From NCBI RefSeq assembly GCF_021228235.1, contig NZ_JAJQRG010000003.1:1-64000 (forward strand): 64,000 nt of DNA, written 5' to 3'. Within the stretch, counting starts at the first letter, position 1, and the number at the start of each line of letters is the position of its first letter. Both the position numbers and the translations under genes were made by a program. Shown piece by piece: positions 1 to 64,000 of the stretch. The DNA comes from Pseudophaeobacter flagellatus. GTDB taxonomy: Bacteria > Pseudomonadota > Alphaproteobacteria > Rhodobacterales > Rhodobacteraceae. Below the pieces are notes generated by a model, which was not told where the DNA came from, ran no database searches, and saw only the letters and a list, made by a program, of their open reading frames with translations.

Positions 1-52
1 CCTGCTTCAACACGGCCATGATCTGTGCGTCGCTGTATCGTCCGTTCTTCAT
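1..52 (-). CDS. IS3-family transposase OrfA, N-terminus only (cut by window edge)
   Basis: The minus strand opens an ATG at 52-50 behind a GAGGA ribosome-binding site about 8 nt away. It reads MKNGRYSDAQIMAVLKQ before leaving the window. This start is characteristic of the small helix-turn-helix OrfA of IS3-family elements, which binds the IS ends and makes the transposase with OrfB by frameshifting. Only 17 residues are visible, so the subgroup cannot be named. Confidence 0.75.
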   Translation of the reverse strand, partial: MKNGRYSDAQIMAVLKQ

Positions 53-119
53 CGTAAATCTCCTCAGATATCTTGCCGAGAAAATTCTACTATTGAACAC
101 CACTAATTTTAGGGGGGAT
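1..119 (-). mobile_element. End of an IS3-family insertion sequence
   Basis: The OrfA start is preceded by about 65 nt of leader. The leader ends near 119 in a run that reads TAATCCCCCCTAAAAT on the minus strand, which fits a terminal inverted repeat. The coding frame of the adjacent methyltransferase runs into this end and stops inside it at 109-111. This indicates that the element inserted into that gene. The exact boundary and any target duplication cannot be determined because the other end lies outside the window. Confidence 0.6.
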
Positions 120-897
120 TACCGCTCTTTTTCAGAATACTGGGATCTGGTCGATAGTGGGGATCCCAACCTTCGACGGTAAAGCCATCAGACTGTAGAG
201 CTCGGATGTCATCACATTGACCGCATCCATAGTCCAAAACGGTTCGATCGTGACGGATCAGACCACTTGTAAACAGCAGGTACATTGGCGCTGAGAGCGT
301 AGCTCGCGTGATCGCCGTTTTGTGGCGCTCAACAATGTTTTTCTCTAGGCCATTCATGTCATCGGCTGAAGTCTTGGCGGACTCCTCTGAGATTAAACCG
401 CTCTGCACGATGTGTGGACCTTCGACGGTCAATCCGGCTTCAGCCAGTGTCTCCATCCAAATCCGCCGCGTTCCCTTGTTTGCCATGTTCTTAAAAAGCC
501 CCTTGCTCTCTAAGGACTGCGTCAGCTTTGCGAAGTCATCTCTTAGTGGATGATCAGGGGCTAGGAGTAGCTCCTTTCTGTGGAGAATGGGTGGGTTTGC
601 GTCAGAATATTTTCTCAGTTTTGCGCTTTCTTCCGTGAGGTTGACGAGTAGGCTTGCCCGCAGCTCTGGAAAAGCCACGGCGCTGAAGTCTTGATAGTCC
701 AAAAACGAGAAGGTCTGGTCGTTTTGCCCCGAGATCTTCAATACTGACCATTGGAAATCTTCCGGAACCCTTTGCAGTGCAAGGCTCAGCTTATCCTTTG
801 CGCTCGTCTGAAGGTGATCAACCGCGCTACGGTGCACGTAGATCGCCTGGCCTACCTTTTTTCCAACCGCATTTTTGAGAGATTTTTTGTTTTGCAA
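109..897 (-). pseudogene. DNA phosphorothioation-associated putative methyltransferase, C-terminally truncated by IS
   Basis: The 262-residue frame begins with the AIYVHRSA block near residue 18, as in the putative methyltransferase that accompanies Dnd phosphorothioation genes. It carries a class I SAM-binding motif I, VLDYGCGQ (220-227), followed by an acidic WDPHY segment (244-248). The family is normally much longer, roughly 450 or more residues from memory. Here the frame stops in the IS3 end right after the SAM motif, so the catalytic C-terminus is missing. It lies just downstream of a dndA remnant on the same strand, which supports the family call. Function is very likely lost. Confidence 0.75.
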
Positions 898-969
898 GTT
901 TGACCCCTCGGGTTTGGATCTTTCTAAAGGCTCTTTTGAAACATCCTACCTGACCGAGGGGCGATCGAT

Positions 970-1839
970 CTAGAGTACAGCTATAATGGCCTCGGCGGCT
1001 TCTAGAACTTCATCCGATGTATTGGTGTGCCCAAAACTAAAGCGTATGGAGGCTTGCGCTTCATCCGATGTGAGTCCGATTGCACGGAGGACGTAGCTTG
1101 GTTCCGAAATTCCCGAAGAGCAGGCCGAACCTGTAGAAGCTGACACGATGGGTTGTAATCGTTGGAGCATTTCTCCCGCATCGCGTCCTTCGAACCTTAG
1201 ATTCGCATTGCCAGGATGGCGGGAGCAAAGCTTATCTCCATTTAATCCAATATGGTCGCGGTTCGATTGCAGTTTGTGTACGAAGAGATCTCGTAGACCT
1301 GCGACCCGCGCTCTCAAAGCAGTTCCAGCTTCAGAGGCATGGAACTCCGCCGCTGAGCCAAGACCAACACACAAGGGAAGGGGCAGTGTGCCGGACCGAA
1401 GCCCACCTTCTTGCCCACCTCCGTGAAACAGAGGTTCAATCCGGTCCTTCAGCTCACGGCTCACATAGAGCGCGCCAACACCCATTGGCCCACCAAATTT
1501 ATGCCCCGACAGACTAACCATGTCAGCCAAATCTGCATATTCTTGGAGGCTGACTGCGCTTGGTGCCTGCGCGAAGTCGGAGTGGAGGATTGCGCCCATA
1601 TCGCGGCAAAGTGCTGATATTGAAGCAAGATCTTGGATGGTCCCGATCTCATTGTTGACCAATGCCACGCTTACCAAAAAAACATCCTCGCTTAGCATGT
1701 CTCGCAGTTTGTCGAGGTCGACGTGGCCTTTTCCGTTGACCGGAATCTCTCGAACCGCACATCCTTTTGTCTGAGCTACATAGGCGGCACTTTCCAATAC
1801 GCACTTATGCTCCGTCGCTGAAACAAGGATTGTCGTGCG
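970..1839 (-). pseudogene. dndA: Cysteine desulfurase DndA-like, N-terminally truncated
   Basis: This is a PLP-dependent NifS/IscS-type desulfurase, the sulfur donor in DNA phosphorothioation. The PLP lysine motif SGHKFGG and the catalytic-Cys loop GSACSSG near the C-terminus are both intact. The longest open frame starts at a TTG (1797), but homology continues upstream through VSATEHKCV to about 1838 and then hits a TAG. About 75-95 N-terminal residues of the usual ~380 are therefore missing. The sequence beyond the break belongs to the resolvase module, so the 5' end was probably lost by insertion or deletion. The assignment to DndA rather than IscS rests on the neighbouring phosphorothioation-associated methyltransferase. 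Confidence 0.75.
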
Positions 1840-1969
1840 CTATCCTTGGGCTATCCCAATTTGATGGCGTGGATTCTGGCATCTGTGATGACACATGGCA
1901 ATTTTGCAGAGGTAAATTGGGGTTGTAGGTGAAGCTAGGTCAAAAATGGCCTCGTTTTCCCACTTTCGC

Positions 1970-2275
1970 TCAAGCCGTTTTTTCGAAACGAGACAAAATA
2001 GTCGGGAACGCTACGCGCCGCCAAAAGTCGCATGAAATCATGCCAGAGGACATGCCTCCATGGGCGTGTTCCGGCATGACAAATTCATTTTCCAGAGCCA
2101 GGCTGTGTCTAGTCACGCGCCCGAACTCTTGCTCCAGCGTCAAAGCCAGCTCAGAGCGAGTTCTTGGTAGTTGGTGGTGCTTGAGTTCGGTTTTCAATTG
2201 CTGCCAGAGATATGGGTCACCACGCAGCCCCCAGTGGCGAGGCTCCTCTTTCATCAAGTTGCCGATAGTGGTCAT
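1970..2275 (-). CDS. Small hypothetical protein coupled to the resolvase
   Basis: This is a 101-residue soluble protein. Its start codon overlaps the resolvase stop in an ATGA (2272-2275), so the two are translationally coupled. It has no signal peptide or membrane segment. The central AHGGMSSG and DFWR segments resemble small hypotheticals that I recall next to serine recombinases on alphaproteobacterial plasmids, but I know no assigned function. It is likely an accessory protein of the resolvase module or a passenger. Confidence 0.6.
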   Translation of the reverse strand: MTTIGNLMKEEPRHWGLRGDPYLWQQLKTELKHHQLPRTRSELALTLEQEFGRVTRHSLALENEFVMPEHAHGGMSSGMISCDFWRRVAFPTILSRFEKTA

Positions 2276-2826
2276 ACTTCGGCCCTCTCTGTCTTCAAGA
2301 TCCTGTATACCGATGCACGGCTAATCCCAAGTTGTTTGGCGATTGCCGTGGCACCTTGGCCTTCTGCAACACGTTGCTTGATAGCATTAGCATCGATGGA
2401 CGCCTGACGCCCTTTATACACACCACGGCTCTTTGCCTTGGCAATGCCTTCAGCTTGGCGTTTGCGGATGATGTTGCGCTCGAACTCGGCAAAAGCTCCC
2501 ATCATCTGAAGCTGCAGCCTGGCAAAGGCATCGTCTTGGTCACTGGAGAAGGTCAGACGCTCTGACAGGAACCGTACAGTCACCTGCTTTTCATTAAGCT
2601 CCTGGATGATTTGCTGCAGGTCTCTTTGGTCACGCGCCAGTCGGTCGATAGAATAAACGAGAACTTCGTCCCCTTCCCGCGCAAATTCGATCATCGCATT
2701 CAGGGCCGGTCTATCCGTGGACGATTTCCCTGAAACTTTTTCTTCGAACAGTTTATCGACTTCTCCCAGGTCTTGTCGGGCAAGGTTCTGGTCAAGGGTG
2801 GAGACGCGCTTATAACCTATCTTCAT
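2272..2826 (-). CDS. Serine recombinase (Tn3-type resolvase/invertase)
   Basis: The 184-residue protein has the classic small-resolvase layout. The N-terminal catalytic domain has nucleophile Ser9 in YKRVST and a YSIDRLARD block that supplies conserved arginines. An arm helix carries FAEFERN, and a C-terminal helix-turn-helix reads TAIAKQLGISRASVYRIL. Such enzymes resolve cointegrates or invert DNA at res-like sites. The length is normal and the catalytic residues look intact. It sits where the dndA 5' end was lost, so it probably arrived with that rearrangement. Short AGACCCTAAA repeats lie just upstream of its start. Confidence 0.9.
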   Translation of the reverse strand: MKIGYKRVSTLDQNLARQDLGEVDKLFEEKVSGKSSTDRPALNAMIEFAREGDEVLVYSIDRLARDQRDLQQIIQELNEKQVTVRFLSERLTFSSDQDDAFARLQLQMMGAFAEFERNIIRKRQAEGIAKAKSRGVYKGRQASIDANAIKQRVAEGQGATAIAKQLGISRASVYRILKTERAEV

Positions 2827-2854
2827 GCAAACTCGCGGTTGTGTATTTTTTACC

Positions 2855-2903
2855 TTTAGACCCTAAATGGATTCGCCTTTTATGTCAAATTCAGACCCTA
2901 AAA
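2855..2903. repeat. AGACCCTAAA repeats upstream of the resolvase, possible res subsites
   Basis: TTTAGACCCTAAA at 2855-2867 is an inverted repeat (TTTAG/CTAAA). Its AGACCCTAAA core recurs as a direct repeat at about 2892-2902. The pair lies 30-80 bp upstream of the resolvase start, where resolvases often bind their own res site and repress themselves. The role is inferred from position only. Confidence 0.35.
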
Positions 2904-3312
2904 TTACAGCCAGTGAGCCGTCTCCGTAGTGTATCGCATGGGTAGAGCCAATCGAGACACGCGTCGCCGTGCCAGATGCCCTTTCTGCTGCAGATAGCGA
3001 CCTTTGCAAAGTCGAGTTGAGCGTCCCGTCGTCAGGAAGGCGACCGGCCCTTTGCAGTCATTCACTAGCCGGTCCGGATGCTGCAGTCACAGCCCACATT
3101 GCCGACGTTGGCCATTCCGCTGAGCTTCTTTTGGTTTTAAGTTGGCGTTTTAAGAAACAGCAATTGCTGCGTGACTTTTGTGGCTACGCCGAGTACAAAT
3201 ACTTCATGTATGACCTTTGGAAAGGTATGGTACGAAGCGCTCCAGCAAAGGCCCCATTTTGTGCAATTATTAGGATGCTGGGTCCTTGGAACCAACATTT
3301 TCGAGCAAACTC
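2904..3312. other. Intergenic stretch with no convincing gene
   Basis: About 410 bp separate the resolvase promoter region from the small gene at 3313. A 115-codon plus-strand frame (2969-3316) exists, but I see no ribosome-binding site, domain or recognisable family in it. It runs into the next gene's start. I read this stretch as decayed or regulatory DNA. Confidence 0.4.
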
Positions 3313-3609
3313 ATGAGAGACTTGGCGACAGAACCCAAGAAGGCTTACCGTCACCTCGGAAGTGAAAACGGTCAAGCCTTCATTGGTTTGGTGGCGGACT
3401 TTAGAGCAGCCATCTTTGCCGGGGATGTGCCGATGGGTCCAATTTCGGCCACCAGAGTAGAAGACGGTTTTGTGTTAGACTGGTTTGTATCCTCTGGTTG
3501 CACGCTGAAAACAGTGATAGATGCACGCGGCGCTGGGGACGAAGCATGGAAAGATTCTCATAGAATCCAGCTAAAGGCTCTAACGATTGGCGGGGAGGTA
3601 TTGGCTTAA
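3313..3609 (+). CDS. Small hypothetical protein upstream of ImmA/IrrE peptidase
   Basis: This is a 98-residue soluble protein starting at ATG 3313 (MRDLATEP). A start at 3286 is possible but adds only non-descript residues. Its stop overlaps the ATG of the next gene by one base (TAATG at 3607-3611), so the two are translationally coupled and probably work together. It has an alternating beta-rich pattern in the second half and no signal peptide. I do not recognise the family. The arrangement resembles toxin-antitoxin or regulator pairs built around HTH-ImmA proteins, and this could be the toxin or substrate partner. That is inference only. Confidence 0.6.
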   Translation: MRDLATEPKKAYRHLGSENGQAFIGLVADFRAAIFAGDVPMGPISATRVEDGFVLDWFVSSGCTLKTVIDARGAGDEAWKDSHRIQLKALTIGGEVLA

Positions 3610-4733
3610 TGTTTGAACCAAATTGGGCTTCCCCACCGGGTGACACGATCTCTCGACTGGCCACCGCAGGCAATCTGTCAGTGCACGACTTGGCTGAGCG
3701 CATAGGGTTCGAAGAAGACGTATTCTTTGGAATCATGGACGGTAGAGTCCAAATTTGCGATGAGATTGCGGACGCACTATCCAACGAACTCGGTGCATCG
3801 CGCCAGTTCTGGATCGAGCGTTACAACCAATTTCTTGATGACAAAGTGCGTATTGCCGGTTCTGCTCAAACAGAGACGCTTTCCACATGGGGGCAATCAT
3901 TTCCCGCCAAGGCGTTGCGGCAACTCGGCTGGCTGCCGAAGGGCTCTCGCGGTGAGCGGTTGTCCAGAGACATATTGGATTTTTTTGGGTGCGTCAGCAT
4001 CCAAGGTTGGAATGAACGCTACTCTTCGGGGATAGGCCAAGTTGCGTTTCGAACGTCCTTTGCGTTTGAGGCTGATGAAATGGCAACTTTGGCTTGGCTG
4101 CGCGTCGGTGAGGTTCAATCCGAAAGCTTGGCTCTCGCGAAGTTTTCTGCGAACGACTTCAAAAACCGTTTGCCTGAGTTGAAGAAGTTGTGCGCACTCA
4201 AGCGCCCTGAGTTGTTCTTTCCCAAACTTCAGCAAGCTTGCGCCGAACACGGCGTTGGTCTTGTTAGTTCGAAGGTCCCGACAGGTTGTCGAGCAAGTGG
4301 GGCCACTTGGACGTCGGCCAAGGGCAATCCTATTATTCTGCTAAGTTTCCGATATCTGAGTGAGGACCATTTCTGGTTCACCTTTTTTCACGAAGCTGCG
4401 CACGTAGTTCTTCATGGCACTGACCACATTTCGGTAGATGGCAGTGACCCGTCGCCTTTAGGTGCGTCAGCAGTAGAAGATGAAGCTGATACTTTCGCTC
4501 AAGATGCGCTTGTCGCAGCTGATCTACGAGACGAGATGCTAAATGCCATACCGACCCGTCCACATGCACGTAGGATCGCGCGAAAAGCTGGGGTGACACC
4601 GGGCATTATTGTCGGGCAGCTTCAAAAATCTGGGGCGCTCCAACCACACCAGTTTAACGATCTTAAGCGCCGGTACAAATGGGACGACAACACAATACTT
4701 CCGGTTCTTTCTCAACCCCGGAAATACACATAG
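3609..4733 (+). CDS. HTH-ImmA/IrrE metallopeptidase fusion protein
   Basis: The 374-residue protein has an N-terminal HigA/XRE-like helix-turn-helix (about residues 12-65; LSVHDLAERIGF, then the recognition-helix region). The C-terminal ImmA/IrrE zinc-peptidase domain has HEAAH at 261-265 and a downstream EDEAD (290-294) that could give the third metal ligand. ImmA-type enzymes cleave repressors to derepress mobile elements or toxins, and the fused HTH would direct the protein to its own operator. It is coupled to the 98-residue gene upstream. Its 3' end overlaps the convergent pyrophosphorylase-like gene by 22 nt. The target is unknown. Confidence 0.85.
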   Translation: MFEPNWASPPGDTISRLATAGNLSVHDLAERIGFEEDVFFGIMDGRVQICDEIADALSNELGASRQFWIERYNQFLDDKVRIAGSAQTETLSTWGQSFPAKALRQLGWLPKGSRGERLSRDILDFFGCVSIQGWNERYSSGIGQVAFRTSFAFEADEMATLAWLRVGEVQSESLALAKFSANDFKNRLPELKKLCALKRPELFFPKLQQACAEHGVGLVSSKVPTGCRASGATWTSAKGNPIILLSFRYLSEDHFWFTFFHEAAHVVLHGTDHISVDGSDPSPLGASAVEDEADTFAQDALVAADLRDEMLNAIPTRPHARRIARKAGVTPGIIVGQLQKSGALQPHQFNDLKRRYKWDDNTILPVLSQPRKYT

Positions 4734-5650
4734 GCATCCGGGCTTTTTTGCCAGTTGCAAAGGCTATCCTCAATCACCTGCTTTCCTACCCCGAGAATCT
4801 CGTCCAAGGCATCAACACGCGGCTCCAAGGCTTTACCGGTGATGCTGTGGTCTCGATTGTTGAAAAACAGAAGCCGCGCCCCAGCCAGTGGTCCTGTTGC
4901 CTTGTCCAAGTAGACGCTACCCGGCGCAATCGGAGCAAGTTGAAGCTTGCCGAGCATCGTAAGGAAATCAAACCTGCCGAGGCGACCTCCCCCAAAGCCA
5001 TACACCCCCTTCATGGATTTGTAGAGAGCATCAAAAGCCGCATGCGCCTCCTGGCCAACACTTGCATGTGTCGCGATCATTCGATCACGAAAGCCACCGA
5101 ACTCAGTCTGCCACTCGTAGTAAGTGCGAAACGTCTTGGCTATTGCGAATGGTTTCTTGCTTTGAAATTTGCGGTGGTTGGAAAAACTACCGGAATTGCT
5201 GGCGTCGGCCAAGCGGCCAGAGTTTGCTCCCAACATGTTCTCGAAGCCTGCCGGGTTCGCAGCGTATTGAGCGAATGTCCAAACAGGCCCTGCGCCGAAC
5301 GATCCATAGACATTTGCAGCCAGCTTCCATTCGTCTACCGCATGTTTACCGAAATGAGTGAGGACGAATGCTAGCCAGACCGCCTCATCGAGTTGTCCGT
5401 TGCGCTGATAGTAAAGCGACCCTCGTACGGGATCGAAAATACCAGAATTTGGATCACACCTCGCCGCGTTCACACCACGCGTCATCAGCGTGTCAGTATA
5501 GGAAATCCGACGTAGACTGGACACGATTTGTTGCGCCCAACACCGTCTCCGCTGGGCGCTCGCAATGCTGGGAAGGGGACCAAATTGGGCGCCGATGTGT
5601 CCGATTTTCTCGATAATCTCGTCCATTCTGTCTTTGTGGATGCCGTTCAT
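4712..5650 (-). CDS. Alpha-glutamyl/putrescinyl-thymine pyrophosphorylase-like protein (clade 3 type)
   Basis: This is a 312-residue soluble protein. Its core pattern near residues 223-262 (GRLGRFDFLTMLGKL, then IAPGSVYL, then ATGPLAGARLLF) matches what I recall of the clade 3 family described with hypermodified-pyrimidine pathways. Earlier landmarks are MTRGVNAARCDPN (56-68) and FGAGPVWTF (118-126). Family members are predicted to install adducts on hydroxymethylpyrimidines in DNA using a helix-hairpin-helix glycosylase-like fold. It begins 11 nt after the TS-like gene stop on the same strand, so the two form an operon. The molecular activity of this clade is not established to my knowledge. 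Confidence 0.65.
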   Translation of the reverse strand: MNGIHKDRMDEIIEKIGHIGAQFGPLPSIASAQRRRCWAQQIVSSLRRISYTDTLMTRGVNAARCDPNSGIFDPVRGSLYYQRNGQLDEAVWLAFVLTHFGKHAVDEWKLAANVYGSFGAGPVWTFAQYAANPAGFENMLGANSGRLADASNSGSFSNHRKFQSKKPFAIAKTFRTYYEWQTEFGGFRDRMIATHASVGQEAHAAFDALYKSMKGVYGFGGGRLGRFDFLTMLGKLQLAPIAPGSVYLDKATGPLAGARLLFFNNRDHSITGKALEPRVDALDEILGVGKQVIEDSLCNWQKSPDAYVYFRG

Positions 5651-5661
5651 GTACCGCTGCC

Positions 5662-6738
5662 TTAACCTACGTTCTCAAATAGATCCCTAACGGGAGCTTG
5701 TTTTCTTTCGAGCCTACCAAGAATGTAGATCCGATAAGTGGGTGAAATATCTTTCATGATCTTCACAACTCTACGTAATTCGGGCCTCTCGGTTCTAAGG
5801 CTATATCCGCGTTTCTTTATTTCCTCGAATATCTTGTGAATTCTGAAAAGCTCGATGAAGTCGTGCCAGTATGGCTCAAGATCTGTTGGAGCGGTATATT
5901 CGATGTTGCCAGATCGGATTTGTTGCTCCGCCATTTTCACCGTTTCTATGCTCGGCCATGGATCTCCTGATGGCATTTCGGGCATTGGCGAAAAATCGTG
6001 AAAACCCTCCCTGTAGTATGCTTCGGCGCCAGATGTCGATGTGTTCGCCGGGCGACCCTCAGTTTCCGCACAGTCATGGTATAGATGTAGGCTTGTCACA
6101 GAATGGGTGTACTTACCCAACCCAAAGCCAAGTTCACGAGCTGCAACCTCTTGAAGCATAGTAAATGTGAAAATGTCGTGCGGGAGGCCGAAGAAAGCAT
6201 CATTGGAACGCATATGCGTGTGCATCAACAGCTGCCCATTCCTAACCGCAAATTGAATGGTACAGGTGCAAGGCTTGTCGCCGTTCTTGGGTCTTGCATC
6301 GGAATTGGCGTAAATTTGGATCAGAGCGTTGCGCGAGCCTTCTCGCTCACGCAAAGTACGGATGACCCGATCCCACTCGCTAATTCCGTCACGTTTTTCT
6401 AGTGCCTTGTTTCCGAAAATTCGCGGTCCGTAGGCCCCGCTTGCGGTGACGTCGTCTTTTATCAGTTTTGGATAGTTGGGGATATAGTGTTTGATGAACT
6501 CGACGCTATCACTGCCCGCTAGATACCAGAAAAACTCGCCAAGTGGGCTGAAAGCTCTGGCCCTTGAGAACGACCGGCTTAACCGTGCACGGGGGTTCTT
6601 CAGTTCCAAGAGAGCACCGAAGGTTTCAGTGCTCTTGCCCTTGCTTGAGGCGACTTCAAAATTCCCACGGCCTGTGAGTAGCTGTTTGAAGACAGCTCTC
6701 ATCAGGTCGTCTAGGCTATCTTCGCTCGCGTGAAACAA
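5662..6738 (-). CDS. Thymidylate synthase-family enzyme with dCMP-type active site
   Basis: The 358-residue protein keeps the catalytic framework of thymidylate synthase: Cys157 in KPC, the phosphate/Asp motif RSND (177-180), GLP before the substrate-recognition residue, and HLY (218-220). The residue equivalent to E. coli ThyA Asn177 is Asp188 (LPHDI). That is the change known from dCMP hydroxymethylases/methylases, which use dCMP instead of dUMP. The His after the catalytic Cys is Thr, and one of the paired arginines is Asn. A TTG start at 6738 follows AGGTGAGG; a later ATG at residue 13 is possible. It heads an operon with the pyrophosphorylase-like gene. It probably makes a 5-modified pyrimidine nucleotide rather than housekeeping dTMP. 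Confidence 0.8.
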   Translation of the reverse strand: MFHASEDSLDDLMRAVFKQLLTGRGNFEVASSKGKSTETFGALLELKNPRARLSRSFSRARAFSPLGEFFWYLAGSDSVEFIKHYIPNYPKLIKDDVTASGAYGPRIFGNKALEKRDGISEWDRVIRTLREREGSRNALIQIYANSDARPKNGDKPCTCTIQFAVRNGQLLMHTHMRSNDAFFGLPHDIFTFTMLQEVAARELGFGLGKYTHSVTSLHLYHDCAETEGRPANTSTSGAEAYYREGFHDFSPMPEMPSGDPWPSIETVKMAEQQIRSGNIEYTAPTDLEPYWHDFIELFRIHKIFEEIKKRGYSLRTERPELRRVVKIMKDISPTYRIYILGRLERKQAPVRDLFENVG

Positions 6739-7142
6739 TGCTGATCAACCTCACCTTTTGGTTGATCTTCAGCATTTACGCGCGAAAGTTCAAGGGATGG
6801 ATACCAAGAGTTCCCCATTCAGGCGCAAAGACAGCAAGACCTTGGCTACGATTGCAGGCCGAAACGCTGAGCGAAATTTTGCAGCTGGGGGCAACAAGCT
6901 CGTACAGCTGTACGAAGAGGGTGCCAGCTCTTTCCAAGAATACCCGAGTCCACTATCGGGGGCGAATGGTTCTATAGAAACACCAAGTAAAATTGCAAAA
7001 ACCCTGTCACTAGGCAAAGTGGTGGGGTTTTTGCATCAGTCCTTCAACAGAAATTTGCACAAAAAACAGGACATTCTGGAAAAGGGGCAGTTTCTTGCTT
7101 ATGTCCTGCCCCCAAGAATAAATCTAAAGGAAGTCCATCCTA
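6739..7142. other. Intergenic stretch with no supported gene
   Basis: About 400 bp lie between the divergent TS-like gene and the lipoprotein gene. A 134-codon frame (6758-7162) crosses the whole interval, including a hairpin terminator, and has no recognisable domain, so I do not call it. The right part probably holds the lipoprotein promoter. Confidence 0.4.
6995..7034. terminator. Hairpin with A/T-flanked stem, terminator-like
   Basis: The arms GCAAAAACCC and GGGGTTTTTGC enclose a loop containing a further partly paired TGTCAC/GTGGTG segment. With T-runs on both strands it could stop transcription from either side. No certain gene ends directly before it. Confidence 0.5.
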
Positions 7143-7547
7143 ATGAAGGCACGTTTGGTTAAAAGCTTTGCTATTGTAACTTGCATGGGCTTACTAGCAG
7201 CATGCACTAGCCCACTTGAGCAATGTACCTCTTCTGCGTCTCAGGAATACCGGGCTCTGCAAGCCGCTGCTGTGGAGACGCAGGAAAATATCTCCCGCGG
7301 GTATGCAGTTCATAAGCAAAGGGTGCCTGAAACAGTCCCAATGACTTGCTACAGAACGGACCCATACTCTTACGCCATGATCCCATACTCATGCCCACAG
7401 ACATCGTATCGGACGCATTCTACACCGGTGGCAGTAAATGTAACCCAGGAGCGGCAAAAACTAGCCCAACTCAGGTCCGTTCTACCTTCCGCAAAAGCAA
7501 GGGCTCAAGCAGGCATTGAGCAGTGCTCAGCTAAGTATGCCTCCTAA
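7143..7547 (+). CDS. Small conserved lipoprotein
   Basis: This is a 134-residue protein with a lipoprotein signal peptide (positive KARLVK, hydrophobic core) and lipobox LLAAC, so Cys21 is predicted to be lipidated. The mature part has two short cysteine-containing segments (TCYRTDP and SCPQTSYRT). A helical tail (ERQKLAQLRS) ends in another Cys. I recall similar Tyr/Cys-rich lipoproteins in Rhodobacteraceae with no known function. The start ATG follows an AAGGAAG-like site. It sits between island genes in opposite orientation and may be a passenger. Confidence 0.7.
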   Translation: MKARLVKSFAIVTCMGLLAACTSPLEQCTSSASQEYRALQAAAVETQENISRGYAVHKQRVPETVPMTCYRTDPYSYAMIPYSCPQTSYRTHSTPVAVNVTQERQKLAQLRSVLPSAKARAQAGIEQCSAKYAS

Positions 7548-7548
7548 G

Positions 7549-7780
7549 CTAAGGGTATCGATGATGGGTTTTGAGCGCTCTTGCCGTGCGGCGTGGCGTT
7601 GGTCGGCAGGCAGGCCGCGCAGGTCTTTTTCGATGCGATAGAGTGCTTGGATTTGGGCCAGACCTTCCTGCGCAATCGGGGCAGTACTGGACTGGGTGCC
7701 TGGCGTTTTCCGTTGAATGCGGAGAACGACCAGAGTTTTCACACAGCCTTGGCTGAGCCGTGTTCTTCGACTTAATCTTT
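7549..7780 (-). mobile_element. IS66-like and other IS remnants
   Basis: On the minus strand one frame gives ALYRIEKDLRGLPADQRHA followed by a basic RQERSKP segment. This is the signature region of IS66-family transposases. To its right lie short sequences resembling IS ends. The pieces are out of frame with each other and have no start or stop context. They are debris of at least one insertion that destroyed the C-terminal half of the neighbouring integrase. Confidence 0.6.
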
Positions 7781-8481
7781 CGACTTTCCCACTTTTTCGC
7801 GCACATATAGGCGGTAAGGAGGCTGCTTATCCGGCTTCCTTGCGCAGTTTCCTGCTCAGTGTCGTCTAACCCGGCGTAGTCTGCTAAGACTGATCTGGAT
7901 CGGTCTTCAGGTTCCCGAAACTGGTTTACGAAGCGTTGGAAGTCTGGCTGTAGAAATTCGTCCGCTGCGGAACGTACGTTTTCATATTTTGCATCAAAGC
8001 TGGACAGCATAGGGGTGTTGCCCCACGCGGCCTCTTCCACAACTGCGTCGATAACGCACAAAAGCTGGCTTCTCCAAGGAGTATCGAAGCGGAACTCGTG
8101 GCGCACATTGTGAGGGCGAGCTTCACCAGCCCCGTCAGACAAAGCTTCCACAGCCGTGTCGACCAAGGTTTGCAGGATATCGTAGTAGCGTTCTTCCTTC
8201 TTCTCATTAGCGCGCTGCTTTTCAGCTAATTTTCGAGAGACTTCCTTGCGCGCCTCTACATCGAAGCTCCGGTAGATTTCCTGAGTGATGGCGTGTTGTC
8301 TGCGCTCCGCAAGATTTCGATCCGAAGTACCGGTGCTCCTGCGAATTTGCTTCTGCGTGAAGAGGTTCTCCAGCGGTTTGGGCACAGTAACGGAGACTGC
8401 GTACTTGCCCTTCACAAGGATTAATGAGCTTGGGTGGTCGTCCAAAATAGTAACCGATTTAGTGTCCAACTTAGTGTCCAC
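7770..8481 (-). pseudogene. Site-specific tyrosine integrase, truncated (catalytic domain lost)
   Basis: The N-terminal half resembles phage integrases with an arm-binding domain (about residues 18-75; VPKPLENLF, then IRRSTGTSDRNLAERR) followed by the helical core-binding region. The frame becomes non-homologous near 7790, where IS66-type debris starts. None of the R-H-R-Y catalytic motifs is present. Its start lies 51 bp from the 3' end of tRNA-Cys, reading away from it, which is the usual position for an island integrase. It is therefore the dead integrase of the island occupying the left part of the window. Confidence 0.65.
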
Positions 8482-8531
8482 TTTACGGCTATCCGCCTGT
8501 TTTACAATGATCTTAGGTGCTTGGCGTATAG

Positions 8532-8605
8532 TGGAGGCGAGTACCGGAATCGAACCGGTGTACGCGGATTTGCAATCCGCTGCGTCACCACTCCGCCAAC
8601 TCGCC
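8532..8605 (-). tRNA. tRNA-Cys (anticodon GCA)
   Basis: The minus strand folds as a complete tRNA. The acceptor arms are GGCGAGT and ACTCGCC. The anticodon stem GCGGA/TCCGC encloses loop TTGCAAA with anticodon GCA, and the T arm reads CCGGTTCGATTCCGG. The discriminator base T is followed by an encoded CCA. It is flanked by integrases on both sides and serves as an integration hot spot. Its 5' half recurs at 16904-16942. Confidence 0.97.
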
Positions 8606-8606
8606 T
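8568..8606. repeat. attL: 39-bp direct repeat within tRNA-Cys
   Basis: The 39 bases from the anticodon region to just beyond the tRNA 5' end are identical to 16904-16942. Similarity continues, diverged, for about 90 bp beyond, including GCCACACAGTCTG. This fits integration by crossover in the anticodon half, with the incoming element supplying a replacement 5' half and promoter for the tRNA. Confidence 0.85.
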
Positions 8607-8702
8607 TTTCAATGACTTAACCGTGGCGGGTGGTGTCCTGCCACACAGTCTGCCACACCTTCTATTTATGTTCCCTTTTGTTCGCAAGGGGCAAAACGAC
8701 AA

Positions 8703-9728
8703 TTAGTCTCGAAAATCTATCGATCTCAACGCATGCACTTTTTGGCGAACTGTCCTGGTGTAGTGCTGAACCATTTTGGCGCTTTGGCCGGTCACTGCGG
8801 CGATGGTTTCATCATCGGCGCCAGCCATACAAAGCTCGGTTGCAGTGGTGTGTCGGAGCGCGTGAATGTCATAGTCAACAGCATCGATCTGCTTTCGGAT
8901 CTTCATTACCGCGTCTGAGGCTCCACGGTATGACCAGGGGCCTGTAGCAAGGTGATTGGTCAGGATGAAAACGCTGCGCTTCTCTGTGGTTGCAAGCGCC
9001 GCGTTTAGATGGGTTGTGAGGGGAACCCAAAGGTCTTTCTGGGTTTTGTTCTGCCGGAGAAGGATTCCTCCATCCTCGATGTCGCCCCATTTCATCTTCA
9101 GTACATCTGCAATCCGTTGACCAGTCCCGATGCATAATTCAAAAACCAGCAGAGACCGGCCAGCGGCGGTTTTGCGATACGCGTCAATCTTGTTCTTAGG
9201 CCAGGGTTTGCGATCCTGCTTTTCGTATTTGATCGCCCGGATGCCCTTTGCCGGGTTTTCCATTTCCTTGGTGAGTAGGCCTATATCTTTTGCGTGTTCA
9301 AATAGGATTTTCAGCACAGCCAGCCGGTAGTTTGCGGCATGCGGGGTTCCCTTTTTGGCCCATGCCTCATGCCAGGTGATCACATGATGGCGCACGATGG
9401 CCTTTGGGTGCAGGTGACTGAGTTTTTCCTGAAAATATGCAATGTGCATGTCATAATCGCGCCGTGTGCGCGCAGCCAGCCCTGAGTATTTGGTGCTGGC
9501 GTAGTAGTGGCGAACGACTGCAGCTAGGTCTTTCCCAGGGGCGACGGGTGCCGGATCATTTAGGATGCGCTCGCGTTCTTGATGCAGGGAAAAGGGAACC
9601 GGCGTCCCTTCTGGAAACTGTGTTTCCAGGCGAACTTCTACAATTTTTCCGCCATATCGCTTACGGAACAAGAGCACTCCATCTCGCTTGCGACGGTGGA
9701 TGTAGGAGGGGAGTTCTTTGCCTTTCAT
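8703..9728 (-). CDS. Tyrosine-type site-specific integrase
   Basis: The 341-residue phage-type integrase has a core-binding domain (about 65-160) and a C-terminal catalytic domain. The catalytic residues are Arg205 (GTGQRIADVL), His289 and Arg292 (HALRH), and Tyr323 (QHYTR). All are present and the length is normal, so it is probably functional. It reads toward tRNA-Cys and lies about 100 bp from it, just inside the attL copy. Its ATG overlaps the stop of the upstream small gene (ATGA at 9725-9728), so the two are co-translated. It is presumed to catalyse integration and excision of the 8607-16903 element. Confidence 0.93.
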   Translation of the reverse strand: MKGKELPSYIHRRKRDGVLLFRKRYGGKIVEVRLETQFPEGTPVPFSLHQERERILNDPAPVAPGKDLAAVVRHYYASTKYSGLAARTRRDYDMHIAYFQEKLSHLHPKAIVRHHVITWHEAWAKKGTPHAANYRLAVLKILFEHAKDIGLLTKEMENPAKGIRAIKYEKQDRKPWPKNKIDAYRKTAAGRSLLVFELCIGTGQRIADVLKMKWGDIEDGGILLRQNKTQKDLWVPLTTHLNAALATTEKRSVFILTNHLATGPWSYRGASDAVMKIRKQIDAVDYDIHALRHTTATELCMAGADDETIAAVTGQSAKMVQHYTRTVRQKVHALRSIDFRD

Positions 9729-9910
9729 GGTTCCACCAAGTCTGCGGGGTTTTGAGCCTCGGCAATAGTGAGGGTGGGGTGGCTAAAGTCAAAGGTGAAT
9801 GTGCGTCCCTCTACAGTGGCTCTGAAATCATCTATCCCCTTTGCTTTTAGCTCTGCCGCATACTCGGCCAGCCGTTGAGGGGTCGTTTTGGATTTGACGG
9901 GTGTTTTCAT
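9725..9910 (-). CDS. Small protein coupled to the integrase, possible excision factor
   Basis: This is a 61-residue protein starting at ATG 9910 behind a strong GGAGGA site; an upstream in-frame start has no such site. The N-terminal half is basic and helical (TPQRLAEYAAELKAKG). The C-terminal half reads like a short beta unit (FRATVEGRTFTFDF). It overlaps the integrase start by 4 nt. Small genes coupled to integrases are often excisionases or directionality factors, but I see no clear winged-helix signature, so the role is inferred from position. Confidence 0.6.
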   Translation of the reverse strand: MKTPVKSKTTPQRLAEYAAELKAKGIDDFRATVEGRTFTFDFSHPTLTIAEAQNPADLVEP

Positions 9911-9960
9911 TTCGTTCTCCTCCTGGGGTGGTTGGCCGGGTTGACGCTTAGGTTTTGGCG

Positions 9961-10257
9961 GTGGTGGCGTTGTGGTTGCTGCTGAGAAAGCTCTTGGGGG
10001 CATCAGTTCTTCTATCCAGTGGTTGCGATTTCAGTTCACGCGGATCGCATATGCCGCCACCCAGAGTGCCGGCGGATTTGCTGCAGCCCTGCGCTGGATA
10101 CACCGGCCCGCTGCCGCAGACCGAAGGGCAGATCTCGGATGCCCTGATTGCTGAGGCGAGGGGCAGGGAATGTGCCAATGGCAAGCTGAGCGCGGTGGGT
10201 GAGATCTTGGCCGTGCCGATAGGGCACTTGGGTACAAGTAGGATGAGTTCTTCTTGA
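9961..10257 (+). pseudogene. Rz1-like outer-membrane spanin lipoprotein, probable prophage remnant
   Basis: The plus strand encodes a hydrophobic start (VVALWLLL), then LLSSGC as a possible lipobox. A mature part follows with PPRVPADLLQPC and TEGQISDALIAEARGRECAN. This pattern resembles Rz1-type o-spanins of alphaproteobacterial phages, which help disrupt the outer membrane at lysis. No ATG is available (candidate GTG at 9961 or 9964). No full-length Rz frame or other lysis gene is nearby. The 5' end also overlaps the promoter region of the small integrase-linked gene. I treat it as a leftover of the prophage that gave rise to the island. Confidence 0.45.
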
Positions 10258-10324
10258 TCTAAGGGGGCACTGACGGCTCTCTACCCAGAGTTGTTTAATT
10301 ATTCTGCAATAGTGGGGGCATTAA

Positions 10325-10498
10325 ATGGATCCGTTCAAGCGGTTAGATAAGATGATCGAAGACCTAAAGAGCTTGCAAGAGAGTCTTCGTAAACTTGAGC
10401 AAAATAAGAAGGAATGCCGTGATCTCGAGCGCCCGATAAAGAAGCGGCGGCCTCGTGGATCGCCTTGGCATCGGCTGCATCATCTTTCTGGTGTTTGA
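10325..10498 (+). CDS. Short coiled-coil ORF, probably a truncated gene
   Basis: An ATG at 10325 opens 57 codons. The first ~36 residues are strongly helical and charged with a heptad-like pattern (FKRLDKMIEDLKSLQESL, then RKLEQNKK). The rest turns into a basic, low-quality tail antisense to an IS110 fragment. This suggests a small gene cut by the IS. No family is recognisable. Confidence 0.3.
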   Translation: MDPFKRLDKMIEDLKSLQESLRKLEQNKKECRDLERPIKKRRPRGSPWHRLHHLSGV

Positions 10499-10511
10499 CA
10501 AAGCGCTTCAT
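10437..10511 (-). mobile_element. IS110-family transposase fragment
   Basis: One minus-strand frame contains RFVKHQKDDAADAKAIHEA. This matches the conserved K-(N/D)DAxDAxAI block in the N-terminal DEDD domain of IS110-type transposases. Only about 25 residues remain, without start, stop or IS ends. It is an inactive relic. Confidence 0.6.
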
Positions 10512-10638
10512 GCAGACCCACCTTGGTACACTCATGCATCGCGACTGATCCCATCACCAGAGCTAGGGAAGCGGCACGTTAACCTTTCTAAAGCCTGAGT
10601 AGTTTGTCTCGCTGGTCGCTGGCGGATACCATCGGATG

Positions 10639-11607
10639 TTAAAAATCGGACCTTAGTCGGTTACCCCTACGCGCTTGCGTGTCGAGCCATTTGCGAGGGG
10701 GCATACCCATCTTCTTGCGGAATGCGTAGGTGAAACTGCTGACACTTGCATAGCCAAGTTGGCTCGCCACTCGTTTTATTGGGGCGCCGCCAAGTATCGC
10801 GTCGCATGCGGCGTGCAGTCGGACCTGTTCGGCGCTCTGCGCCAAGGTACAGCCGAACACTTCGCGGTAGGCCAACGCTAAACGGTTGGCTGCTAGACCC
10901 AGCCGAGATGCCAGCTCTCCCAATCCGGGCGGTGTCATCGCCTCGACTTGCAGCATTGCATGGGCTTCTCGTGCAGCCTGAACCTCATGCAGCGCAATTC
11001 CGGGAGGGCTGTCGGTGGACAGGGTCTCCAGTTGATAACACAGGATTTGCAGGGCGGCGGCCTCGATCAACTGAGTGCGAAGTGGCAGACGGCTGTGCAA
11101 TGCCTGCTCGAGCGAAATTCTGAGGTAGCTGGGGAGCGGGGCCTGTGTGACAAGGGACGGTCCCCCCATCCCGTCCAAAATCCTCTGAACTGCCTTGGGG
11201 ACCTTGCCCGCAAACCAGTTCTCAACCATTTTCAATGGTGCATTTACACCAAAGATGTCGACCTCACGCCGATGCAACCGAAAGAGAGCTCCCGTATCAC
11301 GCGGGCGGATCAGCCCCACCGTGTTACTTTCGTAGAGCGCTCCGCAGGTCAACTCAGCGGCGAAGCTGCCGCCCAAAGGCACTTGGGTAAATACAAAATC
11401 TGTAGGCCGTTTGTTTGTGACTTCGACCGTATCCGGGCCGTTGGAGCGAAACCGCGTCTTAGTCCAGCCAATGCCGGTATCCGGAGCCGCTTTTGCTCGC
11501 TGAAACTCGATGTCCACCGCGTCGGTTTTTACCGTCACTGTCTCTACGCCCGATAAACAGAGTTTAACCGGTTGAGAAGCGTCAGAAGAAGATGAATCAA
11601 GAGACAT
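10639..11607 (-). CDS. AraC-family transcriptional regulator
   Basis: The 322-residue protein has an N-terminal sensor-like region (about 1-200) and a C-terminal AraC/XylS DNA-binding domain (about 215-312). The domain carries two helix-turn-helix units; the second reads IKRVASQLGYASVSSFTYAF, then RKKMGMPPRKW. The sensor half resembles the AraC-type ligand-binding domain with an arginine-rich middle, but the ligand is unknown. It is divergent from the autotransporter gene with about 320 bp between starts, so it may control it and itself. It sits inside the integrase-delimited island. Confidence 0.88.
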   Translation of the reverse strand: MSLDSSSSDASQPVKLCLSGVETVTVKTDAVDIEFQRAKAAPDTGIGWTKTRFRSNGPDTVEVTNKRPTDFVFTQVPLGGSFAAELTCGALYESNTVGLIRPRDTGALFRLHRREVDIFGVNAPLKMVENWFAGKVPKAVQRILDGMGGPSLVTQAPLPSYLRISLEQALHSRLPLRTQLIEAAALQILCYQLETLSTDSPPGIALHEVQAAREAHAMLQVEAMTPPGLGELASRLGLAANRLALAYREVFGCTLAQSAEQVRLHAACDAILGGAPIKRVASQLGYASVSSFTYAFRKKMGMPPRKWLDTQARRGNRLRSDF

Positions 11608-11924
11608 TTAGCGATAAAGATTAATAGGAACAAAGGCTAAGTATAGGCTAAGCGAACCACGCACCTCGTGCAAGAGCCGGGACAGCTTTCATGAGTACAG
11701 GCTGAGATTCGACAAAAAAAGCCGCTATCTCGACAAACACGCTCCCTACGCGACCCACCAAAATTGGATATGATTTGCCCAAGGCCGCGCATGTCGAATA
11801 CGGGCGGCCCAAAAGACAGATAATAACCGGTTCCCTCCTGATCGCGCTCTCACCGGCAGCGGCATGTTTTGGCATGCTTGCGCAGCGGCGGCGCAGGGCA
11901 AAGTGGCCGGGCGGGAGGTTGGGA
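11608..11924. other. Divergent promoter region between araC-like and autotransporter genes
   Basis: About 317 bp hold no supported gene. Open frames here are short and antisense to each other. The region must carry both divergent promoters and any AraC-type binding sites. I do not see a clear direct-repeat operator by eye. Confidence 0.4.
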
Positions 11925-14900
11925 ATGGTGACACTGATGAAAATTGCAGCGGCGGTGTGGGGCAGGCTTGAGAGTCTAACCCGCAGATCTGTGACCAAGG
12001 TTGCCGTTTGTAGCGCATTGGTTGTCGTCTCATTGTTTTGCGCCACTCAGCCAGCACAGGCGCTGGACGCCAGCGACGGGTCCCCGGCGGTCTCAATGCC
12101 GGGAGGACAGTGCTCGGCAAGGGTGCAGCAGTATGCCGGCGGTGCCAGCGTCTTCATCTTCCCCCCTGTTTCCGGTCTTAGGGCCGCCGGAGGGAGTTAT
12201 TTTAACTACGCCGACGGCGCTTCTACGCCTCATTCGCCGATCACGGTCGCGTGGTTGGAGGCGAACTGCGGCTACACGAATGTGCCGTGGCTTGTCCAAG
12301 ACGGCGCGGATGGCACAATCGCGTCTGATGATCAAATGTTCGTCCGGTTCACAGCAGATGTGCCTGGCATAGGTCGGTATGATTTTGACTACGGGCTGTA
12401 CGGGGTGACCGGCACTGTGGTGAAGCGAGATGCCGTGCTCACTGATCCTGTTCCGACCGTTACCCTTTCGGGTCTGAGCAGCACCTTTATTAATCCTCAA
12501 ACCGTCACCGCAACCTTTAGCGAGGCCGTCAGCGGTTTTGATGCATCGGACATCCAGGTGACAAACGCCACCATTTCCAGCTTCGCCGGGGCGGGTGCCA
12601 CCTATACGTTCACAGTCTCACCCGATGGGCCGGGCGCGGTAACGGTCCTTGTACCTGCAGGCGTGGCGACCGACAGTCTATCGTTCCCAAACCTTGCCTC
12701 AAATACACTTTCCGGCACGGCTGAAGGGATCAGCAGCATTACAGCGAATTTCACCGCAAACCCGGGATTCGGAGTTTCGGTGCCGCATACAGTCTTCTTC
12801 ACTGACCAATCCTCATCCACGCCATCGGCGTTGATGAGGTGGAGCTGGGACTTTGGTGACGGAGGTACCAGCACGTCACAGAACCCTATACACAGTTACA
12901 CGAGCTTTGGCTCCTATACCGCAACGCTGGAAACCTGCGTCTACACAACCTGCGACACCCAGAGCATGACCATCGAGGTGGTCGATATTCCCGCCACCAT
13001 GACCCCGTCTCTGTCAGGATTTAGCGGCCATGTGGTAGGCGCGCAGACCGTGACAGTGGAATTCAATGCGGGCGTGGATACATCAGATACGCTGCAATTA
13101 TCGGATTTTGACGCAACCAACCTGACGCTCTCAAACCTTTCGTCAGGGTCGCCGACGCCCGCATATGGCCAGACGCAGACCTACACTTTGACCGCGACGC
13201 CGGATGGGGACGGGGCCATATCGCTGACCCTGCCAGCAGGTGTGGTGTCCAACTATCGCAGCGTAGCTAACACGGCCTCCAACACGCTATCTGGTTTTGT
13301 GGACACCACTGCGCCCACCATCACGCTGGTGGATGCGGGCGCCAGCACCACCCCCTATGTCGGCTATAGTGCAGTCCTCGAATACTCACCCGGGACGATA
13401 TTTGTGCTCGGATATTCGGCATCGGTTCCGGGGACGGTCGCCCTTACGGGTAAGAGCATCCTTCCCGACAACCAGATGCGATATACGATTGTCCCGCAAC
13501 GTGATGGCCCGGTTTATGTGACCTTCCCCGCAGGGATGTTCCGGGACGTTGCCGGTAACTTCAGCGCCGAGACCCGACTCGATTTGGGGTATGCGGATGT
13601 GGACGAGCCACGACCGGAGATTACCGGTGTGCCCGCATCGGTGGGTGGTGCGTTCGAGGCAACCATCACGTTTTCCAAAACCGTCGAAGGCTTCACCGGG
13701 TCGGACATTCAGATCAGTGGCGGTACGCTCTCGTCCCTCTCGGGGAGCGGCGCGAATTATGCCGCCCGGATCACACCGGACGGCAGCGCTTCAATCACGG
13801 TTTCCGTCCCGGCAGATGCGGCACAACATATGGCGGTCGCAGGGGTGCCCGGTGTTTTCTCTGTCGCTGCGACCCCGGTGAGCACGGTCTATAACACTAC
13901 CCCGGTGGCCAATGCGGGGCCAGATCAGGTGGTACAAAGTGGCGCGCAAATCACGTTGGATGGCAGCACCAGCTCCGACCCGAATGGAGATACGCTCGCC
14001 TATCACTGGAGCGCCCCCGCAGGCATCACCTTGAGTGATGCGACGGCAGTACAGCCCAATTTTACCGCGCCTTCCCCCGCGCCAGGTGATCCCGATCAGG
14101 TGCTGTCGTTTACGTTGACGGTTGATGATGGCACTGACACGCACCAGGACACCGTCGACGTCACGGTAATGGCTCAGGTTGCCGCCACGCTCGCGGGGTT
14201 GCCGTCCAATATCGCCGGCTCCGAGACGATTACTGTCGACTTCAGCAGTGATGTCACCGGCTTTGATGAGACCGACCTGCAGCTGCAGAACCTTTCGATC
14301 AGTAACTTTGCATCAACTTCGCCAAGCTCATACCAATTTGATGTCGCTCCACTTGCGCGTGGTTCGGTCTCGATCACTCTCCCAGCTGGGGTTGCACAGG
14401 ATAGCAGAGGCAACGCTAATGTGGCGGCCTCCCTCACCGCGACAGGCTTTATCAATACCGCGCCCTTGGCAGATGCCGGAGCGGATCAGGTGGCTGGTGG
14501 CGGTGTGCTCATCACTCTGGATGGATCTGGTTCATCGGACCCAGATGGCGACAGCCTGACCTATCTTTGGACAGCGCCCGCAGGCATCACCCTGAGTGAT
14601 GCGACGGCGGCACAGTCCAGTTTTACGACACCCACTCTTTCTCTCGGTGACCCGGATCTGGTGCTGGATTTTACTCTCACCGTGGATGATGGCACTGAAA
14701 CCCACAGCGATCAGATCAGGATCACCCTTCGCACCGATGTAAGCGTGACACTTACCGGGCTGACCGATAGCTTTAGTGGTCCCGGTCAGCACCAGATCGA
14801 CATTCAGTTTTCGCGGGTGGTGAGCGGGTTGACCGCGAGCGATCTGGTGATCTCCGGCGGCGAAGTTCAGTCGCTCAGCGGAAGTGGTGCTCGTTATCAG

Positions 14901-15938
14901 GCACTATTGCTGGCCAGCGGTCGGGGCGATCTCGCGGTTTCTCTTCCTGCGGGCGTAACCCATGACAACAATGGTATTCCCAATGCAGCGTCGAACCAGA
15001 TGACTGCAGTGAACCGGATTATCGAACAGACCAGTCAGTTGATTGCCGACTTCATGCAGGCCCGTGCCAACAATCTGATCAGCAACCAGCCGCGCGTGGC
15101 TGATTTCTTGCTTGGGCGCAGCACAGGCAACCAGATGAATGCTGCCGTCACCCGTGGTCAGTTCAACATGGATATGGCAATCGCCCCGCAAGGCGGAGCA
15201 TGGGGCACCTTCCGCGCTGCCGTCAGCGAGAGCGATGGTCAAGACAGTGGCTACGCGCTTGCGACCATTGGGCGGCATATCGAGGTAAAGCCAAATCTGC
15301 TGCTGGGGGCGATGCTGCAACTGGACTATGCCGAAACCACCGAAGGCCCCGCCGAGGTCGACGGCTATGGCTGGCTGGTCGGACCATATGCGGTGTATCG
15401 CTTGCCCGATCAGCCGGTGATTTTCAGCGCGCGTATTCTTTATGGGCAATCCAACAACGATATCGCACCGCTTGGCACGTATCGCGATCAGTTCAAAACT
15501 GAACGCTGGCTCGCCCAACTCGGTATCACCGGAGAGGTCATCAGCGGGGGATGGAGCGTATTTCCCTTCCTGACGGCCAGTCATGCCCGCGATGATCAGC
15601 ATGCCTATACCGACAGCCTTGGCAACACGATCCCGGCTCAGGGAATTCAGTTGACCGGCGTGGAGTTAGGCGCAGATTTTGAATTACAACTGGCACATCA
15701 GGCTGGCCAGCGAGTTCTGACAGGAGGGGTTTCAGGAATCTGGTCAGAGACCTCAGGCTCCGGTGCTGCCGCCTTGCGCGAACCCACCTATGAAGGTGGC
15801 CGTATGCGGCTGGAACTAGGCTACGGTGGTGTCTTGACGAATGGTGGCCGGTTTCAATTCAGCGCATTCGGCGACGGGTTCGGGGCGAACGATTACTCAA
15901 GCTACGGTGTCGAGGCGAGCTATTCTTTTGTATTCTGA
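11925..15938 (+). CDS. Large autotransporter with Ig-like and PKD repeats
   Basis: The ATG at 11925 (GGGAGG 6 nt upstream) gives 1,338 residues; upstream in-frame ATGs would precede the signal peptide. An extended signal peptide ends near ATQPAQA. The passenger has bacterial Ig-like units marked by TVTFSEAV-type strands (about 168-265, 354-455, 558-655, 748-843, 938-1030). PKD units include WDFGDGG (about 288-345) and two closely related VANAGPDQ/ADAGADQ modules (655-748, 843-938). Residues from about 1088 form an autotransporter beta-barrel ending in SYSFVF with terminal Phe. The protein is likely a surface adhesin. It lies in the tRNA-Cys island beside a divergent AraC gene. Confidence 0.85.
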   Translation: MVTLMKIAAAVWGRLESLTRRSVTKVAVCSALVVVSLFCATQPAQALDASDGSPAVSMPGGQCSARVQQYAGGASVFIFPPVSGLRAAGGSYFNYADGASTPHSPITVAWLEANCGYTNVPWLVQDGADGTIASDDQMFVRFTADVPGIGRYDFDYGLYGVTGTVVKRDAVLTDPVPTVTLSGLSSTFINPQTVTATFSEAVSGFDASDIQVTNATISSFAGAGATYTFTVSPDGPGAVTVLVPAGVATDSLSFPNLASNTLSGTAEGISSITANFTANPGFGVSVPHTVFFTDQSSSTPSALMRWSWDFGDGGTSTSQNPIHSYTSFGSYTATLETCVYTTCDTQSMTIEVVDIPATMTPSLSGFSGHVVGAQTVTVEFNAGVDTSDTLQLSDFDATNLTLSNLSSGSPTPAYGQTQTYTLTATPDGDGAISLTLPAGVVSNYRSVANTASNTLSGFVDTTAPTITLVDAGASTTPYVGYSAVLEYSPGTIFVLGYSASVPGTVALTGKSILPDNQMRYTIVPQRDGPVYVTFPAGMFRDVAGNFSAETRLDLGYADVDEPRPEITGVPASVGGAFEATITFSKTVEGFTGSDIQISGGTLSSLSGSGANYAARITPDGSASITVSVPADAAQHMAVAGVPGVFSVAATPVSTVYNTTPVANAGPDQVVQSGAQITLDGSTSSDPNGDTLAYHWSAPAGITLSDATAVQPNFTAPSPAPGDPDQVLSFTLTVDDGTDTHQDTVDVTVMAQVAATLAGLPSNIAGSETITVDFSSDVTGFDETDLQLQNLSISNFASTSPSSYQFDVAPLARGSVSITLPAGVAQDSRGNANVAASLTATGFINTAPLADAGADQVAGGGVLITLDGSGSSDPDGDSLTYLWTAPAGITLSDATAAQSSFTTPTLSLGDPDLVLDFTLTVDDGTETHSDQIRITLRTDVSVTLTGLTDSFSGPGQHQIDIQFSRVVSGLTASDLVISGGEVQSLSGSGARYQALLLASGRGDLAVSLPAGVTHDNNGIPNAASNQMTAVNRIIEQTSQLIADFMQARANNLISNQPRVADFLLGRSTGNQMNAAVTRGQFNMDMAIAPQGGAWGTFRAAVSESDGQDSGYALATIGRHIEVKPNLLLGAMLQLDYAETTEGPAEVDGYGWLVGPYAVYRLPDQPVIFSARILYGQSNNDIAPLGTYRDQFKTERWLAQLGITGEVISGGWSVFPFLTASHARDDQHAYTDSLGNTIPAQGIQLTGVELGADFELQLAHQAGQRVLTGGVSGIWSETSGSGAAALREPTYEGGRMRLELGYGGVLTNGGRFQFSAFGDGFGANDYSSYGVEASYSFVF

Positions 15939-16400
15939 CAAAGGCACAAAACGAATAACGAGCAATTGGGAAGGGACGAAGCTGAATATGCTGTTTTCGC
16001 CTCGTTTAAACAAGGAAAGAGCAATCTTTTATCTGTGTAATCCGCTTCTCGCGACGATCATTCTCACAACGTCCTGGTAAGGCTTGCTTGGTGCTTGGCT
16101 CCGCATAGGCAATGGGGTGCGTTCGCACCTGCAGCAAATTTACACTGTCCGTCCCACTTTCGGTTCATGCTCAGCCATACATCTACAGAACCAATGTCGC
16201 GAAAAGGGCTGTGACCGGCCATCTACCGCGCCTGGTACCAAGGTCGGCTGAGGGCTGGTAGCAGTCATCCGCAAGCGAGATGGATCCGCGCTACCCTGGT
16301 AGACTGCTCGCAACGGCAGCTCTGCGCAGAGAGCGGAATTTGCAATTTCCTGCAAAGCACACTGGACCTGTCCCGTTTTTGTGCCGCCCCAGACGCCCAT
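15939..16400. other. Gene-poor stretch after the autotransporter
   Basis: About 460 bp hold no gene I can support. There is a small GGTGCG/CGCACC inverted repeat at 16116-16129 with a 2-nt loop. No clear intrinsic terminator follows the autotransporter. Frames on both strands are short and lack ribosome-binding sites. The right end abuts an IS relic, so the stretch is likely mobile-element debris. Confidence 0.35.
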
Positions 16401-16436
16401 TTAAGCCACCTTTCGTTCGAATGCGGTAGGGCTTTT
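16401..16436 (-). mobile_element. Tail of an IS3-type transposase (relic)
   Basis: The minus strand reads SPTAFERKVA followed by a stop, bounded upstream by another stop. This resembles the extreme C-terminus of IS3-family OrfB proteins. The following ACAAAAACGGGACAGG could be the IS end. The piece is very short, so the call is tentative. Confidence 0.35.
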
Positions 16437-16451
16437 CTATTTGGGGGTGGG

Positions 16452-16652
16452 CTACTTCTTAACTTCGACTAAGATGTCAGCTAGGGCGAGAAATATAAGA
16501 CAGAATGCACCTATAGCAAGGTTCGGGTCCAAATTCCTGTCCGAGCCTGCATAGCGCCTTACGGCGTCGTCCGTCGCAAATAGCTTTACCGCTGCATTTG
16601 AGCTGGCAAGTATTATTCCAAGCCAGCCAACGGCTCTCAATACAGAAACCAA
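16452..16652 (-). CDS. Small two-helix membrane protein
   Basis: This is a 66-residue frame with a TTG start behind AAGGA at 8 nt. It has two hydrophobic segments (AVGWLGIILASSNAAV and LAIGAFCLIFLALADILV) separated by a charged loop (TDDAVRRYAGSDRN). The composition is gene-like, but I do not recognise a family. It is the last candidate gene before the right attachment site. Confidence 0.45.
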   Translation of the reverse strand: MVSVLRAVGWLGIILASSNAAVKLFATDDAVRRYAGSDRNLDPNLAIGAFCLIFLALADILVEVKK

Positions 16653-17107
16653 AGTAAAAGTTCCTTTTTCAGATCGACAGAACCCTGGTCACAGCCCTGA
16701 TGTGGGTTGGGGCAGAGTCTGTTGCTCGCGATAGTACATCTATATTTGGTAAGTTTGTAACTTGAAGGACGGACTGAGCAATATCGCACTTCTTTTTTGT
16801 TTTGGGAGTGAAGATTGCTTGACACACATTCTCGTTTAGTTCCCGATGTGTCCCACAGGCGGTACGCACAAAAAAGTGTTTTAATTCAATGGGGAGAATT
16901 CGAATTTGCAATCCGCTGCGTCACCACTCCGCCAACTCGCCTCTTTTGACCTGGTCTGTGGCACGTGGTGTTCTGCCACACAGTCTGCGACATCTTCTAT
17001 TTAGGTTCGGTTGCCTTCGCAAGGGTCAAAGTGACATAGAACCTTGAAAAAACGAGGTGTCAATTTTGGATGTTTCGGGGCGCAAAACTTCGGGTGCTGG
17101 GGCTGCG
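16653..17107. other. Right end of the island and flank, no gene
   Basis: About 455 bp contain the partial tRNA-Cys copy (16904-16942) and its diverged flank up to about 17040, then the region downstream of the chelatase gene. No supported coding sequence is present. Confidence 0.5.
16904..16942. repeat. attR: partial tRNA-Cys copy, 39-bp direct repeat
   Basis: This is identical to 8568-8606 and represents the tRNA 5' half from the anticodon loop outward, with no 3' half adjoining. The downstream flank resembles that of the intact tRNA at a lower level (shared GCCACACAGTCTG and CTTCTATTTA). This is best read as the original chromosomal 5' half displaced by integration. It sets the right boundary of the element. 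Confidence 0.85.
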
Positions 17108-17860
17108 TCAGGCGCGCCTAATGGCCTCGGCGATGAGCTGTGCGATCTTGGGGGCGGTGCCGAGGGCAGGCAGCAGTCTGCCTTCAAACTTGGCCTTGGT
17201 GAGGGCGGCGGGAATGTCCTGTGTGACGTGGTCGCCAGATTGGGCAAAGAACGGCAGGCAGAGGCTTTGAGCGGGCAATCTTTTCGCTACATCAGACAGA
17301 TAAGGGGGCTGTTCAATATAGCTTGTTACCAGCTCCAGGCCGGGCAGCAGGGGGCGCAGTGCGGTGGCAAAGCGTTCGGTGGCTGCCGACGCCTTGGGGC
17401 CGTGGGCCGATCCATGGGCGGCAAGCAGCAGGCTGTCTTGGGCAGTGTGGTTTTCTGCTGCCGCGGTCTGGGCGGCCAGGGCCTGTCGGACCATGCTTGC
17501 CACGAGTTCTGGCAGGGCTGGGTCTTGACCAAATGGCGGCAACTGGCGGTGCTCAAGACCGTTCAGCCGCTGTGGCAGAACCTTGGTGGTGAACCAGCCG
17601 TCAGCCATGAAAAAGGGATAGACCAGAGCGCCCCGCCGCATCACCTGCTCCAGGCGGTCGGGCTGCGCTAGGGTCGCGGAGCGGACCTCCCAGCCGGGCA
17701 GGAACCGGGAAACCTGCGCTGCCAGCTGGGCCAGGGCGCGCTCGGGGGGCTCTGGGGCAGAGGGTTGGCCATGTGCCACGATTACCACCGTTTTGGTCGC
17801 ACCGTTGGCTGTGCTCGCCTGCAGGGGCTGGTCTGCTGGAGTGCGAGGAGAAGGAGGCAT
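17108..17860 (-). CDS. CbiX-like sirohydrochlorin chelatase
   Basis: The 250-residue protein is built from two homologous chelatase halves. The first begins with VVIVAHGQPSAP (about 25-36) and the second with LLLAAHGSAHGP (about 142-153). The His of each HG motif is a candidate metal or substrate ligand. Such class II chelatases insert Co2+ or Fe2+ into sirohydrochlorin for cobalamin or siroheme. The C-terminal ALGTAPKIAQLIAEAI helix is typical. No cob/cys genes adjoin, so the metal cannot be assigned. An alternative start slightly downstream is possible because the first 20 residues are Pro/Thr-rich. It is the first backbone gene right of the island. Confidence 0.8.
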   Translation of the reverse strand: MPPSPRTPADQPLQASTANGATKTVVIVAHGQPSAPEPPERALAQLAAQVSRFLPGWEVRSATLAQPDRLEQVMRRGALVYPFFMADGWFTTKVLPQRLNGLEHRQLPPFGQDPALPELVASMVRQALAAQTAAAENHTAQDSLLLAAHGSAHGPKASAATERFATALRPLLPGLELVTSYIEQPPYLSDVAKRLPAQSLCLPFFAQSGDHVTQDIPAALTKAKFEGRLLPALGTAPKIAQLIAEAIRRA

Positions 17861-17989
17861 AGGGGGCTCTGTTTGGCTAGGGGTGGGTGTCGCTGGCCCC
17901 TATATATGTGGCCTCTCGCCTGACGCTAGGGGCTTTGGGCATATTCACCTGCTGTCGGGGCCTTTCGGCGGGGCAGGTCGGGGCGGCAG

Positions 17990-18013
17990 GGCGAGGGGGG
18001 TGTCCCCCTCGCC
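17990..18013 (-). terminator. GC-rich hairpin between maeB and the chelatase gene
   Basis: A perfect 10-bp stem, GGCGAGGGGG pairing with CCCCCTCGCC, has a 4-nt loop. It starts 14 bp past the malic enzyme stop. There is no strong T-run, so it may be a weak terminator or a message-stabilising structure. Confidence 0.5.
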
Positions 18014-18026
18014 AAGGGCTGTTTAC

Positions 18027-20300
18027 CTAGCCGTAATGCGCCACGGGGGTGCCGGCAATGGCGGCCATGTTCAGCAAGCCACGTGGGGTGATGGACGGGC
18101 TGACGATATGAGCGCGGTTGCCCATACCCATCAGAATTGGCCCAACCTCAAGCCCGTCAGAGCGCATCTTGAGAATATTGCGCACGCCAGAGGCCGCGTC
18201 GGCATGGGCAAAGACCAGTACATTGGCGGCGCCCTCCAGCCGTGAATTGGGGAAGATCCGTCCTCGCAGCTCGGTGTCGAGCGCGGTGTCGATGTTCATC
18301 TCGCCCTCATAGGTAAAGTCGCAGTGCTTGGCATCGAGGATCTCGATCGCGGCCCGCAGACGGGCGCCGGTGTCGCAGGCGATATTTCCGAACTGTGATT
18401 GCGAGCACAGGGCGATCTTTGGTTCGATGCCAAAGCGGCGCACATGCCGCGCGGCCCCCATGACGGTTTCGGCAATCTGTTCCGGGGTGGGTTCGATCCG
18501 CACCTGGGTGTCAGCGATGAACAGCGGCCCATCCTCAAGGATCATCATCGACAGGGCACCGTGGGGTGCATAGCCCTGGCCACCCAGTACCTGGTTTACA
18601 TAGTTCAGGTGCCAGCGGTATTCGCCAAAAGTACCGCAGATCATGCTGTCGGCCTCGCCGTGATGGACCATGATGGCACCAATTGCAGTCGTATTGGTGC
18701 GCATGATTGCCTTGGCCAGATCCGGCGTAACGCCCTCGCGCTGCATGATCTGGTGGTAGCTGTTCCAGTAGTTGTAGTAGCGCGGATCATTTTCCGGGTT
18801 CACGATCTGCAGATCGCGGTCAGGGCGGATCCGCAGGCCAAGGCGTTCGCAGCGGGCTTCAATCACCTCGGGGCGGCCAATCAGGATGGGTGTTTCTGTG
18901 GTTTCTTCCAGCACTTCCTGGGCGGCGCGCAGCACCCGTTCGTCTTCTCCTTCGGCAAAGACAATCCGGCGGGCGGCAGCGCGGGCGGCATCAAAGACCG
19001 GACGCATCAGCAGAGCCGATTTGAACACCGACTGGTTCAGCCGCTGTTTATAGGCCTCCAGATCGTCAATCGGCCGGGCAGCCACGCCGCTTTTCATCGC
19101 GGCTTCGGCCACCGCAGAGGAGACCACGGCCACCAGGCGCGGATCAAAAGGTTTGGGGATCAGGTAATCGGCACCAAAGGTTAGTTGCTCGCCTTTGTAG
19201 GCGGCGGCTGCTTCGGCGCTTGTGGTGGCGCGGGCCAGTTCTGCGATGCCTTCGACGCAGGCGATCTGCATCTCGTCGTTGATTTCGCTGGCGCCAACGT
19301 CCAGCGCGCCGCGAAAGATAAAGGGGAAGCACAGCACGTTGTTGACTTGGTTGGGAAAATCGCTTCGTCCAGTTGCAATAATTGCGTCGGGTGCCACGGC
19401 GCGCGCGACCTCTGGCAGGATCTCGGGGTTGGGGTTTGCCAGGGCAAAGACAATGGGCTGCGGGCGCATCTTTGCCACCATTTCGGGTTTCAGCACATTG
19501 GGACCAGAGAGACCGAGGAACAGGTCGGCCCCGCCAATGACGTCATCCAGAGTGCGCAGGTCGCTGGCCTGGGCAAAGGCGGCTTTTTCCGGGTTCATGT
19601 CTTCCTGGCGGCCCTCGTAGACCAGCCCGTGAATGTCGCAAAGCCAAATATTTTCCCGTTTCACCCCAAGTTTCAACAACATATTCAGGCAGGCAATCCC
19701 GGCCGCGCCGCCGCCGGTCGAGACGATCTTGATGTCTTCAAACCGCTTGCCCACCACATGCAGCGCGTTCTTCGCTGCTGCGCCCACCACGATGGCAGTG
19801 CCGTGCTGGTCATCGTGAAACACCGGAATGTTCATCCGCTCGCGGCACAGTTTTTCCACGATAAAGCAGTCCGGAGCCTTGATGTCTTCCAGGTTGATGG
19901 CGCCAAAACTGGGCTCCAGAGCGCAGACGATATCGGCCAGCTTTTCGGGGTCGCTCTCGTTCAGTTCGATGTCAAAGCAATCAATGCCGGCGAAACTCTT
20001 GAACAGAACCGCCTTGCCTTCCATCACCGGTTTTGAAGCCAATGCGCCGATATTACCCAAGCCAAGCACCGCAGAGCCATTGGTAACCACCGCCACCAGA
20101 TTGCCCCGCGCGGTATAGCGCGCCGCATTCGCCGCATCTGCCTTGATTTCCAGACAGGCCTCGGCCACGCCGGGGGAATAGGCGCGTGCCAGATCGCGGC
20201 CATTGGCCATCGGCTTGGTGGCGCGGATTTCCAATTTTCCCGGACGCGGGAATTCGTGATAGCGCAGGGCGGCATCGCGCAGCGAAGGGGTGTCAGACAT
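18027..20300 (-). CDS. maeB: NADP-type malic enzyme with phosphotransacetylase-like domain
   Basis: The 757-residue protein starts at ATG 20300 (GGAG upstream); a start 12 nt earlier is less likely. The N-terminal malic enzyme half (about 1-430) has the malate/NAD(P) segments [25 protein letters not shown] and [11 protein letters not shown]. The C-terminal half (about 440-750) is a phosphotransacetylase-like module ([16 protein letters not shown]) typical of large alphaproteobacterial enzymes, where it is regulatory. It oxidatively decarboxylates malate to pyruvate, supplying NADPH and linking the TCA cycle to acetyl-CoA. A palindrome lies in its upstream region. Confidence 0.95.
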
Positions 20301-20323
20301 TTGAGGCTCCACTAGGGTATATA

Positions 20324-20337
20324 GTTTAACGTTAAAC
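20324..20337. promoter_or_regulatory. Perfect 14-bp palindrome upstream of maeB
   Basis: GTTTAACGTTAAAC reads the same on both strands. It lies 24 bp before the maeB start, in the region divergent from the cupin gene. Size and position fit an operator for a dimeric repressor. The cognate regulator is unknown. Confidence 0.45.
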
Positions 20338-20484
20338 CAATTTTGACGCCGGGGGAACCGGCTTTTGCTCAGCTAACGTGATCTGGCCTCTCTTGCGCAA
20401 TGGAAAACTTCGCCGCACTGTGGCGCAAAGGGGCTGCGGAATTGACAGATCAAAGGATCAGCCCCAGTGATAAAGGGGAAATAG

Positions 20485-21576
20485 ATGAGCGAAATCATAG
20501 CAGAAATGCGCCTGCCGACGCAGGAGTTGCGAGATGATATACCGTTTTTCACCAGGGTTCTGGGGATGAAGATGGATATGATCTATCCGGCGGATGATCC
20601 CCAGGTTGCCGTGTTTTCCGGGCACGGGTTACGCCTGTGCATCGACCGGGCGGCAAGCGAGCCGCCTGGCACCCTGCGCATCCTGTGTGACGACCCGGAC
20701 GGATTTGCCGATGGTCAGCGACGGCTGACCGCGCCCAATGGCACCCGGATTGAAATAGAAGAGCGCCACCCGCCCATGGTGATGCCCAAAACCGTGCACA
20801 GCTTTGTGGTGCGTCGCCTCAAGGATCAGGCACCCTGGGTGATTGGCCGGGCGGGCATGCATTACCGCGATCTGGTGCCGGATCGTCTGGGGGGCTCTAT
20901 CATTGCCAGCCATATCCGCATCCCCGATGGCGGGCCGGTGCCGGATATGGTGCATTTCCACCGGGTTGGCTTTCAGCTGATCTTTTGCATCCATGGCTGG
21001 GTTGATGTGCTCTATGAAGATCAGGGCGACAAGATGCGGCTTACCGCTGGCGACTGCTTTATCCAGCCGCCGGAAATTCGCCACCGGGTGCTGGAGGCCA
21101 GTGACAATGTGCAGGTGATTGAAATCGGCGTTCCGGCGGAACATGTGACCGAGATCGACCATGAAATGACCCTGCCAACGCCGCATCTGCGGCCCGAACG
21201 CGAATGGCAGGGGCAGCGGTTTGTCTACAACAAGGCCGAAGGTGCCGCCTGGCAGCCCTTCCGTTTGCCGGGGTTTGACTGTCGCGACACCACCATTGCC
21301 GCAAATACCAAAGGCGTTGCTGGCGTGCAGGTGGTGCGCCCGGCGACCGGCGCGGGCGACCCGGTCTGGGCGGCGCATGACACCGACATTCATTTCACCT
21401 TTGTAATGAATGGAAGCGTGACGCTGGAAGGCGAGGGGCGTGATCCTTATGCGCTGGAGCAGGGCGACGCTTTTGTGATCCCGCCGGGGATGCAAACCCG
21501 GCTCAGCGCGGCCAGTGCCGATCTGGAACTGCTGGAGGTCAGCCTGCCGGGGGTGTTCAGGACCACCCTGACGTAG
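20485..21576 (+). CDS. VOC-domain plus double-cupin protein
   Basis: The 363-residue protein has an N-terminal VOC/glyoxalase-like domain (about 1-95: RDDIPFFTRVLGMKMD). Two cupin domains follow. The first (about 135-225) contains FHRVGFQLIFCIHGW and GDCFIQPPEIRHRV. The second (about 275-355) contains DTDIHFTFVMNGS and GDAFVIPPGM. Metal-binding His/Glu sets are only partly conserved. The fusion suggests an enzyme or sensor for a small cyclic or oxygenated substrate, but none can be named. It stands alone on the plus strand, divergent from maeB, and precedes the nucleoside operon by 165 bp. Confidence 0.75.
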   Translation: MSEIIAEMRLPTQELRDDIPFFTRVLGMKMDMIYPADDPQVAVFSGHGLRLCIDRAASEPPGTLRILCDDPDGFADGQRRLTAPNGTRIEIEERHPPMVMPKTVHSFVVRRLKDQAPWVIGRAGMHYRDLVPDRLGGSIIASHIRIPDGGPVPDMVHFHRVGFQLIFCIHGWVDVLYEDQGDKMRLTAGDCFIQPPEIRHRVLEASDNVQVIEIGVPAEHVTEIDHEMTLPTPHLRPEREWQGQRFVYNKAEGAAWQPFRLPGFDCRDTTIAANTKGVAGVQVVRPATGAGDPVWAAHDTDIHFTFVMNGSVTLEGEGRDPYALEQGDAFVIPPGMQTRLSAASADLELLEVSLPGVFRTTLT

Positions 21577-21741
21577 GCCGCGGTAGAGCCGGGGACAGAA
21601 CCTGTCTGACCGATTTCACCTGTCCGGGGCCATCAGACAGTGCGCGCCCTTGCTGTGGCCCCGGACGCAGGCTTTACCTTTGCCCGCGCTTGCCCCTATC
21701 CTGTGGCCTTCCCACCTGTTGACCCAAACCAGCGAGATCTG

Positions 21742-22137
21742 ATGATGACCTTGAAAGATGCCGCCCGCGCCGTGTGCCAGAACGCCTATGCGCCCTATTC
21801 GAATTTCCAGGTCGGGGCGGCACTGCGCAGTGCTTCGGGGGCGGTTTACGTGGGTTGCAACGTGGAAAATGTCGCCTATCCCGAAGGCACCTGCGCAGAG
21901 GCCGGCGCCATCGCTGCGATGGTCGCCGCCGGAGAGCGCGACCTGGCCGAGGTCTATGTGGTTGCGGATAGCCCCGCACCGGTGCCGCCCTGTGGCGGGT
22001 GTCGGCAAAAGCTGAAAGAGTTTGGTGCCGCTTCCGTGAGGGTGACCCTGGGCACCACCGATGGGTTGGAGCAGCAAACAACCATTGGTGATCTGTTGCC
22101 CGGTGCCTTTGACGCGGGCCATATGGTGCGGAGCTGA
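21742..22137 (+). CDS. cdd: Cytidine deaminase
   Basis: The 131-residue homotetrameric-type enzyme converts cytidine and deoxycytidine to uridine forms. The signature blocks are NVENVAYP, TCAEAGAI (zinc Cys plus catalytic Glu) and PPCGGCRQKL (two zinc cysteines). The start at 21742 is chosen because the family begins just before the LKDAARAVCQ helix; the open frame extends further upstream without homology. It is first of four plus-strand genes, 3 bp ahead of deoA, in a nucleoside salvage operon. Confidence 0.95.
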   Translation: MMTLKDAARAVCQNAYAPYSNFQVGAALRSASGAVYVGCNVENVAYPEGTCAEAGAIAAMVAAGERDLAEVYVVADSPAPVPPCGGCRQKLKEFGAASVRVTLGTTDGLEQQTTIGDLLPGAFDAGHMVRS

Positions 22138-22140
22138 TCC

Positions 22141-23445
22141 ATGGATGCGCGTGCCATCATTGCCGAATTACGCCGGGGACAGCAGCCCAGCGATGCCGAG
22201 CTGGGATGGTTTGTCGAGGGGCTGGCCAATGGTCATGTCAGCGATGCCCAGGCGGGGGCCTTTGCCATGGCGGTCTGCCTGCAGCGGCTAGAGCCTGCGG
22301 GGCGGCGGGCGCTGACCCTGGCGATGCGTGACAGCGGCGATGTGCTGCACTGGGATCTGCCGGGGCCGGTGATGGACAAGCACTCGACCGGCGGGGTGGG
22401 GGATTGTGTCTCTTTGCTGCTGGCGCCGACCCTGGCCGAATGTGGAGTCTACGTGCCGATGATTTCCGGTCGCGGGTTGGGTCACACGGGGGGCACGCTG
22501 GACAAGATGGAGGCCATCCCTGGCGTTACCACGCAGATTTCCGAACAAAAACTGCAGGCGATCACCGCGCAGGTCGGTTGTGCCATTGTCGGGGCCACCG
22601 GGCGGATTGCCCCGGCGGACAAACGGCTTTATGCCATTCGCGATGTCACCGGCACGGTCGAAAGCCTTGATCTGATTACGGCGTCTATCCTGTCAAAGAA
22701 GCTCGCCGCCAGCCCCGAAGCCCTGGTAATGGATGTCAAACTTGGCTCTGGTGCCTTTATGAAAACCCCTGAAGAGGCCCGCGCCCTGGCGCAGGCTCTG
22801 GTCGAGACGGCGACTGCGGCGGGCTGCAAGACCTCGGCGCTGATCACCGATATGAACCAGCCGATTGCCTCGGCGCTTGGCAACGGGCTGGAGGTGGCCG
22901 AGGTGATGCGGGCTCTGACTGCGGGCAAGACCTGTCCTCTGATCGACATTACTGCGGCGCTTGGCGCAGAGCTGCTGGTGCGGGCCGGGCTGGCAGTGGA
23001 TGTGGTAGCGGGGCGGCGCCAGATCTCTGATCTGCTGCTGAGTGGCCGGGTGGCGCAGCGTTTTGGCCAGATGGTGGCGGCCCAGGGCGGACCTGCGGAT
23101 TTTGCCAGCCACTGGCAACGCTACCTGCCTGTGGCCCCGGTCATCCGCGAGGTCACGGCACCCCGCTCTGGCTTTGTCGCGGCCCTGAACGGCGAGGCGC
23201 TGGGGCTTGCGGTGGTCGCGCTGGGTGGCGGGCGCATGGTCGAGGCGGATCAGGTGGATCCGGCTGTCGGCATTTCCGATCTTGTGCGGCTGGGATGCTG
23301 GGTTGACGCCGGGGCGCCAGTGGCGCGGATCCATGCCGCGCGCGAAAGCGCCGCCCTGGAGGCCGAGACAAGCCTGTTGCAGGCGTTGACCTTGGCGGAC
23401 CGGGCCCCAGAGCTGCCGCCGCTTGTATATGAAAGGATCGGCTGA
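22141..23445 (+). CDS. deoA: Thymidine phosphorylase
   Basis: The 434-residue protein cleaves thymidine and deoxyuridine with phosphate, yielding base and deoxyribose-1-phosphate. The glycine-rich signature MDKHSTGGVGD and the SGRGLGHTGGTLDK loop near residues 78-125 are intact, and the length is normal. It follows cdd by 3 bp and overlaps deoB by one base (TGATG), consistent with one transcript. The product passes to DeoB. Confidence 0.96.
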   Translation: MDARAIIAELRRGQQPSDAELGWFVEGLANGHVSDAQAGAFAMAVCLQRLEPAGRRALTLAMRDSGDVLHWDLPGPVMDKHSTGGVGDCVSLLLAPTLAECGVYVPMISGRGLGHTGGTLDKMEAIPGVTTQISEQKLQAITAQVGCAIVGATGRIAPADKRLYAIRDVTGTVESLDLITASILSKKLAASPEALVMDVKLGSGAFMKTPEEARALAQALVETATAAGCKTSALITDMNQPIASALGNGLEVAEVMRALTAGKTCPLIDITAALGAELLVRAGLAVDVVAGRRQISDLLLSGRVAQRFGQMVAAQGGPADFASHWQRYLPVAPVIREVTAPRSGFVAALNGEALGLAVVALGGGRMVEADQVDPAVGISDLVRLGCWVDAGAPVARIHAARESAALEAETSLLQALTLADRAPELPPLVYERIG

Positions 23446-24656
23446 TGGCACGTGCCTTTTTGGTGGTGATGGATTCCGTGGGCATTGGGGGGGCACCGGA
23501 TGCCTCTGCCTTTTTCAACGGGGATCTGCCGGATCTTGGCGCCAATACCCTGGCCCATATCGCCCAGGCCTGTGCAGCAGGTCGGGCCGAGACAGGGCGT
23601 TCGGGGCCGCTGCAGCTGCCCAACCTGGACCGCCTTGGCCTGGGGGCGGCGATGCGACTGGCCTCGCCGCAGCCCTTTCCCGGCCTCACCGCCCCGCCAG
23701 AGGGGCGCTGGGGCGCGGCGACCGAGGTGAGCCAGGGTAAGGATACCCCCTCGGGCCACTGGGAGTTGGCGGGCCTGCCGGTTCCCTGGGACTGGTGCTT
23801 CTTTCCCGATACCACCCCCGCCTTTCCGGCTGAACTGGTGGAGTATGTCGCGCAGACGGCAGGGGCGGATGGGATCCTGGGCAATTGCCATGCCTCTGGT
23901 ACGGAAATCATTGCCCGCCACGGCGCGGCACATATGCGTACGGGGCAGCCGATCTGCTATACCTCAGCCGATAGCGTGTTTCAGATCGCCGCCCACGAAG
24001 AGAGCTTTGGCCTGGACCGATTGCTGGCGCTCTGCGAAGCGGTGGCCCCCCGGCTGCATGCCATGAAGGTTGGCCGCGTCATTGCGCGCCCCTTTACCGG
24101 CAGGCCAGAGGCCGGGTTCAGCCGTACCAGCAACCGGCGCGACTTTGCTATTCAGCCACCTGCACCAGTGCTGACCAATTGGCTGCAGGAGGACGGTCAC
24201 CGGGTGCATGCCATTGGCAAGATTGGCGATATCTTCTCGATGCAGGGTATTGATAGCCTGCAAAAAGGCCCTGATGTGCAACTGATGCAGCATTTGGCCC
24301 GCAGCATCGAAGGGGCAGAGGCGGGCAGCCTGACATTTGCCAATTTTGTCGAATTCGACAGCCTTTATGGCCATCGCCGCGATATTGCAGGCTATGCCCG
24401 TGCGCTGGAATGGTTGGATGCCGAACTCGGCAAGCTGCTGCCGCGCTTGCGTCCGGATGACATGCTGCTGTTGACGGCGGATCATGGTAATGATCCCAGC
24501 TGGCCGGGAACAGATCATACCCGCGAACAGGTGCCTGTCCTGGTGGCAGGGTGCGGCACCGGTAGCCTGGGGGCCTGCCGTTTTGTCGATGTCGCGGCCT
24601 CTGTTGCGGCGCATCTCGGGGTTGATAATCGCGGCCCCGGCCAGAGTTTTCTTTGA
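23445..24656 (+). CDS. deoB: Phosphopentomutase
   Basis: The 403-residue alkaline-phosphatase-superfamily enzyme converts (deoxy)ribose-1-phosphate to the 5-phosphate. Metal and phosphate sites are visible: VVMDSVGIGGAPDA at the N-terminus, GKDTPSGHWEL near 98-108, and TADHGNDPSWPGTDHTRE near the C-terminus. It is translationally coupled to deoA and feeds pentose phosphates to central metabolism. The aldolase deoC is not in this cluster. Confidence 0.96.
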   Translation: MARAFLVVMDSVGIGGAPDASAFFNGDLPDLGANTLAHIAQACAAGRAETGRSGPLQLPNLDRLGLGAAMRLASPQPFPGLTAPPEGRWGAATEVSQGKDTPSGHWELAGLPVPWDWCFFPDTTPAFPAELVEYVAQTAGADGILGNCHASGTEIIARHGAAHMRTGQPICYTSADSVFQIAAHEESFGLDRLLALCEAVAPRLHAMKVGRVIARPFTGRPEAGFSRTSNRRDFAIQPPAPVLTNWLQEDGHRVHAIGKIGDIFSMQGIDSLQKGPDVQLMQHLARSIEGAEAGSLTFANFVEFDSLYGHRRDIAGYARALEWLDAELGKLLPRLRPDDMLLLTADHGNDPSWPGTDHTREQVPVLVAGCGTGSLGACRFVDVAASVAAHLGVDNRGPGQSFL

Positions 24657-24747
24657 CCAACAGATCAAAACAGACTTGCCCCCAAGGGGGGAGCCCGCAT
24701 AAGACCGCGCAAAGCAAAGTCGGAATTCATAGTAGGAGACAGCCAAA

Positions 24748-25380
24748 ATGAGCGACCATCTGACCGTTGTTGACCACCCTCTGGTACAGCACAAGCTCAC
24801 GTTGATGCGCGACAAGGCGACCTCGACCGCCGGCTTTCGCCGCTTGCTGCATGAAATCACCCAGTTGCTGGGCTATGAAATCACCCGCGAGCTGCCGCTG
24901 ACCGAGACCACCATCGAGACCCCGATGGAAACCATGCAATCGCCGATCCTGGCGGGCAAGAAGCTGGCGCTGGTGTCGATCCTGCGGGCGGGCAACGGTA
25001 TGCTTGATGGGGTGCTGGATCTGGTGCCTTCCGCCCGTGTGGGCTTTGTTGGGCTATATCGTGACGAAGAAACCCTGCAGCCGGTGCAATATTACTTCAA
25101 AGCCCCCAAAGAGCTGGGGGATCGCATGGTAATTGCGGTGGATCCCATGTTGGCCACCGGCAACTCTTCTGTTGCCGCGATTGATCTGCTGAAAGAGGCG
25201 GGGGCCACCAATATCCGTTTCCTCTGCCTGCTGGCCACTCCCGAAGGCGTTGCCCGCATGAAAGAAGCCCATCCCGATGTGCCAATCGTCACCGCGTCGC
25301 TCGACCGAGAGCTGAACGAGAAAGGCTATATCATGCCGGGCCTTGGTGATGCGGGTGACCGTATGTTCGGCACCAAGTAA
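24748..25380 (+). CDS. upp: Uracil phosphoribosyltransferase
   Basis: The 210-residue enzyme makes UMP from uracil and PRPP. The PRPP-binding loop [15 protein letters not shown] (about 131-145) and the C-terminal uracil-binding segment ([17 protein letters not shown]) are both present. A GGAGA ribosome-binding site precedes the ATG. The 91-bp gap after deoB contains a short CCCCC/GGGGG hairpin, so upp may be partly independent of the operon. A strong terminator follows. Confidence 0.97.
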
Positions 25381-25414
25381 GACGGGGTCGCAGGCCTGTT
25401 TTTTGATCTGTTTC

Positions 25415-25460
25415 CATATGGCGATGATCCGGCAGCACTTTGCTGGATCATCGCCATATT
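25415..25460 (+). terminator. Terminator after upp
   Basis: The near-perfect long stem pairs ATATGGCGATGATCC with GGATCATCGCCATAT around a loop containing further GCA/TGC pairing. It is followed by TTGTT. It closes the nucleoside salvage operon. Confidence 0.8.
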
Positions 25461-25530
25461 GTTGCCTAACGCGGCTTTACTACTTTTGAAAATTCAGGCA
25501 TCCTGACCCTATATTTTGTGGGGCACGGGT

Positions 25531-26919
25531 ATGAAACTAACTAGAATTATCGCGCTGGCCATCATCTCGGGCACTATTGCTTTGGCGGTAGAAGACACTG
25601 CGCTACAGGCGCAGACCCTGCGTGCGGTCCGCCCCCCAGCTGAATTTCCCCCGGCATCCTTTCATGGCAAACAGTTCGTCGATAGCCGTGGCTGCGTCTA
25701 TATCCGCGCCGGCATTGACGGGAATGTGAACTGGGTGCCGCGGGTGGCGCGCAATCGCAAGCAGCTGTGCGGATACAAGCCCACAACAGTTGCCGGGGCT
25801 ACTGCGCGTCCCACGCAAAGCGCGGGGCCAGAAATGATCACCCTGGATGCCCCGGCCAAGCCTGCGCCCCAGACCGCCGCTGCTGCAACCCCGGTGGCCA
25901 AACCTGTGCCAAAGCCGCGTACCGCTGCCGCGACGCCGCCCGCAGTGGTGACCACGGCCAAGCCACGGCGCACGCCACAGACAACCACCGCACGGGTGAC
26001 CGCCGCGCCGCGGCCAGCCACCACAGCTGTACGGCCTGCGCCGACGCGCACCCGGCCCGCCGCAAGCACGGGGTCGGTCAATGCGCAAGCCCGCGGGCAA
26101 GCCGGTGATCAGGCAGGATGCGCAGGGGTTTCTGCGATCAGTCGGCAATATTCCGGTAAGGCTGGCACCCGCTGTGGCCCACAGGCCCAGTCGCCGGTGA
26201 CATACGGGTCTGGCAGCGGCATTGGTCCGCAGTCTTCGCTGGTTCTGTCGCCGAATACACGGGTGCTGCCAGTGCATGTCTATGAGCAGCGGCGCCATAG
26301 TTTGGGGATGACCCCGCCGCCCGGGTATACCGCCGCCTGGGATGATGATCGCTTGAACCTGCGGCGCGCCGAACGCGATCTGCGCCCCGCCATCCTTACC
26401 GGGCGGACCCAGGTGCCTGAGGGCTATGTCGCGGTAAAGCGCCGGGATGATCGCATGAATCCGATGCGTGGTGTGCGCACCCCGCGCGGCGACGCGCAGA
26501 TGGCTGCGATTTGGGATGCCGGCCCGCCACGTAGCCTGCGAGCGCTGCCACTTGATCGTCCGGTGGTGAAGATTGACAACAGGCGACATGATAATTTTGA
26601 GGGAGAGGACCGGCATGGTCTTGCCCTGCGTTTGTCGAGCCGCTCTGCGCCAGGCGCAACCGATACGCCTGCCGTCACTGCTGCCTCGGCACCCGCGCGC
26701 TATGTCCGCGCCGCAACCTTTGCCGATGCGGCTCAGGCCCGGCAGGCGGCGCAGGCTCTGGCCGCAACCGGGCTGCCGGTGCGCCTTGGCGCGTTGTCGC
26801 GCAAAGGCGTGCCCTATAAGGTGGTTCTGGCCGGACCCTTTCATGACAGCACCCGCGCTGAACAGGCGCTGAATCGGGTGCGTGCTGCGGGGTATCGCGG
26901 CGCTCGTCTCAGCCGTTAG
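25531..26919 (+). CDS. Secreted SPOR-domain protein
   Basis: The 462-residue protein starts at ATG 25531 (MKLTRIIALAII), with a signal peptide ending near ALQAQ. The first mature part has a Cys-containing RGCVYIRAGIDGNVNWVPR block common in Rhodobacteraceae. A long Pro/Ala/Thr-rich linker follows (about 100-200), then a mid region. A C-terminal SPOR domain (about 390-462: RYVRAATFADAAQARQAA, then VVLAGPFHDS) would bind denuded peptidoglycan at division sites. The role in cell envelope or septation is inferred from SPOR. Confidence 0.8.
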   Translation: MKLTRIIALAIISGTIALAVEDTALQAQTLRAVRPPAEFPPASFHGKQFVDSRGCVYIRAGIDGNVNWVPRVARNRKQLCGYKPTTVAGATARPTQSAGPEMITLDAPAKPAPQTAAAATPVAKPVPKPRTAAATPPAVVTTAKPRRTPQTTTARVTAAPRPATTAVRPAPTRTRPAASTGSVNAQARGQAGDQAGCAGVSAISRQYSGKAGTRCGPQAQSPVTYGSGSGIGPQSSLVLSPNTRVLPVHVYEQRRHSLGMTPPPGYTAAWDDDRLNLRRAERDLRPAILTGRTQVPEGYVAVKRRDDRMNPMRGVRTPRGDAQMAAIWDAGPPRSLRALPLDRPVVKIDNRRHDNFEGEDRHGLALRLSSRSAPGATDTPAVTAASAPARYVRAATFADAAQARQAAQALAATGLPVRLGALSRKGVPYKVVLAGPFHDSTRAEQALNRVRAAGYRGARLSR

Positions 26920-26956
26920 AGCGTGACGCGTTCATCTGCATTAACGCGACTGCTCT
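26918..26956 (+). terminator. Imperfect hairpin at the SPOR gene end
   Basis: AGAGCGTGACGCGTT pairs with AACGCGACTGCTCT with one bulge. The stem begins at the stop codon. It resembles a repeat I recall from Rhodobacteraceae intergenic regions and probably terminates transcription. No T-run follows directly. Confidence 0.5.
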
Positions 26957-27257
26957 GCTTATTTGATTTTGCGTATTTCAGATGCGCAAGACCGCTTCCT
27001 GTTTTTGCACAACATGTTCCAGGTGACAGCTGTAGTTTTGCAGCCGCTCTATAGCGGCTTGGCGCTGCCCGCTTTTGCCCCCCCCACCGATCGCTGTTCC
27101 TAACGCCTTGTCGTGCAATGGCTTTGTGCAGTGCCGGGCCTGGTCGGGGTCTAGTAGGGGGGGCTGGCGGTGCATACCATTCTTGCCAATGGTTCCAAAA
27201 GAACAGGAGCGGGGGCTGATACGACCTTTTGAACGCCGCCAGAGCCAAGACTTGGAC
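26957..27257. other. Intergenic region between convergent genes
   Basis: About 300 bp between the SPOR gene and the convergent M48-like gene hold no supported gene. A minus-strand 110-codon frame has a composition unlike its neighbours and no ribosome-binding site. Confidence 0.4.
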
Positions 27258-28268
27258 CTAGCCGCAGATGTTTTGTAGCTGTACCCAGTCGCGGTCATTC
27301 AGGACCGGCTCTAGTACGCGGCCGGCCATGGGGTCGGCCTCAATCAGGCCCAGCGTGGTCTCGCCAGTGATGTCCAGCGCATAGGCATAGGGTGTGGACG
27401 GGATGGCCGCACGGGCGAATTCGGCCAGCAGCATATCATCAGGCAGGGGGGGGCGCGGCGCTGCCAACACGGTTTCCGAGTAACTATCCAGGGTGGCGCG
27501 TGTCAGCTCTCCGGTGGTGAGCAGGCGGAACGAGGCAAAAAAGCCACCGGCGTCCAGCAACTCTGCCAGCGGGTCATGCAAATCGGCGCGCGTACGCTCG
27601 GCCAGGATTGCACCAGCCGCCACAGCGGGGTCCTCATAATCTTCGACAAAGCTGCGATTGAGCAGCACGATGCCCCCCGGCAAATGCAGGCTGCTGGCGA
27701 CGCCTGAGCGCATGATAACCAGCTGGCGCAGCCCTGTGCGTAGTGCCAGTTTGGTCAGGATCGGGGTTGCCTCGGGCGTGGCACAGGCCTGGCCTGAAAC
27801 CCGTTCAATCCGGCCCAATAGCGCCTGACCAATGGCCTTGGCCTTGATCTCAGGGACCACTTTCACCGCATGGCGCTGCATCAGTCCGGGCAGGCCAAAC
27901 AGCACCAGAATGGCAACCACAGCAAGGCTGCCCAGGACGCTGACCACCCGCAGGCGGCCAGGATGGGGGCGGGAGCGTTCAATGGCATGGCGCACCTTTT
28001 CGATGGCGTCCAGCATGGTGACCTCATCCTGCGGGATTTCCAGCTGCTCACCCGGGTCGCCATCGGGGTGAAATAACGCCGGAAAGGCGCCGGGATTGGC
28101 ACGCTCGACTGCCGCCAGTGACCAATGGGCCAGCGGGCGATCCTGCATATCGGTAATGGTGAGGGTGGCATCGCCAACCGAGATTATGACATCTCGACGC
28201 TGCGCATCGGGGCTTGCACGCCAAAGGCCTGCAGCCTCAAGTCGTTCGAATTCCCTGAGAACGGTCAT
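27258..28268 (-). CDS. M48-like membrane protein lacking the protease motif
   Basis: The 336-residue protein has a cytoplasmic N-terminal half, one transmembrane helix (107-127: VVSVLGSLAVVAILVLFGL) and a C-terminal domain. That domain contains LPGGIVLLNRSFVE (196-209), the strand preceding the active-site helix in M48 peptidases. Where M48 enzymes have HExxH, this protein reads AILAERTRADL (220-230), so zinc binding is lost. It is probably a non-catalytic homologue that senses or scaffolds rather than cleaves. It stands alone; a pseudogene is unlikely because the frame is intact. Confidence 0.6.
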   Translation of the reverse strand: MTVLREFERLEAAGLWRASPDAQRRDVIISVGDATLTITDMQDRPLAHWSLAAVERANPGAFPALFHPDGDPGEQLEIPQDEVTMLDAIEKVRHAIERSRPHPGRLRVVSVLGSLAVVAILVLFGLPGLMQRHAVKVVPEIKAKAIGQALLGRIERVSGQACATPEATPILTKLALRTGLRQLVIMRSGVASSLHLPGGIVLLNRSFVEDYEDPAVAAGAILAERTRADLHDPLAELLDAGGFFASFRLLTTGELTRATLDSYSETVLAAPRPPLPDDMLLAEFARAAIPSTPYAYALDITGETTLGLIEADPMAGRVLEPVLNDRDWVQLQNICG

Positions 28269-28583
28269 TCAGCCTGCCTGTCTTGCCTGTTTTCGTTGAA
28301 TAAGCCTAGCATGGCCAATGGCGGTGCGGCAAATGGCTTCGCGGCCAAATACCTTCAGTACCGCGATTTTTGGGGCGCTGCGCGGGCAGATCGTGGTATG
28401 CCACACGTCTTGATGTGACGCGGCAGGCCGACTGTATCCTATCAAGGGGTCGCGCCAGGCAATATTGCCCCAAACGTCAAGCCCAGTTGCCCCCGAGCCG
28501 ACCATCGCTGCACCGTCGATTGATGGCCGCAGTCGGGAGGACGTGAGAGTTCGTTGCGGTTGCGTCAAAGTTTTTTTGAATCT
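28269..28583. other. Divergent intergenic region
   Basis: About 315 bp lie between the M48-like gene and the ECF41 promoter. No gene is supported. It presumably holds the promoter of the minus-strand M48-like gene. Confidence 0.4.
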
Positions 28584-28610
28584 CGTCACAAATTCTGCCT
28601 CTGGATCGTC
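28584..28610 (+). promoter_or_regulatory. Candidate ECF41 sigma-factor promoter
   Basis: CGTCACA (28584-28590), a 16-nt spacer, and CGTC (28607-28610) lie 28 bp before the cassette's first start codon. The published ECF41 signature, as I recall it, is TGTCACA with CGTC at -10 and a 16-nt gap. One mismatch is present. It fits autoregulation of the downstream sigma-factor operon. Confidence 0.65.
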
Positions 28611-28638
28611 TTATCTCTGAAACCTCAAATTTGGAGAT

Positions 28639-29028
28639 ATGATGCGAAATTTAATTCTGATCGGGGTCGGCGGGCTTTCAGTTCTAACGGCGGCCTATAT
28701 TTGGATCGCCACGCAGCACTGGTATCACACGATACCGGGGGTCGCGCAGACAGGGCCAATGAACTTTCATTTTGCGAAGGATGTCGGCCTTGCCTATCTG
28801 GCAAGCGGGGTGGCTTTGATCTGGGCTGGTGTCAAACATGACAAATCAGCCGGAATCTGCGGTGCGTCCTGGCTCGTCCTGCATGCGCTGTTTCATATTT
28901 GGATATGGTTTCATCGCGGCACGCCGGCGGATTTGGTTTCCCTTACCAACCTGATTGGCATCCAGATGCCCGCTTTTGCAGGGTTCATTTCCGCAGTCAA
29001 CTTGAAGTCAGAAAGGGCGAACACATGA
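28639..29028 (+). CDS. Four-helix membrane protein of the ECF41 cassette
   Basis: The 129-residue protein has four predicted membrane helices (LILIGVGGLSVLTAAYIWIA, then VGLAYLASGVALIWAGV, WLVLHALFHIWIWF, and LIGIQMPAFAGFISAV). A His/Trp pair sits near the first loop (ATQHWYHTI). I do not recognise a named function. It is first behind the ECF41-type promoter, and its stop overlaps the next start (ATGA). Membership of a sigma-factor operon suggests a stress-related membrane role, possibly redox given the partner. That is inference. Confidence 0.7.
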   Translation: MMRNLILIGVGGLSVLTAAYIWIATQHWYHTIPGVAQTGPMNFHFAKDVGLAYLASGVALIWAGVKHDKSAGICGASWLVLHALFHIWIWFHRGTPADLVSLTNLIGIQMPAFAGFISAVNLKSERANT

Positions 29029-29567
29029 TCCGCGCGCTTCTCAAAACGGGCATTCAGAGGTTCGCGTCGCGATACAATTACGATACGAGCTACATGAGCC
29101 ATATTGTTGATACCTCGGCATCGGCAGGGCTGCGGCTGTCTATACTACCGTTTTACAGCCAATATCGTGGTCCCAAAGACGCCCAAAACGTCTGGGCAGG
29201 CGCAATGCTTGGATCGACGCTGGATGGTGACTGCGGGTCTTGTGTGCAACTGATCGTCGACATGGGGCTTGAGGCAGCGGTTCCGGCAGAGGAAATCGCG
29301 CTTTGTCTGCAAGGCAATGCGAAGGCCGCGGGTGATGTCGGCCTTGGTTTCCGGTTTTCCCAGGCGGCCATTGCGAACGCCCCCGAACTGGAGGATCTGC
29401 GAAAGGAAATTGAAGCGCGTTTTGGCGCGGCGGCGGTAACTGCGGCATCTTTTGCAGCATCAAGCGGGCGCATATACCCGGTGTTGAAACGTGGCCTTGG
29501 CTTCGGTCAGACCTGTAGCCGCGTGATTATCGAGGACAGGGCAATAACGGCATTGCATCAATCATGA
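29025..29567 (+). CDS. AhpD/carboxymuconolactone-decarboxylase-like protein
   Basis: The 180-residue protein starts at ATG 29025, overlapping the previous stop; a longer frame from 28899 would run through the upstream gene. It has a CGSC redox motif (70-73) in DGDCGSCVQLIVDMG, the position of the CxxC in AhpD-like folds. ECF41 sigma factors are known to be encoded with carboxymuconolactone decarboxylase, oxidoreductase or epimerase ('COE') genes, so its place fits the family. The substrate is unknown. It is coupled to the sigma factor by ATGA. Confidence 0.75.
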   Translation: MIRALLKTGIQRFASRYNYDTSYMSHIVDTSASAGLRLSILPFYSQYRGPKDAQNVWAGAMLGSTLDGDCGSCVQLIVDMGLEAAVPAEEIALCLQGNAKAAGDVGLGFRFSQAAIANAPELEDLRKEIEARFGAAAVTAASFAASSGRIYPVLKRGLGFGQTCSRVIIEDRAITALHQS

Positions 29568-30439
29568 ACATAGTTGCGACCATATTTGAAGCAGAGCGCC
29601 CAAAACTGATATCACTGTGCTATCGCATGCTGGGTGAACGTGCGGGTGCAGAGGATGCTGTGCAAGACACATGGCTGAAATGGTCAGCAGCCGACCTGAC
29701 CCAAATTGACAATCCGGCGGCTTGGTTGCGCCGGGTCGCCACGAATATTGCCATCGATACGTTGCGAACCGCGCATCGACAACGCGAAATCTATGTAGGC
29801 CCCTGGCTTCCTGAACCCCTTATTCAATGTGAAACGCAAGAGCCTGTGCATCAGTTTGAACTTGCCCAGGAATGCGAGTTAGCATTGCTGTGGGCTATGG
29901 AACGGCTCACTGAACGGGAACGTGCGGCATTCATTCTGCGAGAGGCATTCGATGCCAGTTATTCGGACATTGCAGCCACGCTTGATGCAACGGAAGCCGC
30001 CTGTCGCCAACTTGTCAGCCGTTCGCAAAAGAAGTTGCAGGACTCTGGTCCCCGTTTCGATGCCACGCCGGAAGAGGTCGCAGATTTGAGCCAACGTTTC
30101 TTCATGGCGATCATGGCCGAAGACTTTGATGCGGCTCTGTCATTGCTGACACCCAATTCCGTCGCACTTTCTGATGGCGGGGCAAAAAGACGCGCCGCGC
30201 GGCGCCCATTGATAGGTGGCAGCGAGATTTTGCAGGTGTTCCGGGCTTTGTACGAAAAAGCGTGCCATGAAACGGGCTGGACGACCCGGATAGCATCCGT
30301 GAATACCAAACCTGCCTTTTTGCGCTATCAATTCGGGCAGCTGGACTCCGTCACCACTCTTGCGCCTGATCAAGATGGAAGAATTGCGTGGCTATATATC
30401 ATGCGAAACCCAGACAAACTTGGGGTGAGTGAAGAATAG
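29564..30439 (+). CDS. ECF41-family RNA polymerase sigma factor
   Basis: The 291-residue protein has sigma region 2 (about 8-75: LCYRMLGERAGAEDAVQDTW) and region 4 (about 105-160: MERLTERERAAFILREAF). A C-terminal SnoaL/NTF2-like domain (about 170-285) follows. The ECF41 hallmarks are visible: the linker motif WLPEP (81-85) and DGGAK (204-208), a variant of the usual DGGGK. In this group the C-terminal extension replaces an anti-sigma factor. It is last in a three-gene overlapping operon and likely autoregulated through the promoter at 28584. Confidence 0.92.
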   Translation: MNIVATIFEAERPKLISLCYRMLGERAGAEDAVQDTWLKWSAADLTQIDNPAAWLRRVATNIAIDTLRTAHRQREIYVGPWLPEPLIQCETQEPVHQFELAQECELALLWAMERLTERERAAFILREAFDASYSDIAATLDATEAACRQLVSRSQKKLQDSGPRFDATPEEVADLSQRFFMAIMAEDFDAALSLLTPNSVALSDGGAKRRAARRPLIGGSEILQVFRALYEKACHETGWTTRIASVNTKPAFLRYQFGQLDSVTTLAPDQDGRIAWLYIMRNPDKLGVSEE

Positions 30440-30682
30440 TGAAATCGCGAAAACAGTCGTTAGCTGCGCCGCATAAGGCAGTTAAAATGGGCGCTCTGCC
30501 GCCGCCGGATTGCCCCCTGCCGGGTTCGTCGGCGGCTGACTGACCTTTTCAACTGTTCCCCAGGTGCTTGCCGCTTCATCCAAGCGACCCCCTTACAGTA
30601 TACTACCCATACATTAGACAGGCGATATGCCATCCCGTATGCAGAATGAAATCAAGTGATATATTCTGAAAATGAGAAGATA

Positions 30683-31549
30683 ATGGAAATCAAAACACTG
30701 CACACCTTTGCCACTGTTGCCAACATCGGAACCATTGGCGGTGCGTCCAAGAAATTGAACTGCGTCCAATCCAATGTGACGACCCGGATCAAGGCGTTGG
30801 AAGCAGAATTGGGTGTCAGCCTGTTCAACCGGAGCCGGGCGGGAATGGCGTTGACAGCGGCAGGCGTGGCCTTCTTGCCCTACGCGCAAGACGTCATTCA
30901 GGCAGAAGAACGCGCCCGTGCTTCGGTCGAGGCCTTCGAGAGCTCGGTCAGCTTGCTAAGGATCGGCAGCATGGAAAGCACGCTCGCAGTACGCTTGCCT
31001 GGGATCCTGTCATCATTTCGCACAGAAAACCCGAACCTTCGGTTACAGATTAAATCAGGACCCACTGATGAATTGATCGAAAAACTTCTTCTGGATCAGG
31101 TAGATATTGCCCTGATTGGTGGCAAGTTTAAGCATGACGATCTCCAGGGACACGCGCTGTTCGCCGAAGAAATGGTGATGATTTCAGCGCTTGAGTTCGA
31201 AACCTTGGAGGATCTGCGTTCCCTTCCAGTGATCGTATTCAAGCTGGGGTGTTCTTACCGCGACTACACCCGGCGCTGGATGCGCATGTCCGGCTTGGCG
31301 CCGAACGACGTATTCGAACTGGGGACGCTTGAAGGCATCTTAGGATGTGTTGCATCCGGTGTTGGAGTCAGTTGCCTGCCGCGTTCTGTCGTAGAGGGTA
31401 GCCAGGTTTGCAACCTGCTGCGCATTCACACATTGGACGATCCCGCGCGTTTCATAGATACCTATGCCATGTTGAATCCTAAATCTGTCCGCAATGGTGC
31501 TGTGGATGCGTTTTTACAGACCGCACGAACGACACTGTTTGCAAATTAG
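30683..31549 (+). CDS. LysR-family transcriptional regulator
   Basis: The 288-residue protein starts at ATG 30683 (MEIKTLHTF); a start 27 nt earlier has no homology. The N-terminal winged helix-turn-helix (about 1-60) reads TIGGASKKLNCVQSNVTTRI. An effector-binding domain follows (about 88-285). The length is typical. It precedes a nitronate monooxygenase gene by about 230 bp on the same strand, which could be its target. LysR genes more often control divergent neighbours, and no such partner is evident. Confidence 0.93.
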   Translation: MEIKTLHTFATVANIGTIGGASKKLNCVQSNVTTRIKALEAELGVSLFNRSRAGMALTAAGVAFLPYAQDVIQAEERARASVEAFESSVSLLRIGSMESTLAVRLPGILSSFRTENPNLRLQIKSGPTDELIEKLLLDQVDIALIGGKFKHDDLQGHALFAEEMVMISALEFETLEDLRSLPVIVFKLGCSYRDYTRRWMRMSGLAPNDVFELGTLEGILGCVASGVGVSCLPRSVVEGSQVCNLLRIHTLDDPARFIDTYAMLNPKSVRNGAVDAFLQTARTTLFAN

Positions 31550-31779
31550 AGCACTGTTCTTTGTGATGTTTATTGTTCTGAAATTCTGATCGTATGCATC
31601 ATTTTTTCACGCTACTTTAGATCAGAGGCGCGTTGTATGATCTTCTCAATCAAAGAAGAGACCACCCTGAAGTTCAAAGACACCAGCCTGCATTTAGCCT
31701 TGTGACCGTAAAGCGCATCGCGGGGATCGCCATTGACCTTTGAACCATTGGGTCCCCAGCCCGCGCATAAGGAAGCCCC

Positions 31780-32844
31780 ATGTCCAGTGACTTGACTGTC
31801 CTCGCCCAGCTTGGCCTGACCGCCCCGATCATCCAGGCCCCAATGGCGGGTGTTGCCACGCCCCAGATGGCCGCCGCAGTGTCCAAAGCCGGTGGGCTGG
31901 GCTCCCTAGGGATCGGCGCATCGACAGTCGCAGCAGCCCGCGATCTGATCCGCCAGACACGAATGCTCACTGATCGGCCCTTCAATGCCAATGTTTTTTG
32001 CCACCACCGGGCGATCCGCAACACTGAAAAAGAAACAGCCTGGCTTAACCTTGTGAAGCCTGAGTTCGAGCGGTTCGCAGCATCCCCTCCGAAGGAACTG
32101 TCAGAGGTCTATAAGTCATTCTTGGATGGCGATGCGATGTTCGACATGTTGCTAGAGGAACGTCCAGCAGTTGTCAGTTTTCATTTCGGCCTGCCGACCC
32201 CGTCCCAAATCAAAACGTTCAAAGACCGTAACATCCTGATGCTGGCCACCGCAACCAACCTGCAGGAGGCGCGTCAGGCCGCAGCCATCGGAATTGATGC
32301 CGTTGTTGCACAGGGCTGGGAAGCCGGTGGACATCGCGGCTGTTTCGATGAAAACGCGGAGGACGATCAACTCGGCACCTTCGCTCTAACCCGAATTCTG
32401 GTGCAAGAGCTCGACATTCCGGTCATTGCTGCCGGAGGTATCATGGATGGTGCCGGTATACGTGCTGCATTGAATCTTGGTGCCGTGGCAGCACAGCTTG
32501 GCACCGCTTTCATTGCGACTGACGAAAGTGCTGCACCGGCAGCCTATCGAGAGGCGCTGGCCGGGGAAAGCGCGCATCACACCTGCATGGTGCGGGTGAT
32601 CTCTGGTCGCCCGGCCCGGTGTCTGGCCAACCGATTTACCCAATGGAGCAAGAATATCCCTGATGCGTCAGTGCCCGATTACCCGGTGACCTATGACGCT
32701 GGAAAAGCCCTGAACGCGGCTGCGACTCATCGTGGCGATACCGGATATGGTGCCCATTGGGCCGGTCAGGGTGCGCCGCTGTCGCGGGCCATGTCTGCAA
32801 CCCAACTGGTGCATCATCTGATCACGGAAATACAGACAGATTGA
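31780..32844 (+). CDS. Nitronate monooxygenase
   Basis: The 354-residue FMN-dependent TIM-barrel enzyme oxidises alkyl nitronates such as propionate-3-nitronate. The substrate/FMN blocks are IIQAPMAGVATPQMAAAVS near the N-terminus, QGWEAGGHRG near 170-180 with the catalytic His, and PVIAAGGIMDGAGIRAAL near 210-228. The length matches class I enzymes. It is the only enzyme gene near the LysR gene and may protect against nitro toxins. Confidence 0.88.
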   Translation: MSSDLTVLAQLGLTAPIIQAPMAGVATPQMAAAVSKAGGLGSLGIGASTVAAARDLIRQTRMLTDRPFNANVFCHHRAIRNTEKETAWLNLVKPEFERFAASPPKELSEVYKSFLDGDAMFDMLLEERPAVVSFHFGLPTPSQIKTFKDRNILMLATATNLQEARQAAAIGIDAVVAQGWEAGGHRGCFDENAEDDQLGTFALTRILVQELDIPVIAAGGIMDGAGIRAALNLGAVAAQLGTAFIATDESAAPAAYREALAGESAHHTCMVRVISGRPARCLANRFTQWSKNIPDASVPDYPVTYDAGKALNAAATHRGDTGYGAHWAGQGAPLSRAMSATQLVHHLITEIQTD

Positions 32845-32887
32845 TACTGATGCACCAGCTGCACCCCCCAGCAGCGACGGGGCTTGG

Positions 32888-34516
32888 CTAGAGGGATTTT
32901 GCGATCCCGCGCAGTTCAAATTTTTGGATCTTGCCAGTCGAGGTCTTGGGCAGCTCCTGAAAGATCACCCGCTTGGGGGCCTTGAACCCGGCTAGGGTTT
33001 CACGGGAAAAGGCGATGATCTCGGCCTCGCTCACCTCGTGGCCCTCTTTCAACTCGACAAAGGCGCAGGGCACTTCGCCCCATTTGTCGTCGGGCTTGGC
33101 TACCACTGCTGCAAGGTTCACCGCCGGATGGCCCATCAGCACGCCTTCGACCTCGACGGAAGAGATATTTTCTCCGCCTGAAATGATGATATCCTTGGCG
33201 CGATCCGAGATCTGGATATAGCCATCGGGGTGTTGAATGGCGATATCACCAGAGTGAAAATACCCCCCGGCAAAGGCCTCGGCGGTGGCTTCGGGGTTTT
33301 TCAGATAGCCCTTCATCACCGAATTGCCGCGCATGACGATTTCGCCCTGATCGCTGGCATTCCGCGGGATCTGTTGCATGTTCTCGTCCAGTACCGTGAT
33401 GTCTTCCATCATCGGAAAGGCGATGCCCTGGCGGGCCTTGATGGCGGCGCGTCCGGCCTGATCCAGTTCATCCCAGTCACCGCCCTGCCAGAGACATTCG
33501 GTGACATGACCATAGGTTTCTGTCAGGCCATAGACCTGGGTGATGTGAAAGCCGAGGGTTTCGATCTTTTGCAGAGTTGCAGGGGCAGGGGGGGCGCCGG
33601 CGGTAAAGACCTCTACCTGATGATCAAAGGCGCGGCGCTGTTCGTCCTTGGCGTTGACCAGCAGGTTAAGCACAATCGGTGCGCCGCCAAAATGGGTGAC
33701 ACCGTGGTCCGCGATGGCATCGTAGATTGCCTCTGGGGTGATGTTGCGGCAGCACACCACGGTGCCTCCCAGCAGGGGCATCATCCAGGTGTGGTTCCAG
33801 CCATTGCAGTGAAACAGTGGCACAATCGTCAGATAGACCGGCTTTAGCACCATGCGCCAGGACACCACCGTGCCCATGGTCATAAGATAGGCACCGCGAT
33901 GGCTGTACACCACGCCCTTGGGGCGGCCGGTGGTGCCTGAGGTATAGTTCAGCGCCAGGCTTTCCCATTCATCCTGCGGCAGGATCCAGTCAAAATCGGG
34001 ATCGCCGCTGGCAAGCAGTTCCTCATAGGTCTGGTGGTCGCCGCTGGCGGCAAAGCCGGCCTCAAGATCGGGGGCTTCGATCAGAATGGGTGCAGCCCCT
34101 TGCATCCGGGCCAGGGCGGCAGTGGCCAGCCCCAGGAACTCGCTGTCCACCAGCACCACCTTGGCGCCGCCGTGTTCAAAGATATAGGCAACGGTGTCCA
34201 CATCCAGCCGGGTGTTGATGGTGTTGAGCACAGCACCGCAGGCAGGTACGCCAAAATGCGCCTCGGCCTGGGCGGGCAGGTTGGGGATCAGCGTGGCAAC
34301 CACATCGCCGGGGGCAACCCCCAACGCCACCAGCGCCGAGGCCAGCCGGGTGCAACGCGCATGATATTCCCGGTAGCTGACGCGATGGCTGCCATAGATC
34401 ACCGCCGTATGGTCGGCAAAGACCTGTGCGGCGCGACGCAGATGTGACAGCGGCGTCAGTGCCACATGGTTTGCTGCGGTCTTCTCCAGCCCGGTTTCGT
34501 CAGCCATCCATCCCAT
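32888..34516 (-). CDS. Acyl-CoA ligase (AMP-forming; methylmercaptopropionate/fatty-acid type)
   Basis: The 542-residue ANL enzyme activates a carboxylic acid through an acyl-adenylate. Motifs are the P-loop YTSGTTGRPKG, the QVYGLTET segment, GYFHSGDIA, and KTSTGKIQK with the catalytic Lys. The start at 34516 (MGWMADETG) follows GGGAGG at good spacing; the longer frame lacks support. It belongs to the broad medium-chain/DmdB-like branch common in Roseobacters, but the substrate cannot be fixed from sequence. It stands opposite the DMT exporter gene. Confidence 0.85.
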   Translation of the reverse strand: MGWMADETGLEKTAANHVALTPLSHLRRAAQVFADHTAVIYGSHRVSYREYHARCTRLASALVALGVAPGDVVATLIPNLPAQAEAHFGVPACGAVLNTINTRLDVDTVAYIFEHGGAKVVLVDSEFLGLATAALARMQGAAPILIEAPDLEAGFAASGDHQTYEELLASGDPDFDWILPQDEWESLALNYTSGTTGRPKGVVYSHRGAYLMTMGTVVSWRMVLKPVYLTIVPLFHCNGWNHTWMMPLLGGTVVCCRNITPEAIYDAIADHGVTHFGGAPIVLNLLVNAKDEQRRAFDHQVEVFTAGAPPAPATLQKIETLGFHITQVYGLTETYGHVTECLWQGGDWDELDQAGRAAIKARQGIAFPMMEDITVLDENMQQIPRNASDQGEIVMRGNSVMKGYLKNPEATAEAFAGGYFHSGDIAIQHPDGYIQISDRAKDIIISGGENISSVEVEGVLMGHPAVNLAAVVAKPDDKWGEVPCAFVELKEGHEVSEAEIIAFSRETLAGFKAPKRVIFQELPKTSTGKIQKFELRGIAKSL

Positions 34517-34595
34517 CAGCTTTCCTCCCTGTGATTCTGTTTCTGTGTCGGTTTTGGAACAGATAATGAGGAAAGTTGCAGGCAATGGAAGAGGT

Positions 34596-35528
34596 ATGAA
34601 ACAAATCGCGGCTCTTCCGCCTTCTGCCAGCAATCAAACCACCGCCGCACAGGCGATGCTGGCTGCCATGGCCATTATTGGTGTGACCGACAATGCGGTG
34701 CCACTGATTGCCGAACAGATTGGTCTGGGACAGTTCTATCTGCTGCGCACCCTGGTGGCTTTGCCGATCCTTTGGGCGATGTCGAAGATGGGCTTTGGAT
34801 CACTGCGCCCCCAGCGGCTGGGCGCGGTGACCCTGCGGGCGCTCTTGGTGGCGATAGCGATGGTGTTCTACTTTTCCGCTGTGGCGCTGATGCCGATTGC
34901 CCAGGCGCTGGCAGGGCTGTTTACCTCGCCGATCATTATTGTGGTGGTGTCGGTCCTGTTCATGCGGATGCGCATTGGGGCGATCCGTATCGCCGCTGTC
35001 ATCAGCGGCTTTGTCGGGGTGTTGTTTGTGCTGCAACCGGATCTGGCAGCCTTTGACTGGATGATGCTGCTGCCGATTGCCGGGGGATTTTTCTATGCGC
35101 TGGGATCCGTTGTGACCGGCAGCATGTGCAGCAAGGAAAGCACGGTATCGATGCTGTTCATCTATCTGCTGGCGCAGGGGGCGATTGGCGGTCTGTTTCT
35201 GCTGGCGATAGAGATCTGGCCGCTGCCAGTGCCGATGGGCGCTGAAGGGTTTGTTACCCGGGGCTGGGTTTGGCCGATCTGGGAGATGTCGCATCTGATC
35301 CTGCTGCAGGGCTTTGCCGCGGTGGGGGGGGTGTTTCTGATCACCAAGGCCTATCAACTGGGCGAGGCCTCTTTTGTATCGGTGTTTGAATATTCGGTGC
35401 TTTTGGTGGGGCCAGGTATTGCCTGGGTGATCTATGGTCAGGCGCTGAACCTGGGCCAGATGATGGGCATTGGCCTGATTGTTCTGGCGGGATCGACGCT
35501 GGCGCTGCGGTCCTCCAGGGGGGCTTAG
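34596..35528 (+). CDS. EamA/DMT-family transporter
   Basis: The protein has about 310 residues and ten predicted transmembrane helices in two EamA repeats (first about 20-140, second about 155-300), typical of drug/metabolite exporters. The start at 34596 is the best fit to the first helix; ATG 34566 is also possible. RLGAVTLRALLVAIAMVFYF and GEASFVSVFEYSVLL are characteristic repeat segments. The substrate is unknown. It is divergent from the acyl-CoA ligase gene. Confidence 0.85.
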   Translation: MKQIAALPPSASNQTTAAQAMLAAMAIIGVTDNAVPLIAEQIGLGQFYLLRTLVALPILWAMSKMGFGSLRPQRLGAVTLRALLVAIAMVFYFSAVALMPIAQALAGLFTSPIIIVVVSVLFMRMRIGAIRIAAVISGFVGVLFVLQPDLAAFDWMMLLPIAGGFFYALGSVVTGSMCSKESTVSMLFIYLLAQGAIGGLFLLAIEIWPLPVPMGAEGFVTRGWVWPIWEMSHLILLQGFAAVGGVFLITKAYQLGEASFVSVFEYSVLLVGPGIAWVIYGQALNLGQMMGIGLIVLAGSTLALRSSRGA

Positions 35529-35585
35529 AGAGCAGAGGCCGGGCCAGTTGTTTTCTTCCTCAGTGCCATGGCCTAGACTGCGCCA

Positions 35586-36275
35586 ATGATCTTGTCGCCT
35601 GGCCGCAACTACCTGTTTATTCACATCCCCAAGACCGGTGGCACCGCGCTGGCGCTGGCGCTTGAGGCGCGCGCTATGGCAGATGATATAATGCTGGGTG
35701 ACACCCCGAAGGCCAAGAAACGCCGCCGTCGCCTGAAGGGGGTGAAAACCGCCGGACGCCTGTGGAAACATGCTACTCTGGCCGATATCGCCGGGCTGCG
35801 CTCCGAGGCAGAGCTGCGGCGGCTGTTTACCTTTACCCTGGTGCGCAACCCCTGGGATCGCGCGGTAAGCTACTATCACTGGCTACAGAGGCAGGGCTTT
35901 GATCATCCGGCGGTCTCTCTGGCCAAGGCACTGACATTCCGCGACTTTATCCTGCACCCGGCGATTCTGCGCAGCTTTGCCCAGCACAATGCCCCCAGTT
36001 ACATGCGCCATAGCGACGGTAAGGAACAATGCCAGCTTTTTATCCGGCTGGAGCACTTTGCCACAGACGCGGTGCCGCTGTTTGATCACCTTGGATTTAG
36101 CCTTGAATTAAAGCGGGAAAACACATCCGAGCGACAGCGGGATTGGCGGGGCTATTATCAGCCCGACAGTCAGGTAGCTCTGGCCCGTGCCTGTCAGGAG
36201 GAAATAAACCGATTTGAATATTCTTTTAACGATTTCGACCTAGCCTTGGATCAAACGCGCGGGTCTGCCAGTTGA
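35586..36275 (+). CDS. Sulfotransferase family protein
   Basis: The 229-residue soluble protein has PAPS-binding signatures. The 5'-phosphosulfate loop is HIPKTGGT (13-20) and the 3'-phosphate motif is VRNPWDRAVSYY (86-97). It resembles the sulfotransferase family 2 proteins abundant in marine alphaproteobacteria, which sulfate carbohydrates or small molecules. The middle (about 42-55) is unusually basic (KAKKRRRRLKG). The acceptor is unknown and it is not in an obvious operon. Confidence 0.85.
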   Translation: MILSPGRNYLFIHIPKTGGTALALALEARAMADDIMLGDTPKAKKRRRRLKGVKTAGRLWKHATLADIAGLRSEAELRRLFTFTLVRNPWDRAVSYYHWLQRQGFDHPAVSLAKALTFRDFILHPAILRSFAQHNAPSYMRHSDGKEQCQLFIRLEHFATDAVPLFDHLGFSLELKRENTSERQRDWRGYYQPDSQVALARACQEEINRFEYSFNDFDLALDQTRGSAS

Positions 36276-36380
36276 TCGCCTCTGGCGATTCTTTGGCCCG
36301 ACCCCCGCATAGACAAGGATTGCAGCACGACACCGGGGCCAAGCCCTGCCCGTTGATGCCGCCGCACAGGAGAGATCGAC

Positions 36381-37043
36381 ATGCTGGATTGGTTCCAAAA
36401 ACGGATGAGCCCTGACTTTGAGCTGACCATCCCACCGATGCCAGTTGGGCTGGGTGGTTTCCTGAGCGGAACCCATGTGGCCTCTAATCTTGGCTGGCGC
36501 CCGATAGAGGCGCTCTGCGCTGGGGATCGGGTGCTGACCTTTGATCACGGGATGCAGACGGTGGTCGAAATGCTGCGCGAGACCATACATCTGGAGGCCG
36601 GGGTGATCGACCCGAGCCGCTGCCCGCTGCATGTGCCGCGCGATGCCCTGGGCAACCGGGTACCAATGTGGCTGATGCCCGACCAAGGTGTGCTGCTGGA
36701 AAGCGATCTGATCGAGGATCACCAGGGCGATCCCTTTGCCGTTGTTCCGGCCTCGACGCTGGATGGCTATCGCGGCATCTGCCGCCTGCACCCGGACGCG
36801 TCCCTGCAGCTGGTGGCCCCACGTTTTGAACAGGACGAGGTGATTTATCTGGAGGCGGGCCTGCTGGGCTATTGCGCCGCGCCGCGCGACCTTTTGACCA
36901 TCGGGGTTGAATTGCAAGAGGACATGTACCGGGTGCTGCCCATCGACGAAGCCCAAGAGCTGATTTCAGCGATGTCCCTGTCAGAGACGCTGATGACCAA
37001 TATCGGCATTCCCATTATGACACCAGGCAGTTTTCAGATCTGA
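36381..37043 (+). CDS. Hint-domain protein without the catalytic cysteine
   Basis: The 220-residue protein has a Hint-type (hedgehog/intein) core. GTHVASNLGWRPIEALCAGD (30-49) and VLTFDHGMQTV (51-61) match the start of Rhodobacteraceae Hint_2 proteins. Where those have Cys in CFxxGT, this protein has Gly26 (GFLSGT), so N-terminal autoprocessing should be impossible. The RCPLHVPRDALG block and the remainder are conserved-looking. It may be a structural or regulatory relative. The neighbours give no hint about its role. Confidence 0.7.
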   Translation: MLDWFQKRMSPDFELTIPPMPVGLGGFLSGTHVASNLGWRPIEALCAGDRVLTFDHGMQTVVEMLRETIHLEAGVIDPSRCPLHVPRDALGNRVPMWLMPDQGVLLESDLIEDHQGDPFAVVPASTLDGYRGICRLHPDASLQLVAPRFEQDEVIYLEAGLLGYCAAPRDLLTIGVELQEDMYRVLPIDEAQELISAMSLSETLMTNIGIPIMTPGSFQI

Positions 37044-37335
37044 TCCCCAGACAACCGGGCGGTTTTCAGCCCCCTTTCGAGCAATGAATGCCCCCTTTGC
37101 CAAATGGCATCGGGGCATTGTTGCATTGGACGGGGCTGTCCGGCCAGTTGTCTTGCGGTGCATCTGTCCAACATCAGCATGGCGTGTGTTTTGGGGAAGT
37201 TGCGTAATTACAGTGCCTTGGCCTAGTTCGTTCACGAAGGCGTGAGGGCAATGATCTATTTCGGATGCTTCGGCGTAATCCCTACATGTTCAGCACTTCA
37301 GAACAGCCACGCGTTCAACAACCCGGAGAGAGAAG

Positions 37336-37851
37336 ATGAAAACTCAATTTAAACTTGCCGCAACAGCCTTCACATTGTGCCTCTCGGCAGCAGCCGCAAA
37401 TGCGCAGACTATTGTCGAAATCGCCGCAGGGGATGAGCGTTTCTCGACACTTGTGGCAGCTGTAGGGGCTGCAGGTTTGGTTGAAACCCTGTCCGGTCCC
37501 GGTCCCTTTACGGTCTATGCGCCGTTGAACGATGCCTTTGCAGCCCTTCCTGAAGGCACCGTCGAGACCCTGCTCAAGCCAGAGAACAAAGGGCAGCTGA
37601 CGGATATCCTGCTGTATCATGTCGATGACCGGAAACTATCTTCTGATATGATCCCCAGCGGCGCCACCTCTTTCAAGCCGATCCTGACGACAGAGCGGCT
37701 TTGCATTACGGCTGGCAGTTCTGGTGTAACCATCGCGGATGGCAGCGGTCAGGTGGCCAATGTGGTTGTCGCTGATATTTTGGCCGACAACGGCGTGATC
37801 CATGTGGTCGACAAGGTCCTGCTGCCGGGCAATCGCCCCGCCTGCAAGTAA
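37336..37851 (+). CDS. Secreted fasciclin (FAS1) domain protein
   Basis: The 171-residue protein has a signal peptide ending near AAAANA (about residue 23). A single FAS1 domain follows: FSTLVAAVGAAGLVETL, GPFTVYAPLNDAFAALP, then LLYHVDDRKL and NGVIHVVDKVLLP. FAS1 domains mediate adhesion or envelope interactions. The length is typical of bacterial single-domain members. A GGAGAG site precedes the start and two strong hairpins follow the stop. Confidence 0.92.
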   Translation: MKTQFKLAATAFTLCLSAAAANAQTIVEIAAGDERFSTLVAAVGAAGLVETLSGPGPFTVYAPLNDAFAALPEGTVETLLKPENKGQLTDILLYHVDDRKLSSDMIPSGATSFKPILTTERLCITAGSSGVTIADGSGQVANVVVADILADNGVIHVVDKVLLPGNRPACK

Positions 37852-37865
37852 CGCATGACTTCAGG

Positions 37866-37911
37866 GCCTTGGGCCAGGCCCTGCAACAGGCCCCTTGGCC
37901 TGGCCCAAGGC
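37866..37911 (+). terminator. 15-bp perfect hairpin after the fasciclin gene
   Basis: GCCTTGGGCCAGGCC pairs fully with GGCCTGGCCCAAGGC around a 16-nt loop, 15 nt past the stop. There is no T-run, but the stem is very stable. Confidence 0.7.
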
Positions 37912-37938
37912 GGATCATCCCCGAGTGATCCAAAGCAA

Positions 37939-37966
37939 AACGCCCCCCAGTGGACTGGGAGGCGTT
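37939..37966. terminator. Bidirectional terminator between fasciclin and fadB
   Basis: AACGCC...CAG pairs with CTGGGAGGCGTT with one mismatch and a TGGA loop. T-runs follow on both strands. It would stop the fadA-cupin-fadB message and back up the fasciclin terminator. Confidence 0.8.
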
Positions 37967-37987
37967 GATTTTTAACCCAAGGCCGGA

Positions 37988-40192
37988 TCAGGCAGCGGAT
38001 GCGGCATCTGGGTTGAAGCGACCATAAAAGGTCTGGCCTTTGGCGGCCATCTCACGCAGCAGATCCGGGCAGGCAAAACGCTCGCCGTAGGCTGCTGTCA
38101 GCTGGTCGCAGCGTTCGGCCGCATAGGGCGTGCCGATGATGTCCAGCCAGCTGAGCGGGCCACCGGACCAAGGCGCAAAGCCCCAGGCCAGAACTGCGCC
38201 CACGTCGCCTTCGCGAATGTCTTCCAAGACGCCTTCTTCCAGCGCGCGCACAGCCTCAAGCACCTGGGCAAACATCAGCCGTTCCTGCACTTCGATGAGA
38301 TCAGGCTGGTCTTCCAGCAGCGGGTATTTGTCCTGCATGCCTTTCCAATAGCCGATGCGCTTGCCCTTTTCGTCATAGTCAAAGAAGCCGGCATTGGCCT
38401 TGCGCCCTAGGCGGCCCAGATCTTCCATCCAGAAAATCATGTCGTCAGCCGGGCTGTCGGGATATTCATTGCCCATGGCCGCCTTGGTGGCGCGGGCAAT
38501 CTTGGCGCCCAGATCAATTGAGGTTTCATCCGTGAGCTGAATGGGACCAACGGGGAAGCCGAGCTGACGCGCGGCATTGTCGATCAATACGGGTGACACA
38601 CCTTCGGTGATCATCCGCGCACCTTCATTCACGTAGGGAATGATGCAGCGGTTGGCATAGAAGAAGCGCGCGTCATTGACGACGATGGGCGTCTTCTTGA
38701 TCTGGCGCACATAGTCCAGCGCCTTGGCGACGGCACGGTCGCCTGTTTCCTTGCCTTTGATGATTTCCACCAGCAGCATTTTTTCAACCGGCGAGAAGAA
38801 GTGGATGCCGATGAACTGCTCGGGCCGGACCGAGGCCTTGGCCAGATCGGTGATCGGCAGGGTCGAGGTGTTGGAGGCAAAGATGCAATCATCCGGGATG
38901 ATCGCCTCAACCTTCTTGGTCATCTCGGCCTTGACGGCGGGGTCCTCAAAGACCGCCTCGATGATCAGATCGCAGCCTTTCAGCGCCTCCAGATCAGGGG
39001 TGGCGGTGATGCGCGATAGCATTGCCTCTTTCTTTTCGGCGGTGACCTTGCCGCGCTTCATCCCCTTGTCGAGGTAGCCTTCGGTATAGGCCTTGCCCTT
39101 GTCGGCGGCGGCCTGATCGCGGTCTACCAGCACCACTTCGATACCGGCCTGGGCCGAGACCAGTGCAATGCCAGCACCCATCATGCCGGCCCCCAGTACG
39201 CCCAGTTTCTGCACCCGTTGATCGGGGACATCCTTGGGACGGACCGCGCCTTTTTCCAGCGCTTCCTTGTTGATGAACAGCGAGCGGATCATCGCACCGG
39301 AGGAGGGGTTCATTAGTACCGAGGTGAACCAGCGGGCTTCGATTTTCAGCGCGGTGTCAAAATCCACCAGCGCGCCCTCATAGACGGCCGACAGCAGCGC
39401 TTTGGCTGCCGGGAAGGCACCCTGGGTCTTGCCGTGCACCATGGCGGAGGCGCCAACAAAGTTCATGAAGCCAGCAGGGTGATAGGGCGCGCCACCGGGC
39501 ATTTTGTAGCCCTTGGCATCCCAGGGTTTCACCAGATCAGCACCGGATGCGTTCAGCACCCAGTCTTTGGCGGCGGCAACGGGATCAGCGGCGATCTCGT
39601 CAACGTAGCCAGCGGCCTTGGCCTTTTTCACGTCCAGCATCTTGCCTTCCAGCAAGAGCGGCGCAGCGGCGATGGCGCCAACCTTGCGCACCATGCGGGT
39701 GGTGCCGCCGGCGCCGGGGAAGATGCCAACCATGATTTCCGGCAGGCCGTATTTGGCCTTTGGGTTCTCAGCGGCAAAGATGCGATGGGTTGCCAGCGGC
39801 AGCTCCATGCCGATGCCAGCAGCAGTGCCGGGCAGGGCAGCAGCAATTGGCTTGCCACCTTTTTTGGTTTTCAGATCCATGCCGGCCAGCTCGATCTTGC
39901 GCAGGAGGGCATGCATTTTCATGGTGCCTTCAAACAGGCCGCGGGCAGGCTCGTCGCCGGCCTCTTCCTTCATCACCGCCAGCAGGTTCAGGTCCATGCC
40001 GCCAGCAAATGTACCCTCTTTGCCCGAGGTGATCACCACGCCTTTGACCGCGTCATCCGCCAGGGCCTCGTCGATGCAGGCCTCTAGCTGTGTGAGCCCG
40101 TCAAAGGACATCACGTTCATGGTTTTTCCGGGTACATCCCAGGTGATTGTTGCGACGCCGTTCGCGTCCTTGGAAAGCGTAAACTCACTCAT
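37988..40192 (-). CDS. fadB: Fatty-acid oxidation multienzyme: enoyl-CoA hydratase/3-hydroxyacyl-CoA dehydrogenase
   Basis: This is the 734-residue alpha subunit of the beta-oxidation complex. The N-terminal crotonase domain (about 1-200) has FAGGMDLNLL and the oxyanion/Glu segments TAAGIGMELPLATH and PEIMVGIFPGAGGT. The dehydrogenase part has a Rossmann motif, GAGMMGAGIA, near 325 and IHFFSPVEKM near 460. It hydrates enoyl-CoA and oxidises 3-hydroxyacyl-CoA with NAD+. It is last in a coupled trio behind fadA and a cupin gene (4-nt overlap). Confidence 0.95.
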   Translation of the reverse strand: MSEFTLSKDANGVATITWDVPGKTMNVMSFDGLTQLEACIDEALADDAVKGVVITSGKEGTFAGGMDLNLLAVMKEEAGDEPARGLFEGTMKMHALLRKIELAGMDLKTKKGGKPIAAALPGTAAGIGMELPLATHRIFAAENPKAKYGLPEIMVGIFPGAGGTTRMVRKVGAIAAAPLLLEGKMLDVKKAKAAGYVDEIAADPVAAAKDWVLNASGADLVKPWDAKGYKMPGGAPYHPAGFMNFVGASAMVHGKTQGAFPAAKALLSAVYEGALVDFDTALKIEARWFTSVLMNPSSGAMIRSLFINKEALEKGAVRPKDVPDQRVQKLGVLGAGMMGAGIALVSAQAGIEVVLVDRDQAAADKGKAYTEGYLDKGMKRGKVTAEKKEAMLSRITATPDLEALKGCDLIIEAVFEDPAVKAEMTKKVEAIIPDDCIFASNTSTLPITDLAKASVRPEQFIGIHFFSPVEKMLLVEIIKGKETGDRAVAKALDYVRQIKKTPIVVNDARFFYANRCIIPYVNEGARMITEGVSPVLIDNAARQLGFPVGPIQLTDETSIDLGAKIARATKAAMGNEYPDSPADDMIFWMEDLGRLGRKANAGFFDYDEKGKRIGYWKGMQDKYPLLEDQPDLIEVQERLMFAQVLEAVRALEEGVLEDIREGDVGAVLAWGFAPWSGGPLSWLDIIGTPYAAERCDQLTAAYGERFACPDLLREMAAKGQTFYGRFNPDAASAA

Positions 40193-40674
40193 GTCTCGTC
40201 TCCGATCTGGTCAGCCGTCAGCGGGCTGCCGTCTTTACGGGTGAAGCGGCTGCCATTGGCGTCGCTCTTCACCATCATGTCGATATCGCTGTAGTAAGCG
40301 GTTTCAGTCGGGGTCCGCGTGCCCACCACCAGAAAACTGGCCGGCGCGTCGGTGTTATTTCTCAGGTGATGGCCATTGGCCTCACCGGCGGGAAAGGCGG
40401 CGCAGTCACCGGGGTGCATCGCGTGTTCGCCCTGATCGTCGATCAGGATGCAGGCGCCGCTCAGCATCACCAGGAATTCATCCTGCTGCATGTGATAGTG
40501 GCGCAGCGAGGACAGGCCTCCGGGCTCAAGCCGCACGATATTGACGCCAAATTGGGTCAGCCCAGCGGCATCGCCGATCCGTTGATTCGACCGGCCTGCG
40601 ACCGCCTCAGCCAGCTTTCCTGGGTAGCCCGAGCCGCCCCGGAAAGGAATTTGCGCCAGATCCAGCTTGGGCAT
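40189..40674 (-). CDS. Cupin protein inserted between fadA and fadB
   Basis: The 161-residue protein has one cupin core (about 60-125). It carries RHYHMQQDEFLVMLSG with metal-type His/Glu residues and HPGDCAAFPAGEANGHHLRN. Its start overlaps the fadA stop by one base (TGATG), and its stop overlaps the fadB start by four, so the trio is translationally coupled. That makes a link to beta-oxidation likely, as a sensor or accessory enzyme. No substrate can be assigned. Confidence 0.8.
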   Translation of the reverse strand: MPKLDLAQIPFRGGSGYPGKLAEAVAGRSNQRIGDAAGLTQFGVNIVRLEPGGLSSLRHYHMQQDEFLVMLSGACILIDDQGEHAMHPGDCAAFPAGEANGHHLRNNTDAPASFLVVGTRTPTETAYYSDIDMMVKSDANGSRFTRKDGSPLTADQIGDET

Positions 40675-41885
40675 CAGACGCGCTCGATGATGGTGGCTGC
40701 ACCCATGCCAGAGGCAATACAGAGCGTCGCCAGACCCATTTCCTTATCCTGACGCTCCAGCTCGTCCAGCAGGGTGCCGATGATCATGGCACCAGTGGCA
40801 CCCAGCGGGTGGCCCATGGCGATGGATCCGCCATTGGGGTTGACCACGGCCGGATCCACATCAAAGGCCTGCTGGAATCGCAAGACAACAGAGGCAAAAG
40901 CCTCGTTGACTTCAAACAGGTCCAGATCGGAAATCACCATGCCATTGTCGGCCAGAATCTTTTGCGTCACTGGCACCGGGCCGGTCAGCATGATGGTCGG
41001 GTCGGTGCCGATCTTGGCGGTGGCCTTGATGCGGGCGCGTGGCTTCAGGCCATATTGCTCGCCAAATTCCTTGTTGCCGATCAACACGGCAGCAGAGCCA
41101 TCAACAATACCAGAGGAGTTTCCAGCGTGGTGGATGTGGTTGATCCGCTCCAGATGCGGGTATTTCAGCATGGCCACCTTGTCAAAACCGGGCATCTGTT
41201 CTCCCATCATCTGGAACGATGCATTCAGCGCGCCAAGTGACTGCATGTCGGTACCGGGGCGCATGTATTCGTCGCGGTCCAGAATGAGGATACCGTTCTG
41301 GTCACGTACCGGAATGACTGATTTTGTAAAGCGATTGTCGTCCCAGGCGGCCTTGGCACGGCGCTGGCTTTCCACCGCCAGTGCATCGGCCTGCTCACGG
41401 GTGAATCCATATTCCGTCGCGATGATATCGGCCGAAATGCCCTGGGGCACAAAATAGGTATCCATCGCAAGCGAGGGATCCACGGCAATGGCCGCACCAT
41501 CAGAGCCCATGGCAACGCGGCCCATCATTTCAACACCACCAGCAATATATGCCTGGCCAGCCCCCCCCTTGACCTGGTTGGCCGCGAGATTGACAGCTTC
41601 CATGCCCGAGGCGCAGAAGCGGTTGATGGCGAGGCCGGGAATGCTTTCATCCAGATCCGAGGCCAGCACTGCGGACCGTGCCAGGCAGCCGCCCTGTTCC
41701 ATCACCTGGGTGACATTGCCCCAGATCACATCTTCAACCGCGTGGCCTTCAAGGTTGTTGCGTTCTTTCAGCGCGTTCAGCGTCAGCGCCGAGAGCCGCA
41801 CAGAGGTCACTTCGTGCAAGGCGCCGTCTTTGCGGCCCTTGCCTCGCGGGGTGCGAATGGCGTCGTAAATATAAGCTTCGGTCAT
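40674..41885 (-). CDS. fadA: Acetyl-CoA acyltransferase (3-ketoacyl-CoA thiolase)
   Basis: The 403-residue thiolase has the nucleophilic Cys in NRFCASGMEA (near residue 88), the GGSIAMGHPLGATGAM histidine motif, and the C-terminal CIASGMGAA cysteine motif. It cleaves 3-ketoacyl-CoA to acetyl-CoA and a shortened acyl-CoA. It heads the fadA-cupin-fadB operon, and the GST gene lies 10 bp upstream on the same strand. Confidence 0.95.
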   Translation of the reverse strand: MTEAYIYDAIRTPRGKGRKDGALHEVTSVRLSALTLNALKERNNLEGHAVEDVIWGNVTQVMEQGGCLARSAVLASDLDESIPGLAINRFCASGMEAVNLAANQVKGGAGQAYIAGGVEMMGRVAMGSDGAAIAVDPSLAMDTYFVPQGISADIIATEYGFTREQADALAVESQRRAKAAWDDNRFTKSVIPVRDQNGILILDRDEYMRPGTDMQSLGALNASFQMMGEQMPGFDKVAMLKYPHLERINHIHHAGNSSGIVDGSAAVLIGNKEFGEQYGLKPRARIKATAKIGTDPTIMLTGPVPVTQKILADNGMVISDLDLFEVNEAFASVVLRFQQAFDVDPAVVNPNGGSIAMGHPLGATGAMIIGTLLDELERQDKEMGLATLCIASGMGAATIIERV

Positions 41886-41895
41886 GAGTCTCTCC

Positions 41896-42528
41896 TCAAG
41901 CGCGGTCCGACGGATTGCCGGGCATTAGGTCATAGGGATGTTTCCAGCCGGGCGTTTCACTGATGCGCGTCAGCCAGGCGTCGATATTGGGGTGGTCTTT
42001 GCGGTCAAAGCCAAAAGGCTCATCATAGAACAAATAGCCGCAGCAGGTGAGATCGGCATTTGTCATGCCGTCACCCACCAGCCAGTCGCGCCCCCTGAGT
42101 TGGTTCTCCAAGGTGGCAAAGGCAGCTTTCAGGCGCCCCTGCATAAAGCCGATCACCTCTTTGGGGCGTTTGTCCTCAGGCAGGAAGTTCATCAGAAACC
42201 TAGTCATTCCGACCTGGCTGGAGAGCTTGTGATTATCCCAGAGAACCCAGCGCAGAACCTCATATTTCTCGTCAGGCGCGCCGCCAAACTTTCCGGTCTT
42301 ATCGGTAATATACTGCTGGATGACCCCGGACTGTGACAGGCGGATATCACCGTCAATCAGCACCGGAGCCTCTGCCATGACATTTAGGTTGCGATAGTCA
42401 TCACTACGATGCTGACCGGCAAAGAAATCAACAAAAGCCGGTTCCCAGGCGAGGCCAGAAAGTTCCAAGGCGAGAGCCGCCTTGTAAGAATGGCCCGACT
42501 CGCCAAAACAATGCAGTTTAATCGTCAC
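41896..42528 (-). CDS. Glutathione S-transferase
   Basis: The 210-residue protein has an N-terminal thioredoxin fold (HCFGESGHSYKAALALELSG) with a SGVIQQYI segment and an all-helical C-terminal half with LVGDGMTNADLTCCGY. The start is GTG 42528 behind a strong AAGGAG. It lies 10 bp before fadA in the same direction, so it may be co-transcribed. It probably detoxifies electrophiles or reactive acyl compounds, but the substrate is unknown. Confidence 0.88.
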   Translation of the reverse strand: MTIKLHCFGESGHSYKAALALELSGLAWEPAFVDFFAGQHRSDDYRNLNVMAEAPVLIDGDIRLSQSGVIQQYITDKTGKFGGAPDEKYEVLRWVLWDNHKLSSQVGMTRFLMNFLPEDKRPKEVIGFMQGRLKAAFATLENQLRGRDWLVGDGMTNADLTCCGYLFYDEPFGFDRKDHPNIDAWLTRISETPGWKHPYDLMPGNPSDRA

Positions 42529-42555
42529 GTTGTTCTCCTTGTCGCCAATGTGGTG

Positions 42556-42576
42556 CCGGGGGTTTCACACCCCCGG
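42556..42576 (-). terminator. GC-rich hairpin upstream of GST
   Basis: A perfect 7-bp stem, CCGGGGG with CCCCCGG, has a 7-nt loop. It lies between the acyl-CoA dehydrogenase end and the GST start, so it may terminate the former. Confidence 0.5.
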
Positions 42577-42584
42577 ACCCCCGT

Positions 42585-42762
42585 GAGGTATTTTGAGTAA
42601 GATGAAAGAGAATTAACACTCTTTCTATGGTTGTGTGCTATTGTTGTGGCGCGGTACAGGCTGAGGAGCCGATGACCGCGTAAGGTGAAGTCGTCCCTGC
42701 CCATTTGGCGAAGGCTTGGGGGCAGGGACGCGCCGTAGATTTCATCTTGCCCTAAATACCTC
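42585..42762. repeat. Inverted repeat pair flanking a hairpin (small repeat element)
   Basis: A 23-bp sequence at 42585-42607 (starting GAGGTATTTT and ending AAGATGAAA) recurs inverted at 42740-42762 with 20 of 23 positions matching. The enclosed ~130 bp hold a perfect 11-bp stem, CGTCCCTGCCC (42692-42702) with GGGCAGGGACG (42720-42730). A CCTCCGCCGGAGG palindrome overlaps the right arm. The layout suggests a REP- or MITE-like intergenic element, and I recall similar arms in other Roseobacters. Confidence 0.55.
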
Positions 42763-42808
42763 CGCCGGAGGCATCCATCAGCTCCTGTTGAATGAAACCG
42801 GTGTTGTG

Positions 42809-43960
42809 TCACAATGACCTGCCAATCAATTCCTTCATAATTTCGTTGGTGCCACCATAGATCCGTTGCACCCGGGCGTCGGTCCACATTTCCGCAACGG
42901 CGTATTCCTGCATGAACCCATAGCCGCCGTGCATCTGCAGGCATTCGTCGAGGACTTCACCCTGCGTGTCGGTGATCCAGTATTTGGCCATCGCGGCTTT
43001 TTCGACCGTCAGTTCGCCTTTCAGGTGCTCCACCATGCATTCATCAAGAAAGGCGCGGGCGACCTTGGTCTTTGTCAGGCATTCCACCAGTTTGAAGCGG
43101 GTGTTCTGGAATTGGGTCAGCGGGCCACCAAAAGCTTCGCGCTCTTTGCAATAGGCGATGGTGCGTTCCACAGCACCCTCCATCGCGCCGACAGCGCCAC
43201 AGGCGATGATCAGCCGTTCCTGCGGCAGTTGCTGCATCATCTGATAGAAGCCCTTGCCTTCTTCCTGGCCGAGGATATTTTCTGGCGGGATTTCCACATT
43301 GTCGAAGAAGAGTTCAGAGGTGTCTGCCGCGTGCAGACCGATCTTGTCGAGGTTACGGCCGCGCGAAAAGCCTTCGGCACCGTCGGTTTCCACCGCGATC
43401 AGTGACACCCCCTTGGAGCCGAGTTTGGGGTCTGTTTTGGCCGCCACCAAAATCAGGTTTGCGTGTTGGCCATTGGTAATAAAGGTTTTCTGTCCCGAAA
43501 GCCGATAGGCATTGCCATCGCGCAACGCTTTGGTTTTGATCCGCTGCACGTCGGAGCCGGTTGAGGGTTCGGTCATTGCAAGCGCGCCGACCAGCTCGCC
43601 GCTGATCATCTTGGGCAGCCAACGTTTTTTCTGCTCTTCGGTGCCGTATTCCAGGATGTAGTGGGCGACGATGCCGGAATGGATACCATGCCCCCAGCTG
43701 GCCAGATTGGCACGGCTGCCTTCAATCAGGATTGCGGCCTCATGGCCAAAATCGCCGCCAACACCGCCGTATTCTTCCGGGATAGAGGGGCAGAGCAGGC
43801 CCAGTTCTCCCGCCTGGGTCCAGGTCTCGCGGTCCATCATGCCCTGTTTGCGCCAGGTCTCGTATTTTGGCATCCATTCATTGGTGATGAACTGTGCTGT
43901 CATATCGGCCAGCATCTGGTGCTCGTCGGTCATCCAGGCGGAACGTGTTTCGCGCGTCAT
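42809..43960 (-). CDS. Acyl-CoA dehydrogenase
   Basis: The 383-residue flavoenzyme has the FAD/substrate block [13 protein letters not shown] (about 113-125), the middle beta domain, and the C-terminal helical segment [13 protein letters not shown] followed by [17 protein letters not shown]. The usual catalytic Glu before GT is Gly here (IYGGT). Long-chain and isovaleryl-CoA dehydrogenases share this, and use a Glu elsewhere. A GGGAGAG site precedes the ATG. It begins a beta-oxidation cycle on the same strand as fadA and fadB. Confidence 0.93.
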
Positions 43961-44001
43961 GTCTCTCCCATTGCCCGTTTGGCGTGGTTACCCGCCGGGC
44001 C

Positions 44002-44214
44002 CTATCTTTTGCGATCCTCCAGCGCGCTGTTGAACAGTCGCAGCCGGTGGCCGAGGTTTTCCTGGTCTGTCACGCTGTCGAAATTTTCAAACAGAAATGA
44101 CAGGGCTTCGCCGTCGTCCAGCCCTGCCTCGGATGCAAAACGTTTCAGCCGACGGTAGCCATCCTCTGTCATGGCGACGGGAAAGCGGCGGGTCAGGCGA
44201 AAACGTTTTGGCAT
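44002..44214 (-). CDS. Small conserved hypothetical protein, possibly DNA-binding
   Basis: The 70-residue basic protein starts at ATG 44214 behind GGAG. The N-terminal KRFRLTRRFPVAMTEDGYRR could form a ribbon-helix-helix strand plus helix, followed by an acidic helical tail. It lies between two acyl-CoA dehydrogenase genes on the same strand and is probably co-transcribed. No function is known to me. Confidence 0.6.
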   Translation of the reverse strand: MPKRFRLTRRFPVAMTEDGYRRLKRFASEAGLDDGEALSFLFENFDSVTDQENLGHRLRLFNSALEDRKR

Positions 44215-44303
44215 CGGGGGCTCCTTTTAGGTGGTGTCAGTGCCCCCGGGCTGGGATGGGCACCCCCTGACGTTGTTTGGGGAGGCCCGGTTTGTCATAT
44301 GGA

Positions 44304-46085
44304 TCAGAAGTTTGCCGCATCCAGGGCCATGACTGTATCGGCACCGGTTTCGATCCGGGCCAGATGCAGTTTGGTGGCGGGCAATCTTCGTGCCATATAG
44401 TACCGGCCGGTGGCGATTTTTGTCTCGTAGAACGCCGCGTCAGAGGCTCCAGCGTCAAGGCATTCCGTTGCGGCTTTGGCCATCTGCGCCCACATCAGGC
44501 CCAGGCAGACATGGCCGAACATATGCATGAAGTCAGTCGAGCCTGCGAGGGCATTATTGGGGTTCTTCATGCCGTTTTGCATAAAATACATGCTGGCGGC
44601 CTGCAGGTCCTTTGAGGCGGATTTCAGGGGCGCAATAAAGTCTTTGCTATAGGCTTCGTTCAGATCGGCGTTGTCCTTGCAGAAGGTTTTTACCAGCTCA
44701 AAGAAGGCCATCAGGTGCTTTCCGCCATCAACGGCCAGCTTGCGGCCGACCAGATCCAGCGCCTGAACGCCATTGGCGCCCTCATAGATCTGGGCGATAC
44801 GGGCGTCGCGGGTGTACTGGCTCATACCGTGTTCTTCGATATAGCCGTGGCCGCCAAAGACCTGCTGGGCCTTGACCGTCATGTCATAGCCTTCGTCGGT
44901 CAAGAAACCTTTGATCACCGGCGTCAGCAGCGAAATCAGCCCGTCGGCGTCCTTGTTGCCATCGCGGTGCGCTTGGTCGATCAGCCCCGCGCCCCAGAGC
45001 AGGAAGGCACGGCCGCCTTCAATAAAGCTTTTCTGGTCCATGAGAGAGCGCCGTATATCGGGGTGCACGATCAGCGGGTCGGCCGGGCCTTCGGGGTTCT
45101 TGGCACCGGTTACATCGCGGCCCTGCAGCCGGTCCTTGGCGTATACTACTGCATTCTGATAGGCGGCTTCGGCCTGGCTAACGCCCTGCATGCCAACGCC
45201 GATGCGGGCTTCGTTCATCATGGTGAACATGGCGCGCATGCCTTTGTGCAGATCCCCCAGCAGATAGCCGGTGGCCTCATCATAGTTCATCACGCAGGTT
45301 GAATTGCCGTGGATGCCCATTTTCTTTTCAATGTTGCCAACCGAAACGCCATTGCGCGCGCCGGGGGTACCATCCTCTTTGACCACGAATTTGGGCACGA
45401 TAAAGAGCGACACCCCCTTGATGCCCTCGGGGCCACCGGGGATTTTGGCCAGGACCAGGTGGATAATGTTGTCAGCCATGTCGTGATCACCAGCCGAGAT
45501 AAAGATCTTCTGGCCTGAGACCTTGTAGCTGCCATCATCCTGCGGTTCTGCCTTGGTGCGCATCAGGCCAAGATCGGTGCCGCAGTGCGGTTCGGTCAGG
45601 TTCATGGTGCCAGTCCATTCGCAAGAGACCATCTTGGGCAGGTAGGTGTCTTTTTGCTGATCGGTGCCATGTGCCAGGATCGCGGCGGCGGCCCCATGGG
45701 TCAGGCCCTGATACATCACAAAGGCCTGGTTGGCAGAGGAGAACATCTCGCCAACGGCGGTGCCCAGCACATAGGGCATGTTCTGGCCGCCATATTGTTC
45801 GGGCATGTCTAGCCCGGTCCAGCCGCCTTCCTTGACCTGTTCAAAGGCCGCCTTGAACCCGGTTGGGGTTGAAACCACGCCATTTTCCAGGCGGCAGCCT
45901 TCGGTGTCGCCCACGACGTTCAGCGGGTGCAATACCTCGGAACTGATCTTGCCGGCTTCTTCTAGGATGGCGGCAGTGAAGTCGCGTTCCAGATCGTCAT
46001 AGCCTGGGGTTGCGGCCTCAGAGACTTTCAAGACGTCATGCAGGATGAACTGGGTGTCTTTGGTGGGGGCTGAATAGACGGTCAT
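44304..46085 (-). CDS. Large acyl-CoA dehydrogenase (DmdC/AidB-like size class)
   Basis: The 593-residue protein starts at ATG 46085 ([10 protein letters not shown]); the longer frame has no homology. It keeps [32 protein letters not shown] and [16 protein letters not shown] with the catalytic Glu in YEG. The extra ~200 residues at the C-terminus match the acyl-CoA dehydrogenase subgroup that includes methylthiopropionyl-CoA dehydrogenase DmdC. Without a dmdD-like neighbour the substrate stays open. Two MerR genes lie upstream. Confidence 0.9.
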
Positions 46086-46152
46086 TGCGGTCCTCGTTGG
46101 TGGCAGAGTTCGGGTCAAATAGGCCTGCCCGTGCAGGCTGGCGGGGGCGGCG

Positions 46153-46563
46153 CTACTCGGCGGCCTCCTGATCGGATTTCATCGAGGCGATGACTTTTTC
46201 GCCCCATTTCAACTGGTCCTGCAGCTCTTCGATGGCTTCGTTCAGCTCATCACGCTGACGCATCATATCGGCGAGTCGATCGCAGGCGATTTCATAGGTG
46301 CGCGACAGTTGGGTGATCTGTTGATCGCCAATGTGATACAGATCCAGTAGCTGGCGGATCTCTTCCAGGCTAAAGCCAAAGCGCTTGCCGCGCAGGATCA
46401 GCTTTAGCCGGGCACCGTCTCGTTTGGTGAACAGGCGTTTTTGCCCGTCGCGCTGGGGAAACAGCAGCTCTTTGGCCTCATAAAAGCGGAGGGTGCGGGG
46501 GGTCACGCCAAAGGCGTCGCACATTTCGCGGATCGATTTGGTCTCTTCGCTCATATCAGTCAT
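46153..46563 (-). CDS. MerR-family regulator (LiuR-like)
   Basis: The 136-residue protein starts at ATG 46563 (MTDMSEE); the longer frame is unsupported. It has a MerR winged helix ([21 protein letters not shown]), a wing region, and a long coiled-coil dimerisation helix ([19 protein letters not shown]). No metal-binding cysteines are present, as in LiuR-type regulators of branched-chain or fatty-acid oxidation. It is 67 bp upstream of the large acyl-CoA dehydrogenase gene and probably regulates the block. Confidence 0.9.
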
Positions 46564-46991
46564 CGTCGTCACTCTTTGTCGGCGCCGGGCGGGCGGTGGT
46601 TTGCCTGTGCGGTCTTGGCCAGCGGATCGGTCCCGGGAAACGGGGGAAACCGGCAAGGCCTGCCTGACCAAGCTGGCCCGGGTTGCGGTGATTTACAACA
46701 TCTTCTTGACGTTGACGTAAGCCGAACGCCGCGTCACTTTCAAAGGTGACGTCACGGTCACCTGTCGTGACGCCCGCTCTGGTCGCGGACAGGTCCAGGG
46801 GTTGGCAGCGCGTTCCTTGATCTAGGTCGCCAATCGGCCATGACAAAGTAGCGCGCTGCCCCGATGGGGCGGCACGTTTTCCTGTGTCGGCATGTTGGAA
46901 AGGCCGCGCCGCAACCGGCGCAGGGCAGGGGGCGCAGATGGTCTGCTCTGCCGCGTCTGTTTGCGGTTCAGCCTTGGCAGGCGGCCGGGCG
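46564..46991. other. Intergenic region between the two MerR genes
   Basis: About 430 bp hold no supported gene. A 162-codon minus frame covers it but lacks domain similarity and a ribosome-binding site. It contains two operator-like sites (46706-46720 and 46745-46762). Confidence 0.45.
46706..46762. promoter_or_regulatory. Candidate MerR/LiuR operators
   Basis: TTGACGTTGACGTAA (46706-46720) resembles the TTGACGTTTACGTCAA-type LiuR box as I recall it. Nearby GGTGACGTCACGGTCACC (46745-46762) is an inverted repeat of GGTGAC/GTCACC. Both lie upstream of the first MerR gene. Binding is not demonstrated. Confidence 0.4.
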
Positions 46992-47366
46992 TCAGCTTTG
47001 CGACAGAAGACTTTTGGTGGTGGCGCGTAGGCTGCCCAGCTCATCCAGGGCCTCGTCCAGCTGTTCGCGTTGCTGCTGCAACTCGCCCATCTGGTGGTCA
47101 GCCATCTCTATGAAAGCCTGCATCTGGGCCTGGTTGCCTTCGTTTTCGTAGATCAGCAGCCATTGGCGGATCTCTTCCAACTGAAAGCCAAACCGGCGGC
47201 CGCGCAGAATCAGCTTCATCCGGGCACGCTCTCGGGCACCGTAAAACCGTGACCGCCCTTCGCGATCGGGTTTCAGCAGTTCAATATACTCATAATATCG
47301 CAAGGTTCGCGGCGTAACGTCAAAGGCTGCGCACATTTCCTTGAATGACAATCTTGCTTCGGTCAT
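46992..47366 (-). CDS. Second MerR-family regulator
   Basis: The 124-residue protein has the same layout as the other MerR gene: FKEMCAAFDVTPRTLRYYEYI as the DNA-binding helix pair, then a coiled-coil (MGELQQQREQLDEALDELG) without cysteines. The conserved [24 protein letters not shown] stretches show that the two are close paralogues. It is divergent from the thioesterase pair, with 127 bp between starts, so it may control them. Confidence 0.9.
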   Translation of the reverse strand: MTEARLSFKEMCAAFDVTPRTLRYYEYIELLKPDREGRSRFYGARERARMKLILRGRRFGFQLEEIRQWLLIYENEGNQAQMQAFIEMADHQMGELQQQREQLDEALDELGSLRATTKSLLSQS

Positions 47367-47493
47367 CCATCATCTCCCTTGCGCGCAACCTATGCACTTG
47401 AAATGACCTGTGCAACCTCCCTGCGTGTTGTGGGCTTGCTCTTTGTTTCGAGCAGGGCCACAAATGGGCCAAGTCAGGATAGGAAACAGCCAT

Positions 47494-47916
47494 ATGGCAG
47501 ACAAGACAGATCTCGCACGTCAGTTCATTCAGGCGATACCGCATGCCAAAGAGCTGGGGATGGTTCTGGAAGAAATTGGCGATGGAACTGCATGTATTTC
47601 AATGCCCTATGATGAAAAGCTTATCGGAGACCCGCAGAGCGGCGTCATCGCGGGCGGGGCGGTGTCGGCCTTGATGGATACCTGTTGTGGCGCTGCGGTG
47701 ATGTGTCACCCTGATGCGCCCGGCGGCACTGCAACCATTGATCTGCGCATCGATTACATGCGCGGTGCGACGCCGGGCCAAAGCATCACCACCCGCGCCA
47801 CCTGTCATCACATCACCCGCAGCGTTGCTTTTGTGCGGGCGGTGGCCAGCGATGACGATACCGATCGCCCGGTCGCAACCGCCGCTGGCGCCTTTACAGT
47901 GGAGAGTGGATTTTGA
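47494..47916 (+). CDS. PaaI-family hotdog thioesterase
   Basis: The 140-residue protein starts at ATG 47494 after AGGAAA; the longer frame is not homologous. It has the hotdog-fold motif VIAGGAVSALMDTCCGAAV (the catalytic Asp lies in MDT), then TIDLRIDYMRGATPG. It hydrolyses acyl- or aryl-CoA thioesters. It is coupled to a second thioesterase (TTGA overlap) and sits beside fatty-acid oxidation genes. Confidence 0.9.
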   Translation: MADKTDLARQFIQAIPHAKELGMVLEEIGDGTACISMPYDEKLIGDPQSGVIAGGAVSALMDTCCGAAVMCHPDAPGGTATIDLRIDYMRGATPGQSITTRATCHHITRSVAFVRAVASDDDTDRPVATAAGAFTVESGF

Positions 47917-48431
47917 AGCGCCCCCGTCCAGAACCAATCCAGGTGGTCAAGCAGCGCCGCGATGCGGCGCTGAATGCTCTGCTCGACTCGGTGCCCTATA
48001 TCCGCTTTCTCAATGTCAGCTTTGATCGCCGTGGTGATGAGCTGACGGCGCAGCTGAACTTTAACGACAAACACATCGGCAATCCGTTTTTGCCTGCCAT
48101 TCATGGTGGGGTGACGGCGGCCTTTCTGGAGATCACCGCCACGGTCTCTCTGAATTGGTCGCAGATCTGGGGCAGCATTGAAAGCGGTGCCTTGGATCCC
48201 GAAGACATGGCAAAGGGTATCCTGCCGCGCCAACCTAAAACCATTGATTTTTCCGTGGACTACCTGCGCTCTGGCCTGCCGCGCGATGCCTATGCCCGCG
48301 CCACGATCAGCCGCGCCGGACGGCGCTATGCCTCTGTCCATGTCGAGGCCTGGCAGGATCACAAAGACAAGCTGTTTGCCCAGGCCACCGGCCATTTTCT
48401 GATGCCACAAGAGAAAGCGGCCAAAAGCTGA
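47913..48431 (+). CDS. Second PaaI-like thioesterase, TTG start
   Basis: The 172-residue hotdog protein has FLPAIHGGVTAAFLEITATV (HGG plus acidic residue) and KTIDFSVDYLRSGLPRDAYA. The start is TTG 47913, overlapping the upstream stop, which implies coupled translation. The pair may form a heteromeric enzyme or provide different chain-length preferences. Confidence 0.88.
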   Translation: MKRPRPEPIQVVKQRRDAALNALLDSVPYIRFLNVSFDRRGDELTAQLNFNDKHIGNPFLPAIHGGVTAAFLEITATVSLNWSQIWGSIESGALDPEDMAKGILPRQPKTIDFSVDYLRSGLPRDAYARATISRAGRRYASVHVEAWQDHKDKLFAQATGHFLMPQEKAAKS

Positions 48432-48515
48432 CGCCTGGGGTCAAGTGCGCAGCACGTCCGGCTTGTTGGGTGGTGTCGCGCGTGACCTTACATATGACAA
48501 GAAGGTGCCCGCGAG

Positions 48516-49856
48516 ATGGGTTTGCAACAGGATGACATCACCCATGCGCGGGTGCTGAAAATTGCCCTGCCGATTGTGCTGTCCAATGCCACGGTGCCTA
48601 TTCTGGGCGCGGTGGATACCGGCGTTGTCGGGCAGATGGGGCAGGCGGCGCCTATTGGCGCGGTGGGAATTGGCGCGGTTATTCTGGCGACGCTTTATTT
48701 CATTTTCGGCTTTCTGCGCATGGGCACCACTGGCCTGGTGGCGCAGGCGCGCGGTGCCGGGGACACGGCGGAAACCGGCGCTTTGTTGATGCGCGGCGTC
48801 CTGCTGGCTGCGCTTGCCGGGATCACCTTTGTTTCGCTGCAGGGCCTGGTGTTCTGGGGGGCTTTTGCCCTGGCCCCCACCAGTGCCGAGGTTGAAACCC
48901 TGGCGCGCGATTATCTGCAGATCCGCATCTGGGGTGCGCCCGCGACCATTGCGCTCTTTGCGGTGACGGGCTGGCTGATCGCGATGGAAAATACCCGCGG
49001 GGTCTTTGTGCTGCAGATCTGGATGAATGGGATCAATATAGCCTTGGATCTGTGGTTTGTACTGGGGCTGGACTGGGGCGTCGAAGGCGTCGCTCTTGCC
49101 ACCCTGATTGCCGAATGGAGCGGCCTGGCGCTGGGGCTTTGGCTGTGTCGTGCGGCCTTTGCCGGGCGGCAATGGTGCGATTGGCCAAGGGTGTTTGACC
49201 CGGTGCGGATCCGGCGGATGGCGCAGGTCAATGGTGATATCATGGTACGCTCGGTGCTGCTGACCGGGTCTTTCACCTGTTTTATGTTTGTGGGGGCCAA
49301 ATTTGGCGATGTTACGCTGGCAGCCAATCAGGTGCTGCTGCAGTTCGTCGAGATCACGGCCTTTGCGTTAGATGGTTTTGCCTTTTCCGCCGAGGCGTTG
49401 GTGGGTGGTGCCATTGGCGCAAAGAACCGGGGCAACCTGCGTCGCGCCGCCTGGATTTCCAGCCAATGGGGGATTGTCTGCGCTGTATTGCTGAGCGCCG
49501 GTTTTTTTCTGGGCGGTCCCTATCTGATTGACCTGATGGCCACCGCCCCCGAGGTCAGAGCCGAGGGGCGTAGCTATCTGATCTGGGCCGCGCTGCTGCC
49601 ACTGATTTCGGTGGCAAGCTACATGTATGACGGCATCTATATCGGCGCGACCTGGACGGGGGATATGCGCCGGGCGATGGTGCAATCGGTGGCGATTTTT
49701 CTCGTGGTGCTGCTGGTGCTGGTGCCGATCTGGGGCAATCATGGGCTCTGGGCGGCGCTTTTGGTATTGAACTGTGCCCGCGCTGTGACACTGGGGCTGC
49801 GCTATCCTCGGCTAGAGGCCAGCGTGGCGTCATCCCAGCAAGGCGCGGTCGCCTAG
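48516..49856 (+). CDS. MATE-family efflux transporter
   Basis: The 446-residue protein has twelve predicted membrane helices. The N-terminal segment LKIALPIVLSNATVPILGAVDTGVVG is shortened here to its hallmark PIVLSNATVPILG. AEALVGGAIGAKN marks the second lobe. DinF-like MATE pumps export drugs or metabolites with Na+ or H+. It follows the thioesterases on the same strand, and its end overlaps the convergent arsC-like gene by 4 nt. Confidence 0.92.
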   Translation: MGLQQDDITHARVLKIALPIVLSNATVPILGAVDTGVVGQMGQAAPIGAVGIGAVILATLYFIFGFLRMGTTGLVAQARGAGDTAETGALLMRGVLLAALAGITFVSLQGLVFWGAFALAPTSAEVETLARDYLQIRIWGAPATIALFAVTGWLIAMENTRGVFVLQIWMNGINIALDLWFVLGLDWGVEGVALATLIAEWSGLALGLWLCRAAFAGRQWCDWPRVFDPVRIRRMAQVNGDIMVRSVLLTGSFTCFMFVGAKFGDVTLAANQVLLQFVEITAFALDGFAFSAEALVGGAIGAKNRGNLRRAAWISSQWGIVCAVLLSAGFFLGGPYLIDLMATAPEVRAEGRSYLIWAALLPLISVASYMYDGIYIGATWTGDMRRAMVQSVAIFLVVLLVLVPIWGNHGLWAALLVLNCARAVTLGLRYPRLEASVASSQQGAVA

Positions 49857-50209
49857 AGCAGCAGCTCCAGTGCTTCGGTTGGGCGGCCAATCACCACCTG
49901 TTCGATTACGTCGCCATCCTGCTTGATCGCAATTGGCCGTTCGATCAGGATGGGATGTGTCTGCATGGCCGCCAGCAGGTCTGCTGCGGGGCTGTCCTTG
50001 CTCAGGCCCAGCTCTTTGAAGACCTTTTCGCCCGTTCGCATCATTTCGATCACCGTTCCCCCAAGGGCGGCGTGCAGCGCCTGCAGCTCTGCCGACCTTG
50101 GCGGATCTTGCAGATAGAGCCGCACCTCTGGCGTGATCCCCCGGCTTTCAAGCAGCGCAAGACCTGCGCGCGATTTAGAGCAGCGTGGATTGTGCCAATA
50201 GCTGATCAT
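49853..50209 (-). CDS. arsC: Arsenate reductase (ArsC, glutaredoxin-coupled type)
   Basis: The 118-residue protein starts at ATG 50209, overlapping the pyrD stop (ATGA). It has the active-site Cys10 in HNPRCSKSR and downstream arginines in MMRTGEK, IERPIAI and IGRPTE, matching the ArsC/YffB class. The enzyme reduces arsenate with glutathione/glutaredoxin. No other ars genes are nearby, so a generic Spx/ArsC-like role is possible. Confidence 0.85.
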
Positions 50210-51264
50210 AGCCATTCCCCCCGTTTGCAGCCCACGGCGGCAGCGACAGAGGCAAACCCGTCGCGCACCAGCAGGTCATCCAGCCCGCGCGCGATATCGC
50301 CCGCCAGTGAAATCCCACCAAAAACCATCGCCGTATAGAGCTGGACAGCAGAGGCACCGGCGCAGATCTTGGCATAGGCCTGTTCGGCACTGCCGATGCC
50401 GCCAACGCCAATCAGCGGCACCTGACCCTGCAGTAGATCAGAAAGCTGGGCCAAGACGCGGGTTGAGGCTTCAAATAGCGGCGCGCCGGACAGCCCGCCG
50501 GCCTCGGCCCGGTGCGGGCTTTGCAGCCCCTCGCGCGACAGGGTGGTATTGGTGGCAATCACGCCGTCGATGCCGGTGTCCAGCGCCACGGCTGCAATGT
50601 CTTCGATGGCGGCACGATCTAGATCGGGGGCGATTTTCAGGAAGATCGGCACCCGGCGACCCAGGCTGTCGCGGGTTTCGATCACCCCGTTCAACAGCGC
50701 CGAAAGTGCTGCCTTGCCCTGCAGATCCCGCAGCTTTTCGGTGTTGGGCGAAGACACATTGACCGTGGCAAAATCCAGAGAAGCGCCACAGCGCGCCAGC
50801 ACTTTGGCAAAATCGGCTGCCCGGTCGTCGCTGTCCTTGTTGGCACCAAGGTTCAGGCCAATCACGCCTGTTTTGGGTCGGTTCGCCAGCCGCTCTGCAA
50901 TCACCTCCATACCGTCGTTGTTAAAGCCAAAGCGATTGATCGCAGCGCGGTCTTCGCTCAGCCGGAACAGGCGTGGCTTGGGGTTGCCAGGCTGCGGGCG
51001 CGGGGTGGCAGCGCCGACCTCGATAAAGCCGAACCCGGCCTGGGTCAGCGGCGCCAGGGCCTCGGCGTTTTTGTCAAAGCCTGCGGCCAGCCCCACCGGA
51101 TTGTCCAGCGCGATGCCCGCGATGTCACATTTCAACCGGGGGGATCGTACCGGGCCGGGGCAGGGGGCCAGCCCCGTTGTCAGCGCCTTGATCGACAGCC
51201 CGTGCGCCACTTCCGGATCCAGCTTGTGCAGCGCCTTGAGCGCAAGTTTTTCAGTCAGTTTCAT
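50206..51264 (-). CDS. pyrD: Dihydroorotate dehydrogenase (quinone, class 2)
   Basis: The 352-residue flavoenzyme oxidises dihydroorotate to orotate in pyrimidine synthesis, passing electrons to quinone. The N-terminal helical membrane-association segment (about 1-40) marks class 2. [16 protein letters not shown] and [16 protein letters not shown] (catalytic Ser region) and [17 protein letters not shown] (FMN phosphate) are intact. It is coupled to arsC downstream and follows a DUF952 gene. Confidence 0.96.
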
Positions 51265-51276
51265 GGATTGGGGTGC

Positions 51277-51615
51277 TCATGTCATGGCTTGGGGAAAGCG
51301 ATGTATACCGTCGATCAGCGGCAGGGGTTTGGCCCAGATCACCTCTGACAGGTGCATCTTGCGGTAGAGATGCGGGAAATCGTCACCGCCGCGCGAGACC
51401 TCCCATTTCAGCGCCTCCCCCAGCGCTTCTGTATCCAGTGCAAGCAGCCAGAGCCCATCGACACCGGCAAAATGCTTGGCAGCAGTCTCGGTCGCTTGCA
51501 GCGCGGTGGAGAAGTGAATGAAACCATCGCTCAGGTCGATGGGCGCGCCAAGGGTTTTGCCTTGGGACTGGAAGGCCGACCATTCATCGGCGCGGAGGAT
51601 TTTATAGATCAGCAT
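51277..51615 (-). CDS. DUF952-family protein
   Basis: The 112-residue protein has the family hallmarks IYKILRADEW, DGFIHFSTALQ and FPHLYRKM. Its function is unknown. The ADP-ribosyltransferase-like fold has been suggested for relatives, but I cannot verify that here. It lies 12 bp upstream of pyrD on the same strand and may be co-transcribed. Confidence 0.88.
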   Translation of the reverse strand: MLIYKILRADEWSAFQSQGKTLGAPIDLSDGFIHFSTALQATETAAKHFAGVDGLWLLALDTEALGEALKWEVSRGGDDFPHLYRKMHLSEVIWAKPLPLIDGIHRFPQAMT

Positions 51616-51840
51616 GGCGATCTGATGCCCCGCGCCGTCGTTGGAATCAAGCCCGAAGCGACAGATCCGGGTGCAGTAATCCGCCGCAGATCACCCGGCA
51701 AGCGCGGCGCAAATCGCGCTAAACGTGCAAATATCGTGCCGAATGCTGCCTAAGGGCCGGGCCGGGCGTTATTCCCCTTTGACTGGTTGATGCTTTGATC
51801 GCACCATTGCGGGCAAAGAATAACAACGGGAGCGATACTG

Positions 51841-53418
51841 ATGATGACGCGAATTTTGACCTCGGTCGCGGCCTTGGGCCTGACGGCTGGCATGGCGGCG
51901 GCAGAGTATAAACTGACCATTCTGCACACCAATGACTTCCACGCGCGCTTTGAACCGATCAGCAAATATGACAGTGGCTGCCGCGAGGGCGACAACGCCG
52001 AGGGCAAGTGCTTTGGCGGATCGGCACGTTTGGTCACGGCCCTGGCCGCAGCGCGTGAACGGGCCGGGAATGCGATCTTGGTGGATGGTGGCGATCAGTT
52101 CCAGGGCTCGCTGTTTTATACCTACTACAAGGGCAAGGTCGCAGCCGAGATGATGAACAAGCTCGGCTATGACGGGATGACCGTTGGCAACCACGAATTT
52201 GACGATGGCCCCGAGGTCCTGCGCGGGTTCATGGATGCGGTAGAGTTCCCGGTGCTGATGTCCAATGCGGATGTCTCGGCGGAACCTGCCCTGGCGGATG
52301 TCTTGCAAAAATCCACGGTGATTGAACGCGGCGGCGAAAAGATCGGTCTGATTGGTCTGACCCCGGAAGACACCCATGATCTGGCCAGCCCTGGTGCGAA
52401 TATTTCGTTCTCTGATCCGGTGGCTGCCGTGCAGGGAGAGGTCGACCGGCTGACAGAGATGGGCGTCAACAAGATTATCGTGCTCAGCCATTCTGGCTAT
52501 AAAGTGGATCAGGTCGTGGCGGCGGGAACCACTGGGGTGGATGTGATTGTTGGCGGGCATTCAAATACTTATCTGTCCAATACATCCGAAGATGCGGTTG
52601 GTCCCTATCCTACCATGGTCAATGATGTGGCCATTGTGCAGGCCTATGCTTATGGCAAATTCCTGGGCGAGCTGAACGTCACCTTTGACGAGGCCGGAAC
52701 TGTGACCGAGGCAGCAGGCGAGCCGCTGATCATGGATGGCAATGTGGCCGAGGACAGCGATACCCTGGCGCGCATTGCCGAGCTGGCACAGCCGCTGGAT
52801 GAGATCCGCAATAAGGTCGTGGCCGAGGCCGCCAGCGCGGTGGAAGGTGATCGCACCATCTGCCGTATCCAGGAATGCGAGATGGGGAATCTGGTGGCGG
52901 ATGCCATGCTGGATCGGGTCAAGGACCAGGGCGTGACCATCGCCATTGCCAATTCCGGCGGCATTCGCGCCAGCCTGGAACCCGGCGCTGTCACCATGGG
53001 CGAGGTGCTGACGGTGCTGCCGTTCCAGAATACGCTGTCCACCTTTGAAATCACTGGCGCCGGGCTGGTTGCAGCCCTTGAAAATGGCGTCAGTCAGGTG
53101 GAAGAGGTCAAAGGCCGCTTTCCTCAGGTTGCCGGGCTGAAGTTCAGCTGGGATGGCAGTGTCGCGGCCAATGAGGGCCGGGTGCAAGAGGTTCAGGTCG
53201 CAAGCGATCAGGGCTTTGTGCCGCTTGATCCGGCCAAGACCTATCTGGTGGTGACCAATAACTATGTGCGTAATGGCGGTGACGGCTACAAGATCTTTGC
53301 CGGCGACGACAAGAACGCCTATGATTTTGGTCCCGATCTTGCCGATGTACTGGCCGAATACCTGGCAGATCAGGGGGCCTATCAGGCCTATACCGATGGG
53401 CGTATTTCGCAGAAATAG
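51841..53418 (+). CDS. Periplasmic 5'-nucleotidase/metallophosphatase (UshA-like)
   Basis: The 525-residue protein has a signal peptide ending near AAAE (about 20). The metal sites are LTILHTNDFHARFEP, VDGGDQFQGS, VGNHEFDDG and IVLSHSGYKVD. A C-terminal nucleotide-specificity domain contains NSGGIRASL and VTNNYVRNGGDGY. It hydrolyses extracellular nucleotides to nucleosides, which the cdd-deo-upp operon could use. A GGGAG site precedes the start and a terminator follows. Confidence 0.93.
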   Translation: MMTRILTSVAALGLTAGMAAAEYKLTILHTNDFHARFEPISKYDSGCREGDNAEGKCFGGSARLVTALAAARERAGNAILVDGGDQFQGSLFYTYYKGKVAAEMMNKLGYDGMTVGNHEFDDGPEVLRGFMDAVEFPVLMSNADVSAEPALADVLQKSTVIERGGEKIGLIGLTPEDTHDLASPGANISFSDPVAAVQGEVDRLTEMGVNKIIVLSHSGYKVDQVVAAGTTGVDVIVGGHSNTYLSNTSEDAVGPYPTMVNDVAIVQAYAYGKFLGELNVTFDEAGTVTEAAGEPLIMDGNVAEDSDTLARIAELAQPLDEIRNKVVAEAASAVEGDRTICRIQECEMGNLVADAMLDRVKDQGVTIAIANSGGIRASLEPGAVTMGEVLTVLPFQNTLSTFEITGAGLVAALENGVSQVEEVKGRFPQVAGLKFSWDGSVAANEGRVQEVQVASDQGFVPLDPAKTYLVVTNNYVRNGGDGYKIFAGDDKNAYDFGPDLADVLAEYLADQGAYQAYTDGRISQK

Positions 53419-53419
53419 C

Positions 53420-53435
53420 GTTTCGCGCGCGAAAC
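53420..53435. repeat. Perfect 16-bp palindrome after the nucleotidase gene
   Basis: GTTTCGCGCGCGAAAC starts 2 bp past the stop codon. Its role is unknown, possibly part of the end structure of the message. Confidence 0.4.
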
Positions 53436-53452
53436 AGTTGCCTCACCCCCAT

Positions 53453-53491
53453 ATGCCCCGCCACTGTCTTGGACTGGCGGGGCATTCTTTT
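53453..53491 (+). terminator. Intrinsic terminator after the 5'-nucleotidase
   Basis: ATGCCCCGCCA pairs perfectly with TGGCGGGGCAT over 11 bp with an 11-nt loop. It is followed by TCTTTT. Confidence 0.85.
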
Positions 53492-53562
53492 GTGGCGGGT
53501 GCGACAGTCTGCGTGCGAAATCTCTCTTTTATTCAGCCCGTTCAAAGGGTAGGTCAGACAGC

Positions 53563-54651
53563 ATGTCAAAGCGTTATGAATCGCTGCAGGATTTGTTGGC
53601 CCATGGGGCTGACTGCGTCATTGATGTGCGCAGCCCTGCCGAATTTGCCGAGGATCATCTTCCGGGGGCCATCAACCTGCCTGTTCTGGACAACGAAGAA
53701 CGGGCGCAGGTCGGCACCATCTATGTGCAGGACAGCCCCTTTCGTGCCCGTAAACTTGGTGCGGCACTGGTGTTTCGCAATGCCGCCAATCACATTGAAC
53801 ACAGGCTGAGCCATCATGACGGCGGCTGGCAACCGCTGGTCTATTGCTGGCGTGGCGGTCAGCGCTCGGGCAGTTTTTCCTGGATGCTGCAACAGATCGG
53901 CTGGCGGGCAGATCTGGTCGAGGGCGGGTATCAGACCTATCGCCGCCTGGTGAAGTCTTACCTTTATGATCAGGTGCTGCCGTTTCGGCTGATCGCGCTG
54001 GATGGCTATACCGGCAGTGCCAAGACAGAGCTGTTGCAGCGCTGTCAGGCCCTGGGTGCACAGATGCTTGATCTGGAGGGGCTGGCCAATCATCGCGGCT
54101 CTTTGCTGGGGGCGATGTCGGATCCACAGCCGAGCCAAAAGGGATTTGAAAGCGCCCTGGCACAGGCGCTGGTGCCGATGGACCCGGCGCGCCCGGTTCT
54201 GGTCGAGGCCGAGTCGAGCAAGGTTGGTGCCCGCATCATTCCACCCAGCCTGTGGCGTGCGATGAAACAGGCCCCCCGGATCGAGGTCAGCGCCCCCAGT
54301 GCAGCCCGCTGCCAATATCTGACCCAGGTTTATGATGATATCCTGTCGGATACACAGCGCTTGCAACAGAAGCTTGGGTATCTGCGGGGGCATCACGCAA
54401 ATGCGGTGATAGATCACTGGTTTGACCTGATTGCGGCGGGGGACAAGGCAGCGCTGACCCTGGCCCTGATGCAGGATCACTATGACCCTGCCTATCAAAA
54501 ATCGCGCCGTATCAATGGTTTGCCGCCTCTCGCTGAGGTGGGTCTGGGGCAGATGACCCAGGCAGATCTGGACCGCGCCGCGCAACAGATATGCGACCTT
54601 ATGGCCGCCCCGGCACAGCGCCCTAAAGGCGGCGCTATTAAACCAGCATAA
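53563..54651 (+). CDS. mnmH: tRNA 2-selenouridine synthase
   Basis: The 362-residue protein has an N-terminal rhodanese domain with Cys95 in VYCWRGGQRSGS and a P-loop domain with GYTGSAKTELL near residues 146-156. It replaces sulfur with selenium at the tRNA wobble uridine, using selenophosphate from SelD. It is convergent with selD, and the two coding ends overlap by 14 nt (54638-54651). The two form a dedicated selenouridine module. Confidence 0.95.
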   Translation: MSKRYESLQDLLAHGADCVIDVRSPAEFAEDHLPGAINLPVLDNEERAQVGTIYVQDSPFRARKLGAALVFRNAANHIEHRLSHHDGGWQPLVYCWRGGQRSGSFSWMLQQIGWRADLVEGGYQTYRRLVKSYLYDQVLPFRLIALDGYTGSAKTELLQRCQALGAQMLDLEGLANHRGSLLGAMSDPQPSQKGFESALAQALVPMDPARPVLVEAESSKVGARIIPPSLWRAMKQAPRIEVSAPSAARCQYLTQVYDDILSDTQRLQQKLGYLRGHHANAVIDHWFDLIAAGDKAALTLALMQDHYDPAYQKSRRINGLPPLAEVGLGQMTQADLDRAAQQICDLMAAPAQRPKGGAIKPA

Positions 54652-56827
54652 GGCCGGGCGCACCAGCCTTCAGGCGGCCGATGCGTGCTGCATCAAAGCC
54701 AGCGGCGCGCAGGTCCTGCAGTTTGTCTTCTGCTTCATCCGGGGCCAGCGCGGCTAGCAGCCCGCCAGCGGTTTGCGGATCAAACAGCAGATCAACCTCG
54801 GGGCGGTGTGGCAAGTCGGGGGCGAGGGCGCGGTTGTCTTCAAACAGGGAGGATCGGATGCCATGCGCGCTGAGCGTGGCAGCCCCCTGCATCAGTGGCA
54901 CTGCGGCAAGATCCAGCTGGGCAGCCAGGCCCGAGGCCTCGCAGATCCCCAAGAGATGCCCGGCAAGGCCAAAGCCGGTGACATCGGTCATCGCATGGGC
55001 CGAAGCCAAGATCCGGGAGGCCGCGCCCTGGGGCTGCACCATCCGCGCCAAAGCCGCTGCCACCCAGGCGCCCTTGGCCGCGCCCAGCATCTCGGCGGCC
55101 ATGATCACGCCCGACCCAATAGGTTTGGTCAGGATCAGCACATCGCCGGGCTGCGCCCCGCCCAGGGTCACAGGCGGGCTGTCACAGAGGCCGGTGACGG
55201 TGAAGCCAATCGACAGCTCATCCCCGAGAGAGGTATGACCGCCGATGATATCAGCCCCGGCGTCCTGAAATACCTGCGTCGCAGCGCCCATGATTTCGGC
55301 CAGGCTGCGCTGTTGCAGCGCCGGGGACAGGCGCGGCAGGATCAGATTGGCAGTGGCCACCTGTGGCGCGGCAGCCATGGCCCAGATATCTCCAAGCGCA
55401 TGCACCGCAGCAATTCGAGCCATGACCTCGGGGTCGAGTGTCGAGGCGCGCAGATGATCGGTGGTGATCACCTGCTGCGCGCCACCGGTTTGCACCAGTG
55501 CGGCGTCATCGCCGGGCAGTGGCGTCACATCGCTGCGCCGTGCTGCTGCCAGGCCTGTAAGCGCCCCGCGCAGGGCAGCGCGCCCCGCCTTGGCTCCACA
55601 GCCACCGCACATGGGTTTGTCGCCCAGGATGGCAGGCAGATCATGGGTATGTTCCGGTGGCAGGCTGGCCGTGGGCATCTGGGGCAGGTTGCGAAACTGA
55701 TCCATAAAGGCCCGGTCGATCCGGTCTTTCCAGTGCCAGACCAGAGCGCCGGAAAATTGTAGCCCGAAGCGCTGGCCCAGGGCCTCGGTCTTGCCCAGCG
55801 AGATCAGCTTTAGATAGTCCTTTTGCGGCTGATATTTGCGCAGCGGATCCTGGGTCAGCTGGGCGCGCAGATTGTGATAGAGAATGGGGGCCTGACGCAC
55901 TGCATAGACCCCGGCCTTGGGGCGCGGCGTGGCGGTCATATGGGCGCAGTCCCCTGCCGCAAAGACCCCCGGAACAGAGCTTTGCAGGGTTTCGTCCACC
56001 TTGATAAAGCCATCCTGCAGCGCCAGTCCGCTCTGGGCGATCCAGTCCTGCGGGCGGGCACCAGCGGCACCGGTGGTGAAATCTGACAGCACTGTTCGGC
56101 CATCTTCCAGCTGGATGTGGTCGGCTTCAATCCGGGCGACCGCGGTGTTTTCCACCAGCGTGACCCGGCGTTCGCAAAAGGCCCGCAGCAGGCGGCGGCG
56201 CAGATCGGGGCTGGCCTGCCCCAATACCCTTCGGCTGTCGATCAGGCTGGCCTGGCCCAGCCGCCCCTGCTGCGCCAGCGCGTAGGCCATGGCCAGGATC
56301 AGCTCGGCTCCGGCGACGCCGCCACCGATCACCGCGATATTGGCCGCCGGGCTTGATGCCCTCGCGTGATCCGCCTGCGTCTGGCGGAATTGATCCCAGG
56401 TCCGGGCAAAGCCACCAAGCGGTTTGGCCGGCAGACCGTAGCGCGCAAAACCGGGTAGATCGGGCATGTCAGAGGTGATGCCCACATCCAAAGAGGCCAG
56501 GTCATAGGCAATGGGCGCACGCCCCGACACCTGCACCTGTCGGGCCACTGGATCCATCGCCGTTGCCGCCCCCAGAACCAGTCGGGCCCCGGCAAAGCGC
56601 GCCAGTTTGACCAGATCAATATCCAGCTCATCGCGCTGGTAATGGCCGGCCACAAAGCCCGGCAACATGCCGGAATAGGGGGCGCTGGGGCCAGGGTTGA
56701 TCAGGGTCAGGCGGGCCCCTGCCAGCGGGCGCATCCCCCATTTCAACAGCAAGAGAGCATGCGCATGCCCGCCGCCAATCAAAACCACATCTTTGGTTGC
56801 CGGTAGAGGGGGGGTATGCATCTGCAT
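54638..56827 (-). CDS. selD: Selenophosphate synthetase fused to an NDH-like FAD domain
   Basis: The 729-residue fusion has an N-terminal FAD/NAD(P) oxidoreductase half (about 1-395). It carries VVLIGGGHAHALLL at the start, NIAVIGGGVAGAELIL near 165-180, and GVFAAGDCAHM near 290. The C-terminal SelD half starts near 400, with CGGCGAK placing Cys410 and Lys413 at the catalytic positions (no Sec codon), then GDDAALV and GGHTSLGDE. It makes selenophosphate for MnmH. The redox half may handle selenium supply or reduction. The first codon may be the ATG 6 nt later. Confidence 0.93.
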   Translation of the reverse strand: MQMHTPPLPATKDVVLIGGGHAHALLLLKWGMRPLAGARLTLINPGPSAPYSGMLPGFVAGHYQRDELDIDLVKLARFAGARLVLGAATAMDPVARQVQVSGRAPIAYDLASLDVGITSDMPDLPGFARYGLPAKPLGGFARTWDQFRQTQADHARASSPAANIAVIGGGVAGAELILAMAYALAQQGRLGQASLIDSRRVLGQASPDLRRRLLRAFCERRVTLVENTAVARIEADHIQLEDGRTVLSDFTTGAAGARPQDWIAQSGLALQDGFIKVDETLQSSVPGVFAAGDCAHMTATPRPKAGVYAVRQAPILYHNLRAQLTQDPLRKYQPQKDYLKLISLGKTEALGQRFGLQFSGALVWHWKDRIDRAFMDQFRNLPQMPTASLPPEHTHDLPAILGDKPMCGGCGAKAGRAALRGALTGLAAARRSDVTPLPGDDAALVQTGGAQQVITTDHLRASTLDPEVMARIAAVHALGDIWAMAAAPQVATANLILPRLSPALQQRSLAEIMGAATQVFQDAGADIIGGHTSLGDELSIGFTVTGLCDSPPVTLGGAQPGDVLILTKPIGSGVIMAAEMLGAAKGAWVAAALARMVQPQGAASRILASAHAMTDVTGFGLAGHLLGICEASGLAAQLDLAAVPLMQGAATLSAHGIRSSLFEDNRALAPDLPHRPEVDLLFDPQTAGGLLAALAPDEAEDKLQDLRAAGFDAARIGRLKAGAPGLMLV

Positions 56828-56837
56828 CTATACCTTG

Positions 56838-56889
56838 CCTGTGTTGTGCGGCCTGTGTTGTGTGGCCTGTTTTGTGCCACCTGTGTCTT
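56838..56889. repeat. 14-bp tandem repeat upstream of selD
   Basis: The unit CCTGTGTTGTGCGG is repeated as CCTGTGTTGTGTGG, CCTGTTTTGTGCCA and a partial fourth copy. The array starts 11 bp before the selD start codon, within its leader. It may affect selD translation or transcription. Confidence 0.75.
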
Positions 56890-56941
56890 GATACCTGCGG
56901 CGGTATCTTCTGCCCGTGCGGTGCGGCGGTGCGATGTCGGC

Positions 56942-57316
56942 TCAGTCCTGCTCTGGGTGCGGTTCAATCACGGTATGAGTGGCCCAATTGCTGTCATCTG
57001 CAGGGGGGGGCAGGCTGTCCTTTGTTTCATGCCGGTGCAGGTGGACCTTGGCAATAAACAACGCCGTGACAGGGGCGGTCAGAAACAGGAACAGGGTGAT
57101 CATCAGCTCATGCAACGAGACAGAGCCCTCGACGGTCAGCCCATGCACCATAGAGGCCAGCAGAACCCCTCCAACGCCCAGCGTCGTGGCCTTGGTCGGT
57201 GCATGCAGGCGCGACATCGGATCGTTCAACTTTAGCAGGCCGAAAGAGCCAACAAAGCCAAAGACGCCAGACATAATCAAAAAGCCCGCGATCAGATATT
57301 CAAAAATCATGTCCAT
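56942..57316 (-). CDS. mrpG: Mrp antiporter subunit G
   Basis: The 124-residue protein has three membrane helices: LIAGFLIMSGVFGFVGSFGL, LGVGGVLLASMVHGL and LFLFLTAPVTALFI. RLHAPTKATTLGVGG is the signature of MnhG/PhaG proteins. It is the last gene of the mrp operon, 12 bp after mrpF. It assembles into the multi-subunit Na+(K+)/H+ antiporter. Confidence 0.93.
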   Translation of the reverse strand: MDMIFEYLIAGFLIMSGVFGFVGSFGLLKLNDPMSRLHAPTKATTLGVGGVLLASMVHGLTVEGSVSLHELMITLFLFLTAPVTALFIAKVHLHRHETKDSLPPPADDSNWATHTVIEPHPEQD

Positions 57317-57328
57317 GGCTGGCTCCTG

Positions 57329-57598
57329 TTACTCGATGATATTGCCGCGCAGAATAAAGCGCGCATAGGCCACGGTAGAAACAAAGCCGAGCATGGCGAT
57401 GATCAGGGAGGCCTCGAAATAGATCTCGCTGCCCAGGGAAATCCCATAGAGGATCATCAGTGCCAGCGCATTGATGAACATGGCATCCAGGGCCAGGATG
57501 CGATCGGCAATTTCGGCGGCGGAGATGATCTTCCACAGGTTCATCAGTATCGCGAGGGCAAAACAGACAAAGGCAAAAAACGTGGCAAAGGCTATCAT
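57329..57598 (-). CDS. mrpF: Mrp antiporter subunit F
   Basis: The 89-residue small subunit has three hydrophobic helices. ADRILALDAMFINALALMIL is the conserved core of MnhF/PhaF. Its start overlaps the mrpE stop by 4 nt. Confidence 0.93.
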   Translation of the reverse strand: MIAFATFFAFVCFALAILMNLWKIISAAEIADRILALDAMFINALALMILYGISLGSEIYFEASLIIAMLGFVSTVAYARFILRGNIIE

Positions 57599-58092
57599 TC
57601 AAAGATCTCCATCAGGCGGCGCTCGTATCGCTGTTTGATCGAATCGCGGACGGCATCCGGGTCGCTGGCATCCAGACAATGCACCAAGAGCGCGTGCCCC
57701 TCGGCAGAGACATCCGCCGAGACGGTGCCGGGGGTCATGGTGATGGTTCCGGCCAGTACGGTAATCGCTTCTGGTGTGCGCAGATCCAGCGGCACCGCAA
57801 TCCAGGCCGGGCGGCGCTTGCTGTTGGGTTTGAATACCACGATACGCGCCACCACCACATTGGCAACGATAATATCATAAAGCACCAAAAGGATGTAGGC
57901 AGCAATCTTCAGCGGTTTCTTCATCCGCATCTGATTGGGCCAATAGGGCTGGGTCAGAAAAGGGATCCCGATCCCCAGCAAAAAGCCAAAGACCAGGGAA
58001 TTCAGCGTCCAGGTACTGGTCAACAGCACCCAGGCGATGGTCAAGAGTAGGGTCAGGATCGGATGCGGCACCAGCCGCTGCAGCAGTTTCAT
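57595..58092 (-). CDS. mrpE: Mrp antiporter subunit E
   Basis: The 165-residue subunit has N-terminal membrane helices (LTLLLTIAWVLLTSTW) and a cytoplasmic C-terminus with GTITMTPGTVSADVS, the hallmark of MnhE. It overlaps mrpD and mrpF by 4 nt each, indicating coupled translation. Confidence 0.95.
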   Translation of the reverse strand: MKLLQRLVPHPILTLLLTIAWVLLTSTWTLNSLVFGFLLGIGIPFLTQPYWPNQMRMKKPLKIAAYILLVLYDIIVANVVVARIVVFKPNSKRRPAWIAVPLDLRTPEAITVLAGTITMTPGTVSADVSAEGHALLVHCLDASDPDAVRDSIKQRYERRLMEIFE

Positions 58093-59675
58093 GGCGTCAC
58101 CTCTCCGAGTACGGCCCTGATGTAGGTTTCAGGTGCAAACAACTGGGCCGCCGTGGCCTCGGCGTAATGGCTGGCCGGGCCAGCAAAGACGGTCAGCGCC
58201 ACCAATCCCGCCAGCAGGGCGAAACAGGCGACAAAGGGCAGGACAGTTGCGCGCGCTGTTGGTGCCACCTTGCCATGCGCGCTGCTGTCATGGTCTTCGT
58301 GGAGCTGGTGAGGCTGATGATCTTGGGCCACAGTAGGATCGACCTCTGTCTCTGTGATGCTATGGCTTTTCCAGAACAATAGGCTGCCCGCCCGTGCCAT
58401 GCCCAAAATGGTCACTAATGAGCCGATTAGAACTGTGCCCCAGATCCACCAGACCAGATCATGGTCGCGGGCGGCATCCAGCACCAAGAGTTTCCCTAGA
58501 AAACCCGAAAGCGGCGGCATCCCCGTCAGGGCAATAGCGCCGGCAAAGAACAGCACCGCGATCAGTCCGCTTTGTGGCATCACCCGTTGGGCGGTGATCT
58601 CGATGCCCTGGCGTTCGGTCACCAGATCGGCGACCAGAAACAAGAAGGCCGCAGCCAGGGTTGAATGCACCGTATAATACAGCGCTGCCGTAACCCCTTC
58701 GGGGGTGAACAGCGCAATGGCTGTCAGCAGGGTGCCCATAGAGGTAATGGCGCCAAAGGCCACCAGCCGCCCCATCCGGTAAGACCCCAGCACACCAATT
58801 GCACCAATCATCAGGGTGATTAGGGCTGCGGGCATCAGCCAGGCCCCCGCCAGCCCCTCGGTCAGCGCCAGGTCAGGGCCAAAGACCAGCGTATACATCC
58901 GCAGGATCGCATAGGCGCCCACCTTGGTCATTATCGCAAACAGCGCCGCAATTGGCAGTGGAGCATTGGCATAAGAGGCCGGTAGCCAGAAGTGCAGCGG
59001 AATAACTGCGGCCTTGATGGCAAAGACCAATAGCAACATCACCGCGCCAACCCGCAATAGGGCACTGTCTTCGGCCGGAATTTCCGCCACCCGCACCGCC
59101 AGATCCGCCATGTTCAGCGTGCCTGTCACCGCGTAAAGCGTGCCCAGAGCAAAGAGGAACAGCGTCGACCCCAAGAGGTTGTAAACCACATATTGCATGC
59201 CCGCCTGAAAGCGGCGGGTGCCGCCCGAGTGGATCATCAACCCATAGGATGCAATCAGCAGAACCTCGAAGAAAACAAACAGGTTAAAGGCGTCTCCCGT
59301 CAGGAAAGCACCGATGATTCCCATTAGCTGAAACTGGAACAATGCATGGAAATTGGCGCCGCGTTTGTCCCAGCCCGAGCCGATGACATAGAGGTTGACC
59401 ACCAGCGCCAGCACCGAGGTCAGCAAGACCATCATCGCCGACAGACGATCCAGCACCAGAACGATGCCAAAAGGTGCGGACCAGTTTCCCAGCTCATAGA
59501 CCTGGATTTCACCGCTAGAGGCCTGCGCCGCCAGCACCAGTGAAATCGCCACCAGCAGGACGGTGCTGGCCAGCGAGAAGATCCGCATCAGGTCGAGATG
59601 GTGGCGCACCACCATGATGATAAAGGGGCCAACCAGGGCTGGCAGTACGACCGGTGCAATCAGGAAATGGTTCAT
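58089..59675 (-). CDS. mrpD: Mrp antiporter subunit D (NuoN/M-like)
   Basis: The 528-residue protein has about 14 transmembrane helices and is homologous to proton-pumping complex I subunits. FFEVLLIASYGLMIHSGG and FAIKAAVIPLHFWLPASYA contain the Glu and Lys expected in the ion path. It is coupled to mrpC and mrpE. The C-terminal His/Asp-rich segment (DHQPHQLHEDHD) near residues 453-464 is unusual and may be a metal- or pH-sensitive loop. Confidence 0.95.
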   Translation of the reverse strand: MNHFLIAPVVLPALVGPFIIMVVRHHLDLMRIFSLASTVLLVAISLVLAAQASSGEIQVYELGNWSAPFGIVLVLDRLSAMMVLLTSVLALVVNLYVIGSGWDKRGANFHALFQFQLMGIIGAFLTGDAFNLFVFFEVLLIASYGLMIHSGGTRRFQAGMQYVVYNLLGSTLFLFALGTLYAVTGTLNMADLAVRVAEIPAEDSALLRVGAVMLLLVFAIKAAVIPLHFWLPASYANAPLPIAALFAIMTKVGAYAILRMYTLVFGPDLALTEGLAGAWLMPAALITLMIGAIGVLGSYRMGRLVAFGAITSMGTLLTAIALFTPEGVTAALYYTVHSTLAAAFLFLVADLVTERQGIEITAQRVMPQSGLIAVLFFAGAIALTGMPPLSGFLGKLLVLDAARDHDLVWWIWGTVLIGSLVTILGMARAGSLLFWKSHSITETEVDPTVAQDHQPHQLHEDHDSSAHGKVAPTARATVLPFVACFALLAGLVALTVFAGPASHYAEATAAQLFAPETYIRAVLGEVTP

Positions 59676-60040
59676 GCGTCTTCCCCTTCATCTTCGGGGT
59701 GGTGTGGCATATCGATCAGATCATCGCGCGCCGACAAATAGGCCGCCAGGGCAATCATCACCACCACGGCTGTCATGCCAAAGGAAATCACGATTGCGGT
59801 CAGTACCAGCGCCTGCGGCAGCGGGTCGGTATAGGCGACATCGGCATATTTGTTCAGAATGGGGGGGGCATTGACCATCAGGCGGCCTGTGGCAAAGAGG
59901 AAGATGTTCACCCCATATGTCAGCAGTGACAGGCCAAGGATGACCGGAAAGGTGCGCCGCCGCAGGATCAGGTAGATCCCGGCTGCCGTCAGCAGCCCAA
60001 CGGCAGAGGCCACCAGGAATTCGATGCTCAAGGGATTCAT
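59672..60040 (-). CDS. mrpC: Mrp antiporter subunit C (NuoK-like)
   Basis: The 122-residue three-helix subunit is homologous to NuoK. Conserved stretches are GIYLILRRRTFPVILGLSLL and ALVLTAIVISFGMTAVVVM. It overlaps mrpD by 4 nt and lies 2 bp after mrpA. The tail is acidic (HPEDEGEDA). Confidence 0.95.
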   Translation of the reverse strand: MNPLSIEFLVASAVGLLTAAGIYLILRRRTFPVILGLSLLTYGVNIFLFATGRLMVNAPPILNKYADVAYTDPLPQALVLTAIVISFGMTAVVVMIALAAYLSARDDLIDMPHHPEDEGEDA

Positions 60041-60042
60041 CG

Positions 60043-62973
60043 TTACACTTCGCCTTTTGTGCTTGGGTCATGCGGGCCGGGGGCTTGCAGGCCAGGGTGC
60101 TTCCCCGGCGCCTGCGCCTGCAGCTGAGCCTGTTCCAGATCATCACGGGCGGGGTTGATATCCATCGCATGTTCAGATGAAATCCCCGGCTGCCAGGCAA
60201 AGCGTGCCAGGCTTTCAAGCGCCAGAAGCACCGCGCCAACCACCGCAAGGAAAACGCCCAAGTCAAACAGGGCAGCAGTGGCCCATTCAAATTCGTCCAG
60301 CGGGGGCCAATGGATATAGCCAAAGGCGCTGGTCAGGAAGGGCACACCACCAAACCAAGAGCCAAGCCCGGTGGCCGCTGCAATCAGCACCCCCGACCCG
60401 ATGGTGCCATGGTAGAACATCCGCTGCCGTTCCGAGGCCCAGCTAAAGCCCGAGGCCATATATTGCATCAGCAGGGCAATGGCTGTGATCAGCCCGGCGA
60501 TAAAGCCGCCGCCCGGCAGGTTGTGGCCGCGGAAGAAGATATAGGCCGCCACCATCAGGGCCAGTGGCATCATCACTCGCGTGGCTACAACCATCATCAT
60601 TGGGTGGGCATCGCCGGCCTGCGGCATGTCGGGTTTACGGTTGAGCAGATAGGCGCGCACCCGCGTGCCCAGAACTGCTTCGGTCAGGGCATAGATCACC
60701 AGCGCAGCAATGCCGAGCACGATGATCTCGCCAAAGGTGTCATAGCCACGGAAATCCACCAGAATGACATTCACCACATTGGTGCCGCCGCCGCCTTTGT
60801 AGGAATTGGCCAGGTGGAATTCAGAAATGCTTGGCATGGAAAAGTCGCGCAGCATCAGCATATAGATCAGCGTTGCCGCACCCAGCCCGGCGATCACCGC
60901 AATTCCACCGTCGCGCAGCCGCACCCAAAGCGGGGATTCAATGGGGCTGTCCTTGGGCATGAAGTTCAGCGCCAAGAGCAGCAGGATCATTGTCACAACC
61001 TCAACCGACAGCTGCGTCAGGGCAAGGTCGGGCGCTGACAGATAGTTAAACCCCAAAGAGACCACCAGCCCCACCACCCCGATCAGCACCAGTGAAAGCT
61101 GCCGCTGTCGGTGTTTGGCAACCACGGCCAGGGTGGCGACAATCAGGCAGAACCAGGCGATCAGGGCAATCGGGCCCTCTGTTTGCGCTAGGCGCGTTGG
61201 CGCCTGGATCGTGCCGCTGGAATAGGCGTAATAGCTTAGCGCGATGATAAACAGCATCATCACAAAGGCATAGCGGGTGATTGCCCCATTGTGCAGCCCA
61301 TCGGTGATAAGTTGCGACAGCTTGGTCAAGCCGCGCATCAGGCGATCAAAGATCTGTTTTGCCTCGGGGCGCAGCGCGGCGTTCCAGGCCGCCATCAGGG
61401 GGCGATGCAGCAGCAGTAAGAGCAACCCGCCCGCCACCGCAACCCCGGACATATAGAGCGCAGGCGTCAGCCCATGCCAGAGTTTGAGCGAATAATAGGG
61501 CAGTTCGGCGCCGCCAATCACCGCGCCTGCAGCAATTGCCACAAGCGGGCCGACCAATGTGGCCGAAAACAGCCCGATCAGAACCACCAGGATCATCAGC
61601 AGCGCTGGCCCCGCCCACATGCCAAAACCGGGATCATGCGGCTTTGCGGGGTAGTCATTGCGCGGCTGGCCCAGAAAGACATGGCCAATAAAGCGAAAGG
61701 AATAGGCCGCCGAGAACAGCGCCGCCAGCAGCGCCAGCCCCGGAACCAGATAGGCAGAACTGCCCCAATGGGTGTGCACTGTTTCTTCCAGCATCATTTC
61801 CTTGGACAGGAAGCCGTTGAACGGTGGGATGCCTGCCATGGACAGGGCGGCCACTATGGCGATGGTGGCCGTGACCGGCATCAGATGGCGTAAACCGCCA
61901 AGACGGTTGATGTCGCGGGTATGGGTCTCGTGGTCGACAATGCCTGCCGACATGAACAGCGCCGCCTTGAATGTGGCGTGGTTGATGATGTGAAACACTG
62001 CCGTCACCGCAGCGATCTTGGTGCCAAATCCCAAGAGCATGGTGATCAGTCCCAGATGGGACACGGTAGAAAAGGCCAGCAGCGCCTTCAGATCATCCTT
62101 GAACAGGGCAATCACCGCGCCCAGCAACATGGTCACCAGACCGGTGGTGGCGACAATATAGAACCACTCGGGCGTGCCCGCCAACACCGGCCAGAGCCGT
62201 GCCATCAGGAAAATCCCCGCTTTCACCATGGTTGCCGAATGCAGATAGGCAGAGACCGGGGTTGGCGCTGCCATTGCGTGCGGCAGCCAGAAGTGAAAGG
62301 GAAACTGCGCCGATTTGGTGAAACAGCCTACCAGGATCAACACCAGGGCGGGCAGATACAGCGGTGAGGCTTGGATCAGCTCTTTGTTTTGCAAGATCAC
62401 GCTCAGGTCGTAGGACCCGGTGATATTGCCAAGGATCATCATGCCCCCGATCATCGCCAGCCCGCCAGATCCGGTTACCGCCAGCGCCATGCGCGCCCCC
62501 TGGCGCCCCTCTGGCAAATGTTTCCAATAGCCGATCAGCAAAAAGGAGGACAGCGAGGTAAGTTCCCAGAACACCAGCAATAGGAGAATGTTGTCGGACA
62601 GGGTAATGCCGACCATCGCGCCTTGGAACAGCAAGAGATAGGTGTAGAACTGGCCCATCGGGTCTTCGCGCGAGAGATAAAACCGCGCATAGAGAATGAT
62701 CAAAAGACCAATACCCAGGATCATGCTGGCAAAGAGAAAGCCAAGGCCATCCAGAAAGAAGTTGGCATTCAGCCCCAGCGCAGGCAGCCAGTCGACGCCC
62801 ACTTGAATGACCTCGCCGCGAAAAATGGCTGGCGCGTGTAGCAACAGCCCGGCAAAGGCAAGAAAAGTGGTTAGACCCGCAGCCGAGGCCGAGGCATTGC
62901 GCCCGGCACGGATCAACAGGGCGGGGAAGACCGCCCCAAGAAACGGCAGGGCCGCAATCAAAAACAGGGACAC
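60043..62973 (-). CDS. mrpA: Mrp antiporter subunit A with fused B
   Basis: The 976-residue protein has a NuoL-like MrpA part (about 1-760), with LLVFWELTSLSSFLLIGYWK, then FWLPHAMAAPTPVSAYLHSA and ATFKAALFMSAGIVDHETHT. The C-terminal MrpB-type module (about 790-930) is FRGHNLPGGGFIAGLITAIA. The fusion is common in proteobacteria. It heads the operon A/B-C-D-E-F-G. The complex exports Na+ or K+ in exchange for H+ for pH and salt tolerance. Confidence 0.95.
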   Translation of the reverse strand: MSLFLIAALPFLGAVFPALLIRAGRNASASAAGLTTFLAFAGLLLHAPAIFRGEVIQVGVDWLPALGLNANFFLDGLGFLFASMILGIGLLIILYARFYLSREDPMGQFYTYLLLFQGAMVGITLSDNILLLLVFWELTSLSSFLLIGYWKHLPEGRQGARMALAVTGSGGLAMIGGMMILGNITGSYDLSVILQNKELIQASPLYLPALVLILVGCFTKSAQFPFHFWLPHAMAAPTPVSAYLHSATMVKAGIFLMARLWPVLAGTPEWFYIVATTGLVTMLLGAVIALFKDDLKALLAFSTVSHLGLITMLLGFGTKIAAVTAVFHIINHATFKAALFMSAGIVDHETHTRDINRLGGLRHLMPVTATIAIVAALSMAGIPPFNGFLSKEMMLEETVHTHWGSSAYLVPGLALLAALFSAAYSFRFIGHVFLGQPRNDYPAKPHDPGFGMWAGPALLMILVVLIGLFSATLVGPLVAIAAGAVIGGAELPYYSLKLWHGLTPALYMSGVAVAGGLLLLLLHRPLMAAWNAALRPEAKQIFDRLMRGLTKLSQLITDGLHNGAITRYAFVMMLFIIALSYYAYSSGTIQAPTRLAQTEGPIALIAWFCLIVATLAVVAKHRQRQLSLVLIGVVGLVVSLGFNYLSAPDLALTQLSVEVVTMILLLLALNFMPKDSPIESPLWVRLRDGGIAVIAGLGAATLIYMLMLRDFSMPSISEFHLANSYKGGGGTNVVNVILVDFRGYDTFGEIIVLGIAALVIYALTEAVLGTRVRAYLLNRKPDMPQAGDAHPMMMVVATRVMMPLALMVAAYIFFRGHNLPGGGFIAGLITAIALLMQYMASGFSWASERQRMFYHGTIGSGVLIAAATGLGSWFGGVPFLTSAFGYIHWPPLDEFEWATAALFDLGVFLAVVGAVLLALESLARFAWQPGISSEHAMDINPARDDLEQAQLQAQAPGKHPGLQAPGPHDPSTKGEV

Positions 62974-63359
62974 GAGCAGTTCTCCTGGCTGGGCTTAGGT
63001 TATCAAACGCCTAAGCAATTTTTCGCAACTGTTCCAGCCCCACGACCCTGTAAGTGTTTCAAGAGTGAGGTTTTGTAGCTTTCGTGGATCGCATGTAGGC
63101 AGGCCCGTGGCGGATTTTTACTCTCCTAACAATTTTTTTTGCATATGGCGCAGGATTTTGTGACTTGTCCCACTGCACAGTTGCTGCGTGTCTGTGTCGG
63201 GGGCGAACCCGACCTGCGCGCAGGCAGTGACGTGAAGGTGAACAGCCAAAGCCACGCCAGGGCTGATCGCGCTGGGCAAAACTGATATAAGCCGTAAAAC
63301 TCAGCGCGAGACACGGCGGGTTTCCGTCATTGGTTTTCTCCAGATTGCACCGGGGTGAT
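62974..63359. other. Divergent intergenic region upstream of mrpA
   Basis: About 386 bp between mrpA and the rhodanese gene hold no supported gene. A 62-codon minus frame (63126-63314) lacks a ribosome-binding site and homology. The region presumably contains the mrp promoter. Confidence 0.45.
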
Positions 63360-63878
63360 ATGCTCGATCAAAACGCAAATGACAGCTCAGCAAAGGAACC
63401 GGCACCGCCCAGCCTGCCATCGCGGCGCCGGGTGTTGCGCGGGTTTGTGGGTGCGGGGGCGATCTTGGGGCTGGTTGCAGCAGGTGGTGCTATCTGGCTG
63501 CGGCAGCAGCCTGTCGCCCATGATCAGCCGCGTATGTCCCCAGCCGAGGCGCACGCCGCAGTGCGGGCGGGCCAGATCACCCTGGTGGATATTCGCAGTC
63601 CGCAGGAATGGCGCCAAACAGGGGTGGCAGAAGATGCGGTGCTGATTGATATGCGCCGCGCCGACTTTGTGACAGCTCTGGATCAGGCTTTGGCCGGGGA
63701 TCGCACCGCCCCCGTTGCGCTGATCTGCGCCCGCGGCGTGCGCTCTGCCCGCATGACGCGGGCCCTGGCTGCGGCAGGGTTTCCGGGCCTGATCGACGTG
63801 CCGCAGGGCATGTTGGGGGCCGCCGATGGCCCTGGCTGGATTGCCGCTCAGCTGCCGGTGGTGCCATGGCAGAACTAG
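63360..63878 (+). CDS. Exported rhodanese-domain protein
   Basis: The 172-residue protein starts at ATG 63360 (MLDQNAND); the frame from 63330 is less likely. It has a Tat-like or membrane-anchor N-terminus (SRRRVLRGFVGAGAILGLVA) and a rhodanese domain (about 60-165: ITLVDIRSPQEW). Cys123 lies in the active loop ICARGVRS. It may transfer sulfur in the periplasm. It overlaps the next gene by 13 nt. Confidence 0.85.
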   Translation: MLDQNANDSSAKEPAPPSLPSRRRVLRGFVGAGAILGLVAAGGAIWLRQQPVAHDQPRMSPAEAHAAVRAGQITLVDIRSPQEWRQTGVAEDAVLIDMRRADFVTALDQALAGDRTAPVALICARGVRSARMTRALAAAGFPGLIDVPQGMLGAADGPGWIAAQLPVVPWQN

Positions 63879-64000
63879 GGGGCAAACATCGCCAGCTTGG
63901 GCGGTTGATCGCAAAACTGGCGCTGGCGCTGTTGCCCACCGCGTTTGTCTGGCCCGCTGCGGCCCGGGCTGGCTGCGCGACAGCGGACACCGAAGCCTGT
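63866..64000 (+). CDS. Secreted protein, N-terminus only (cut by window edge)
   Basis: The ATG at 63866 overlaps the rhodanese gene end. It begins MAELGGKHRQLGRLIAKL, then a hydrophobic LALALLPTAF segment with a likely cleavage at AAARA. The mature part starts GCATADTEAC before the edge. Two cysteines close to the cleavage point suggest a disulfide or cofactor site. No family can be assigned from 45 residues. Confidence 0.6.
   Translation, partial: MAELGGKHRQLGRLIAKLALALLPTAFVWPAAARAGCATADTEAC

Follow-up and report, generated by a model that had tools for sequence, protein, structure and literature searches.

An 8.3-kb integrative element at the tRNA-Cys anticodon loop of Pseudophaeobacter flagellatus, an uncommon 5'-half insertion that probably supplies the promoter of its target

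Described systems and the present locus

Islands that carry a 3' fragment of their target tRNA gene leave the host tRNA promoter in place and form the great majority of tRNA islands. In the accessible parts of the Islander paper (Hudson, Lau and Williams, PMC4383910), 3' fragments are given for 3760 of 3919 islands and 5' fragments for 159 (~4%), and crossover in the anticodon loop is one of the site classes. Because islands with 5' fragments are already known, the element reported here is a further member of a minority kind. Like them it has an intact tRNA gene, a cognate fragment upstream in the same orientation and an integrase inside; the accessible text gives only their number, whereas promoter replacement, scars and dual polarity are traced here. 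These counts also agree with the preliminary description of the locus, which had called the orientation less usual than 3'-end integration. The locus lies in the marine bacterium P. flagellatus, GCF_021228235.1, contig NZ_JAJQRG010000003.1, and we refer to the whole stretch analysed (64,000 nucleotides, positions 1 to 64,000, forward strand) as the window.

The pTN3-like integrases of Thermococcales likewise have the 5' half of a tRNA gene as attB. In the available text of PMC8371274 and PMC5495485, review statements have the recombinant tRNA expressed from the integrase promoter and such integrases seldom met in bacteria. Integration of pTN3 splits its integrase gene, whereas the window integrase is whole and ends ahead of the att site, unlike a suicidal integrase of that type. 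The tRNA-dependent lysogeny of actinobacteriophages is another solution for an essential single-copy tRNA target (PMC10865867, available parts); these phages supply a complete tRNA gene instead of rebuilding the target, unlike the window element. No paper on polarity switching or element-borne tRNA promoters was found in a search that included the accessible text of PMC9897764, PMC11476347 and PMC8224337, most subscription journals lying outside it.

Boundaries and gene content of the element

ARAGORN called a single tRNA-Cys (Table 1). The preliminary description had reported identical 39-bp copies around an element with an intact integrase, and both copies were found to be exact, bounding 8.3 kb of DNA. 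The repeat sits within a 45-nt match of 96% and consists of one base of 5' flank plus tRNA positions 1-38, that is the acceptor 5' strand, the D arm, the 5' anticodon stem and the anticodon loop, in line with the earlier reading of it as the 5' half plus the loop. A search of the whole genome for its 26-bp core with up to three mismatches returned two sites, both of them the repeat copies, which excludes a chance origin. The full tRNA gene stands at one end. At the opposite end, upstream of that gene, its cognate fragment has the same orientation; the integrase lies inside, and the length is within the 2-200 kb range of Islander. Within the genus, 5' fragments end at tRNA position 41-47, or at 38 when the exact repeat of the window is taken, and 3' fragments begin at 27-31; the block common to both is the anticodon loop, as in the anticodon-loop (A) class. 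Sublocations were reportedly described by Williams in 2002.

Table 1. Coordinates of the element, its target and neighbouring features in the window.
Feature	Position	Strand	Remark
DUF6538-type integrase remnant	7549..8481	-	3' side of tRNA; separate island
tRNA-Cys(GCA)	8532..8605	-	sole full copy of the genome; 5' half very probably element-supplied, 3' half chromosomal
att repeat, integrase end	8568..8606	-	1 bp flank + tRNA positions 1-38
Integrase-proximal arm	8606..8702	-	very probably donated with 5' half; promoter-like motif, arm repeats, leader
Two arm-type repeats TGTGGCAG	8638-8645 and 8650-8657	-	12 bp apart
Promoter-like TTGCGA (8682-8687), 17-nt spacer, TAGAAG (8659-8664)	8659..8687	-	sequence motif
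Tyrosine integrase	8703..9728	-	341 aa; stop codon ~100 bp from tRNA
Small ORF	9725..10003	-	overlaps integrase start
AraC-type regulator	10639..11607	-	cargo
Large frame with Big_12 and PKD domains	11775..15938	+	cargo
Displaced tRNA-Cys 5' half, opposite end	16904..16942	-	identical 39 bp
Element-type upstream DNA adjoining displaced half	16943..17050	-	probable scar of earlier 5'-donor
CbiX-family gene	17108..17860	-	right chromosomal flank, common to relatives

The integrase frame is open and matches PF00589 (E 8.6e-20). R205, K228, H289, R292 and Y323, which we take to be the R-K-H-R-Y catalytic residues, do not vary across 12 aligned sequences (the window sequence and 11 relatives, some partial), as expected of a tyrosine recombinase; a later His position is Gln (TGQS) in the window integrase and several relatives. 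The protein would catalyse the insertion, and the element is predicted to be able to excise. No excisionase was identified for the element. The small ORF next to the integrase yielded no family match (Pfam over the whole ORF, PHROGs and NCBIfam over 9728-9910) and a single weak tblastn match (E 0.11) in 87 related loci, and was for these reasons not called an excisionase. The product of the large frame is probably a surface protein, and the frame has matches in 9 of the 11 other genus genomes, mostly to its C-terminal part. Pfam gave no match to relaxase, conjugation or transfer genes in the six element ORFs scanned, so the element was not classed as an ICE.

Occupied, empty and scarred tRNA-Cys sites in relatives

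Twelve genomes of the genus were compared. In G008 the CbiX gene lies 194 bp from an intact tRNA-Cys, and no 5'-half copy is present; the site is empty on the 5' side, and an empty site in a relative is what the preliminary description had proposed to look for. Copies of the 5' half occur only in G000, G002 and G005, with kilobases of DNA between the tRNA-Cys copies, so that no genome of the 12 has both copies without an element, the case that the preliminary description had named as a refutation. G005 holds a different element of ~20.8 kb at the same site and in the same polarity, with a 5'-half copy, a full tRNA and an integrase whose frame spans the C-terminal part only. By sequence comparison, the boundaries and orientation of the window element and the existence of occupied and empty relatives are demonstrated.

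The pattern extends to other genera. Among eight genomes with named 5'-side integrases, five have a tRNA-Cys 5' fragment, and the L166 genome holds a 5' fragment of its tRNA-Sec; no 5' fragment was found in the genomes of the 5'-side loci L132 and L176, nor with L120/G010, a 5'-side locus that is itself a remnant. In G299, G302 and G304 the fragment and the tRNA are on separate contigs, so their bounding of one element is putative. The 3'-side genome G303 gave only a weak match (tRNA positions 3-42, 88%). Integrase side and fragment half pair alike across genera, and the fragments end in or beside the anticodon loop.

We consider it very likely that the 8.3-kb DNA is an integrative element with a tRNA target, crossing over within the anticodon loop of the only tRNA-Cys gene and replacing that gene's promoter and 5' half. 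In attP the integrase-proximal arm would lie beside a copy of the tRNA-Cys 5' half; after integration the element would contribute the promoter, the leader and the 5' half of the tRNA and the chromosome its 3' half, and the former 5' half would be displaced by 8.3 kb. Once the displaced half had decayed, the host would depend on the element promoter, which would explain the lasting element remains upstream of tRNA-Cys in most genus genomes. That the repeats arose by simple duplication or by homologous rearrangement of the tRNA-Cys locus, with the integrase a bystander, is highly improbable given the recurrent pairing across genera; the one locus in its favour is that of G002, which shows rearrangement, as the displaced 5' half there runs opposite to the full tRNA and an integrase remnant. 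An origin as a larger phage that lost its structural genes is possible though doubtful, and would be compatible with the preferred explanation since it concerns origin, not insertion. The integrase of the relative L101, whose element spans ~37.7 kb, shows no difference, in the columns used for the tree, from an integrase on a 34-kb IMG/VR contig, and an ORF resembling a phage tail gene (by eye) adjoins the G002 integrase remnant; on the other side, both ends of the window element are intact, and PHROGs gave no structural match in eight proteins scanned, seven of them inside the element, as would not be expected of a prophage.

It is also unlikely that the element-type upstream region is the native tRNA-Cys promoter region of the genus, captured by elements, with integration returning a host-like promoter. 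Such DNA does lie upstream of the single tRNA-Cys in 10 of the 12 genomes and also beside the displaced halves in G000 and G005, and an ACACCAC stretch of the element arms was seen by eye upstream in other genera. Eight of these 10 genomes, however, carry an integrase gene, or the C-terminal remnant of one, immediately upstream (in G003 and G004 a remnant was undetected, as E values of 0.20 and 0.14 do not improve on the 0.11 of G006), the TGTGGCAG pair adjoins integrase genes of both polarities in other genera, and a region of another, native type is common to G008 and the displaced copy of G002. The earlier claim of flank similarity held, 8623-8715 and 16958-17050 being 78% similar, with one correction to its reading: the DNA beside the displaced copy is of the element type and not a G008-like native region, and is probably the scar of a previous 5'-donor. 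These comparisons suggest serial use of the tRNA-Cys site, in which insertions would have taken over the switch of an essential gene repeatedly. Serial re-use goes beyond the preliminary description, as does the working of one integrase family in both polarities.

The G002 locus was also considered as natural proof of att-mediated inversion. This was rejected, as restriction-like genes intervene and no second breakpoint was found. The genes between its 5'-half copy and full tRNA resemble, by eye, a type I restriction set.

The donated arm and integrase polarity

Donation of the 3' half at the same anticodon loop was also found in the integrase family of the window. The 3'-donor tRNA-Cys integrases of Rhodobacterales (for example L113, L114 and L028, these three at 42-44% identity) share the 12-bp repeat spacing at a similar distance, whereas they donate the 3' half and converge on the tRNA. 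The promoter-like motif TTGCNN-N17-TANANN occurs in 9 of 11 5'-donor arms (not in L102 and L166) vs 0 of 49 3'-donor arms, with the motif and the repeat unit picked post hoc from these same arms, some of them near-copies (e.g. W and L120). A pair of repeats with a match of 7/8 or better and a spacing of exactly 12 bp was present in 56 of 60 arms. The distances of the arm repeats are similar in the two polarities. Other periods from 8 to 24 were each found in at most 2 of 60 arms, and the 12-bp pairing in 14 of 6000 shuffled arms. The common arm geometry and the association of motif with polarity are demonstrated at the sequence level. The repeats are probably integrase arm sites. Mean pairwise identity among the window and seven scars was 100% for the -35 hexamer, 92% for the -10 and 52% for integrase codons. 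The motif presumably drives tRNA-Cys, and the motif counts support the original interpretation that a replacement 5' half and promoter are donated.

Supported tree branches force two changes of polarity. With L166 included, one common origin for the 5' class was rejected (AU p 1.6e-9 with 39 rows; p<<0.001 with 24 rows), while that of the window's own 5' clade alone was not (p 0.144, 23 rows); the row subsets were picked once the first tree had been seen, and several of the 5' rows sit on long branches.

We lean towards a reading in which the integrase family recognises its own arm, with a pair of repeats at 12-bp spacing, whichever tRNA half that arm holds. The pair is set ~75, 97 or 119 bp away from the crossover, which would be steps of two helical turns. 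Being indifferent to the tRNA half, the family could switch polarity through a swap of the captured host flank, perhaps aided by the palindromic TTGCAA of the tRNA-Cys anticodon loop. As sole cause the palindrome was rejected: it needs a 6-bp overlap centred on TTGCAA, and the tRNA-Sec loop of the 5'-donor L166 has no such palindrome. A flip to 5' donation would require that a promoter be carried and would leave an irremovable scar; most genus genomes would then express tRNA-Cys from a mobile-element promoter, which in some may have been replaced twice in succession.

The insertion of the 8.3-kb element at the 5' half follows an uncommon but known mode, and the on-switch of tRNA-Cys is probably element-supplied. 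Comparable elements of both polarities, together with scars, reveal the effects of promoter takeover at an essential single-copy tRNA and show a way in which an integrase may reverse polarity with its arm geometry kept. The rarity of 5' donation becomes directly testable, as the question whether its cost is set by the need for a working promoter.

The element and its site in the genus

The preliminary description had placed identical 39-bp tRNA-Cys repeats at the ends of the element, with an intact tyrosine integrase at the left and a diverged similarity reaching into the upstream flank, and these points were confirmed. Both repeat copies are exact, their 26-bp core (up to 3 mismatches) occurs nowhere else in the 4.29-Mb genome, in which the window is the start of contig 22, and the flanks past the repeat are 78% identical across 93 bp. 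The integrase is co-directional with the tRNA, its stop codon lying approximately 100 bp ahead of it. The five residues usually counted as catalytic were invariant in an alignment of the window protein and 11 relatives, some of them partial. The repeats also enclose a small ORF that matched no family, a gene for an AraC-type regulator, and a frame of 1387 codons containing Big_12 and PKD domains. Nine of the other 11 genus genomes matched this last protein (E≤1e-20), mainly in its C-terminal part; G006 and G010 did not. The element ORFs scanned (6 in one scan, 7 in another) contained no phage structural or conjugation families. G+C content is 55.9% in the element, 60.0% at 17108-40000, and 51.4% at 1-8531.

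Features of the window around the tRNA-Cys gene
Feature	Position	Strand	Remark
Thymidylate-synthase family gene	5662-6738		Pfam
DUF6538-type integrase remnant	7549-8481	-	50 bp from tRNA-Cys 3' end
tRNA-Cys(GCA)	8532-8605	-	one in window
39-bp repeat, exact copies	8568-8606 and 16904-16942
Integrase	8703-9728	-	341-aa open frame, PF00589
Short ORF	10335-10535	-	by eye resembles part of an IS110-type transposase; no match in family searches

On the left side of the tRNA, a 61.5%-identical homologue of the DUF6538-type remnant occupies the same position in the genus genome G001, with a tRNA 3'-end copy (57-74) approximately 10.5 kb off; the opposite end of the tRNA-Cys gene thus serves an island of a second kind. 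Visual inspection of window positions 1-6738 also revealed a gene resembling cysteine desulfurase whose end is broken, a resolvase-like gene, and an HTH plus ImmA-like gene.

Twelve genus genomes were compared (G000-G011, G000 being the window's own). Each contained a single tRNA-Cys match, which was the whole gene except in G004 (1-54, at a contig end). Extra 5' fragments (1-41 to 1-47) were present in G000, G002, and G005, and extra 3' fragments (from 27-31 to 72-74) in G003, G006, G007, and G008. The order in G005 is CbiX-family gene, 5' half, approximately 20.8 kb, integrase (C-terminal part only), and full tRNA; this occupant is a different element with the same site and polarity as the window's. 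The search for empty sites proposed in the preliminary description yielded G008, empty on the 5' side, where 194 bp separate CbiX from tRNA-Cys, and none of the 12 genomes retained both repeat copies without the element. In G010 an integrase remnant with a stop codon (91.5% identity over 142 residues) lies between the two genes. In G002 (L072:4174-13952) an inversion has left the 5'-half copy opposite in orientation to the full tRNA-Cys, and what by eye resembles a type I restriction system lies between them.

Two polarities within one integrase family

A scan of 84,980 species genomes returned 198 relatives; only the 80 best were taken, biasing the set towards near relatives of the window; a viral scan added one (total 81), and some loci duplicate genomes already seen (L113 is G008, L120 is G010). 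Among these 81 loci, the integrase was upstream of and co-directional with the tRNA in 9 and converged on the tRNA 3' end in 48, the tRNA was on the integrase N-terminal side in 6, and no tRNA lay within 1.5 kb in 18. Of the 57 genes adjoining the integrase 3' end, 54 were tRNA-Cys.

The type of tRNA fragment mostly agreed with integrase position. A 3' fragment was present inside 23 of the 48 converging loci (one of these, L144, also has a 5' fragment) and in 6 of 9 further 3'-side genomes; G303 gave only a weak 3-42 match, as did G313 and G315 from loci without a polarity class, and G306 and G320 gave no fragment. A tRNA-Cys 5' fragment was found in 5 of 8 5'-side genomes searched, on the same contig as the tRNA only in G301 and G310, and no 5' fragment was found in G309 or G312. 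Both polarities meet at one gene in Celeribacter naphthalenivorans (G310, contig 5, L162), where tRNA-Cys has a 5' fragment approximately 37 kb to one side and a 3' fragment approximately 19 kb to the other. At locus L166, the remaining one of the 8, the 5' fragment, within the locus, is of tRNA-Sec; this Paracoccus mutanolyticus 5'-donor (L166:4170-4212, with tRNA-Sec beside the integrase) sits at a selenocysteine tRNA gene, and its integrase falls outside the window's branch of the tree.

On a tree of 92 integrases (10 labelled 5', 69 labelled 3', and 13 without a label) polarity requires at least 6 changes, although well-supported branches force only 1. A 39-row tree required 6 changes (bootstrap 5-6), of which supported branches force 2, and a single origin was rejected (p = 1.6e-9). 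With long branches removed and L166 kept (24 rows) 4 changes were needed and a single origin was again rejected; without L166 (23 rows, six 5' rows remaining) 3 were needed and it was not rejected (p = 0.144). These subsets were picked after the first tree. The trees support at least two polarity changes, and more than two are likely.

The preliminary description had called the 5' orientation less usual than 3'-end integration, in line with Islander, in which 159 of the 3919 islands carry a 5' fragment (PMC4383910). Passages of a review describe 5'-half sites as unique to pTN3-like integrases among archaea, and the resulting expression from an integrase promoter as seldom met in bacteria (PMC8371274). 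In passages of a Rhodobacteraceae prophage survey, the tRNA targets of high- and medium-quality prophages do not include Cys (PMC8224337). Taken together, these sources place the window element in a known minority kind. Neither a bipolar integrase family nor promoter scars were found in the portions consulted of literature on polarity switching and element-borne tRNA promoters.

Arm geometry and promoter-like motif

The arm was taken as the segment from integrase stop to tRNA (≤180 bp; 11 5' arms and 49 3' arms). Two 8-mers at least 7/8 alike and exactly 12 bp apart were present in 56 of 60 arms; other periods from 8 to 24 occurred in at most 2 of 60 each, and shuffles gave 14/6000. The close 3'-donors L106, L109, and L165 carry a TGTGGCAG pair identical to that of the window's 5'-donor, as does L105, beside a 3' fragment. 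In 5' arms with such a pair (9/11) the distance from second repeat to loop centre is 73-75, 97-100, or 119 bp; in the corresponding 3' arms (47/49) it is 75-76 or 96-98 bp. The steps between these distances are approximately 22 bp, or two helical turns. One 3' arm lacks TTGCAA and hence a reference point for this distance, and a value of 200 for the L162 5' arm is a chance pair. By eye, a AATCAANNNNTTR sequence, presumably IHF-like, adjoins the acceptor stem in several arms.

A promoter-like TTGCNN-N17-TANANN was present in 9/11 5' arms vs. 0/49 3' arms (0.1 and 0.4 expected from shuffles), and a looser motif in 9/11 and 7/49 (1.5 and 12.4 expected). Because the motif was selected with the arms already in view, and near relatives contribute non-independent arms, more weight attaches to the difference between the two classes than to the raw count.

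Probable promoter replacement and a proposed mechanism

Comparison of 18 upstream regions separated two kinds within the genus. One, the element type, is common to both copies in the window and in G005, as well as to the full copies in G001, G002, G007, G009, and G010; the other, the native type, is shared between G008 and G002's displaced copy (score 78 vs. 24 for the best shuffled pair). With G003, G004, and G011 added, the element type is present in 10 of 12 genomes, G006 and G008 being the exceptions. Integrase sequence lies directly upstream (700 bp searched, E≤0.001) in 8 of these 10: intact in the window, and reduced to a partial gene or a remnant in G001, G002, G005, G007, G009, G010, and G011. 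None was found in G003 (E = 0.20) or G004 (E = 0.14), no better than G006 (0.11). Because the displaced 5' half is kept only in G000, G002, and G005, the seven other element-type genomes look like scars of earlier 5'-donors. As the displaced copies in the window and G005 are also element-type, each was probably replaced at least twice.

Across the window and seven scars, with G002, G005, and the displaced copy in the window left out, mean identity was 100% for the -35 and 92% for the -10 promoter hexamer, 96% for the second arm repeat and its neighbour, 76% for the first arm repeat, 68% for the rest of the leader, and 52% for integrase codons. The simplest reading of these sequences is that hosts retained the promoter while the integrase decayed. 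The second arm repeat, together with ACACCAC, is still 96% identical in scar upstream regions (e.g. L079, L081, L088) despite a dead integrase, which suggests that it may contribute to the leader or start region of the tRNA.

Sequence comparison established the boundaries, the polarity, the empty and occupied sites, the shared arm geometry, and a promoter motif tied to polarity. We propose that the integrase would bind the arm repeats, that crossover would fall within the 7-nt anticodon loop, that the element may excise, and that the promoter-like motif may be active. The stretch of the arm between repeats and core most likely derives from a captured host flank: the common class would result where this was the 3' flank, and the rare class where it was the 5' flank including its promoter.
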